From NCBI GenBank assembly GCA_964035545.1, contig OZ037771.1:7544690-7608689 (forward strand): a stretch of 64,000 bases of DNA, read 5' to 3'. The notes below the pieces were generated by a model. The model searched no databases. It worked only from the letters and a program-made list of their open reading frames with translations, and was not told the origin of the DNA. Made by a program: the position numbers and the translations under genes. Shown here in pieces: positions 1 through 64,000 of this stretch. Source of the stretch: Bugula neritina. Lineage: Eukaryota > Bryozoa > Gymnolaemata > Cheilostomatida > Bugulidae. How positions within the stretch are numbered: position 1 is the first letter of the stretch; each line of letters starts with the position of its first letter.

Positions 1-59
1 CCGCAAGTGACTGAAGCTCTAAAATGCGTGTCCTTTTATACTGGTAGAACAAAGGACCT

Positions 60-200
60 CTAGAACCTTCCACCGGGCCGATGTTCGGCAGGGGACACCG
101 ACATTTGTCATGTCGGTAACCGACACTGGAAATATCGGCAACCGACATTCGGTCTGCCTGCATCCACCTGCCGAAGTCGGTCCAACTGTCGGTTTAGATG
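60..200. repeat. GC-richer cluster of nested inverted repeats
   Basis: This stretch is richer in C and G than its surroundings. The motif ACCGACAT pairs with ATGTCGGT around position 110, and TTCGGCAGG near 83-91 is mirrored by CCTGCCGAA near 167-175, so the segment can fold as a nested hairpin. The CGACA/TGTCG core recurs several times. The rest of positions 1-516 shows no exon I can support. It may be the remains of a small foldback element or an upstream part of the gene that follows. Confidence 0.4.
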
Positions 201-516
201 AATCAACAAAAATGAACCCAACCAAGTGTATGCGTATTGTAACTTGTAATTGGGGGAAAGGGGATTAACTATTTACTATGTTGAAAGCTCAACATTAGCC
301 ATAGTGTTTAAGGTATTAGAAAGTTAGTCTACATAATTAGCTATGATTACAGTATTTAGAAAAATAGCCATAAGTAAAGTGTCAAGGGGGATAACTCTTA
401 ATATTTACCACAATAGTACATAATGCACTGTTTTAAAAATTATTCCGCAGGGCAGATAATAATATTAAGGATTAGCTATTGTATCCATGACAATAATATA
501 AATATGTATATTTTAG

Positions 517-1649
517 ACCAAGAAGAACATTGTTGCTAATGAATCCGGAGCCCAGGCCGACACTTCAGAATCTCTGGATCACTCAGGTGAAGACAATTCT
601 CAGGATGATGTGATAGACATCATTGTTTTACCTGATAGTCAAGAGAAACCCGGGCAAGCTCCCCGGCCACCACCACCACAAAGAAATGGTAAATACATAA
701 TCTTAAAAATTATTAGCAATTACCTCATGTAACTGCATTTCAACTTAATTGCAAAATATATTGCTGCAATTTAAAATCTGATTTAAAAATGTTATAATTT
801 TCATAAAATTATTGCATGCAAAAAAGAAAACAACTTTTGTGAGCTTTTGCAAAATAAAGCTTAAATAATTGAAATATTCAGCTTCTGTGAGCAAATTTTT
901 GTTGATACTATTAATGCTTAGCTTTTTCAACAGCCTCAGCAGTCAGAATGCATGCCACCGCACCTCACCTCAGGCCTCGCATGCAAGTCTACTCTCCCAA
1001 CATCTCAAACACAATACAACTGCTACCCACTCCACACATTCGCTTTTTCTCACCAAACCTAGCCTCGGTACCAGCAACACCAGGCCACCGAGTTTCACCC
1101 GCTCTTACGGGTGGCTTTGTAAGGCCCACAATTGCTCCTCCAATGGCTGCACTAACACCTGAATCACCGCTACACCAGCCAAGAGCTCCCCGATTCGTTC
1201 CTGCTCCACCAGCTCCATCTCACTCTCCAGCTATTACCATTGCACCTCGGTTTCCTTCCCTATCATGCCCTGCTCTGCCCTCTCAACCAGTCAACCAGAG
1301 CGCCAGCTGCTTACCAACTCCTTCATTTAATAATCTGCCTCTAGGAAATCACTTGCAAGCACCTAAAGAGTACATTGTCAATCCTACCAAGCTGTTTAAT
1401 GTCCGTGATGGTGTGGTGCCATATCAGGAGATTGATGGGTGTTGCTATTTCGATCCCAGCTACCTGTCTGACAAACCACCACCGGGCCTCCAATATGGCT
1501 ACCCGCAGAGAGGTAAACGGCGCAAGGCTATGCGACTTAGTAGCCGATTTCCTACACAAGCTGGCAAGTTCCACCATCATGCCAATTTCTACGTAAGAAG
1601 TTGTGCTGAAGCTACGGTGGGCCAAAGAGGAGAAAACGCAACAGAATAG
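517..1649 (+). CDS. 3' portion of an unrecognised proline-rich protein gene (two exons seen)
   Basis: Two coding exons join in phase. The first is 517-688, after an acceptor ending TTTTAG and before a GTAAAT donor. The second is a terminal exon from about 943 (940 or 934 are equally in frame) to the TAG at 1647-1649, together about 292 residues. The first exon is acidic and Ser-rich and ends in a run of prolines. The start of the second is Pro/Ala/Ser-rich and disordered-looking. The last hundred residues are less biased, with a Cys-Cys pair, aromatic residues and a basic KRRK patch. I recognise no domain. The start codon must lie in an upstream exon not identified here. A poly(A)-signal-like AATAAA lies near 1990. 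Phase agreement across the intron and the long open second exon support a real gene; its function is unknown. Confidence 0.55.
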
Positions 1650-4600
1650 AAGTATTGCTGTAAATCAAAGCTATCACCTTCTCCAATAGAGTCTCAGCCG
1701 TGTAAATTAACTTGAACATAGTGTAGGAAGTGTTGTAGCTGTGTAAAAACTCATCTAGTGCAAACAGTCTGACGTGTCACCTGGTAGTATGTGAAGGTTT
1801 TATACTCCAAACAAACTCTGCCTGTTGGCTTAATTAAGTTATTTTATTTTGTTTCTTTACCTGCTACATTTAATTTGAAATAGTCATCACTATCTCAAGA
1901 CATGCTAGAACTAATTCTGTGTTATCTATTATTTCGTCAACCATAATGCTCATACCTATATATTGTGTAACACTAAAATTACAATGAAAAATAAAACTAT
2001 GGTAGATAACTTGCAGACTAATTTTGATGACGATATCTGCATGACATTTGTCAGGATTTTTAGTTAATAAACTTATGGCTCAACAACTTGCTTAAATTAT
2101 AAGAAAAACACGCCTAAAAATTGATTTGATTAGTTGGTTTAAAAAAGAAAATTAGATTAATAAAAGGAATTAATCCATGTAAAACAGATGCTTCAGATTT
2201 TATAATTTTAACAAACATAAACTAGAATTGTGAAAGAATGCAAAAAAGAGCCATGGCTCTTTTTTGCATTGATCTGGATATTTTGTAGGATTTTGGTTTT
2301 GAGGTTTACGTAAAGCTATTGACCATGTTCTAAATTTGTGCCAGTTTTAAATCTAACAACATGCTTGCAAACTCCCAATCACTAAATAGGAAATTCAATT
2401 ATAAATAATTAGCTTGTTCTAATGAGAGCTAACCATCCTAATCATTGTCTCAGATCATTGATCTTTATCCTCTTTGATTTACTGCACAAACACCTGAGGA
2501 ACTTGAGGGTTGAAAGATAAACCATAAGGATATCTAATTTCCAATCTCTCAGTGAACTTTCTATTACTTCCAGGTTGAACTTTGTTTTTTTTATATGTTT
2601 TCTTATATTCAAATTGCATGTTTATTGGCTGTCAACAAGATTAAATTTTACTAATTGGCACCCAAACCCCATGTATTGCCTTTGCTTTAATCATTGCTTT
2701 AGTGCAAGAATTTAATTTAATTTTGATTTGCTTTTTGCTAAAGAAACTACAGTGACAAGATAAACATATTTGTGGAAAACAATACCATGTCCCCAAATGT
2801 TGCTAGTAAATCAGCCAAAAACCCTGCAAATGTATAAAACAGTGGACGTACAGTATATCATTGTAGCTTACTACTTGAGACTCTGTGTGAACTCTGAGCT
2901 AGTTACATGCAATATATTTCATGCAAATAATATACTTTATTATGGAATAAACATTTGTTAATATTAAATGCAATCCTGTTTGAAGCTGCACTGGTTTTTC
3001 TCTGCATGCATTCCATTTATTACATGAGTGAAGTATCAAGGTTTGCTTGACCTGGGCTTCTGGTTTAGGATTATAACATCACTTCTGTATTTCACACACA
3101 GAATTTTCATGGGTTAACAGAATCTCAATGCAAAACCTACTCAATGTTTAGCTGTGCATCAATAATAGAGAAATACCACAGCACTTGTTTTAGCTATGAT
3201 TTAAAAATTCCAGAAGTTAAATACAGAGTTATCTCTCTTAACATTTATAGAAGAAAAAACAAATACAATAGATTAAATTATGTATGCATGTGTAAAATGT
3301 CCTTTTTCTTTGTAAGTTATTGGCAAGTAAATTCATCAATGAGCAGTTATTACAGCAAACACTAAGCTGACAGAATTTTAGCTTTTGTCTTTATGAAAGT
3401 AAGAAAGCAAGGATTAAGCTGTAGCTGAAAACAATGTTTGGTGTTTTGTACTGTGCAGTAATGCAAATTCATATCTTAATTAATTAAAAAAAATCTCAAG
3501 CATTTATTTTTCAATTAATTACGTAGTTCAAGTTAGTCTCTCAGAAAATTGTTGAATGCAGACTGAAAACTAGAGGTTTGGAGTTCAACCAATTATAATT
3601 CACAAAGGAGTATAATTATACTACTTAGCTGCTTATATAAAAATATATTCTTATCAGAAGAAACCTCTTGACATTAGATTGAAGCTGTCAATAAGAAATA
3701 TAAGCAATTTACTTTATGTAACCATAACCTATGGAAGTATGGTAAGTTTATTGCCATTAGCATCTAATTACACTCCAACAATATGTGCAGCTTATTACTT
3801 GGGGCTGTAAATGTCCTCTAGTAATACCATAAGCCAAAACCCCAAGACTAGTCATTTCCAAAATATTTGATAATGGTTATTTTTTACTAAATATAACTTT
3901 CTTCTGCCCACTAGAATTCCGATTTTTTTGCAGTTGCAAGGCAGCTTAATTAAAAGCAAGTTCGTTTTCCATTAGGAAAGTTATTTTTACCTGATGGAGA
4001 GAATGTTTAGTTCCGATGTTTCAACTTTTTGCTTTAAATAGAAAATTCCTGTTTACTAATCAGCTAAGTTTTCGCTGAAACTAATTAGAAATACTCTATT
4101 ATAGTATCATGATAATAAGACTGAATATAAAGTTAGGCCAGAAATTAAAAAACTTCACCTTCTATGCTAGAAGACTTTAAGAAGTTTCTATAAACCTGCT
4201 AAGTCCAAGTAATTTCATGATCTATACTGCAAAACTATCTTATAGTTGTAATGCTTTTAAACACATTTAAAGCTGCAAAAAAATAATTTTCTCAAATCTC
4301 ATTTTGAAGTCCAGCAAAGTAATGGTTTAGAAATGCTACTTTGTTTTATGGATACTCAGGCCATGAATCTAGCTTTTGGGGACAGATTTAATTATACAAG
4401 ATACAATCATAATAAGAATATTGAGGGTGGAGCAGATAATGCAAGCACTTGCTCAAGGAAAAGCTGCAAGGTGTTTCAGATTTAAGCTTAAATTAATTTG
4501 ACAATCATCTAGTATTTTGGCTCATTGTCAAAATCTTCTTCTTTAAAATCTCTCATAACAGGAAAAGGCAGGTGGCTTGAAGTTTCGTGGCAATGTCAAT

Positions 4601-5427
4601 GTGGTCTAAAGTCCTACCTTAGTTTTAGTTTTTGGCAGATAGCCAACAAAGTTTTACACATCTATATATTTCTGTCTTTTTCTAGTCTTTTAGTTGTTGT
4701 ATCTCTCACTTAGTCTGGTTAGAGATAAATAAAAACTCACCCGTAGTGCAGAATTTCAACGTGAAGTTACAGTATGGCATCTTATCATTTTAAGTCATTT
4801 GGTGAAATAAGAAAAATGATTTGTCCAAATGTGATATATAAAAACTAAAAGTTTGTGATAGAACCAGCATACCTATTTTTTACTATCTATTACCTCATCT
4901 CCAGTTTTTATGGCAGCTTAATTGAAATATTTAAATGTACAACTGGAAAAATATCCTTCAATAGATTCTGGGACCTTACTATGGCAATCTGAGTTACATA
5001 CTTAGTATTCAAAAGTATATTAACAATACAGAGGAAATACCTTAATATATCTTAACATTATAATTATTTCGTCTGCAACTGTAGCCACAGTATTTATTAT
5101 GACCATGTATCTACTCATCAATATGGCTAGTCATTTAGATTGATAAATCTACTGAAATTGCAGTTTATTTCAGCAGCATTTAGTATAATTACGATCCTTT
5201 TGCTTTTCTTCCATCTAAAAATCTTATGTCTGGATATATAATTTACTATTTAAAAATCATCAACTTTGTTTTACAAAAATGTACCTCAATTTATTCAAGT
5301 GCAATAATGAAGCATTTTAATAGCCTAAATTTTTTAATTTTTTTAGCTTTTGGTTGGAAAACAGACTAAAATTCTTCTAGAAATATCATTTTCCTTACAT
5401 TTTCCATTTTACAAGTGTAAACTAACT
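1650..5427. other. intergenic AT-rich stretch without a recognised gene
   Basis: After the 3' UTR of the proline-rich gene I see no exon with convincing coding character. Open frames are short and compositionally like the background. The one clear structure is the palindrome at 2237-2270. Confidence 0.5.
2237..2270. repeat. perfect 34-bp palindrome
   Basis: A perfect inverted repeat with no spacer is centred on CCATGG: each 17-bp arm is the exact reverse complement of the other, beginning AATGCAAAAAAGAG. No gene or recognised element accounts for it. Confidence 0.85.
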
Positions 5428-5498
5428 GTCCCCACCAAGAATTGAACGGTAGTCCACTAACTTGTAAGCGAGCTGGTTAACCATCACACTATGGGGGC
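5428..5498 (-). pseudogene. tRNA-Val(TAC)-like pseudogene or SINE head
   Basis: On the minus strand a 71-nt segment starts GCCCCCATAGTGT and ends TGGGGAC. Six of seven acceptor-stem positions pair. An A-box-like TAGTGTGATGGTT and a B-box-like GTTCAATTC sit at normal spacing. The anticodon-loop position reads CTTACAA, giving TAC (Val). The D and anticodon stems pair poorly, so this is more likely a tRNA relic or a tRNA-derived repeat head than a working tRNA. Confidence 0.5.
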
Positions 5499-7075
5499 TA
5501 CTGGGGAATCTCAATATCACAATGTTCTGCAAGTTAAGCAATTAGTAGACAAGTGCAAGCAGATCATTAAAAGGATGTATATTGTCAAAATGTCTTTCTG
5601 TGTATACAGCAAGAGCATGAGTGTAAAATTTGCCATAGATTGAGCTTATTTTGTCAACTAGTTTCTGAAATTAGCAACCATGAGGTCAAAGGTTAAATCT
5701 CCACAATCAAAATGTTTTGCCTGCTTTATGGAGTCAAATTCAGTCAGTTTTAAGATGTCAAACATTAAATTAATTACAAATTTTCTGTTTCAGACATACG
5801 CTGAGATGATATGCAAATGATACAAACAAAGACAGTGAGAAAAGCATACCACTTACTAGCTGATCTGTAATGTTATGCGTGACACTATGATAATTTCATC
5901 CCGCAAGTTCAAAGTTATGTCGAAGACTGTTAATTGATGAAAAATAGCTGTTTTATGAGAGACACCATCTCCTTTAAATTCAATTTCAAACCTTCCCTCC
6001 CATAAATTGCCTAATGTATCGGAAAAGAAAAGTTATGATATCTGACGAGGAATATAAGCAAGGAAAAGATTAATGATCATTATAATGTGCTAAGAGTTTC
6101 GTAATAGGAGTACTGATCAAGTTAAACAGAAACAAATTGATGGTAATTAGAATCATAATGGATATTTACATCATTTCTCAGACGAGAATGTTTCCGATTA
6201 AACGGCATGAAAAATCTGCGCATTCCAATAAATGTACTATTCTTCAACCTTCAATGGAAGAATAATTGCCAATAACTATTATTAGTTAGCACTGAGAAAG
6301 CAATAAAATATAATCAAAATTTCAACTTCACATATGCAGTATGCACTTCGTATTATAGGAAATTTGAGAAAAGTAAATTTGCTGAAATGACCTATTTAAT
6401 CTTCAGTAACAAATCTCAGTCTACATGAGAAGTTGTGAAACTATTTATGAAAATTCTTGGGGTAATGCCTACTATAACCACACTCGAGTATGCATCATTT
6501 TATATTTAGTTTTATGGTAGCAAATACGTTTATCTTGGCATTAGATTTGGGTAATACTTCATGGTATTTTAGTATGTAGGTATTGTGAAGTGGTTACCTT
6601 ATCAAGGGAAGGTTGTTTAATAGCTATACGAAAAGCATTTAATTTAGTGAGGGTTGGGGTTCCACAGCCCTTCTTAGACCAATAGATTTAAATTAGGGCT
6701 ATTTTGTAATAGCTTAACAAGGCCAAAACGACGGTTATAAATAAACCAAATTTGCATATATACGGCTATTTTTAATTGTTCAAACAATGTGTTGCCAATT
6801 GCTTCACAAATGTTTGAATATTTCAACACTGAGATACAACTGACTAGTTTAACCAAGTTGTCGGACTAATTGAACCGGATTTCTGCATACACCTTTGGCG
6901 AAAACTTGGCCAATTTAATTCAATTTGACAACGTATCAGCCTGTGTTCAATGCATACAGGCTGATACGTTGCGGGAGTATTTTTTATAGGTAAAGCTCTA
7001 TCAGCATATTATTTAACTCCCTTGCAACCAGATGCTTTCTGTTAAGTTTCCAGTATTTAGGCTCTTTCTGTGTCA
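5499..7075. other. intergenic, no gene seen
   Basis: AT-rich sequence with no supportable exon. The only notable item is the hairpin at 6929-6971. Confidence 0.45.
6929..6971. repeat. perfect 16-bp stem hairpin with 11-nt loop
   Basis: Left arm 6929-6944 (CAACGTATCAGCCTGT) is exactly complementary to right arm 6956-6971, separated by an 11-nt loop. The stem is GC-richer than the flanks. It is not a terminator context and no adjacent gene explains it. Confidence 0.85.
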
Positions 7076-7537
7076 TGAATATTTATATAGAGTAGTATAG
7101 ACATTATATAGAGTAGTATAGATATTATATAGAGTAGTATAGATATTATATAGAGTAGTATAGATATTATATAGAGTAGTATAGATATTATATAGAGTAG
7201 TATAGATATTATATAGAGTAGTATAGATATTATATAGAGTAGTATAGGTATTATATAGAGTAGTATAGATATTATATAGAGTAGTATAGATATTATATAG
7301 AGTAGTATAGCTATTATATAGAGTAGTATAGCTATTATATAGAGTAGTATAGATATTATATAGAGTAGTATAGCTATTATATAGAGTAGTATAGCTATTA
7401 TATAGAGTAGTATAGCTATTATATAGAGTAGTATAGATATTATATAGAGTAGTATAGATATTATATAGAGTAGTATAGATATTATATAGAGTAGTATAGA
7501 TATTATATAGAGTAGTATAGATATTATATAGAGTAGT
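7076..7537. repeat. 21-bp minisatellite, about 22 copies
   Basis: A tandem array of a 21-bp unit (ATTATATAGAGTAGTATAGAT and one-base variants) has 21 full copies plus a partial one. Because 21 is a multiple of three, one minus-strand frame stays open through the whole array and would read a seven-residue unit (TTLYNIY with I/S/T/V variants). Variants cluster: three S units, then I, then two S units, suggesting local spread of variants. I treat it as non-coding satellite DNA. Confidence 0.9.
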
Positions 7538-8380
7538 TATATCAAAACATATCATATAACCACTAGATCGACAAGCTGATAAAAGCAAAACTTCAATACA
7601 ATACAATGCAGTGTCACCATCTGTCAAGAACACTTTTTTGGGACAGGTTTAATATAACAGGATGTTAGAACAAGGTTGACAAGAGCGATAACTTTATGTG
7701 CATGAAGTGTTTAATGACGTGGGGTGGATGTTATTATTATGTGAGAACAATATGTGATAGCATTGTAAGCCGCTATTAAACGGATAACTAAGTTTATGAT
7801 CTAAAATAGCTAAAGCCCATCCCCTCACCCCCCTATTACCACTAATTGTGATTAAAAAATTAATGCTGGGCAAGCATTATATGTGTACAAAAAATTTGAT
7901 GCATCAATAGAGGCCAAAGTTTTTCAAAGCAACTTATATTTCTATGCAATGATTTATTTAGGTTTATCAAAATGCTCCGGATTTTTAATAAAGAAAACGT
8001 AGCGAGATAAAGCTGTTTCCAGCCAGCTAAGAAATGATATGATCTTTGTTCCTCAAGTTTGTACTGAATAGCTGCTAACAGTTGAGCTATATACCTACAC
8101 AAAGGTTGTTTCTGATTAGTCTTCATATTTAGTTAAATACTCTAATCTTTACGGCTCAACGTCATACAAGGCGTAGCCTTTTCATCGCCATGGTTACTCA
8201 ACTACAGAGATGCCAACACGTTTTTTTTCTCCTAATGTTGTGAGCTACATGTCAGAGAACAAACAGATGTCATTGGTTAGCAGGTCTGTCTGTCAAAGCC
8301 ATTTTATGTATCCTTATAGAAAAATGGATTAATTATCAGATTACTTTAAGACTTCCCAACTGAAAGCTGCTTTGGCTAAA
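7538..8380. other. upstream flank of the WAP gene, no gene seen
   Basis: No coding exon is supportable here. The stretch presumably holds the promoter and 5' UTR of the gene starting at 8381, but I cannot point to a definite core promoter motif. Confidence 0.4.
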
Positions 8381-11300
8381 ATGTCTCCGTTATATTTGGT
8401 GAGTTTAAACCACATTCAGAAAATACTTTAACTAATAAACCATATACTAATCATTAGGAAATATGTATGGTTTTAATACATATTCTCTTTCAAAGATTTT
8501 TTGTGTAAACAAATATGTAAAAATTTTATTTTTTCTGTTATTACTGATGAAGTATGAATTTGTAACAAAGTTTTTTATAGTGTCTGATATAGTGAATTTC
8601 AGTAATATGTGTTTGAGCACTACTTTGTGTTGTGTGGTTTTATACTTGACAAACTTTTATACATATAAGGTTTTATTTAATAAGGTAATTGTATTGTATT
8701 ATATATTATATTATATATATTATGTTCCATATCATAATATATACAATATAATACAAATGCATTATATACAATTTTAATAATATGTTGTCATTATATTTTA
8801 TTATGCAATATATTATATAATACAACATATGTTATAAAATATGTTGTATATTACAATATATATATTATATTGCATATATTATATTACATATATTTTATTA
8901 CATATACTATATTAAATATATTATGTTACATATTGTATTTTATATATTATATTGCATATATTATATACCCTATTACATGTATTATTTGATTTACAGCTAA
9001 AGGTTACGATACTGACTGTGGTATGTGTTTGTGGAGTGACTTACAGTCAGACTCCTCTATGGATGAGAAGAGTAAGTAGAAACTCTGATTACTCTAAAGT
9101 TAATGAGACCATAAAATCACTGATCTGAATGTGATCCTTGAGATTATAGACTTACAGATTTATAAAATATTAATCATGACTCTGGCTTATAAAAAGTTTA
9201 ATCCACTGCATATACTTGTACTATGTGTTGATGCAGCGCATTAAGGTTTACAGAATTATGCGGAAACACACTTTAGGTTGCGACATACAATAATAATATT
9301 ACATATTATGTGTCATTGGCTACGTTTAAAAACAACTTAGTTGATTTACAGAAGCTAAACTTATTTAAAGTATTTTATTACCAAAAAAAGTTTGAAGTTA
9401 TAAATGAATTTAACATTCCTTGAAGACTTGTAAACATAGAAAACTACAGATTTTACCCTCTATCCTTTTCTTGGGTGAACATGATAAATAGCTCTGTAAT
9501 AGCCTAATAATTCCATAAAAATTATTAGTTTGGTTCAAGTTTTAAATTCTGAATAGAAGACAAAATCTTGTTTGCAAGCTCCAGGCACAGAAAAACTAAC
9601 CGTATAAAATGATTTATAGTTGTATTATATAGTATTGATGGTTGTCTGTCAAAAATGAAAGGACGTAGTATGTAATGTATTCTTCAACTCTCTAAATTAA
9701 ATGTGATCTATAGAGTAAAAGTGCGGTAATATGTAACAGCAGTTTGTTTTATGGCCCCTCAAATGGTGGTACCAATACCACGAAGGAAATTGGATTAAAG
9801 CAATTTAGTAGGTAATATATTTCTGTTTGAGTATTGCTTCATTAAGGCAAATTTAAATAGAGTTGATATATTTTCCAAACGGGTAATTCAACTTGTGATT
9901 TAATGCAAATGTTTGATACAGCTAATTAAAAATACTAGAAAAGTGTGTGACTGAAGAGCACTTAAATCATATTCAGTTACGCCACAGCATTTTAAACCTC
10001 ACCTGGAAATACCTGAGTTAGAATTTGACTTCTTGTTTTAATTCAAAATTACCTGCATTAGAATAAATAATGTTTGCACCTTGTGTTGAGTATCACTGTT
10101 TTGAGTATTGGTTGGCAATGTGCACTCAAAGATAGTTTAATTTAGAATAAGTTGAGGATGCTTCACATCTTAGTTTTTAGCTAATATCATTGCCTAGGAT
10201 TAAATTATCTCAACACTTTGAAAAGTTAAAATTTTCATAAATCAAATATTTTAATGCAAGACTAATATCAATTATTAGGGTTTGAAGTAATTGATAAATC
10301 AAGCTTGAATGTTTAAAAATGAGCCTTCCTTTGCAAATGCACACTTTATGGTGATTAAAGAAGTCTGCATTGGCATCAGCCAGCTAAGCCAAACCAATCT
10401 TTATAATATTTGTGGAATGCATAATACCAAAAGAAAAATATTTTGAGCAAAGACCTAATCTTTTAATGTGTCAACTTGTTAGAGTAAAAGCTATTTTATT
10501 GGAAATAATTAGGGAGTACCATGTTGACGCTTTTGCATTCCGATTTTCAGTTTGAAGCCTAAACTCCAACGTGTGTATTATTCAAGGTTAGGGCACCAAA
10601 TTGCAAGACCTGAGGTCAGTGTCTAGAATCCCAGTGAGTGCAAATAATATATTAAAACTCTAACTTGTGTTTTATTGAAGTTTGAATTCATTGCAGAAGC
10701 CAGTTTGTCCTCCCGCCTACAAGATCAATGTGGCGATAAGGTTTGACGGAAGACCAAACTTCTTGCGTGGACCTTGTTCTATAAGCAGCCCAAGACGAGA
10801 CACGTGCAGAAGGCGGATGTCATGCTGCGAGAACTCACGAGGAGTTCACTTGTGCATCCGGGCCAGAGTCTATCAGCCCAAATACAGAACAGGAAGTAAA
10901 AGTCGCGCCCAGCCGTCACCGCCTCCACCTCCAGTGCCAGTTCAAAGCAGCATAATGCTGAATGGTAAGGAGCTATACTAACCCTTCAACTGCTCTACTT
11001 TCTGCTGGTTTTTCCGATTTCAAAAGTAAAAATGAACATCAAAGTACCGATTAGATAGGGAAGTGGTTTGAAAGTTGTATCAGTAAAACCTTATTTGAAT
11101 AAGCAAAGCAATATTATCATTTATTAAATGAGATAGTAAGATCTAGCATTTGGAAAAATAATCAAAGAAATAATACTTGTAATAATATTGCATGCAAGAT
11201 AGCCATATACTATGATATAATAATGTTTAATGTCGTGATACAATACACAATACTACATGATATTATTTTATAGACTGTTGAAATGCAACAAAAATATGTT

Positions 11301-14300
11301 TTGTGATAAATTAATTACCAACAAAGTTGTGTTAAAGTTGTATAAGAATAGAAAACGGTCACGGTTACTATTTAAAAGATGTTGTATAACTGTTTGATGT
11401 ATAATTGTTGGTAATTATACTACATACATTACTTTTCGAACTGACAAGGTCGAAAACAGTCGTTAGTGTTAATCTCACTTCAATGCAATCAATGTGTTTA
11501 GCTTCTAGTATCTGTTGAGTAGTATAATGTTTTTCTTAAGATCACTCTCTTCATCTCCAGATACATTAACGTTAGCTATAAATTACACTTTAATTGAGAA
11601 AGTAATGAAAAAACTAATTGTCAAAATATTTGAAACCTTTAGCACTATATGGTATGGTTAACCATCAAAACTACAAACGTTACCTTGTATCATATTCTAA
11701 ATAAGAGTGGTTATATATGCTAAGTCCCAGAAGAATAAAAAAAGGTATTGGCAAACATTAGTAAGTTATAGAAAGATATGTAGAAAGCCAAAAAATTCTA
11801 AATATTTGTAGACATTAGCTTATCTGATATCCATAATAGAGATAAGTCGAGAGCTTGTACAGGAAAGGGTCTATAACCATTAGCACAGATGTGTGATTTC
11901 TGAGTACCACCAATGTTGCAACTTTTAGCAGGTCAGGACTAAAGATCCATCTGGATGATACCAATAGATCAATGTTATGGTGTTTGTAGATATGGATTTT
12001 GGTAGCTCTCTGTGTCCCAATGTCTTGGCTATGCATGGTAACTCAGGAAAGGCTTGTGGTAACTATGACAAGCTGCATACTCCTTGTCAGGATACATTTA
12101 TGGACTGTCCAGGTGACAGGTACTTGTCAAGTGCTACTTCAACATTTCTTATACTGTCAATATCAACAGCTGCTGAAACCAATAAAAGCTCACTAACTTT
12201 TACAAATTACTTTTTGGATCACCAATTTTTTACAAAACCAGCAACGTTATCTGTTTGTGTAAAGGAAATTGAAAAGTGATCAATTTTAGAGCACACCTTA
12301 GTCAAATAGTTATTACAGGAGAAGCCGTGGTTTAAAGGTTTTAGTCGTGGCTTGGTAAATATGAGGTCAGTAGTTTTATCCTCGGTGAAGGCGGTTGGTG
12401 ATGTTAGAAAAGATATTCAGTAATACTCAACCCTTTGCCAAAAGAAAGAGAAGTTCTTAACTCAAGCTAAATTACCCTTTCTATCAGAGATTCTCACAGG
12501 GCTGAATATAAACCCACATGAGCTTTATTTGAGTGAATTTTCAGGGTGTGTTGCAAAGATCCTTGCTACAAAGGGAAGGGCTCTCCAAAGCTGTGTTTCC
12601 CTCTGCCAACCCAATCTCCTTTTGCTAGTTTTCCTCTTGGAGTTAACTTTCTTTCTAATGATATTCACCACTTGCCACTTATAAACACACATCAGAAGAA
12701 ATCCAACGAACCACCCACGACCAAGCTTCCACCCACAGTACCCTTAGTGACTGCAAATCTTATAGCCAAAGGTATTTGTATTTACATAATAGTAAACTTT
12801 CTGTACTCAAATGCATAAATTACTTCACTTGAAACTATGTAAGATGATTAAATGGCAATTAAGCCTCTTGAGCAGAAATTAAGATTAAATATCTATTAAA
12901 TTAGGCAGCTGCACCCTTTTTATGGTTACATGACTTAATCATGACTCAATTACAGAATATGACTGCATACTTTAAAGTAATAACTTATGACTCAACAAAC
13001 ATTAAAATGATTACAAATATACAACTTTTGCCCAATTATGAGTCAACTCGAAAGAATTATAATTGCAAAAACTGAAATCTGCAACTATTAAGCAAAATTC
13101 ATCTTAATACATCTTAAGAATTATTTAACTGAACCTAATGTGTTGATGGCCACAAATTTTCTCAATGATCATGCAATCTTTAGTCTCATACTATAATATG
13201 CTTAACTATAAAGTAATTAATGTATGGCTTTAATAGAAGATGATAGCAAGTGTCCTAAGCCAGATATCAGATGCAGTGAAGATGGTACGGAGTGCGCAGT
13301 CGGATGCCCGGCATATGACAAATCTTTCACAGAGTGTAAAGAGACCTCAGACTGTGCTCAGAACAGGTCAGTGAGAAAGATAACTCCTTAACAGCTCACT
13401 GAGTTGCTGCTTTATATAGATTACACAAAGAGGTCAGCCATTACATGGTATTAGTATGGGCAGCGCTTGCTTCAGTTTTATGGTTGACCAGCTGCTGCTA
13501 ATAGCGACCAGCAAAGATTTAGTTTATATGTCAGAGTATTTGGTATTGTCAGACTAATTGTTTACTCATTATATTTTTGCTGACTTTTAGTAAACATAAA
13601 AAAGGTATCCGTAATCTATTTCCTGATTTTAGTTTCAGCTGTTTAAATCTACATTTCAAACCAAACCAATCTTTTGGTAAGAGATTAGTTAGATCTTTAG
13701 GTAATCTGGTCTTCTGGTTGACTAAGTTCTGAAGAGTGAGAAGGAGTTGAAAGATTGGTTCAGATAGGTTAATGGTGGCATGCTTGACTTGTTAGCCATA
13801 GATTAGTGGTATGAGTTGCATGCATGTCACCGAGAGCTCTTTTAACTTTTACAGAAGTTATTGATTATATACAACTACCATTATAGCTAATTTAAATCAA
13901 AACACATAATTGACAGGGGTTGATAACTTCTCAATTACTTTACTCGGCAGACCCAGCTGTGACATTTTGATTCAAACTGAATATCTTATAGATTTATTGT
14001 AAATTTATAATGCATATTAATAGGCTAATTATAGGGTTTCAGTTTACATTTGATGACTAGAATACATTTATGCTGTATGTGTTATAAATGCAAAGTATCT
14101 CTCATTGTGTTCTACTATATATTTCACTGCAATCTACAATCTAATGCAGAAGATTTAGTGATTACGATGATGCAACATTTTGGCATCTTGATAATCTCAG
14201 CCTATCAAAATGATTTATGCCTCTCAATAGAGCAAGTTTTTTGTTTAAATATTGTCCGTAAAAGCTAAAAAGGTGGAGATCATATCTTTGTTTTGTTGAA

Positions 14301-17138
14301 CAATTAAAAAAATTTGACCCTGCTTCCTTTAAAACTTTGCATAATATATGATGTCTGCTAAAAATGACACAGGTAAAAATGGCACAAATTAATGGCAAAG
14401 TTGGTAAAAACTGCACATTTTCAATGTTAGAGTTTGGAGTGGTGGTTCGGGGTTTAGAATGGGGGGTAAAGGTTTGGGGTTAGGATTTGAGAGGTTTGGG
14501 AAAATTTAACAGTAGTGTGCCATTTTTACCTACTTTCCCATTTGTGCCATTATTGCCTGAGCCATTTTCACAGTGCCATTTTTACCTGTGCCAATTTCCC
14601 CTAAACTCTTTTGTATGCATATGCATGGGGTAGAAATATAATTGTAACAATTGTAAAAAATTTTCTAGCTCTTTAAAATCAGAGCTACTATTTAGATGAG
14701 TATTATGATAGTAAGTCACATGAACTGTCTGTGCATAGTGACAGGAAAAGCCCATCATATTGTTATACAGAGACAATGTCTAAATTTTGAAATTTCAATA
14801 GGCCTCAAAATAACCCAATTATGATTTCAAAAATAACTTAAATGCCACATTAAGAAATATTCTCAAAAGCTTCGACTAATAATAAATTGATGCAGACAGT
14901 TTATAACTTGAGTGCCAACCAGTGATGGAATATGACTGCATGTGATTTCAACATAATTCTTATAAGGCAGAAAGTGTATGATTGATGGCAGTCAGCTTGT
15001 GCCTGTGAGATTAGTTTAATCTCACAATATATTTCATAAATCTGATAAATTTATCCACTTCATTTCTTCAAGAATCTTAGCCATTGACTAAAAATAGGAC
15101 TACCTTTACCATATTGAATAGTGAATACCACTTTTGCAGCCAGGGAAATATCTAAAATATAAGAATTTTATGTTTTTATATGTTTTTTTTTGCCAGAAAT
15201 ATATTGTTGGAGACAAACGTGCAGTAGTTGTAGACACACTGCTGCTATATGAACATCTAACTAAGTATGACCCTTTGCATTATAAGTATTAAATCTAGAA
15301 CAATCTTGTAACTTTTACTTATTAATTTTTGGAATAAAGCAAAGTACATTTAATTTATAATGCTTGTGTATAAAGTAAACAAGATTAAAATAAGGAGTAT
15401 GGATCATATTCAACACAATTTTTGACATGTGTTTTTGATAAAAACTCGCTGTTGTAGAGTATGCTGTCAAGACCCATGTCCAAACTCACCACTGAAGTTG
15501 TGTTTCCCTGACAATGAAAAGGTCAGCAGACAAAAGACCGCCATTAGCAAACCCGCAATCCAGCCTCCACCACACAACACTGTTATGGTTGACGAGGAGG
15601 TGAAAGTTGACAGAAGTATGTATCTACTTATTTCAGTCACCAATACTGATTCTATCAACAATTGTATTCCACATCTCTGTATGTTTGTCTAAACTTTACC
15701 CTGTATAGGTATGCCATCACCATAAACATTACTTTAACTACATAATATCATTCATCGCATAACCTTACATCTTTATTTTTTAAGTTTAAGTTAGAATATC
15801 TACGTGTATGCTTTTTGAAAACTTTAGATCTGTAGATCTGCCAATACCAGCAAACTCTTTATTGCTAGCTAAGTTGCCATTTGCCAGTTCAGTTTCGATT
15901 ATGCTTTACATAGACTAGGAGCTGTTAAACAAGTGATCTTGCTTAGGGGGTATAACACGTGTTCAAAGTGCTCTTGCCACCTTAGCAAAAAAATAGTACG
16001 ATTTTCTATTACTGTAAAATTTCTTGCTGCTACATTTTCATTGTTTATGCTTTCTACCATATTTAATACTTTTTTTTAATGAATCAACATTTGTTTAGTC
16101 CTGGATAACAACTCGTTGTGTATGCAGAACTCACTTTGGTAAGATAAAGCATAGGTTTAGATATGTCTATATGGAGTGAGTGAGTGAGTGAATGAATGAG
16201 TGAATTTTTGACCATTTAGCACTCCGTATGTCTAGGCTTGCATTCTAAACATTCACTTAGAAATACATTATTGGTTAGTGACACTGTACAAACCACGCCT
16301 GACCTTAATCATAACTTCCTGTCTGTTTGATATTAATTGACTGTTGAATTTACCTTCTTTGCTAGAGAAAAAGCAGCAGAACCTGGTCTGTCCAATAGGA
16401 GACCTTTCTAGCTGCATAGGCTGGGTGGCTGAACCAGGAAAGAATGGTACAGGCACGTGTGTGTCGCAGAAGGACTGTGCAGAAGACAGGGTCTGCTGCA
16501 AGATTACAGAGTGTTTTGATGGTCTCAAACATTGTGTCAAGCAAATTAAAGAAAGTGCTTTGAGAAAAGGTTAGTGCTTGGAACACAGCCTCTCTATTAT
16601 TTCAGCCAATAAGATTAAAGTATTGTGATTTTAGTGAAGATTCTGGAATCATCAACGGTGCATTAAATTTAATTAGTTTGGCAGTTTGTATTGAAATATA
16701 GTGCATTATACCACAGCCCATTGATCATTTGTTACTTGGACAATCTGAACTTATTTACTTCAAGGTGTAACTTACACTAGCATAAGTGACAAAGTAAATA
16801 AATGTAAGTGTGCTGATGCTAAGGATTTCCTATTACATCTTACGGCACGTTGAGCATTTCCTTAGCAACTGTTCAGCAATTCAAATTTATTTTGTTGTAT
16901 TTTTCGTGCATTTGCATTATTCGTTGATAAACTTCACCAACTTCATTTATATATGCAGTTGGAATACATAATGAGCTCATTTGTAGGTTGCCCAACACCA
17001 TCTTACTTTAAGTTCTCACCCTCAAAAGAGCAAAAACTCATCAAATGCGCTGCAGACAAAGACTGTACAGGAAATAGGTTATGCTGTCATTTAGATGTCT
17101 ATGGCACCAGAGGATGCACACCTTCGAGCATAAATTAA
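8381..17138 (+). CDS. secreted five-domain WAP (four-disulfide core) protein
   Basis: Nine exons join with consistent phases: 8381-8398, 8997-9071, 10697-10964, 11990-12119, 12545-12771, 13237-13366, 15458-15615, 16366-16569, 16987-17138 (TAA), giving 453 residues. Exons 1-2 encode a hydrophobic signal peptide ending near VTYSQ. Exon 3 holds WAP 1, exons 4+5 WAP 2, exons 6+7 WAP 3, exon 8 WAP 4 and exon 9 WAP 5, each with the CC pair typical of the family. Proline-rich linkers follow WAP 1, 2 and 3. WAP 2 and 4 have all eight cysteines. WAP 1 and 5 have six. WAP 3 has ten. Family members are often extracellular protease inhibitors or antimicrobial proteins; the target here is unknown. Exon 1 is the least certain: it is a 6-codon start chosen because it gives a good donor, correct phase and a signal peptide. 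An AATAAA occurs near 17559. Confidence 0.85.
8690..8990. repeat. degenerate TATATTAYATT-type AT repeat in WAP intron 1
   Basis: About 300 bp of almost pure A/T with a repeating 18-20-bp pattern of TATATTATATTGCATA and TACATA variants. It ends directly at the acceptor of WAP exon 2. Confidence 0.75.
12321..12498 (+). repeat. tRNA-derived SINE copy 1 (WAP intron 4)
   Basis: It starts with a tRNA-like head (GTGGTTTAAAGG..., then GGCTTGGTAAA and an eroded B-box region) and ends with the tail TTTCTATCAGAGATTCTCACA. The head layout, a central block GATGTTAGAAAAGATATTCAG and the tail are shared with copies at 19283-19446 and 22684-22846. Identity between copies is moderate, so these are old insertions. 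Confidence 0.65.
14345..14605. repeat. G-skewed repeat bounded by AAAATGGCACA-type inverted motifs (WAP intron 6)
   Basis: The left side carries AAAATGACACAGG and TAAAAATGGCACA. The right side carries the inverse forms (TGTGCCATTTTTACC). Between them lies a strand-biased GGTTTGGGGTTAGG-like tract and TTTAACAGTAGTGTGCC. The same arrangement occurs inside both hAT-like elements of this window (near 45967-46310, 57978-58173 and 58438-58692), so this is an independent dispersed family. Confidence 0.6.
16174..16204 (+). repeat. (GAGT/GAAT)n microsatellite
   Basis: A run of about seven tetranucleotides (GAGT, then GAAT variants) in WAP intron 7. Confidence 0.85.
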
Positions 17139-18196
17139 CACATTGGTCGAACTTTGAGCTTTAGACTGAGGCAACTGGCTCACCACGAGTCTATTAAAAG
17201 ACTAATTACAGTCTACTAATGGCCAAAACAGTCTATCAGAGTACAACTATAGCAGCTTACTAGACATTTCATAGCAATCTATTAACAGAATAACTCTAAT
17301 AGACAGTGTATTTCTATAGGAAATCTATAGTATCCAGTTGGAGAAATATCTACCACAACTCATTAATATATACTTCTATGGTGCTGGGCTTAGAATATGT
17401 GCTAACATCCCAATTCATAGCCTTGCGTGCTGTAAAAACGTTAGCCTTCTATTTTAGTCATAAAACAATTACAAACAAATATATCTTATAAGGCACGCAT
17501 GAAATAGCAGTTAACTGCACTTTGCTAAAGATAATAATCTTGAAAATCTTTTTATGTAAATAAATTAATTCCATTTAGAAGTAAGCTGTGCCTATGGGAT
17601 TAGCTTGTACTAGCTAGCACTAGCCACCAGTGTTAAATACTTATTAAGTACTTCAATTATTGTTATTTTTTGTAATAACTTTTAGTTTATATAATAAAAT
17701 CTTTGATACCTCATCTGTAAAGTTAGCTTACATGAAAGGTGTTAGGATGTATTACCAGTGTACCACATCTATTAACACAGGTATTATGCTAACAGGTCAC
17801 TCCCAGCTTTGTTGACAAAGGTTATTATTAATAACATAAAATAGTAATTGCAAAGAGATTATTACTTGAGATATTAGACCAGATAAAACAAACAATTACC
17901 ATAAAAAGTGAAATCATAGAAAAAACATAATTCAAAATATTTCTTTGAACAAAAGTCCAACGCAAATAAAACAAAATACAAGTAGCATGACTTCTATGTA
18001 TAATCCAAGACATTATTATTGTTAAACCAATTTTATAGTTTGGGAACGTAAGAGACAACTTATGAGAAAATTTATAGCAGTCTGACTAGGTAACGAAAGT
18101 TGTTGTACACCAAACTGTAGGATTGCACCATTTCCAAGTTACACTGACTACATTTAATTAAAAAAATGTTACTTGCAAGACTCTAACCACTAGTAA
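17139..18196. other. convergent intergenic region between WAP and ASL genes
   Basis: It holds the 3' UTRs of two convergent genes, with AATAAA-like signals on the plus strand near 17559 and 17693. I see no further coding exon. Confidence 0.5.
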
Positions 18197-23101
<4,905 letters not shown>

Positions 23102-23279
23102 AACAGACGCTTCCAAAAGAGAAAACTCACTTTTAAAAATGATAAAACATTTACGAAAAGTAAAATTATGAAGGCAGCATGAATTTACAGTGTTTTGAAG
23201 TAGTTTTTAATGAAATTCAAATATATGTAAACTCATTTCATAATGAAGACACATATATTTCTATATATTAAACACTAGA

Positions 23280-26200
23280 CATTAAAACAATTTATTGTTT
23301 TTGATTGCATTAAAAAATAATGTGTTTTAAAATAATAAAAAAAGTCTTAGCTAGCATAATAATCTACAGTAATACTAATATTTATAGTAAAATTAACATG
23401 GGGTTAATAATGACAATTGTAATACTAATAGTAATAGTGATAGTTATAATTATTTATTATTACTAATATAAATATTATTAATTTAAAAAATATATATATA
23501 TATATATATTAATATTATAAATATTATAGTGAAATACTGTGTGATGTTTATAGCTAGACTAATAGTAATACTAGTAATGCTACTACGAGTGAATAGTACG
23601 CATGCTCTGTAACTCTGATAGTCAATAACACTGGCAGTAATACTAATGGTATTGTTATTACTTATTAGTAATAAAAATAGTCAATGCTTATACAGTTTAT
23701 AATGAAAGCAGTACTAGTAGTTAAACTTAATAGTTGCAGTGAAAATATAACGCAGTAGCGGTTAATCTAAGTGATACGCTTTTGCTTGATTTGAATTAAC
23801 TAGATATACTTTTACTTTAATAATTAACTAAATTTAAAACTTGGACACTATCACTATGACAGTGACGATAAGTATGACCATCACCATGACTATGACTATG
23901 ACCATGACTGATGACTCTAAGTATTACTATTAGTATTGCTGTTACAGCTTGAGTTTATGACTATAAGTATCATTGTCATAATTAATAAATTATAATAATA
24001 ATATTAATAATAATTAAAAATCATCTATCTATAGTCAATATGAATATCAATATAAATATCAATATCACAATCTGATTCAGATTGTCATAAGCATCACAGT
24101 GTAAATAGTGATCATTATGATTATTCATAATCTAAACTGATTCTAAAGCATAATAATAATCATTCAAAATTAAATTCTATAGTGATAATCATAATCATAA
24201 TGATAGACATACCAACTCCAAGTGATACTTATATTTATAAGTTATAACTATTACTAGTTATTATTATTATAACTTTTACTTATACTTATAGTTATACTTA
24301 TAGTGTTTATTGTCAAACTAAATAATAGATCACACAAACGCAAATATTTTGCCAAATTCCCGTTATTAGAATACAGGTACTAGCCATGCTGTGGCGAAGA
24401 AATTGATGTCATTACTTAAAAAGTAAAAGAAAATCCATCAATGGCTTAAAAATTAAACTGCTGATGCAAGAGAAAAACGGCACTAGAGCAAAGTCACTTA
24501 TGCACGTGACAAAAACCAATAAAAAGACAAATTTACTCTTAAATATTAGCCAATAGACGCCTTGGAGATGTTTACTAGTCGAAAGACCCGAGAATACTAT
24601 AGATGATTTTTTATAAGTACGATAACTCTAGAAAATCACCTAGGTCTTGCATGATTAGATATAGCACCTTGTTGCTACGATTGCTCAAATATTTCTAGCA
24701 AAACATTTATATTAATGACTGCTAATGTTTTTTAATTAATTACAATAAAATATAAAAAAACAATAAGACCAAAAAAATTGACGGTGAATAAGCAAAGACC
24801 TTTGAAATAATAGTTCACTGTAAATTCATATCCGGTAAAATAACTACGGTCAATGACTCAGTTCAAAGGATAGTGTTCGTGCAACCTTTTTTAAATAAAG
24901 TTTTAGATTAGTAATAGCTGAAACTTGACTGGTTGGAAAACGTGTAGTTATATTCATAATTGATCTTTATTCATTATTTACATTAATTTTGAAATTAAAT
25001 CTAGCAGTAACCGTCCGATTCAGTTCACATATAATAATAATATTATTTATCATTATCATTATGATTATGATTATCATTATGTTATTAGTTATACTTATTA
25101 CTTATACTTATATTTATAAGTTATAGTTATTAACAATAACTAACTTATAGTTATAGTTATACTTATACTTATAGAGTTATAGTCATAGTGATATACTTAT
25201 ACTTATAGTTATACTTGTAGTTATTAAATATTATTAATGATTATCATTATATTAATAAAATTAAATATATTTATAATATCAATAATATTATTTATTATTT
25301 AATAAATAATATTAATATAAATATTAAATTAAAACAATAATCATAAATTTATCATAATGTTATAAATATAAATATACTTGTACTTGTAGTTAGTACCAAA
25401 TAATATTGATATTATCATGGTCATCATGATGATGACTTTAAATTTGATAGTCATGTTATAAGCAAAACTAATACTATTACTAATAGTAGTACTAATAATG
25501 TAATATTATGAGTATGACTCATAGTCGTAATGATATTATATTAATATTAATAATAATATTGATACTCAATCTTATAGTTATAGTGATAGTCATACTCATA
25601 CTGATACTCGTACTGTGATAATGTTAGTAATTTACTATTGCTATCCGTAATTGATAATTGAAATATTATTATGATTATCACTTCATTTAATGAAGTTCAT
25701 TATGATAATGATTATGCTTATCAAAATTCATCATTACAATTGAATTGCATTTACTGTAAGTGTAATCATAATGATAATTTAAATCTGTAATCATAATAAT
25801 AACTGGTTGTGATAGCCGATAAGCCTACAGCCTATAACTATAAGTATATCTATAAAACATAGACTATAGAGGCTGTAGTTATAGTTTTACTTATTCTAAG
25901 ATTAAGAAGGTATACTAGTGTATACTAATAGTAATATACTTATATAGCCATCTCATACTTATAGTTATGATAAAAGTAATTATAATCAAACTCAATTTCA
26001 AGTTTATAGGTCATTATGATTATCTAAAGACAAATCATCATTATGATAATAATTATCATTAGCCTTAAGCTTGGAGTTGGGCACATCATTGTGATTATAG
26101 TAATTATTAGTTCAATTGCTATCACTATGACTATGAGTCATAGTTATACTTGCAGCATAACTATCAGTATCAAATTCAATGTCACCAGAATGTTAATGAT

Positions 26201-26560
26201 TATGGTAATAATCATACTATATAGAGATAATCCCTTATTGAATTTGATATTCATACTGATAATCATAATGATAATCTTTATCTTAAAGTTGATCTGTAAT
26301 TATAATATAAATTATACTAAATATAGTTATTATAATAATACAAATGTTAATGTTAAATTAAATTTATTTACTTTTATTTCAATTTCTAATAAATTGATTT
26401 GTTTATAAAAGTATGGTTTTGATTTAATGACTTGATTGAAATATTTTTGTTTTATCAAGAATATACAGATGAAAAAATAATTCTATTTATTCTAATCATA
26501 TTGATAATATAACTATAAATTTTAAATAATAATTAAAATATAATATAAATAAACATTTTT
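23280..26560. repeat. 3.3-kb degenerate triplet-like AT low-complexity block
   Basis: Almost the whole block is built from short steps such as ATA, ATC, ATT, AGT and ACT. It shows local runs of TATACTTATAGTTATAC (about 25080-25220), TGACTATGACTATGACC (about 23870-23910), CATAATGATAAT and a (TA)n run near 23490. An imperfect hairpin (CTACAGCCT against AGGCTGTAG) lies near 25826-25880. Open frames inside it are strings of Ile, Met, Asn and Ser and are not credible genes. It separates the divergent ASL and TMEM33 genes. Confidence 0.75.
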
Positions 26561-27252
26561 TATTAATAGATCACCACAGCTGGAAGTATGTAAATATAAT
26601 AATACTTTTTATACTTATATTATTGTTAGTATTTGATTATGTTAATGCTTTTAGTTTCAATTTCAAAAGTCCAGACTGCAACTGCAAAACCAAAAATCTA
26701 TTAAAGACAATGCAAAGATAAATAATCAAATTCAATCAAAATGCAATTTAATAGTGTTAGAATATTCTAATTTTATTGAAAACTTTTCTCAGAAATTCAA
26801 AAAACGATTAAAGTTTGAGTTTTGGTTGAAATTCTTTAAAATCAATTATAGTATAAATTTGGCCTAATGGAAAATGTAGCAGAAAAAATATCAGTCTGGG
26901 TTTAAAACAAAAAAGCAATGTTGCTTAGTTTTGACTAATTATGGGTTAGGCTAATCTCTCTGTTTTTAAATATTATTTTATTTATGTATTTTATTGGTTT
27001 TCTGTGTCTTGTTGGTAGTCATAACTTTATTTTGATTTTTTAGAAAACATTTTTTTTAATAATATAAATCAAACATTCCATGAATTCCAAACTAAAAAAT
27101 TTTTTTGTAGTATTGCTTGTTGAATAGTTTGGAAAACTTGCAGTGTTGAATGATTATAGCTTACTGAGCAGTTTGCAGCATCACGTCATATTCTACGATT
27201 CATGTTTAGCAGACAATTTATTGATTTCATATTGGTTGATCGGTGTTTATAG

Positions 27253-29385
27253 ATGGCTGAGAGTCAAAGTTCTCACCAACCCGGGGCAGGGGGAGATGGA
27301 CCGCAACCCGCTGGTGGTTTTCAAGCGGCCTTAAATAAAATGAATGTTGATAAAGTTATGGCAGCGATGTGGCTTTCTAGGCTCGTCACTATTATGTTTT
27401 CTATATCCTTCGTGCTGCCACTATTCGGGTAAGTGTTTAGATTGTAACTAGTTGGTCATCAGAGACTCTAAAACTATAGAAAAGTATGCTGATTGGTTGA
27501 GTGACATACTATAGGAACATTGTGTTATTCAGCTGGTCTCAGCCTATAAGTGGTCAGAGAGTGCTAATAGCTGGAGCCATAACCAGTGCACTTCGTCTCC
27601 ACCAACGAGTACCGAGTATACAGATGAACAGAGAGTTTGTGGCTACGTTGTTGAGAGAGGACAGTGCGCACTATCTACTGTATAGTATACTGATGCTAAT
27701 GTGCTGCCAGCCTGTCAGCGGTATCCTTTTACTACCTCAGCGATGACTCAACACTACCTCAACACTACCTTAATACGCACTTAACACTACCTTAACACTC
27801 TTAACACACACTTGACACTGACCAACACTATGATTGTATATTGTGCGTTATTACTAGTCAATGCAGGCATTCATGCATCTCACACAGAATGGAGATGTCT
27901 TATACTAATCAGTAGACTGATCTCTGATATGCTGAAGTTATCTACTCTTAGATTTAGTTTAATATTTAGTAGAACAGTATGCTTGTCTCCATGCTGCCTT
28001 GCTGCAAATAATTGGTTTCATTTCATTTGATTTAACTGCAGCATTTATTTTTATTTTTAACTAACATTTTGAGGAGTTTTGATTGGGCGCTGTAACTATC
28101 CTTCTGCCAATCCACTCGTGAGTAACCAGGCTGCAGTTTGCTCTGTCATCAAGTGTGTTTGTCTCATTTCTCTTTTGTTCTGTTTGTGTCACCACTCTGT
28201 CACCCTTCCTTAACAGCTGCACCAGTAATTCTGATGCCAGTATTTTTCTTTGCCCTTCTTCATGTGACCACATATACCAAAACCCTACTTGATGTAAGTA
28301 TGCTGGGCTATTCTCTCTCTACTGCATATTATGGTCACTGCTGTGTTATAATTGCATATAGTATAAAGTGTTATATTGGTTACGCTGTCATACTGATAGA
28401 ATGTGTATACTGTCTGCTACAGTAGTGCTCACTATTGAGGCTGTATACTTACCTCTTCCTTACAGTGTGTGGGACCTCAGTCTATGGGACTCATTAGAAA
28501 GCTGATTGAGAAAATTGATATCAAGCAGAGAGATCTACTCAAACTAATAGCCACCGTTGAAGTTACTCTTATGCCAGTTACACTAATGCTTGTCTTTAGG
28601 TGAATTTCTTTTCCCAGTTCTAAATGTAAATCTAACTCCAGTATTTGTTATAATAAATATCTAATAAACAACATAAAATAGTGAATGAATTTCATAAACT
28701 TTGCACTTGCTAATTGTTTTCTATATTGTCTATTCATAAATATATAAAAACACTTTTGATCTCGTATACCTACAACATCTCCACCTAATGTCATGTGCTG
28801 TCCTGATTTCAGTGGCGCTGCCTCTATAATGCTGCCCTTTGGTTACTACAGATTCCTCTGTCTCAGGTATACTTCCATCAGAAACCCCTATACCAGGTGA
28901 GCTCCTCTCTAAGTACTTTTATATGCAAGTGTTTTATATTTGAATTATTGTCAATTGTTTGTAAATTTAGATGCTGGGTTCTAGTTTTAATGGGGTAATT
29001 TATAAACTGCCACGTTGTCAATGTACACAGTGTAGTCTCACTTTCTCTATTAGTAATAAACAAGTGTGTCTTGCCTACAATCAGCATATACCAAGTGTTG
29101 ACATCCTCCAGAGATTTCTAGTGACAGGAAAGACAACTCTTGTGACTCTCCACATAAGACTGGAATTGTATTGTGACATACAATATGTATGTGAATTATA
29201 CTCACTGAGCATGCTGTTACTTTCAACTTACTATCATGTGCTGTAGAACTGTGTTCAATGAGATGAGACTTTTGGGTGAATATCTATCTCGGCATCCCAA
29301 GTGTCCAGCATTTGCCAGCTCCTTGCTCCTCAAAGTGATATCCTTTACCTGTAGGATGGCTCCGGTCACCGCCGCACCTTCATGA
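27253..29385 (+). CDS. TMEM33: transmembrane protein 33
   Basis: Six exons: 27253-27428, 27533-27720, 28217-28293, 28466-28599, 28813-28896, 29247-29385 (TGA), giving 265 residues; vertebrate TMEM33 has about 247. The family consists of multi-pass ER and nuclear-envelope membrane proteins related to yeast Pom33, linked to ER shaping and the unfolded protein response. Diagnostic stretches are AMWLSRLVTIMF, ITSALRLHQRVPSIQ, EDSAHYLLYSI, FFFALLHVTTYTKTLLD, YYRFLCLRYTSIRNPY and a C-terminus ending RMAPVTAAPS, where the human protein ends similarly. The first 25 residues are Gly/Pro/Gln-rich and less conserved. The acceptor at 27532 is preferred over an in-frame one at 27514 because it matches family length. 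A possible 3'-UTR intron (29389-29744) follows the stop codon. Confidence 0.95.
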
Positions 29386-30596
29386 ATCGGTAGGTTTAAG
29401 AACTTAGTCTTTTAAACTATATGTTGTCATTATATGATAATTGGTGCTTTTTTGCTTGGCTGCTTGAATTGGAAGCTTTGAAAGTGCTAATTTATTCAAC
29501 TACTCAGTTTGAGAGGAGTTTTAATGATGTTTTGTCAGATTTCTTGAGCTGTTTGTGGTATAAGCGTTGCATACAAGATCATTGTAATAACATTATCTCC
29601 TTATTTAGAGAAGATAACTTCACATCGTCAGATATATGCTAACTAGCTGTTTTTAGAAGCACTCTTGGTCTATTTTAACATCTTTTTTATCATTTTCATA
29701 TGCCCAGTGAATTCTAACTATTTTTCTATTTTCTCATTTTGCAGATCATGTTTGGAAGTTGCCTTCACCCTGATGCTAATACTGAGGCAGAGGTGCTGCA
29801 CTAGGATGTTATAATGATATGAATAATAATGTTGTTTACTGCAAAATGAAAATATACCAGTCTGTCTTGCATCTTTATTTCAGTTGACTATTTTCCCACA
29901 TATATTGAATGATGACAGTTTTATGTTCAACATACCACCCTCTTATATTAATTATTTTGTAAACCTTTTCTCACATTTGACATGTTTTTATGATTTATTA
30001 CCTACTATAAAAGATGTTGAGATTTTGAAAAGTTTGTGAGGTTGAAGTTTTGTCTGCCATAGTCATGCATAAATATTTTACTAGCAGTTTTATGAAACGC
30101 TTAGCTTTGAGTTTGATGGACTTACAAGTTACCTTGATATAGATGTTACCCCATCTCCACAATGCTTATTAGGAAACTGCAGCTATTTACAACATAATTA
30201 TAAAGTGCAATATATTTATTTCGTGAATAAATGTGCTAGTAAATATGAGTAAATAATGTCAGCAATCATATAGTAATAGTGTATACATACAAAGTCACAT
30301 ATAACTAGACTAAGTGCATGAGCTATGTGTATGCAGAGCATATATATATGGTATAGCAAAAGTATAAAAAGATAAGTAGAAGTATATACTTATATTCATA
30401 GTGCGCAGGTAAAGTATATCACATAGCAGTATATAGAGTGTCACATGTATAGAGCATGTAGTGAAATATAATACCACATGCAAGGTTTAGATACTGTAGT
30501 CAGTATATACATACTATCTGTATGAAATGTGTATATATGATATAAATAGCGTAGTACCACACTCTACATGTCCACACAGGGATGTGGGAGCTCAGT
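29386..30596. other. convergent intergenic region after TMEM33
   Basis: A likely TMEM33 3'-UTR exon begins near 29745, after a GTAGGT donor and a TTTTGCAG acceptor. The rest shows no coding exon. From about 30205 onward the sequence is nearly identical to 55555 onward, marking the left side of the tandem duplication. Confidence 0.5.
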
Positions 30597-33500
30597 CTAC
30601 CACTCTCCATAGAATAAAGGAAACAAGTAAATCTTCCTTCTACCAGTGAGAGTATTTATAACCACAGGAGTCTGTGTCACGTAAACAGTTGGATTTCTTT
30701 CTCTCCTTTTACCAGATATTTTCCTCACTCTGTGCTTCACCTTCAAATATTTTAAAACTAAATATATGCTGTTGTTTGCAGGCATCAAAATTTTTATTTT
30801 TTTAAAACGCTGAATAGAAAACTAGAACAAATGTTATTCAAAGAAAATATCAAGAAATTCTGTTTTAATAGAGATAAAAGAAAGGCATCAAATCTGAAAA
30901 AAAATAATATAATGTGCAGGAAGCTTATAAAAAGTATTATATATGAAATAGAGAACTCAGTAAAGCTCATTCATTCTGCATCTTATACTATGACTATATC
31001 AAACTGCGACTATACTATACTATTACATGACGGTGTTATACTATGACTATATTATACTATGACTATAATATTACACTATGGCTATATTATACTATGACTA
31101 TACAATAACATGACTATAATATTACACTATGACTATATTATACTATGATTATATTACACTATGACTATATTATACTATGATTATATTATACTATGACTAT
31201 ATTATACTACGACTATACTATACTATGACTATACAATAACATGACTATAATATTATACTATGACTATATTATACTATACTATGACTACACTATACTATGA
31301 CTATATTATACTATGACTATATTATACTATGACTATATTATACTATGACTATATTATACTATGACTATATTATGTCTAGTCACTAAAACTATACTACTAT
31401 GACTACACCACACTGACTAATATGAAAACAGACTCTTCTAAATAGGAAATGATGTCACAGGAAGTTACTCACAATATCAAATAAGTCAGCAAGATCACGA
31501 TGACAGCCATGTCTGTGTAAAGTCCTGACAAGTGTTCTTATTAATAATGAGCCACTATCATGGAATCTCATGGATGCACTGTCTATTAAAATAACACAAT
31601 GAGTTAAATGGTAAATATTATACAGTGTATAGTAACAGTGAGTGACACTGCCCAGTAAAAACTAGTGGGAAATGCGAAAAGAAAATTTGAAAATTGTGTT
31701 ATTTCAGCAACGAAAGGTATATCTTGAGAAAGTCACATATTTGATTGGTTTCACAATTACATGATGGCGATCGGGAGTTGTGGCCCGTGATTTAGGTGAA
31801 TAAGGATTAACCACACAGAATTGTTTGTAAGTTAATCATCTCACTTTTTAGGCAGCAGAGTATAAGCTGTACAGACTAGTGTTTCACAGATTACATGAAA
31901 ACTAGATAACTGTAACTCACACACAAATACTCTATGTACTCAGTTCAGGTTTATGAAAGGTCACGTGATTAGACAGCACACCACAGCTAGTGGGGGTGCC
32001 AACATGCAAAAATGGGCGGGTGGAGCACATCAATACTAACCTTTGTTGCTATATATCACTGCAAAGCCAACATTCTACTGACCTCAGATCTGCGAGTACC
32101 TTTTTTGTATCTGGGGGGGTTCTCTCGTGAGAGGGGTGGATATACAGGGGTTCAGCATTTTTCAAGGGGGGACTATGGAACTCTAAATATTTAATTTTCT
32201 GAGTAGTTTAAGTTTGACATTAACAATATTTTCAAGGAATGTTGTACACATATGAAACTTTCTCTAACAAAAGTTTTGACCAAAAATAAAAAAGTGGGCG
32301 GAGCCTATAATATGACAAACTACTTTTTTGCATATACCGGATATTCTCTAAACTGCTACTTTTCTGTTCTAGCATTTAGAATGTTGATTTTTGGTATGAA
32401 AATACTCTATTGTGTTCTAATAATGCTCTCCGATTTTCGTTACGCTCTGAACTATATAACATCTTTCCCAACCATGACAAATAAAAAACATAAAACGGGA
32501 GTTATCTCCTCCGTGAAAAGTTATTGCATTTCTACCCAATAATATTGCTGTTTGTTGATAGGAACAACATCAGCATGATAAAAATGTATTCTTAGTGTAT
32601 TTATATTAGCTTATTGACTTATTTTGAATCATTGATTACGATCAATACTATTGAGTATTAATATTCAATATTTACTGTATAAATTGAGTGTCAGCAATAA
32701 TTAACAGACCACTAATATTCGATTTTTTTATCCATAAGTATAGTAACATAAAATATGGTTCATAAAAAAGTAATATCATGATTTCAGCATCACAAGCAAT
32801 TACTATGCTCTTTTATATCAGATATTGGTAGACATTTGTAATTGTATTTATTTATAAATAAGATAGTATTTAAAATTTTAATTTACAATAGATCAAGCTT
32901 TATTACAAAGTTTTGTTATCTCTAGCGTTTATATACCAAATTAAATATATTATAATTCTTCATCAGAACTGTGTTTGTTGCCATCATCATCATAATCAGG
33001 CTCTTTGTTTGAAAAAGAAAACTGGCCACTTTTGTTGTTGCAATCAAAACATTCACATAAACCACAGCATTTCATCATCAGGCGCTTGCATTTGCATGCT
33101 TTACTCTTACAGCCTGCTTTTTTGCATTTACATGCTGTTAAAATCACATCTGCGTTGCTCTCAAAATCATATTTTATCACAAAACTTAGTCAAGAGACAT
33201 TGCTGAATATGAAAAAGTCACTTGAGGATTCATGTAATCTAAATACAGCATGGCTATTGGCAAGACTTGCCCCAATCAAACTATTTCAATTGGATATAAG
33301 TCCTTCTACATATAACTGCCCCAGCTGGAGTAGCTTCAATGTAAGAAATTTGGTTGCCACAGAAGATAATAAAAGATCAGTCATTGGGTATTGCCCAATG
33401 ATTAATGCACCATCAACAGATCAATCAACAATTTATACAATCCTTCTGCAGCTAAAGAAAACTATGAAAGTTTTAAATCAGAAACATTCAGTAATTACAT

Positions 33501-36500
33501 TTGACCAAGCTATCTACAAGATTGCCAAAGAGATTCAATGGAACAAACCAACTGAATTTTCAAACACAATAATTCGAATGGGCGGTTTTCATATCTTGAT
33601 GAATTACATTGCAGCACTTGGCAAAATGGTAAAATCAAGCGGCCTCGCCCAAGTTCTTGTACACAGTGATATATATTTTGAAGTTACAGTGAAACAGGTG
33701 CTATGTGGTAAGCATTATAACAGAGGTGTACGGGCACACAAGATTTTGTATGAGGCAATATCAAGGCAGAAACTAAAATCTCTTTCGGAATGGCTTCAAT
33801 AAAATAATCAGTTTGACCCATTAGAGTCTCATAATACGTATTTCTATTGATGATAACTTGCGTGAATGGACCACTGTTGCAGCTAAAGTTGCTACTGCTA
33901 TAAAAAAGTTTGATTCTGATACTAAATTAAAATCTAACCTTTCAATGTTCTGGAATTCCTACCTTCATGCAGTAGAAGCCATGTTGGGATTTATTCGAGC
34001 TGAGCGTAGTGGCAACTGGCAATTATATTTGGACAGTATGCAGGCAATGCTACCAGTATTTTTTGCGTATGATCGCACAAACTACTCAAGGTGGCTGCCT
34101 ATATACCTTATTGATATGCTAAATTTGCCTGAATCTGCTCCAGAAGTTTATGGAATGTTTGCAAAGGGTTCATTCACTGTAAACAGGACAGGAAAAAAAA
34201 TTGCAGGTATGGCTCCAGATCAAGTCTTGAAGCAAACTTTGAACCGAGACAGCAAAACATCTGGAGGCATTATTGGCATTAGCAACCATGAAGAAGCTCG
34301 GACAAAATGGTTCTTAACTAGTCATATCAGAGCCCAACTGCTTTCTTTGCAAAAGGATTTTTGCCAAATAGCCTCACAGTCATCAACACTACACAAGGAA
34401 GACACAATCACTACAACTATGACGGATGAGATTGATACACAAGCAATTCTTTTTACATTGCAGCAGTTTGATGTTAAGTTGTTTAGCAATACTTCAACTG
34501 AACTTATTAATATTGCTACTGGAGTAAGTCCCGATGCGGAGACCTTCTTGTCAATAGTGACTGCTATGGCTCAGGGAGGAGAAATGGCTCAAACGTTTTT
34601 TCAAGATAGACTTTTGAATACAATAAAACCATTTTACACTGCTATTCACCGGCTTAAAATCCCTTCCTTTGACTTTGTGGCTAAATCACTTCAACCGGCC
34701 ATTAAACCAATGTTCCTAAAATATCATTTGCTAAACTTCTCATAAGTGCCAAAAGTGCCAAAGATTTGCATACAGTTCTAGAGAAAGAAATTGGTCCCAT
34801 TCCTCTTGCTCTATTTACTGAAAACGGACAGATGAGAAAAACATGCAAATTGCAACTAATGCATATTTTGGAACAGAAATATCTTGGAAACAGGGTCTCC
34901 AATGATGATAGTCAACTGTCCACCAACAAATCGATCATTATTGATGGTAGGTGCATACTTCACTCGACAAAAACATCAGGCACTTTTTATAGCTATGCTC
35001 TGAAGATGTTGGAAATATTTCTTGAATGTGGCAAAGGATATACAAGGGTTGATGTAGTGTTTGACGTGTATTCTGAAACATCAATTAAAGCACAAGAGCG
35101 TATTAGACGGGGTGCCCAATAGATGTGCTCTATTTCCATTATTCATAACAACCTGCCTGTGCCTAAAAACTGAAGTGCTTTTCTGAGCAATATTCACAAC
35201 AAAAATGAGTTGGTAAATTACATAGTGAAGGTGCATGAAGTAGACATATTCAGAAAATTCCAGCTGGTACATTTTTAGTGTGTAGCGCCAAAGAAGTCTG
35301 TGTTCTGCAAAACCATTATCGTTAGAATTGTAACAAATTGAAATCCAATCATGATGAAGCAGACACAAGATTAATCCTTCATGCAGCTGATGCACTGAGT
35401 GATTACGATTTGGTAGTAATAAAATCAGTAGATACCGATGTTGCTATTATTGCGCTTAACATCATCTTAGTAATGTTTTAACTGATGAGCAGGCTAATAA
35501 AGATGTAGTAATCTTCGTTGGAATGGGGAGTCACAGAAGATATATATCTCTTTTTGAATCAGCCAAAAAAATCTAAAAAAAGTTCTCAAGAATCTATTAT
35601 CTCTCCATGCACTTACAGGTTGTGACTCAGTAAGTTCTATCTTTCGAATATCTAAAAAGCGTGCTTTGGAGGTACTTGAAAAGGAAAGCTATAATCTGTC
35701 TTTAGGTTCTGATGATTGGTCCCCAGTATCAGAAGAAACATACTTAGAGTGTGAATGATTTGTCTCCAACCTATATGATGCCTATGATGATATCACTGAA
35801 GCAAGATATAAAATATTGGCTTTAAAAAATGTCTCCAGTGAAGCACAGCTACCACCTAGTAGGAATTCCCTAGAATATCACGTGAAACGAGCCAATTATC
35901 AAGTTACACTTTGGCAACTTGCTTTTACACCTATTTTACTTCATCAGCCAATTTTTGACCATGGTTGGGATACTAACTTAACTCCAATAAAATATGATTT
36001 TGAGAGCAACGCAGATGTGATTTTAACAGCATGTAAATGCAAAAAAGCAGGCTGTAAGAGTAAAGCATGCAAATGCAAGCGCCTGATGATGAAATGCTGT
36101 GGTTTATGTGAATGTTTTGATTGCAACAACAAAAGTGGCCAGTTTTCTTTTTCAAACAAAGAGCCTGATTATGATGATGATGGCAACAAACACAGTTCTG
36201 ATGAAGAATTATAATATATTTAATTTGGTATATAAACGCTAGAGATAACAAAACTTTGTAATAAAGCTTGATCTATTGTAAATTAAAATTTTAAATACTA
36301 TCTTATTTATAAATAAATACAATTACAAATGTCTACCAATATCTGATATAAAAGAGCATAGTAATTGCTTGTGATGCTGAAATCATGATATTACTTTTTT
36401 ATGAACCATATTTTATGTTACTATACTTATGGATAAAAAAATCGAATATTAGTGGTCTGTTAATTATTGCTGACACTCAATTTATACAGTAAATATTGAA

Positions 36501-39500
36501 TATTAATACTCAATAGTATTGATCGTAATCAATGATTCAAAATAAGTCAATAAGCTAATATAAATACACTAAGAATACATTTTTATCATGCTGATGTTGT
36601 TCCTATCAACAAACAGCAATATTATTGGGTAGAAATGCAATAACTTTTCACGGAGGAGATAACTCCCGTTTTATGTTTTTTATTTGTCATGGTTGGGAAA
36701 GATGTTATATAGTTCAGAGCGTAACGAAAATCGGAGAGCATTATTAGAACACAATAGAGTATTTTCATACCAAAAATCAACATTCTAAATGCTAGAACAG
36801 AAAAGTAGCAGTTTAGAGAATATCCGGTATATGCAAAAAAGTAGTTTGTCATATTATAGGCTCCGCCCACTTTTTTATTTTTGGTCAAAACTTTTGTTAG
36901 AGAAAGTTTCATATGTGTACAACATTCCTTGAAAATATTTTTAATGTCAAACTTAAACTACTCAGAAAATTAAATATTTAGAGTTCCATAGTCCCCCCTT
37001 GAAAAATGCTGAACCCCTGTATATCCACCCCTCTCACGAGAGAACCCCCCCAGATACAAAAAAGGTACTCGCAGATCTGAGGTCAGTAGAATGTTGGCTT
37101 TGCAGTGATATATAGCAACAAAGGTTAGTATTGATGTGCTCCACCCGCCCATTTTTGCATGTTGGCACCCCCACTAAGCTGCTACCTGCTCTTTTTATTC
37201 TATTTGTTACTAATTTTCAATTGAATAATGGATTTGCCGTTTGAAAATTTTGGATTGTAAAGCTTTGAGAAATTGAACCCGTGACATTTCGATAATGAAA
37301 TTGGAAAACACCTATTTGGAGAATGGGCAAGTACCAAATAGACAATTGGAAAATAGACAATTGGAAAATAGAGAATATTCAACCTGGCCTAATCCAGAGG
37401 GGGCGTTTAGTATCTGGTCAGGTTCATAAAAGCTTTTTGTAAATGTGAACAAGTTTGAATTAGAACTACTCCCTAACTAAATCTACTTCTATGATAGCCT
37501 AACTGATACGGCCATTATATTTTAGAATTGACCAGATACCGGAGAGCCCCTTAGGACTAGACCATGTTGAATATTTTTCATTTTCCAAATGTCTATTTTC
37601 GATTTGCCCATTTTCTAAAAGTCCATTTTCCAAATAGTTGTTTTCCTATTGTCATTTTCAAAATCTCCTGTCACCATAAAATTATACCAATCCTAAAAAT
37701 GATGCAAGAAATATTCGTTTCTTTCGGTGGACAAAATTCTTACTTTCAAAGCAGGAGTGAAGGATTAGAAGGTCGTCAACATCAAAGTTCCTCTGTCCAG
37801 TTGAAGTCTCAGCTTCCTGTTGATGAGTTCTGAGAGCAGAAAGTTCTGGTGAGGAGGAGTTGGTACTCTGTTGAATATTCTGCTCAGTTTGACTGACTGA
37901 GTTACCTGATTGATTAGTAACACATGAGATATACCAACCAGTATTCTATGTATATGTATGAAGACTAGAGTATCATATAATAAAGTATTACAATAGTATA
38001 ATATATTCTTACTCGTATCATATCTACACTCACCAACTCTGCACGCCTGAATAACCACAACTTTAGGCTTGCCGGCCATGTTGGGAAAATTTGTAGAGTT
38101 AATGAGACTGTAGATCTGTGTTAGATAGACTGGCTGTGAGTCAACTCCATGAATCATTCCATTAGCTCCGTGTGCAAACAGAAACAGGAAGAACATACCA
38201 TAAGTGTTATGAATCTCATCTCTTGTCTCTGATTGAATACACTGGAGTATCTCCTGTATATGAATATAACACAACACACACAGTATACAAACTCAATGTG
38301 AGAGAGTCTATTCTATGAACAGGACTGACCAGCTCTAATAAACATACATTTCTATTCAGTACAGAGAGAATACAAGTAAAGACAACTCCTGGGACTACAT
38401 TTATATATTCAGTGTGAGTGTTAGGAGAGGGGAGAATTATTTTCTTCAATAATTGCAGCTCAGACACAGAATGAAGCAAACATACAAACATAGGGGGAGG
38501 AGGGGGGTGCGACCCAACCATCTGCCAACATCTTTTATTTCAACAACTGCTATCCATATATAGAGGCAACCAAGCATATTTGTCACATCTCATACTAGCC
38601 TCTAGGAAGTTAGCTCCGTGAAGCAAAAGTTAGCCCCAAAGCGAAGAGTTTGCATTTCTCTACTTTAATAACTGATTCAATAGACAAGTCTACAGGCTAT
38701 TATAACATTGAAGTGAGACATTAACCACTAATAACTAGTCACACTACGTGATAAGAAGAGGGAGACAACTACAAGTAAATAGAAATATACCTCAGCTGTG
38801 AGATCCTTCTGCTTCACAACCTCAAATCCCATCTTCCTGAACAGAGCAAATGTGTTGTCAACATCATAACTAGAGCCAAGTCTCTCTCCTACATTTCTAT
38901 ACTTGTTGTTGTTTATAATCAGAGCTCTTCCTCTGAATGGACTCGTCATCTTGTATATCTGTAGATACAGACTATGTAATTAGTTTAGTACTTATTCATA
39001 TCATATTATAAGCAACCGTAGAATGATGAGTTAAAAATCATCCATGAGTAGACTAATATGGTTTCGGACATATTTTGTGGCTTTAACACAGCTGCTAGCC
39101 CAAACAGAACTAGGAAAACTGAAAGTACAGGGTAGCAGTTTGTTTCATAGAAAAACAACACCTCACTCACACTTACCATACCTTAGCCCGTAACAGCAAA
39201 CATCAGTCATTTTTACAAATGTCTGAGCTTCCTGTACGGCATTGCAGTACGTTGAGATCAAGCACTACTCGATTCAAAAATGTTGCGGCGGACTTCTATT
39301 GGACCGAAAAATTTTGCGTCAACTCATTGGATATAATTGTCCAATGAAGTGTCACCTAATAGCCAACTTTGAAAACTTCAGACCGGATGCATTAAAAATG
39401 GCTGATATTTTACATTACGGCCTACGGTACGGTAAGTGTGAATGAGGGGTAAATCAATCACAAGACTGTTAAAGGCAGGTTATTTCAAACTTGAAGTAAA

Positions 39501-42500
39501 GTTGGTTATTTATAGCGTTAAAAAGAAGGTAAAATATTTTTATAGCTAAGACAGTTGATAAGTAGATGAAAATAGAAAAACAGAGAGGAGAGCCAAGGCT
39601 ATTCGTAGATAACAAAGAGGAGAGCCAAGGCTATACAGAGATAACAGAGAGGAGAGCCAAGGCTATACAGAGATAACAGAGAGGAGAGCCAAGGCTACAC
39701 AGAGATAACAGAAAGGAGAGCCAAGGTTATACAGAGATAACAGAAAGGAGAGCCAAGGCTAGACATAGATAACAGAGAGGAAAGCCAAGGCTATACAGAG
39801 ATAACAGAGAGGAGGGCCAAGGCTATACAGAGATAACAGAGAGGAGGGCCAAGGCTATACAGAGATAACAGAAAGGAGACCCAAGGCTATACAGAGATAA
39901 CGGAGAGGAGAGCCAAGGCTATACAGAGATAACAGAGAGGAGAGCCAAGGCTATACAGAGATAACAGAGAGGAGAGCCAAGGCTATAGAATATTCAACAT
40001 GACATACAAACCTTTGAAGTGTTGATGAAGAGAGACTTGATACTCTGATTAGTAGTAGGAACTAGTGTCAACTTGGTAAGATCTTCTGAAGTGGAGGTAG
40101 GACCTTCTTCTTCATCCGAAACATCACTCAGTACATCATCAGTACCAACAGTATGAGTAGCAGCTCCACTGTGTCCAATATTATCTATATGTACAGGAAA
40201 CATCACATAAACAGCTCAGAGAAATGTAATGAAACCAACAACCTACAGGAACAACTTCAACTGTCAATAACAAACATGGAGAATCAGAAAGGAAGAAAGT
40301 TATTCCTAATCAATTCTCTAGAAGTAAGTTTAATTCATGATACCTGGTGGCTTGTAGTTGGTCTTCACAAAGTCATTCAGTTTCTGCAGCTCATCTCCAG
40401 AAAGCTGGAAAGCTGCAATAGAAGTATGAATTATGGAGGTTGCTATTACTTGAACAGTACATCACCATCTGAATATGCTATAAATAACCTAAGAGAAGAT
40501 AATCATACTAACTCGGGTGTAAGAAACAAGCTGGGACATCTCTGTATGTTCCACATCTACCAGGTGATGAATCTGAAGTCATGGGAAGGGATTCACCATC
40601 TTTTGGAGGTCGACACCAGGGTGGGTTAATGAACCTCTTTGGACGCTTTTCTCCAACCAATGGGCAGTGAGCACACAAGTTGACACAGGTGATTTTACTT
40701 GCTCTCCATGTGGAGTTGACGTACTTTACGGTTGAATGAACTGAAGTGGTCAACATCTTCCATGCATTACCTATCTGTCGACAAGCAGACGTTACAGAGA
40801 TAGTGAGTTTACGAGATTTGTGGTCATGCAGCAACTGCAGGGTGTAAGCTTCGTCTCTCAGCTCCACTCCATTCTTTCTTACAGCTTTTTCACTACAATC
40901 CTGGAGATCATTGAGAAGTTTCACAGAAACCTGGTGGTAGACGTACTGAGGGGGAGTCAAGCCACCAAACAACATGTCTACTGACAGTTTTACGGGTTGC
41001 CTCTTGGAGGCAGTCAAGTCAGTGAAATACTCCTGTGAGAAGTACGGCATAGTGTAACTTAGTTTCTGGGATGAATCCTTCATCTCGAATAACAATTGGA
41101 AAGATTGTAGCAATGCGACTGCCACCTTCATCTTGTCACTCGTGGTGAAGCTGGTCTCTGCTATCAGAAGATGCTGAAACAGCTTCTCACTCATTCTGCC
41201 AGTTCGAACAAACTCTTGAGCCAAATTATTAAACTCTGTTTCATTTTCTATCAACGGATTGTCAAGTGAATCCTCTTCGATCGCTGACCGTCGATTGCTC
41301 CACACTTCCTTCTCGTGAGTGAAGAATACGTGGAGCAGCTTTGTGACCACAGAGATGTCGTAGAATACCAGAGACTGCAAACTCTCCCTATCCTGGTACC
41401 AAATGAGATGGCCGCTGTTATGCATGTACGACAGAATCACTCTCAGCTGGTCTTCATTTGCCAACTCGCATTCAATGACATGTTGAAGCACTTCTGGAAA
41501 TGTCTTGTAACTTCCATGGAAGGAGTTGAATGTTTGAGCAACTTTTCTCCACAGAGTAGGCACCTTCTTCACGACTAGTTTACTGTCAGATATGATATGA
41601 CTTCTCAGCTCATCAAACACCTCTTCATATTCATCACCCACAACATATATATCTTGTTCTTGAAACATCTCTTGGCGCTGAAAATGAGAAATTCCTGTGA
41701 AAAAAGAGCTGGAATAATTCTCTTTAGAATTTTCTTCTAGTTGCAACAAATTGAATACACTTTTGGTGTGGAAAAAGAACAGCCTTTTTAGCTCTTCAAA
41801 TCCATCTGCACTGTAAGCATCTCGGTGAGTGAAAACTAGTTTGGGTGCTCTGAGCCTAGGATTGGCCAGGTACAGATGTGAGAGCCAATCAAAATATGTG
41901 CATCGAACTGCTTCATTACCATTCACTTCTAAACAAAGCTCTTCAAACTCCTTTAGATTCACAACCACAAAAGGAATACAGTTCTGTTTCAATGTGAACT
42001 GGTAGGTAGATTGGTAGATTTCATTGCCACCAAAATCTATGAACTGAAGAACATTGTCACCAACCACTAACTTTTCCATATTGAAGACACGAGTTGTTTC
42101 ATCTTCCACTGCATCAGCCGCTCTATTGGTTAGTTCCCTTTTGCCATCTGATCTTACCAGCGTTTTTACTAGGCTGGTTTTCCCAGACAAAGACCTACCC
42201 ACTAGAGCAACAGCAGCTTCAGATACTTCTACATGACCACCAGACCTAAGATCTTTATAATACTGTCTGATAGCATGTAGTCCGTTTACACACACAGCAT
42301 AAGGTGGAGATGTGAGTGATTCACACCAGGGGCAGTACAGTTCAGTCAGATTAGGCATGTTGAGAAGTTGAGGAGTTAAAGATGTCATCTGAAAGTTGCC
42401 TGACAAGTTTAGGTGTTGGAGATTCTTGAGTTGACCGACACTACCAAGTAGGCATATAATATTACTTTAGTATTATCCTATATCAAATGTATTATGCTTA

Positions 42501-45500
42501 AAAGTAAAACTTGATTAAATACATAATAGGTAAGATCTAACATAGCCTGAGAGATAAATAGTGTTTGACAGCACAACTGTTGTAAATGACTAGAACACAG
42601 GCCAAACTGAAAATATAGACTATAATGATTATATTTTGACTCAACAGTACAACCATTACAGTGAAAAAATTGAGTATAGATTTTCAACTTGCAAATTTTA
42701 TTACATTAAAAAAATTTTAATCTACAATACAATTGCAATATATGGAAATTGTATTATTTCAAAACTATTGCAGTCATACGCAAAAGATTCCACACCCCCA
42801 TGCACTTTTTGCAGCTTTGATAAATGGCTAAACAGGATTTTCAATTTCTCAATACTCTAAAAGACTTAAAATAATGCCAAACTGTTGCATATGGTGTTGT
42901 GTGTTGTCTTCTAATCTAACTAAACAAGTTTAAATAATTTTAAATAATATTTTGAAGTAGTAAGTATCTAACATAGCCTGAGAGATAAATAGTGTTTGAC
43001 AGCCCAACGTGGCAAATGACTAGAACACAGGCCAAACTGAAAATATAGACTATAATGATTGTTTGACTCAACAGTACAACCATTACAGTGAAAAAATTGA
43101 GTGTAGATTTAAAATTTGCAGATGTTATTAAATTTGAAAACTTTGGATCTGCTATAATACAATTGCAATATATAGACATTGTATTACTGGAAAATTATTA
43201 CAGCCATGCGTAAAAATATTGACACCCTCATATATTTTTTGAAGCTTTTATAAATAGCTAAACAGGACTTTCAATCTCTTAATATTTCAAAAAATTTGAA
43301 GTAATACCAAACTGTTGCATATGGTCTTGTATGTTGTCTACTAATCTAACTAAATATATTTAAATAATTTTAAATAGATAAACTACATTTGTTCTAAGAA
43401 GCTCGAAAGCTGAAGTAAATTTTGAAATGTTGTTTACCCATTTAGGCTCATTTTTGCCTCCATACCATTGTACATACAAGGCAAAGTACTGTATTGTGAA
43501 TAAATATTTACAAAGTTTCAACCTTGGGAACAAGCGTTGTGCAACTTGAAATGTAACTGTACTACAGACTGAGTAAGCAGTAATGACATAATATACCTAA
43601 CAAAGCTACTATTTTTCTAAACTCAAACTTCACTTAATTATGGTGAGTGGTGGAAGACAAAATTTTAGCAGGCAGCAGCTATCAAACTAAGAAGTACTAA
43701 AAGAAAAAGCAACTGGGTTTGGTTTTGCAACATTACAGGAAACTGGGGAGTGATTTATGGAATGTCATGACATTGGTGGTTTCATACTTCAAATTGGCTC
43801 ATGAAAATTACTACTCCATGGCAAGAACTGGTGAAATATAAATTTCTGAAGGATAAATTCATGCTGCCAGCTGCGTGGAGATTATGCAGAAAAAAGCAAC
43901 TTTACAGAAAGTAGAAAAAAACTTACTTTCTACCATACTTTCCTAGTAAAAGAGAGAAAATTCAATTACTAGAGTGGCCCATGCAAAAGCCCAAAAGAAT
44001 ATTTTTATAGACAATACAAAGAAGAGTAGCTGCGATAAAACCAACTGAAATGGTCAATTTAGCTAGAACTGTCATCAATGCATGGTACAGGATGTGAGAT
44101 AAATCACAAAATCAGCTGTGTTAGTGGAGAATATGTCAGCCTGCTGTCTAGCAGTCATTGGTGCTAATAGTTACTCACTCACACTGAAACACTGATATGT
44201 TATGTGCAAGAACCTCTTCACACACAATTAACATCTCATTCTACATTCTTCTTCATTTTGCTAACCAAATGAAGAGAAAATTTCAAATCCCCGCACAATT
44301 ATGTTTCAGTGCAAAAATTTTCTAGAGTTGTAGCTCAGTCAATAAATTGCATTTTATATATATATTTAAATTTTTGCAGCATGAAAAATTTCAGAAGTTG
44401 CAAACAAAGAAGTAAACTGGTAAGCAATTTGGGGGTGTCAAAACTTTTACGCATGACCAAATAACATATTGCAAGCTACAATCATATTTATTCAAAGTTA
44501 TTATTATCTATAGTTTATATAAAAAAGATGATCACATATGATATCTTATATGTGTACATAATAGAAGAACATATATAACTAATATAACTCACCTGTCTGA
44601 TAATGTATGTAAGTCACAGCTCCTTAGATTTAACTCTGTAAGTGACTCCATCTTTGGTATCACCTCAGGTAATGTTCCTAACTTATTCTCAGACACTTCT
44701 AATGTGTGTAGATGTGTGAGTTGAGAGAGACTGTAATATACATACAACATACCATGAATATAATTATACAAGTTACAGAAATATTATGTTAAACATACTG
44801 TGAGTTTATTCTAAACTGTTGCTTTGTAAGTATGGATTGTCAGTTAATTGTGTGCAGTAAGGATAGCCAAAAGAGAATAGGCAGTTTCAACATGTGGTAA
44901 ATATATAGAAAGAATCCTGGTTGCGCAATGCTGACATCCTGTAGTTTGTAATGGAAAGTAAAAAGTATTCAAAAGATGGAAAACCTCTAGGTGTGGTGAC
45001 TATGAAGAGAAGGGAAAGATCACAGAGAAAGTATACGGAGAGAAGAAAAAACAGACAACAAATAAAATTGTAACAGCCAAAGAGAAGGCATATGAGACAG
45101 TCTATGAATACTTACAAGAGATCGAAGCAAAGAAACTATACACCTATATACCTATAAGAACCTATATATACCTAGATACAAGTTGGCCAAAACAAGAAAA
45201 AGACGATTATTGGATATTAATAGAATGAAATTGTGACTATAATCCATCAGAATGGTGACAGCATAAATGAGAATGTTGAGACACATCTTTAGGATAATTT
45301 ATGAGGAGCATATGGAAAATGATGTGATTAGATAACAGGTTGGAGTGATATGAATGTCTATAAACATGAGGAAAAACGTCTGCAGTGGTATTGCCATGTT
45401 TGCAGCAAAGATGATGATATTAGCTTCAACTCCAATGGATTAGAATCAATGGTATAATGGATATGAAGAATCTGACAAATTGAAACATACAATATAATCT

Positions 45501-48500
45501 AACAAGAAATGAGGGTGGTCTAGGCCAGTGGCTCCCAACTTTTTTCTACTATTCCCCCATTTAATAAATGTTGACTACCGTATTAATTCCCCCCCCCCCT
45601 TTCGTAAAGCAAAAAAAGTTTCATGACTGACATAATGATAATATAGAATACAATACAATATTGTTTGTTCTATTAAAATATAATTATAATAGTAGTTATA
45701 TTATCGTCATTATTATGTTATGCATGTATAGAACAAGGAGCAGTTCAATTTATAATGATTCTTTTGTGCCAGCTTGCATAAGTCTGCATTGCTGTTTTTG
45801 GCTATGCCCATCTTAATTCACTCTGCAGATTAGGGCAGTTTCTCTTCTCTTTGAATTAATGGGAATCCTATCTCACTTGGAAAGATGGCGCTGGGTGGCA
45901 CCAAAATTCTACTTTGTCAGCTATGTGTGGGGAGAGTTTGCTTGTTAAAACCCAAAATGATTTTAGGTGAAAATGGGCACAAATGGAGAAGTAGGTAAGA
46001 CTGGCACACTGATGGTAAATTGTCCCAAACCCCCACCCCGGCTATCAAAAATTAACCCCAAACCAAAACCTCCACCTTGTATTCAAACCCAAAATCCTCA
46101 CCTCAAATCCGACCCCCAAACGCTCACCCCAATATTGAAAATGGTGCAGGTAGTAGTGAAACAAATGGAAAATTGGGTAAAAATGGCACATTTTTAATAT
46201 TAAAGTTGAAGATTTGGGATTGGGGGTTCAATATGGAGGGTTTCGGGTTCAGCATGGGGGGTTTGAGAAAATTTAACACCAGTGTGCCAGTTTTACTTAA
46301 AATCAGAACAGGTTCTTTTCCTAAAACAGTTCACGGAGTGTGGGGAAAGACACCATATTTTTGATAGACGCCACAACTTTAGTGTAACTTTGAAAACATT
46401 GATACTGCAATGCAAAGCAATGATAAGATTATTTATAGAGATTGGCTTGCTTAATGTTGGCCTATTGGTTTTTGCAAACTTTTTGACATCGATTTAAAGT
46501 AGTTCAGAGAACAATCAGGGTAGAGTAATTAATAAACACTTTCATGTTGAAGTGAACTGAGATTGCAGAATATGGTTTGGTTAAATAGATTAACTAAGAG
46601 GAAGGTTTATAGATATGCATGTACATGTAACATGCAGGAGCTTAAAAAAGCCTTCAATAAACTGCGTGAATTTCTTAAAAACTAAATCCCCCCTAAAAAG
46701 CCCAAACTCCCCTCTAGGGGAGAATTCCCTCCAGCCTGGGAACCACTGGTTTAGGCAAAAAGGGTGGGAGGTTTGTTTAAGAATAATATCCACTTTATTA
46801 CTAGAGAGTTGGTATGCTGGGACTACTAGTATCAGTTCTGTTACACTTTATTATATGTTTATATAATAGTAGAACACATATAACTATTATGACTCACCTG
46901 TCTGGTAATATATGTAAGTCACAGCCCCATAGATGTAACTCTGTAAGTGACTCCATCTTTGGTATCACCTCAGGTAATGTTCCTAACTTATTACCAGACA
47001 CATCTAATGTATGTAGATGTGTGAGTTGAGAGAGACTGTAATATACATACAACAAACCATGACTATATTTATACAAGTCACAGGAATATTATATGGTAGA
47101 TATGCAGTGAATCTAAACTATTATTGCCTTGCTAGTATGAATTGGGTAAGTTATTTGCATTTAAGAATAATATCCATATTATCACTAGAGAGTTGGTATG
47201 CTGAGACTACTAGTATCAATCATATTATACTTTATTATATGTTTACATAATAGTAAAACATATATAATATAACAAATATATCTCACCTGTCTGGTAATGT
47301 ATGTAAGTCACAGCACTCTAGACGTAACTCTGTAAGTGACTCCATCTTTGGTATCACCTCAGGTAATGTTCCTAACTTATTACTAGACACAACTAATGTG
47401 TGTAGATGTGTGAGTTGGGAGAGACTGTAATATACATACAATATTAGTAATTAGCATGAGATGAAAACCATTTATCAAAGAATGGACTAAAGAGTTGGAA
47501 TAAGTTTATAACTCAATAGCAGTTGTAACAATATCAAGTGAGCAAAACATTGCAGAGCGTTTCTACTCTCCGTGAGTGGCTAGTGCTGCGGAAAAAGTGA
47601 CCTTTGACCAGTAAACGAAGGTTGACAGATGCCATGGCAATAAGATAGCGATTGAAGAGAATGAGAGAAGACAATTTCCTGGACTAAGTATAAAGTGATT
47701 GGCAGGTATTATCATACAACCAGGGGATACAATTGGAATAATAATGAAGGTAGTTATTATTTCAGAGTGAATCTAGAAGCATTATAACTCATCTCCTCCC
47801 CAGCAGGTTCAGCTCAAACTAATATAATTCTATTTAAGTACAATAATGGAAACATTTCTATACTTTTCAATTTCAATTCTTTACTGGTCTTAATGAATTT
47901 CTTTTGGGGGTTTGGTTGAACATAATTTAGTTTGCACTTTTGCTCATCAAGCGCACAGACTTTTCCAAAATTCCACCCTTACTGCACCCACTTTTGTAAT
48001 TCAAGGAAAACAGAATGACTACTCAGGTGCAGTAGGGATATGAAGGAATATTGCTGACATGCCATACAAGTATAACTCACCAAACACTTCAACATTTCAG
48101 TAAAGAGTCAGTGAGTTACAAGTGAAAAATCCACAGCAAGAAACACAGCTCAAGTATATATAATTATCCAAAGAGAAGTCATGCTCTAGAGTCTAGAAGA
48201 TAGAAATATTGTGACCTTAAACATGTTGATAACAAAGTGATGATAGACTTATTATTCTAAACTGTTGATACTGGTTAGCTGTTGAATACACAAGTTAGTC
48301 ACAAGTGGAGCAAACTCTGTTTAGAATATCAATCCTGCCTGGTAAGGAAACATAGTCAGTTACTCATGAGATGGAAGACAAGATGAATACAGTAGAAACG
48401 AGACACATTTTTTGGATAACTTACGAGGAGCACGTTAAACGTGATGTGATTAGATAACAGACTGAGGTGAAAAAAATGTCTGCAGTGGTATTTGCATATT

Positions 48501-51462
48501 TGCAAAAAAGAAATGATGAGGATATTAACCTCAATTATAATGTATAAAAATCAATGGTATATGGAGATATTAAAAATCTGACAAATGGGAACATACTATA
48601 AAATATATCAAGAAGTACTGGAGCATTAAGCAAGAAGAAGTCCACAGCCGAGTGTGATTGAGCTGGGAGATTGCAGAACGGCTACCTTGCAGGACTATAG
48701 TCAGTTAGGTGAGAAAGGCGAAAAGTTGTGTTTAATCTTATACTAATCTCTACAGTTTATGTAAAAGCAGTGAACATGTTATGACTCACCTGTCTGGTAA
48801 TGTATGTAAGTCACAGCACTCTAGACGTAACTCTGTAAGTGACTCCATCTTTGGTATCACCTCAGGTAATGTTCCTAACTTATTACCAAACACATCTAAT
48901 GTGTGTAGATGTGTGAGTTGAGAGAGGCTGTAATATACATACAATATACTACGACTATAATTATACAAGTTGTAGAAATATTATATTAAACATGCAGTGA
49001 CCTTTTATTGTTTCTGCTCTGCAAGTATGAATTGTGTCAGTTGATTGTGTTTATGAATTCACTTTATAACTAGAGAGTTGGTATGCTGGGACTACTAGTA
49101 TCAGTTTTATTCTACTCTATTATAATATATTTACATATAATTAGAACACAGATCGAATGTGCTACACATACAAAATTACCGATTAAACCACAGTAAATAT
49201 GGGAAGAAAATGCTTTTTAAAAAATAAAATGATTCAGTGTAACAAATTGCTAAATCAAAAGCAGTTGTAACAATTCTCCTGTAAAGAATATGTTGAAGAT
49301 GGTTTTACTCTGCATGACCAGGTTTGGCTGCCAAGGCAGCCACCTGAGAATTACTGATTACAGAAGGAAAGTAAAAAACTAGAGACAAAACAAGAGAAGA
49401 TAAATCTCCGAATTTTTAATTCACTTAAACTTGACTCTGTTGCAAGTAAATTATGATGCAGTATAAAACTGGCCATAGGTGTGATAGTAGCTGTAAGGCA
49501 GGCAATAACAGGTAGGCCTAAGTAATGAAAAGTCCAACAATTACTTTGAGATAATAAGAATAAAGTATTCACAACCCTGGACTAAGTATAAAGTGATTAT
49601 AAAAGCTGGAGATACAATTGAGATAATGCTGATAGGTAGGAAGGGAGATCTTATTTCAGAGTGACTCTAGATTACTACTCATCTGTATATATAAACTATA
49701 GCTGCGTTCAGAACATATTAAATATAGTTGATTGTTTTACTCCATATTTCATTAATCTAAAAATATAGAATTTTATCCCACAATTTTAGCAACTCAAACA
49801 ACTTCTAAAGCACGGATAATACACTAGAAGGAACGAAGATAAAACTAATAGCAGTGAATACTTTGAAGAATATGAAACAAACCAAAAGCTACAAGTTGTG
49901 CAGGTAAGAATATATTTGATTTGTGATTTCCTCAATGAATATACAACTATCCATTTCTCTACTGCCAGAATAAATATAAAAGTTATCCCCACATGCAGGT
50001 AATCAGCTATGATGTGTGAGTCACCAGAAGTCATTGTTGACCTCTTCCCCAACAGCTTCAGCTCAAACTAATATAATTCCATTAAAGTGCAATAATGGAA
50101 AAAACTCAATATTCTTCAAATTCAATTATTTACTGGTCTATATGATTTTCTTTTTAGGGGTTTGGTTGAACATAATTTAGTCTGCACTTTTTCTCATCAA
50201 ACACACAGACTTTATCAAAATTCCACCCTTACTGCACCCACTTTTATAACTAAAGGAGAACAGAATGACTACTTAGGTGCAGTAGAGATATGAAGGAATA
50301 TTGCTGACATGCCATACAAGTATAACTCAATAAACACCTCAACATTTCAGTAAATAGTCAGTGAGTTACAACTGAAATACTGACAGTGAAATACACAACT
50401 CAAGTATATGTTATTATTCAAAGAGAAGTCATGTTCTAGAGGATAGAGGATAGAGGGATTGTGACCTTAAACATGTTGATAAAAAAGTGATGATAGACTT
50501 ACTATTCTAAACTGTTGATACTGGTTAGCTGTTGAATACGCAAGGTAGTCACAAGTGGAGCAAACTCTGTAACAGCAGGTGGCAGATCTCCCTCTATAAA
50601 TAGGTCAGTGATCACATGACCTGAACAGAGCTTCTTTATTTCCTCCTTTGTATAGAGTTGTGTAGATTTGACGGACAAACTTGTGAGGCTAATAGGATCC
50701 ATACCAGAGTGCCTCCACCAACAGCTGTATTTCTCTGCTAATAACAAATGATCTAGTTTTAGTACATTCGTACCTAATAATAGAGTAAATATAATATCAC
50801 CTGGTTTATAGTACATCTATCTATGGTAAAATTCTAGTAGTATAAATTACATCATTTTACTGTTGAATTACTTATATAATAATTGAAAATATAATCCAGC
50901 AGTAAACATATTCCTATATTCAAAGAGACAAACATACTAATTGTTGAGGCATCAACATGAAGATTAATAGGAATAAAACTGAGACTTTCTTCAACTTTTT
51001 ATATCAGGTAGACTGAAAACAAATGAGAAACTTATCTGATAGACAATCCAATGCTGATGTTTCTATTTAAGATTTCACATACAACATGTTGATAAGAAAA
51101 TACTAGCAAGTATAAGAAATGGCAAGAATTAGAAATAAACCTGTTTTTAATGTGATCCAAAAAGTTATCAACAGCTTCATTAAGCTACATGCAGATAAAA
51201 GTCACAGAAAGTTATGGTGTATACAGAAACACCATAGTATAAATATAGTTCAGAGAAGAAACTTAAAGGGGGATAACAAAGTCTTTATTTTAACTTTCAA
51301 GTTGGAAGATGTAATTGAAACCTATTCAGGTATATTTAAAGAATACTGTATTCAGGTGAATATTTTACCATTCTCCAGACCAACTAATATTGTATACGGA
51401 CCTGTTTGTGAAGTTGCTGCTGTTACATCATCCTCAGAACTGGTTACAGAGTTGGTAGCCAT
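30597..51462 (-). CDS. LRR-Roc-COR-caspase fusion protein (copy A)
   Basis: Fourteen exons in transcript order: 51402-51462, 50503-50773, 48790-48927, 47287-47424, 46898-47035, 44593-44730, 40513-42440, 40344-40412, 40012-40184, 38791-38958, 38034-38253, 37744-37905, 31473-31582, 30597-30740. All phases close, giving about 1285 residues. Order: short Ser/Thr leader; LRRs (four 138-bp exons of two 23-residue repeats each); Roc GTPase with P-loop GRSLSGKT at about 376-383, DFGG at about 430 and THRD (the G4 variant also seen in LRRK proteins) at about 499; COR-like region to about 935; acidic linker; caspase (C14) p20 from about 1022, His 1102 in FAHGANG and Cys 1145 in QACRV; p10 ending FPLFYGEW. 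No CARD, DED, death domain or kinase is evident. I infer a GTPase-controlled caspase. The least certain boundaries are the exon 7 donor (an alternative lies 33 nt upstream in the same phase) and the exon 14 acceptor. Confidence 0.85.
30983..31395. repeat. 16-bp satellite (ACTATGACTATATTAT) in copy A intron 13
   Basis: An array of a 16-bp unit with shorter and mutated members (ACTATACT and ACTACGACT variants). The same unit is expanded at the same intron position in the paralogue (56275-56935). Confidence 0.9.
31988..33177 (+). repeat. left terminal inverted repeat (1190 bp)
   Basis: Mirror image of 35987-37176. Where I compared base by base I found one difference (near 32224, C against A in the other arm). 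It includes an antisense copy of the last 76 codons of the element's gene. Confidence 0.9.
33190..36214 (+). pseudogene. decayed transposon protein with FEN1/XPG-like motifs and C-terminal cysteine cluster
   Basis: One long protein is recognisable across several frames. Segments are about 33190-33802, 33840-34745, 34715-35122, 35340-35460, 35480-35560, 35585-35760 and 35760-36214. Breaks include a TAA at 33800-33802, frameshifts near 33840, 34710 and 35350-35580, a TAG at 35120-35122 and a stop near 35757. Conserved-looking stretches such as FAYDRTNYSRWLPIY and FHILMNYIAALGKM belong to a family I recall from cnidarian and other invertebrate genomes as uncharacterised transposon-like proteins. 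Later motifs run VVFDVY...SIK..ER.RRG, EADTRLILHA, VDTDVAII and GCDSVSSIFRISKKRAL. They match in order the Asp, Glu/Asp and helix-hairpin regions of FEN1/XPG nucleases. The end is Cys/Lys-rich (CKCKKAGCKSKACKC), then acidic. The last 76 codons lie within the right terminal repeat. Confidence 0.75.
35987..37176 (-). repeat. right terminal inverted repeat (1190 bp)
   Basis: Mirror image of 31988-33177. It contains the 3' end of the element's coding sequence (to the TAA at 36212-36214) and about 960 bp of further sequence to the CCCCCACTA terminus. Confidence 0.9.
37280..37675. mobile_element. foldback/MITE-like inverted repeat, copy A only
   Basis: The left side (GTGACATTTCGATAATGAAA, then CAATTGGAAAATAG) is an imperfect inverse of the right side (CATTTTCCAAATGTCTATTTT, then TTTTCAAAATCTCCTGTCAC). 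The matching place in copy B (about 59280-59330) lacks the whole block. Target duplication is not clear. Confidence 0.6.
39162..39447. mobile_element. MITE with CTCAYTCACACTTACC termini, copy A only
   Basis: The left end CTCACTCACACTTACCATACC is mirrored at the right end by GGTACGGTAAGTGTGAATGAG. The interior is GC-richer than its surroundings and has one open frame that I do not think is a gene. The matching intron of copy B lacks it. It sits in the intron just upstream of the first caspase exon. Confidence 0.65.
39581..39986. repeat. 32-bp minisatellite, about 12 copies, copy A intron 9
   Basis: The unit begins GAGCCAAGGCTATACAGAGA and continues TAACAGAGAGGA. It abuts the donor side of exon 40012-40184. 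Copy B has only about three to four units at the same place (61222-61335). Confidence 0.92.
42536..43390. repeat. tandem duplication of about 430 bp in copy A intron 6
   Basis: Both units open with TAACATAGCCTGAGAGATAA (42537 and 42967) and stay alignable to about 43390. The same sequence begins at about 63875 in copy B, beyond exon 7, showing that the first unit predates the gene duplication. Confidence 0.85.
45262..45515 (+). pseudogene. LINE reverse-transcriptase C-terminal relic 1
   Basis: Broken plus-strand reading resembles the end of non-LTR retrotransposon polymerases: RMLRHIFRIIYEEH, then KRLQWYCHVCSKDDD (compare the common RLRWxGHVxRxDD motif). It contains stops and has no partner ORF. 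It lies in copy A intron 5, next to a hAT-like insertion. Confidence 0.55.
45526..46748. mobile_element. hAT-like non-autonomous element (copy A intron 5)
   Basis: The ends are CAGTGGCTCCCAAC and GGGAACCACTG, with an 8-bp target duplication GTCTAGGC / GTTTAGGC (one mismatch) at 45518-45525 and 46749-46756. CAGNG-type termini with 8-bp duplications are typical of hAT transposons. No transposase is seen. Two inverted copies of the G-skewed ATGGCACA repeat lie inside (about 45967-46310). The element is related, in reverse orientation, to 57469-59121. Confidence 0.85.
48253..48322 (-). pseudogene. truncated copy of exon 2 with destroyed donor site
   Basis: This segment repeats the 3' end of exon 2 (50503-50572) almost exactly. 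At the exon end the minus strand reads GAATAATAAGTC, where the real exon has GAATAGTAAGTC, so the GT donor has become AT. Surrounding sequence (47795-48330) parallels 50040-50570, so it came with the LRR module duplication. Confidence 0.8.
48375..48625 (+). pseudogene. LINE reverse-transcriptase C-terminal relic 2
   Basis: Alignable with the relic at 45262-45515 (GATGTGATTAGATAACAG and GTCTGCAGTGGTAT occur in both). It is broken by stops and lies in copy A intron 3. Confidence 0.5.
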
Positions 51463-54400
51463 CTTGTTTCTAGTATCAGATACTACAATGTAATACTAAT
51501 GTATGTACTATGAATAAAGTATGAGATAGTATACAATGTATGTATATTGAGTGAAAAGGTGTGTAGAGGAAGTAGAATAGTAAACAGTAGAGAGACAGTG
51601 AAGTAAAACAAGGTGAACCATAGAATAAAACTGTTCATAGCATTTTCATTTATTGATAATTCTCAATATATATTTTATCAGGATTTTTAGCTATTGATAA
51701 TTTATAGCATTTGATAATTTGTGACATACAGGTTTAATCAACAAGTTTAAGAGTAACTTGGCTTACATGTTTGAGACAAGATTATTGAATATCGCATAAG
51801 AGTTGGTTTAGGACAAGAGGAAATATCTAGTTTGACAACTTAGTATATTTCATTTCATTGTTTAACAGGTACTAACTGCTAGAACAAAGAAATTGATTTA
51901 TTAATGATAATGGAAACTGTGAGGACAAGCTACAATAGTATTCTAATAGTAATTTCCTATGTCTCATCTTTTACTTATGTTCACCAGAATTACCAACTTG
52001 AAGACTATTCCATTGTGTTTCATGTTTATTAACTATACAATCATCTAACTGTTGTGGAGGTATAGACTGGCCATTAGCATGAAAAATATTTTAATGTTTC
52101 CAAGACCTCTGTACTGTGGGCATAAATACTGCAGTAATTACTGATAATCTGATAATAAGTCTACTCTAGTTTGAACATAGACTTTCACTTTGGGAATAAA
52201 TCAAATTGTATTTTTGTAGAATACTTCTTGGATATTTACTATTGAATAAAAACTTGTTAACACTGGTAACACTGGTGAACAATTCTAAACATAATATAGT
52301 GGTTACTATCCTCTGTGTTGAGAATTTCTGTAACTGTCTCTGCTACAGCAGATGTCATACAAATAAACAAACTATGACCTCACTGTCACACCCATAGCTC
52401 TGTGAGCCAAACAGTATACATTACATTTCCATCACTGTCTCTACTACCAGTAATCATAATACAAACAATTGTGACAACTATAGCTCTGCTAAACAGATAC
52501 CAAAAACTAGAAACACACATTTTATTATTGGATCAGATCTCAATCCATATTTCAAACTTTACTATGTAATTCAAGTATAACATATTAAATGTTATAACTC
52601 TTCCTTGATAAGTGTTGGAGGTGTGTTGTGGCCAAGCCAAGTAAATCCTAACAATACATTGACCACAAATATAACTTAAAAGCTAAAATATAATATTACT
52701 CTTTGAGTTGAATAAATAATTTAAAAACACCTTACGCTGTTGGAACGCCTATACTTTAAAACTAAGCTATAAGTATTATCTTCAAGCCTACCCACTGACC
52801 ATAGTGAGAGTGTTAACGGTCAGAACACCCATAACTAAAGTCATTATTGTAATATTCATAGCGAATATAATTTAAAACGAGCCATACTCATAGTGAATGT
52901 CAAACTTGATGACACTTCGATCATCAATCAATCATCAAATTTAATGTCAATCAGAATAAATCAATAATATAATTATTATTTATAATTATCAACATCAATA
53001 CGAATATGTTCATATTCTTCTTTATATTCAATATTCCTATTAACTATTAGATTATTTATATTTATACTCATATTGACATTCACTATCATATACATATTCA
53101 CTTTGACATTGCATCACAGACTCAAAGTGAAACTGAAACAGTGAAAGTCTTCGAGATAAAATTACAATGCATGACACTTACATGTGGTGCAACTTGACAA
53201 ATTCTGTTAGTTTTTCAGTTTTGCACTAAAAATTTGGTTTGAATAGTGGTTAGTATAGCGGTGAGACAGCTGAATTAGTTTCGTCATCCAGAATGCGAGC
53301 TTATCCTCTTTTTGCTTCGTTTCAAGGACTGCCGGAAACGCCTACTACTGAAACCGGAAACAGGTTAACGACGGGCTACATGGTTTTAGTGACAAATGTA
53401 GTCTTTTTAAAAGTTGGAAGGCGTTGACGGGCTCTCTAATATTTAGATAGAAGGACTTTTTAGGAACTGAGCCAATATAAACAAAAAAGATTCTGATGAC
53501 AAGAAAACATTTTGTATATGCAACAGCAACGACACTAGTGTTACCTATTTCCAAGAGAATAGTGCACTTGTTATAATGTTTTGAATGACATTATTGGTGT
53601 TGTTCTGCAATATTGACTAGGCCTATATAGTGTTGTGAAATTGTGCTTCACTTATTTGTGGGTAATTATGATTGAAGTAATGCTGCCGATTTAGAGTAAG
53701 AATAAGTTCATTTATACGAAAGATACAAGATTTACTAACTACATGAAAACATACCAAGATTACATAACTGCACAAGACTGCTACTACTAGCCAACTGCGC
53801 CCTCCTCAAGCGTACAGCTCCTTACTAGCCATACACTCGTAGGGTATAAGATCACTCGCTTCGCTGATTGGCTGCTGCAAGTGTCAGTTCAATATGGAGT
53901 TGTCCTTTCGATATAATTGGGAGCCCAATATTTACAATGGTTCGGTTCAAACAGATATTAAATTAATAAATGTAATATGTGTGCTAGCACATGATTACCA
54001 TACATTACTTTTGTCTTCCACAGATGGTATATTGGCTACAAACAAATAGTTTTTGGTTACTATTTACTAGTAAGCAAATAATTCTAGCAGCAGACATCAT
54101 CAATCCTGAGTTAGAATTTCTGCACTAAGGATATTTCATTATATGAGATGATTGTAGCTATAATACTATATAGTCGACCAGCACACAGCCAATCACTGTG
54201 TAGGGTTGACTATCACATTTTCACAACTTTAGTTATGAATATCACTTACTTTTTTGAGTATCACAAGAAGTATTTCTGTTTTGTAAATGTATAGTATAAT
54301 AATCTTTCATTTGAATAAATATATTTCTGGTATAATGTAGATGTTATTGAAATATTTTTATTAAGGGTGCATTTGGGATACCAGCTCAAAGCTGCAACTG

Positions 54401-54497
54401 CATAGCCAAGTACAGCTGTACTTCGCTAAAATTTAAAAAAAAAATAAAAATTTATGAACACCCTACTGGTCAAGGCAGGCAGTACAATACTACACCA
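51463..54497. other. upstream flank of copy A, no gene seen
   Basis: It contains the promoter side of the LRR-Roc-COR-caspase gene. I find no further exon with convincing coding character. A slightly GC-richer patch at about 53230-53400 and 53790-53890 could be a promoter or untranslated first exon, but nothing in the sequence proves it. Confidence 0.4.
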
Positions 54498-55162
54498 CTA
54501 CACTACGACCACGAGGCTTTCCCATGACTGCGTATCAATTGCAGGGCTATTCGTGTTCCTTTTGCAGGTGACCTTGAAACATAATCTAGGATGACTTTGA
54601 AATCTGGAGCCTTCTGCAAGTTTCTCATACAGCAGATCTTCAGGAATGCAGCCATCTTGCATTCTGCACACATGTCGAAGCCGACATAGGCGCCACTGCC
54701 TCAAAAGAATGAAGAATGTAGGCAGCTCAGCTCATTGCAAACTGTCAGTGTTTTAAAATTTAGTCTTGCCATTTGAGATTGCTAGATAACAGCTGCTTAG
54801 TTTATTTTTCAGAGTGACACAGGGTGTAACAGTTTTGTAGTAATGAGTTTACCCAGCAGCTTCTATGGTGTGGTTGGTTAGTGAGCCTGCTTGAAAGCTG
54901 AAGGTCAAAAAGCTTTTTCAAGTTTCACTGGAGTAGAGTAGTGTGGACAATATACATGCTTTGTAAACATGCATCTTAGTGTTTGCTGACAGACTGCTGT
55001 TTGTCCACACACTCTCTTATGTAACTTGGACATTACTGCAGAAACTGTGGCAATACTTGAGTTAATTTCAGACTGAATGGAGAGGGTTACACTGATGGTA
55101 GACCCTGGATACTGAACTCTGTCAACTGAGCTCAGCTCTTGACTTCCTATGCAGTACTTCAA
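54498..55162 (-). pseudogene. LINE reverse-transcriptase C-terminal relic 3
   Basis: Two minus-strand open pieces match the end of LINE polymerases. At 54905-55162 the reading YPGSTISVTLSIQSEINSSI resembles the YLGSxxxxD...EI..RI region. At 54498-54704 LRHVCRMQDGCIPEDLLYEKL resembles the final GHVxRM...P..LLYGEL region. Frame changes and stops separate them. It lies between the two paralogues. Confidence 0.75.
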
Positions 55163-55439
55163 GTATAGTTTGTTTATAAAATTATACTCTAATTCTAGTA
55201 AATGCTATGAAACATGTTGAAACACTTCTGAGTTCCTGGAAGGTGAACTACCAAAGAGCTTATAAATAAAATTTAAAGAACTATTAAACAAAATAATTTC
55301 AAAACTATACCAGCTAGTAGCAAGTTCTCTGTCCCAAATGTTTGTTTATTTATTGGGGTTTGCTTTGCTTAGTGCCAGATGATTCGTAAAATTGCCTTTG
55401 AAATACACAAAAGAATTCATTATAAAATGCAGTATAATT

Positions 55440-55670
55440 TTTGCGTAAATATATTTTATAGTAAATATGAGTAAAGAAAATCAGTAAACATATAAAAATG
55501 GTGCATACATATCACTAGAATAAGTGCATAAGCTATACGCAGTATATTTATTGTGTAAATATAGTTCATAGTAAATATGAGTAAATAATGTCAGCAAGCA
55601 TATAGTAATAGTGTATACATACAAAGTCACATATCACTAGACTAAGTGCATGAGCTATGTATATGCAGAG
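55440..55670. repeat. partial tandem duplication at the edge of the copy B unit
   Basis: About 110 bp (TAGTAAATATGAGTAAA... to AAGCTATACGCAG) at 55445-55545 is repeated in diverged form at 55560-55665. Copy A has one version only (about 30235-30340), so the extra unit is specific to this side. Confidence 0.65.
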
Positions 55671-56274
55671 CATATATACATGGTATAGCAAAAGTATAAA
55701 ATGATAAGTAGAATTAAATACTTATATTCATAGTTCGCAGGTAAAGTACATCACATAGCGGTATATAGAGTGTCACATGTATAGAGCATGTAGTGAAATA
55801 TAATACCACATGCAAGGTTTAGATACTGTAGTCAGTATATACATAATATCTGTATTAAATGTGTATATATGATATAAATAGCGTAGTACCATACTCTACA
55901 TGTCCACACAGGGATGTGGGAGCTCAGTCTACCACTCTCCATAGAATAAAGGAAACAAGTAAATCTTCCTTCTACCAGTGAGAGTTTTTATAACCACAGG
56001 AGTCTGTGTTACAGTACCTTCTGAGTCGGATCTGTTACCTGATATTTTCCTCACTCTTTCTTGTACCTTTAAATATTTCATAATCAGGTAAACATTGGTC
56101 AGCATTACTGACACCACAGCAAGAGTTAGAATGTATCGCATCTGTAAATTCACCTACTAGAAAAAATTGTATTTGTGAATAGCAAAATTATATATACAAA
56201 TAGCATATCTATAATAAATTCAATTATATTGATATTGAATAAAGTGGAGACTACATAACTAACACCATAATATA

Positions 56275-56935
56275 CTGTGATGGTATTACTATACTACAGT
56301 GTATCATGACTATAATATAGTATGATTATAGTATATTGTAAAATATTTGTGAAGGAAAGATTCTATTTGTGTGAGAATGACTACATATTACTATGACTAT
56401 ATATTACTACGACTATACTATACTATGACTATATTATACTGTGACTATATTATACTATGACTATATTATACTATGACTATACTATACTATGACTATACTA
56501 TACTATGACTATATTATAATATGACTATATTATAATATGACTATATTATATTACTATGACTATATTATACTATGACTATATTATAATATGAAGATACTAT
56601 ACTATGACTATATTATACTATGACTATATTATATTGTAAAATATTTGTGAAGGAAAGATTCCATTTGCGTGAGAATGACCACATATTACTATGACTATAT
56701 ATTACTACGACTACACTATACTATGACTATATTATACTATGACTATACTATACTATGACTATACTATACTATGACTATATTATACTATGACTATATTATA
56801 TTATGACTATACTATACTATGACTATATTATACTATGACTATATTGTACTATGACTATATTATACTATGACTATATTATACTATGACTATACTATGACTA
56901 TATTATGACTATATTGCACTATGACTAGTCACTAC
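56275..56935. repeat. 16-bp satellite with a 300-bp higher-order repeat, copy B intron 13
   Basis: The same ACTATGACTATATTAT unit as at 30983-31395. Here a block starting TTGTAAAATATTTGTGAAGG occurs twice (56335 and 56634), so about 300 bp including satellite has been duplicated in tandem. Confidence 0.88.
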
Positions 56936-57977
56936 ACCTATACTACTGTCACTACACCACACCAACTAATACGAAAACAGTCTCTTCTAAATAGGAATTG
57001 ATGTCACAGGAAGTTACTCACAATATCAAATAAGTCAGCAAGATCACGATGACAGCCATGTCTGTGTAAAGTCCTGACAAGTGTTCTTATCAATAATGAC
57101 CCACCATCATGGAATCTCATGGATGCACTGTCTATTAAAATAATACAATGAGTTGAATAGTAAATATTATACAATGTAGAGTAACAGTGAAACATTGCAG
57201 TATAACTAGTGAGAAATATAAACAGAAAATTTTACAAGCTCAGCAACAAAAGGTATATCTTGAGAAAATTGAATGATGGGTTTCACAGCTACCTGATTGG
57301 CTATTGGGAGTTGCAACACATTATTCAAGTGAAATGTACTCTAAAGCTCAGAGAAGGCTCTGAATTGTTAAGGAATTTTAAAGAGCTTAAATTAAAAATA
57401 TTCAGCTGGAAAACAAATACTCGGCAGCAGAGTATAAACTGTACAGACTGGTGTTTCACAGATTACATCAGTGGTTCCAACCTGGGGGGAATTCCCCCCT
57501 AGGGGGGAATTTGGACATTTTAGGGGGGAAATTTGGATTTTGAAAAATTCACGATATTTGTTGACGGTTTTTGAGCTCTTGCAAGTTACATCTCTATAAA
57601 TCTTCATCTTAGGTCATCTATTTAACCAAACCATATTCTGCAATCTCAGTTTACTTCTACATGGATGTGTGTTTAATAATTACTCAACCCCAACTGTTCT
57701 CTGTGTTACTTCGAATGAAAGTCAAAGATATGCAAAAACCAACAGGCCAACTTTTAGCAACCATGCAAGTCAATTTCTATGCTACATACCTAGTGAATAT
57801 TTTTGCTACACTGAATAACCTGAACCTAAAGATGCCGGAGTGCAATTATCATATTATTGCCTTTCATAGCAGCAGCAATTTTTTTAAGGTTACACTAAAG
57901 TGGTGTCATCTCTATCAAAAGCATATCTTTCCCTACACTCAATGAACTTTGATAGAAGAAGAACCTGTTCCGATTTT

Positions 57978-58173
57978 AGGTAAAAATGGCACAGGTAGAA
58001 ATCGCACACTGGTGTTACATTTTCCCAAACCCAAACCTCCAAACCCCTCATCCTGAACGTCTAACTTCCAACTCAAATCTACAATGCTAATATTGAAAAT
58101 GTGCGAATTCTACTTAATTTTTCATTTGTGCCATTATTACTTGTGCCATTTTTACCTGTGCCATTTTTACCAG
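57978..58173. repeat. G-skewed ATGGCACA repeat inside hAT-like element (C-rich orientation)
   Basis: GGTAAAAATGGCACAGG at the left, TGTGCCATTTTTACC twice at the right, and a CCCAAACCCAAACC tract between them. Confidence 0.6.
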
Positions 58174-58437
58174 AAACCACATGTTCCAGATCATTTTTCA
58201 GAAAAAAACTTCTAGGCATCTCTCTGAACTTTTAATGGAGTTTTAAGGGTATTTCTCTGAGCTACCTCCCAAAAAGAAAGAGCTATATGATTGTTAACTT
58301 AACATGTGATCCACTGCAACGCTTTGTTGAAAAGTTTTCAGAGAAGTTACAGAAGGATTTTATTGAGTTGGTTCACAATTCAGTATGGAAGGGTAATTTG
58401 AAATTTTCTCCAGTTGAGGTTTTGTGGGTAGTGTCCG

Positions 58438-58692
58438 GTAGAAATGGCACAGGCAATAATGGCACAAATGGAAAGGTAAGTAAAAATGGCACATGTTTTC
58501 AATATCAGGGTGGGGATTTGGAGTTTGAAAGAGGGGTTCGGGAGAAGGATTTTGGGTTTACACTTGGGGATTCTGGAGTTTGAGGGTGGGAGTTTGGGTT
58601 AGGGGGTGGGGGTTTGGGGTTAGGGGCTTGATGTGAAGGGTTTGGGGTGTGAGTTTAAAAAAAACTTAACATCAGTGTGCCAAATAATTGTG
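58438..58692. repeat. G-skewed ATGGCACA repeat inside hAT-like element (G-rich orientation)
   Basis: ATGGCACAGGCAATAATGGCAC opens the copy. A tract of GGGTTAGGG, TTTGGGG and GGGTGGG groups spans about 58560-58660, and AACTTAACATCAGTGTGCC closes it. The plus strand has enough G runs for quadruplex formation. Confidence 0.6.
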
Positions 58693-60749
58693 GGTTTCAA
58701 CAAGCAAACTCTTCCCACACATAACTGACAGAGGAGAGTTTTGGTGCCGTCCAGCACCACCCATCCGTAGAAGGAAGGATTCCCATCTCAAAGAGAAAAG
58801 AAACTGCCTTAACCTGCAGAGTGACTTAAGATATGCTTGGTCAAACACAGAGCCAGGCTTTAGCAAGCTGGCACAAAAGTATCAAATGAAGCCATAACAT
58901 TAATAATTGAACTGCTCTGTGTTTTATAACATGAAAATAACGATAATATTACTATTATGATAATTGTATTATATGCAAATATAATAGAACAAAATACATT
59001 GCATTGTATCATATATTATCATTCAGTAAGTCACAAAATATTTTTGCTCATCGAAAGGGGGGGATTAATAGTCAACATTTACGAAAGGGGGGAATAGTAT
59101 GAAAAAGGTTGGGAACCACTGGATTACATGAAAACTAGATAACTGTAACTCACACACAAATAGTCCATGTACTCAGTTCAGGTTTATGAAAGGTCATGTG
59201 ACTAGACAGCACAGCACAGCTGCTACCTGCTCTTTTTATTCTATTTGTTACTAATTTTCAATTGAATAATGGATTTGCGTTTAAAATTTTGGCCGATAAC
59301 ACCCTGAGCAAACTTTCTTAATAAAATTATGACAATCCTAAAATGATGCAAGAAATATTGGTTTCTATCGGTGAACTAAATTCTTACTTTCAAAGCAGGA
59401 GTGAAGGATTAGAAGGTCGTCAACATCAAAGTTCCTCTGTCCAGTTGAAGTCTCAGCTTCCTGTTGATGAGTTCTGAGAGCAGAAAGTTCTGGTGAGGAG
59501 GAGTTGGTACTCTGTTGAGTATTCTGTTCAGTTTGACTGACTGAGTTACCTGATTGATTAGTAACACATGTGATATACCAACCAGTATTCTATGTATATG
59601 TATGAATACTAGAGCATCATATAATACAGTATTACAATAGTATAATATATTCTTACTCGTATCATATCTACACTCACCAACTCTGCACGCCTGAATAACC
59701 ACAACTTTAGGCTTGCCGGCCATGTTGGGAAAATTTGTAGAGTTAATGAGACTGTAGATCTGTGTTAGATAGACTGGCTGTGAGTCAACTCCATGAATCA
59801 TTCCATTAGCTCCGTGTGCAAACAGAAACAGGAAGAACATACCATAAGTGTTATGAATCTCATCTCTTGTCTCTGATTGAATACACTGTACTATCTCCTG
59901 TATATGAATATAACACAAGACACACAGTATACAAACTCAATGTGAGAGAGTCTATTCTACGCACAGGACTGACCAGCTCTAATAAACATACACTTCTATT
60001 CAGGACAGAGAGAATACAAGTAAAGACAACTCCTGAGACTACATCCATATATTCAGTGTGAGTGTTGGGAGAGGGGAGAATTATTTTCTTCAATAATTGC
60101 AGCTCAGACACAGAATGAAGCAAACATATAAACATAGGGGGAGGGGGGGGGGACCCAACCATTTGTCAACATTATCTTGCAGAACAAATGCAATCAAAAT
60201 ATAGAGACAAGCAAGCATGTTTTTCCCGTCTCATACTAGCCTTTAGAAAGTTAGCTCCGTGAAGCAAACGTTAGCCCCAAAGTTAAGAGTTTGCATTTCC
60301 CTACTTTAATATTTGATTCAATAGATAAGTCTGCAGGCTATTATAACATTGAAGTGAGACATTAACCACTAATAACTAGTCACACTACGTGATAAGAAAA
60401 GGGAGACAACTACAAGTAAATAGAAATATACCTCAGCTGTGAGATCCTTCTGCTTCACAACCTCAAATCCCATCTTCCTGAACAGAGCAAATGTGTTGTC
60501 AACATCATAACTAGAGCCAAGTCTCTCTCCTACATTTCTATACTTGTTGTTGTTTATAATCAGAGCTCTTCCTCTGAATGGACTCGTCATCTTGTATATC
60601 TGTAGATACAGACTATGTACTTAGTTTATTACTTATTGGGTACATTCTATATAGAGAATATAATACTGAATAGAACACAACTGACCTGTTCATATTATAT
60701 TATAAGCAACTATGGAATGATGAGTTAAAAATCATCCATGAGTAGACTG

Positions 60750-61158
60750 AGTGTAAGGCCACACAACGCGTTTTAGCCCAAAAATTGGACGTCATGAGCG
60801 GGATTTTCATGCGCCTCGCATGCTGAGCGAACTCAGCGGCAGGCTCATGCGTGTTTGATCTAATTGGCTGATTACCATGTAATATTTAGCGAGCACACTT
60901 TTTATTTTAATTTACTATTCAACTTCTAGCGAGCTGAATTAAAACAGTTTATTATAGGTTGCATTTCCGCTTTTATAATATCACAATCACTTTGCCAATG
61001 ATGTAGTTTTAAAAACAAGCCCCTGTAGGCGAGCAGTAAAGTTTACCGCTAAACTAATAAATTTTTGCACTCGCAACATACGCACTGTGTGTGACAGGTC
61101 ACAAGTGTGTATTCTCGAACGTTTAGAGCGTGTAAAACGCGTCAAGTGGCCCTACACT
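60750..61158. mobile_element. 409-bp MITE, copy B intron 9 only
   Basis: The left end AGTGTAAGGCCACACAACGC and the inverted right end AGTGTAGGGCCACTTGACGC share ACGCGTTTTA further in. Base composition is richer in CG dinucleotides than its surroundings. The paralogous position in copy A (near 39052) runs AGACTAATATGG without interruption. A target duplication is unclear (ACT at most). Confidence 0.75.
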
Positions 61159-61221
61159 AATATGGGTTCTGACATATTGTGTGGCTTTAACACAGCTGCT
61201 AGCCCAAACAGGTCTGGGGAA

Positions 61222-61335
61222 GGAGGAGAGCCAAGGCTATACAGAGATAGAGAAGAGAGCCAGGGCTATACAGAGATAATAGAGAGGAGAGCCAAGGCTA
61301 TACAGAGATAACAGAAAGGAGAGCCAAGGCTATAG
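61222..61335. repeat. 32-bp minisatellite, about 3-4 copies, copy B intron 9
   Basis: Same GAGCCAAGGCTATACAGAGA unit and same position next to the acidic-linker exon as the larger array at 39581-39986. Confidence 0.9.
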
Positions 61336-64000
61336 AATATTCAACATGACATACAAACCTTTGAAGTGTTGATGAAGAGAGACTTGATACTCTGATTAGT
61401 AGTAGGAACTAGTGTCAACTTGGTAAGATCTTCTGAAGTGGAGGTAGTATCTTCTCCTTCATCCGAAACATCACTCAGTGCATCATCAGTACCAACAGTA
61501 TGAGTAGCAGCTCCACTGTGTCCAATATTATCTACATGTACAGGAAACATCACATAAACAGCTCACAGAAATGTAATGAAACCAACAACCTACAGGAACC
61601 ACTTCAACTGTCAATAACAAACATGGAGAATCAGAAAGGAAGAAAGCTATTTCTTATCGGTTCACTAGAAGTGAGTTTAATTCAAGATACCTGGTGGCTT
61701 GAAGTTGGTCTTCGCAAAGTCATTCAGTTTCTGCAGCTCATCTCCAGAAAGCTGGAAAGCTGCAATAGAAGTATGAATTATGGAAGTTGCTATTACTTGG
61801 ACAGTACATCACCATCTGAATATGCTATAAATAACCTGCCAAAAGATAATCATACTAACTTGGGTGTAAAAGACAAGCTGGGACATCTCTGTATGTTCCA
61901 CATCTACCAGGTGATGAATCTGAAGTCATGGGAAGGGATTCACCATCCTCTGGAGTTCGACACCAGGATGGGTTGATGAACCTCTTTTGTCGTTTTTCTC
62001 CAACCAATGGGCAGTGGGCACACAAGTTGATACAGGTGATTTTACTTGCTCTCCATGTGGAGTTGACGTATTCAACGGTTGAATGAACTGAAGTGGTCAA
62101 CATCTTCCATGCATTGCCTATCTGCCGATAAGCAGACGTTATGGAGATAGTGAGTTTACGAGATTTGTAGTCATGCAGCAACTGCAGGGTGTAAGCTTCG
62201 TCTCTCAGCTCCACTCCATTCTTTCTCACAGCTTTTTCACTACAATCCTGGAGATCATTGAGAAGTTTTACAGAAATCTGGTGGTAGACGTACTGAGGGG
62301 GAGTCAAGCCACCAAACACCATGTCTACTGACAGTTTTACGGGTTGCCTCCTGGAGGCAGTCAAGTCGGTGAAATACTCCTGTGAGAAGTATGGCATAGT
62401 GTAACTTAGTTTCTGGGATGAATCCTTCATATCGAATAACAACTGGAAAGATTGTAGCAATGCGACTGCCACCTTCATCTTGTCACTCGTGGAGAAGCTG
62501 GTCTCTGCCATCACAAGATGCTGAAACAGCTTCTCGCTCATCCCGCCAGTTCGAACAAACTCTTGAGCCAAATTATTAAACTCCGTTTCATTTTCTATCA
62601 ACGGATTATTGAGTGAATCCTCTTCAATCGCGGACCGTCGATTTCTCCACACTTCCTTCTCGTGAGTGAAGAATACGTGGAGCAGCTTTGTAACCACGGA
62701 GATGTCGTAGAATACCAGAGACTGCAAACTCTCCCTATCCTGGTACCAGATGAGATGGCCGCTGTTATGCATGTACGAGAGAATCACTCTCAGCTGGTCT
62801 TCACTTTCCAACTTGCATTCAATGACATGTTGAAGCACTTCTGGAAATGTCTTGTAACTTCCATGGAATGAGTTGAATGTTTGAGCAACTTTTCTCCACA
62901 GAGTAGGCACCTTTTTCACGACTAGTTTACTGTCAGATAGGATATGACTTCTCAGCTGATCAAACACCTCTTCATATTCATCACCCACAACATATATATC
63001 TTGTTCTTGAAACATCTCTTGGCGCTGAAAATGAGAAATTCGTGTGAAAGAACGAAGATAATTCTTTTGACAATTTTCTTCTGATTGAATCAATTTGAAT
63101 ACACTTTCTGTGTGAAGAAAGAAGAGCCTCTTTAGCTCCTCAAATCCATCTGCACTGTAAGCATCTCGGTGAGTGAAAACCAGTTTGGGTGCTCTGAGCC
63201 CGGGATTGGCCAGGTACAGATGTGAGAGCCAATCAAAATATGTGCATCGAACTGCTTCATTACCATTCACTTCTAAACAGAGCTCTTCAAACTCCTTTAG
63301 ATTCACAACCACAATAGGAATACAGTTCTGTTTCAATGTGAACTGGTAGGTAGATTGGTAGATTTCATTGCCACCAAAATCTATGAACTGAAGAACAATG
63401 TCACCAACCACTAACTTTTCCATATTGAAGACACGAGTTGTTTCATCTTCCACTGCATCAGCCGCTCTATTGGTTAGTTCCCGTTAGCCGTCTGATCCCA
63501 CCAGCGTTTTTACTAGGCTGGTTTTGCCCGATAACGATCTACCCACTAGAGCGACCGTAGCTTCAGAAACTTCTAAATGACCAGACCTAAGATCTTCATA
63601 GTACTGTGTGATAGCTGGTAGTTTGTCTACACACACAGCATAAGGCGGGGATGTGAGTGATACACACCCTAAGCAGTTCAGTTCAGTCAGATTAGGCATG
63701 TTGAGAAGTTGAGGAGTTAAACATGTCATCTGAGAGTTGAGTGACAAGTCTAGGTGTTGGAGATTCTTGAGTTGACCAACACTACCAAGTAAGTATTTAA
63801 TATAACTTTAGTATTATTCTATATCTAATGTATTATGCTTAAAAGTAAAACTTGATTGAATACATAATAGTTACATATCTAACATAGCCTGAGAGATAAA
63901 TAGTGTTTGACAGCACAACTGTTGTAAATGACTAGAACACAGGCCAAACTGAAAATATAGACTATAATGATTACTTGACCTAACAGTAAAACCATTACAG

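Follow-up and report, generated by a model that had tools for sequence, protein, structure and literature searches.

Animal cell-death switches are usually assembled from separate sensor, adaptor, and caspase proteins. In the NLR, APAF1, and CED-4 systems, sensor repeats and an NTP switch control caspases, and initiator caspases are activated by bringing two caspase domains together. The ROCO GTPases are the family of the Parkinson's protein LRRK2. In bacteria, LRR-AP-GTPase (Roc)-COR proteins have been described as conflict systems with at least 24 kinds of C-terminal effectors, including caspases (PMC8195603). Among animal proteins, MFHAS1 is described as having nothing beyond LRR and Roc-COR, and placozoan ROCOs are reported to carry CARD, death, and TIR domains (PMC4104024); the statement in an initial sequence-only reading of this locus that animal ROCOs end in a kinase, a death domain, or COR was therefore incomplete. 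Brown algae are reported to possess an expanded LRR-ROCO family with phase-2 LRR cassettes, including a group of three with a C-terminal peptidase assigned to IPR009003 (PMC11378527). The LRR-Roc-COR-caspase architecture is thus known from bacteria and, as the open-licence literature searched yielded no account of such a fusion in an animal (a weak negative), apparently undescribed and new in animals.

The window analyzed here is a stretch of 64,000 nucleotides from the bryozoan Bugula neritina (contig OZ037771.1, positions 7,544,690 to 7,608,689). It contains a minus-strand gene of 14 exons (copy 1, 51462 to 30597; C7:7575286-7596151) with 1,285 codons without a stop, GT-AG at every exon border, and consistent phases across the 14 exons and 13 introns. 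The phase-consistent 14-exon model first proposed was thereby rebuilt at the same outer coordinates, its frame of 1,285 amino acids remaining open. The features of copy 1 are as follows (window coordinates).

51402..51462, minus strand: exon 1, ATG start at 51462, phase-1 donor
50503..50773, minus strand: exon 2, N-terminal cap preceding the LRRs
48790..48927, minus strand: exon 3, LRR cassette of 138 nt, two LRRs, phase 2
47287..47424, minus strand: exon 4, LRR cassette of 138 nt
46898..47035, minus strand: exon 5, LRR cassette of 138 nt
44593..44730, minus strand: exon 6, LRR cassette of 138 nt
40513..42440, minus strand: exon 7, final LRR, Roc, and COR; phase-1 donor immediately 5' of a TAG
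40344..40412, minus strand: exon 8, hinge (TFQLSGDELQKLNDFVKTNYKPP), phase 1 on both sides
40012..40184, minus strand: exon 9, acidic linker bearing the S-D motif (DDVLSDVSDEEE)
38791..38958, minus strand: exon 10, start of caspase p20
38034..38253, minus strand: exon 11, caspase p20 with the catalytic His-Gly and the QACR Cys
37744..37905, minus strand: exon 12, intersubunit linker, then start of p10
31988..37176, unstranded: insertion of 5.2 kb in intron 12 with 1,190-bp perfect inverted repeats
31473..31582, minus strand: exon 13, caspase p10
30597..30740, minus strand: exon 14, end of p10 (RRKIYLFP) and stop

The LRR exons are 138-nt phase-2 cassettes encoding two 23-amino-acid repeats apiece. 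Homologues of exon 2 were found in L020 (upstream of a second copy in the window), L004, L007, L012, and L017. The acceptor of exon 14 is the least certain border of the model; matches to this exon start at the same residue in L002, L008, L011, L012, and L016. Intron 3 contains, at 48200 to 48320 and adjoining a detected repeat, a degraded second copy of the final part of exon 2 (recognized by eye), which is a trace of exon duplication. Part of intron 9 is occupied by a 32-bp tandem repeat (39515 to 40058). The insertion in intron 12 contains several open frames, of which one includes a Cys-rich stretch, and a Pfam scan of four of its frames gave no match. As it is absent from the corresponding intron of copy 2, it is probably a young mobile element. 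Elsewhere in the window, exons of a gene that we take to be argininosuccinate-lyase-like lie on the minus strand at 20900 to 23200; the one exon of this gene scanned (22234 to 22545) matched Pfam Lyase_1.

A second, nearly identical tandem copy with the same exon order had been noted in the window, and its exons 7 to 14 indeed match those of copy 1, with lengths equal modulo 3 and identities of 81 to 100% across the eight exons.

55929..63781, minus strand: copy 2, exons 7 to 14; the upstream exons lie past the right edge of the window, in L020
63781-61860, 61759-61691, 61531-61359, and 60599-60432, minus strand: copy 2, exons 7 to 10
59897-59678, 59549-59388, 57131-57022, and 56066-55929, minus strand: copy 2, exons 11 to 14
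63484..63486, minus strand: premature in-frame TAA in the Roc domain (exon 7) of copy 2

Due to this TAA, copy 2 may be a pseudogene. Copy 1 has four LRR cassettes and five lie upstream of copy 2. Both copies are present, but the array is larger than the two-copy tandem originally described: on C7, six minus-strand copies lie at 7.58 to 7.72 Mb and three plus-strand copies at 5.06 to 5.11 Mb. The argument that the tandem copy speaks against a misjoined model did not hold, since a two-gene unit can duplicate as well, and tandem copies therefore cannot settle whether there is one gene or two.

A Pfam search of the spliced protein matched LRR families, Roc (28.8 bits; cut-off, 27), COR-A (30.9 bits, under the cut-off of 35.3), COR-B (16.5 bits, under the cut-off of 27), and Peptidase_C14 (141.2 bits; cut-off, 21.4). 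The Roc motifs first read by eye are in place, with the P-loop at position 376, DxGG at 430, and THRD at 499, and are kept in paralogue alignments; by its sequence, the protein contains a Roc GTPase domain bearing the P-loop, DxGG, and THxD signature of the ROCO family. The postulated COR-like region stood in part, with Pfam scores under the cut-offs and a fold search of the exon 7 model ranking structures of LRRK1, the C. tepidum Roco protein, and LRRK2 first; that model is of low confidence (mean pLDDT, 61.5), and the TM values of its matches to the query are at most 0.30. A model of better quality from the bryozoan Watersipora (P0061) gave agreeing Roco/LRRK fold matches. A COR region is thus predicted directly after Roc. 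There was no match to NACHT or NB-ARC among the 18 Pfam families matching the window protein up to an E value of 1, which rules out membership of the NLRs (STAND NTPases), the NTPase being Roc.

The p20/p10 caspase fold, with catalytic His (1102) and Cys (1145, in QACRV), is present as claimed. The active site reads QACRVG, which departs from the typical but nondefining QACxG signature, and Arg, Gln, and Arg stand, by motif, at what we take to be the S1-pocket places. The best sequence match of the caspase was CED-3, and vertebrate caspases also matched. CED-3 was likewise the best VIA-align match of the Watersipora model, in a comparison whose rows were caspases only and are uninformative on the N-terminal half. 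Among solved sequences, the Roc part matched a bacterial one best. PADLOC returned a single weak hit for the three proteins scanned, which carries no weight.

Public gene models join the same parts. In the first protein search, a B. neritina model (P0001) was the single hit at an E value of ≤0.001, with 85% identity over 91%. It has the same exon 7-8 junction as the window gene but skips exon 10, which counts against a single chain as modeled here. The public B. neritina models are described as AUGUSTUS predictions with transcriptome hints (PMC7576161). A further B. neritina COR-caspase model, P0058 (EB796_012341), is named CASP8. A search of related genomes found the join in models of Watersipora subatra, which combine LRR, Roc, and caspase. 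Watersipora belongs to the same suborder as Bugula and to a different family and superfamily. All seven Watersipora proteins among the eight scanned had Peptidase_C14 over the cut-off, a Roc match (over the cut-off in P0056 only), and LRR matches (under the cut-off in P0062). COR was matched under the cut-off in P0056, P0059, P0062, and P0063, and the lack of any Pfam COR match in P0051, P0054, and P0061 counts against the full architecture, as do the Watersipora ROCO models P0018 and P0019, which lack a caspase and end past the hinge. For one Watersipora protein, the predicted structure combines LRR-Roc-COR folds with that of an animal caspase, and the hinge counterpart of exon 8 in the Watersipora relative is predicted to be a helix. 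The join-bearing models are publicly named hypothetical protein or, for several Watersipora members, MFHAS1 homolog.

The genome searched comprised 215,847,546 bases in 295 contigs, from an assembly reported at 216.00 Mb, mostly in nine chromosomes (PMC11480708). The ROCO list consisted of 69 exon places (from 137 candidates) and 18 further Roc places in frames of at least 450 amino acids (150 of 338 candidates scored in that search), giving 87 in all, and was compared with 135 listed places of caspase exon 11. A caspase exon was found downstream on the same strand within 20 kb of 86/87 ROCO exons and within 6 kb of 83/87, at a median distance of 1.74 kb. None of the 87 ROCO exons had a caspase exon within 6 kb in any of the other three arrangements (upstream or opposite strand); upstream caspase exons on the same strand appeared for 1/87 at 10 kb and 11/87 at 20 kb. 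The B. neritina family thus comprises at least 86 ROCO-caspase exon pairs, a few with stops, and copies of about 40% identity stand beside near-identical tandem copies. On the other side of the ledger, 49 of the 135 caspase places lack a listed ROCO partner; some of these (L008 and L009) do match a diverged ROCO sequence that was not on the scored list, and no ROCO match lay within the 10 kb examined at L014 and L015. In-frame stops in 3/69 ROCO exons also count against the reading, and L026 and L029 each have one further in-frame stop in their ROCO match. dN/dS between ROCO exons was 0.15 to 0.42 in 11/12 pairs (one pair was saturated), showing that the ROCO part of these pairs is under purifying selection; the highest value, 0.42, was that of copy 2 and L006, both of which bear stops. 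The same Roc-bearing exon is interrupted in L006 (TGA) and in L013 (TAG). One ROCO exon (G000:C1:33884509-33886431) lies within an open frame of 2,363 amino acids, the other 68 lying in frames of 633 to 753 amino acids.

Caspase exon 11 was read in 27 copies, of which 26 were readable (L010 is cut off). The catalytic Cys is kept in 23/26 and replaced by Ser (EASSG) in L022, L023, and L029 of the C6 cluster, which group in the caspase tree with a support of 91 and are possible pseudo-proteases. His-Gly is present in every copy read (in L016 via its gene model). In 14 of the 26 (L001 to L004, L009, L011, L012, L018, L021, L025 to L028, and L030), E-x-C takes the place of Q-x-C or similar; the acidic residue presumably recalls paracaspases and metacaspases, and cleavage preference may therefore differ in these copies. 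Given the Ser and E-x-C variants, some copies need not be active caspases. In Watersipora, the active site was QACSG or QACLG in all 14 proteins looked at. Of 13 public linkers examined, all but that of P0058 (12/13) contain an S-D motif. In the Bugula linkers, the residue after the Asp is, we assume, often unfavorable for caspases, so that self-cleavage at the acidic S-D linker is no more than a guess; the motif might just as well be phosphorylated.

Two quickly built trees, with 34 rows for Roc-COR and 35 rows for caspase p20, leave out L005, L006, L009, L014, L015, L019, L020, and L027 and agree in outline. By their ROCO parts, L010 and L017 belong with L003 and L012, but their caspase tails are placed with L008/L016 (support, 90) and with Watersipora P0059 and P0061 to P0063 (support, 97). 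This conflict suggests, as a lead, that caspase tails have been exchanged between paralogues through introns; strong branches are few in the caspase tree (9 starred among 32), and the tree program flagged long branches.

Whether the ROCO and caspase parts form one gene turns on the exons between them. In copy 1, the exon 7 donor is weak (GTTAGT), a TAG follows 3 bases past the last full codon, and exon 10 carries an in-frame Met (IYKM), all of which count against a single chain. Two adjacent genes or an operon, co-duplicated, with the ROCO gene ending at this TAG and the caspase gene starting in exon 10, would explain the stop immediately after the donor, the Met, and the caspase-free P0018 and P0019, and tandem two-gene units would yield the same ROCO-caspase pairing. 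However, a phase-1 donor ends the ROCO exon at the same place in all 46 other loci examined: a phase-1 GT follows a conserved Pro in 16/16 loci (13 at the aligned place and 3 on extending the match), in 20/20 more loci (chosen among matches reaching the end of the query), and in 10/10 loci of the C6 cluster. The place of the next stop is not conserved, lying 3 to 159 bases beyond the donor in the 16 and 20 loci. Likewise, an AG directly precedes the first caspase codon in 15/15 loci plus 10/10 further ones, and the codons and AG preceding the exon 10 Met are kept in 25/25, which argues against a start at that Met. A candidate acidic exon with the S-D motif was found in 15/15 loci, ending in phase 0 with the precaspase segment in 14/15, and is best explained as a bridge. 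The hinge exon was recognized by eye in only 8/15 loci, which weakens the case; tblastn detected the acidic exon in 10/10 loci of the C6 cluster and the hinge in 5/10. Joined models in two species and the absence of any other arrangement within 6 kb among the 87 ROCO exons also oppose two genes, which we regard as very improbable; splice phase, linker exons, genome-wide orientation, and the second species led us to reject a two-gene misjoin. The single LRR-Roc-COR-caspase gene claimed at the outset was thus borne out by the donor phase (46/46), the linker phase (14/15), the pairing (86/87), and the joins in two species, and the ROCO and caspase parts are almost certainly a single-gene fusion. 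The decisive evidence for this fusion is that paralogues of only about 40% identity, and a second bryozoan species, retain the splice phase and the linker exons. Acquisition of the whole gene from a bacterium bearing LRR-Roc-COR-caspase proteins appears hardly credible. Although such an architecture is reported from bacteria (PMC8195603) and the Roc part has its best solved-sequence match there, the best named nonbryozoan profile hit was a Branchiostoma MFHAS1 homologue (145 bits versus 104 for the next row; 24% identity; E value, 7e-37), nearest among named hits in a search that also gave stronger hits without a source name. Together with the match of the caspase to CED-3 and vertebrate caspases and the 13 introns of the model, this led us to judge a bacterial origin unlikely.

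Even as single-chain fusions, the members of the family could serve other ends. Many might be scaffolds or decoys resembling c-FLIP, whose caspase fold binds other caspases instead of acting as a protease. The grouped Ser variants (3/26) and the E-x-C copies (14/26) fit this idea, but it is at odds with the Cys retained in 23/26, the His-Gly in every exon read, the intact QACSG or QACLG of 14/14 Watersipora proteins, and the window gene itself, which retains His and Cys as well as Arg, Gln, and Arg at the presumed S1-pocket places; we consider it quite improbable. Alternatively, the fusion could operate in programmed tissue turnover, such as cyclic polypide degeneration, rather than in nonself recognition. 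Caspases have developmental roles, and in cheilostome bryozoans the feeding bodies are renewed repeatedly. A family of at least 86 exon pairs with differing numbers of LRR cassettes, with near-identical tandem copies beside copies of about 40% identity and with the apparently swapped tails of L010 and L017, nevertheless resembles a recognition repertoire and not a housekeeping set, and turnover is an unlikely explanation.

Overall, we consider it fairly probable that the locus encodes a single-chain fusion of sensor, switch, and caspase with a GTP-gated, proximity-activated role in recognition or immunity. The one protein unites an LRR sensor, the Roc-COR GTPase as its switch, a hinge predicted to be helical, an acidic and flexible linker, and a caspase of animal type. 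Binding of a ligand to the variable LRRs would alter the GTP/GDP state or the assembly of Roc-COR, this change would bring two caspase domains together, and the paired caspase would cut itself or nearby substrates, leading to cell death or an immune response. This proposal is modeled on the established behavior of Roco proteins and initiator caspases, and a role as a GTP-gated death or immune protease is plausible. The copy number, the exchangeable LRR cassettes, and the possibly swapped tails suggest recognition of varied targets, be they pathogens, symbionts, or other colonies. How Roc-COR controls effectors is an open question for LRRK2 and MFHAS1, and the joined caspase would offer a direct protease readout of how the Roc-COR nucleotide state governs an attached effector. 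Furthermore, the family represents a candidate recognition repertoire of dozens of genes in a phylum of colonial animals for which little is known of immune and allorecognition genes.

Compared with animal caspases (CED-3 and caspase-9, -8, -1, and -3), the Bugula protein has the same p20/p10 fold, His-Gly and Cys, and S1-type Arg, but a whole LRR-Roc-COR protein stands where the prodomain would be, the window gene reads QACRVG for QACRG, and 14/26 paralogues have E-x-C. NLR, APAF1, and CED-4 use a STAND ATPase and recruit their caspase via a CARD or death fold, whereas here the switch is a Roc GTPase and the caspase is covalently attached; one chain would do the job of NLR/APAF1 platforms that recruit separate caspases. 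Animal LRR-ROCO proteins of the MFHAS1/MASL1 type have LRRs, Roc, and COR in identical order, and the Bugula gene adds the hinge, acidic linker, and caspase after COR; the Branchiostoma MFHAS1 homologue gave no caspase match. The peptidase entry of the brown algal proteins, IPR009003, is presumably trypsin-like and not a caspase. The algal cassettes are of 72 bp with one LRR, versus 138 bp with two LRRs in Bugula (PMC11378527). Prokaryotic AP-GTPase-COR systems are reported to share the N-terminal LRRs, Roc, COR, a C-terminal effector that can be a caspase, and several paralogues per genome, but they are bacterial and their effector varies among paralogues (PMC8195603). In contrast, the Bugula family has this LRR-Roc-COR-effector architecture in spliced bryozoan genes with animal-looking parts, and 86/87 listed ROCO exons are paired with a caspase. 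Tentatively, and with slightly less than even confidence, we propose a phylum-level bryozoan receptor repertoire that unites recognition, GTP switching, and execution in one chain, in which cassettes and tails recombine and some members are pseudo-proteases. Such a repertoire would take over, in immunity or colony allorecognition, the part that NLRs and inflammasomes play, and it would be an animal counterpart, possibly independently assembled, of the bacterial LRR-Roc-COR-effector systems.
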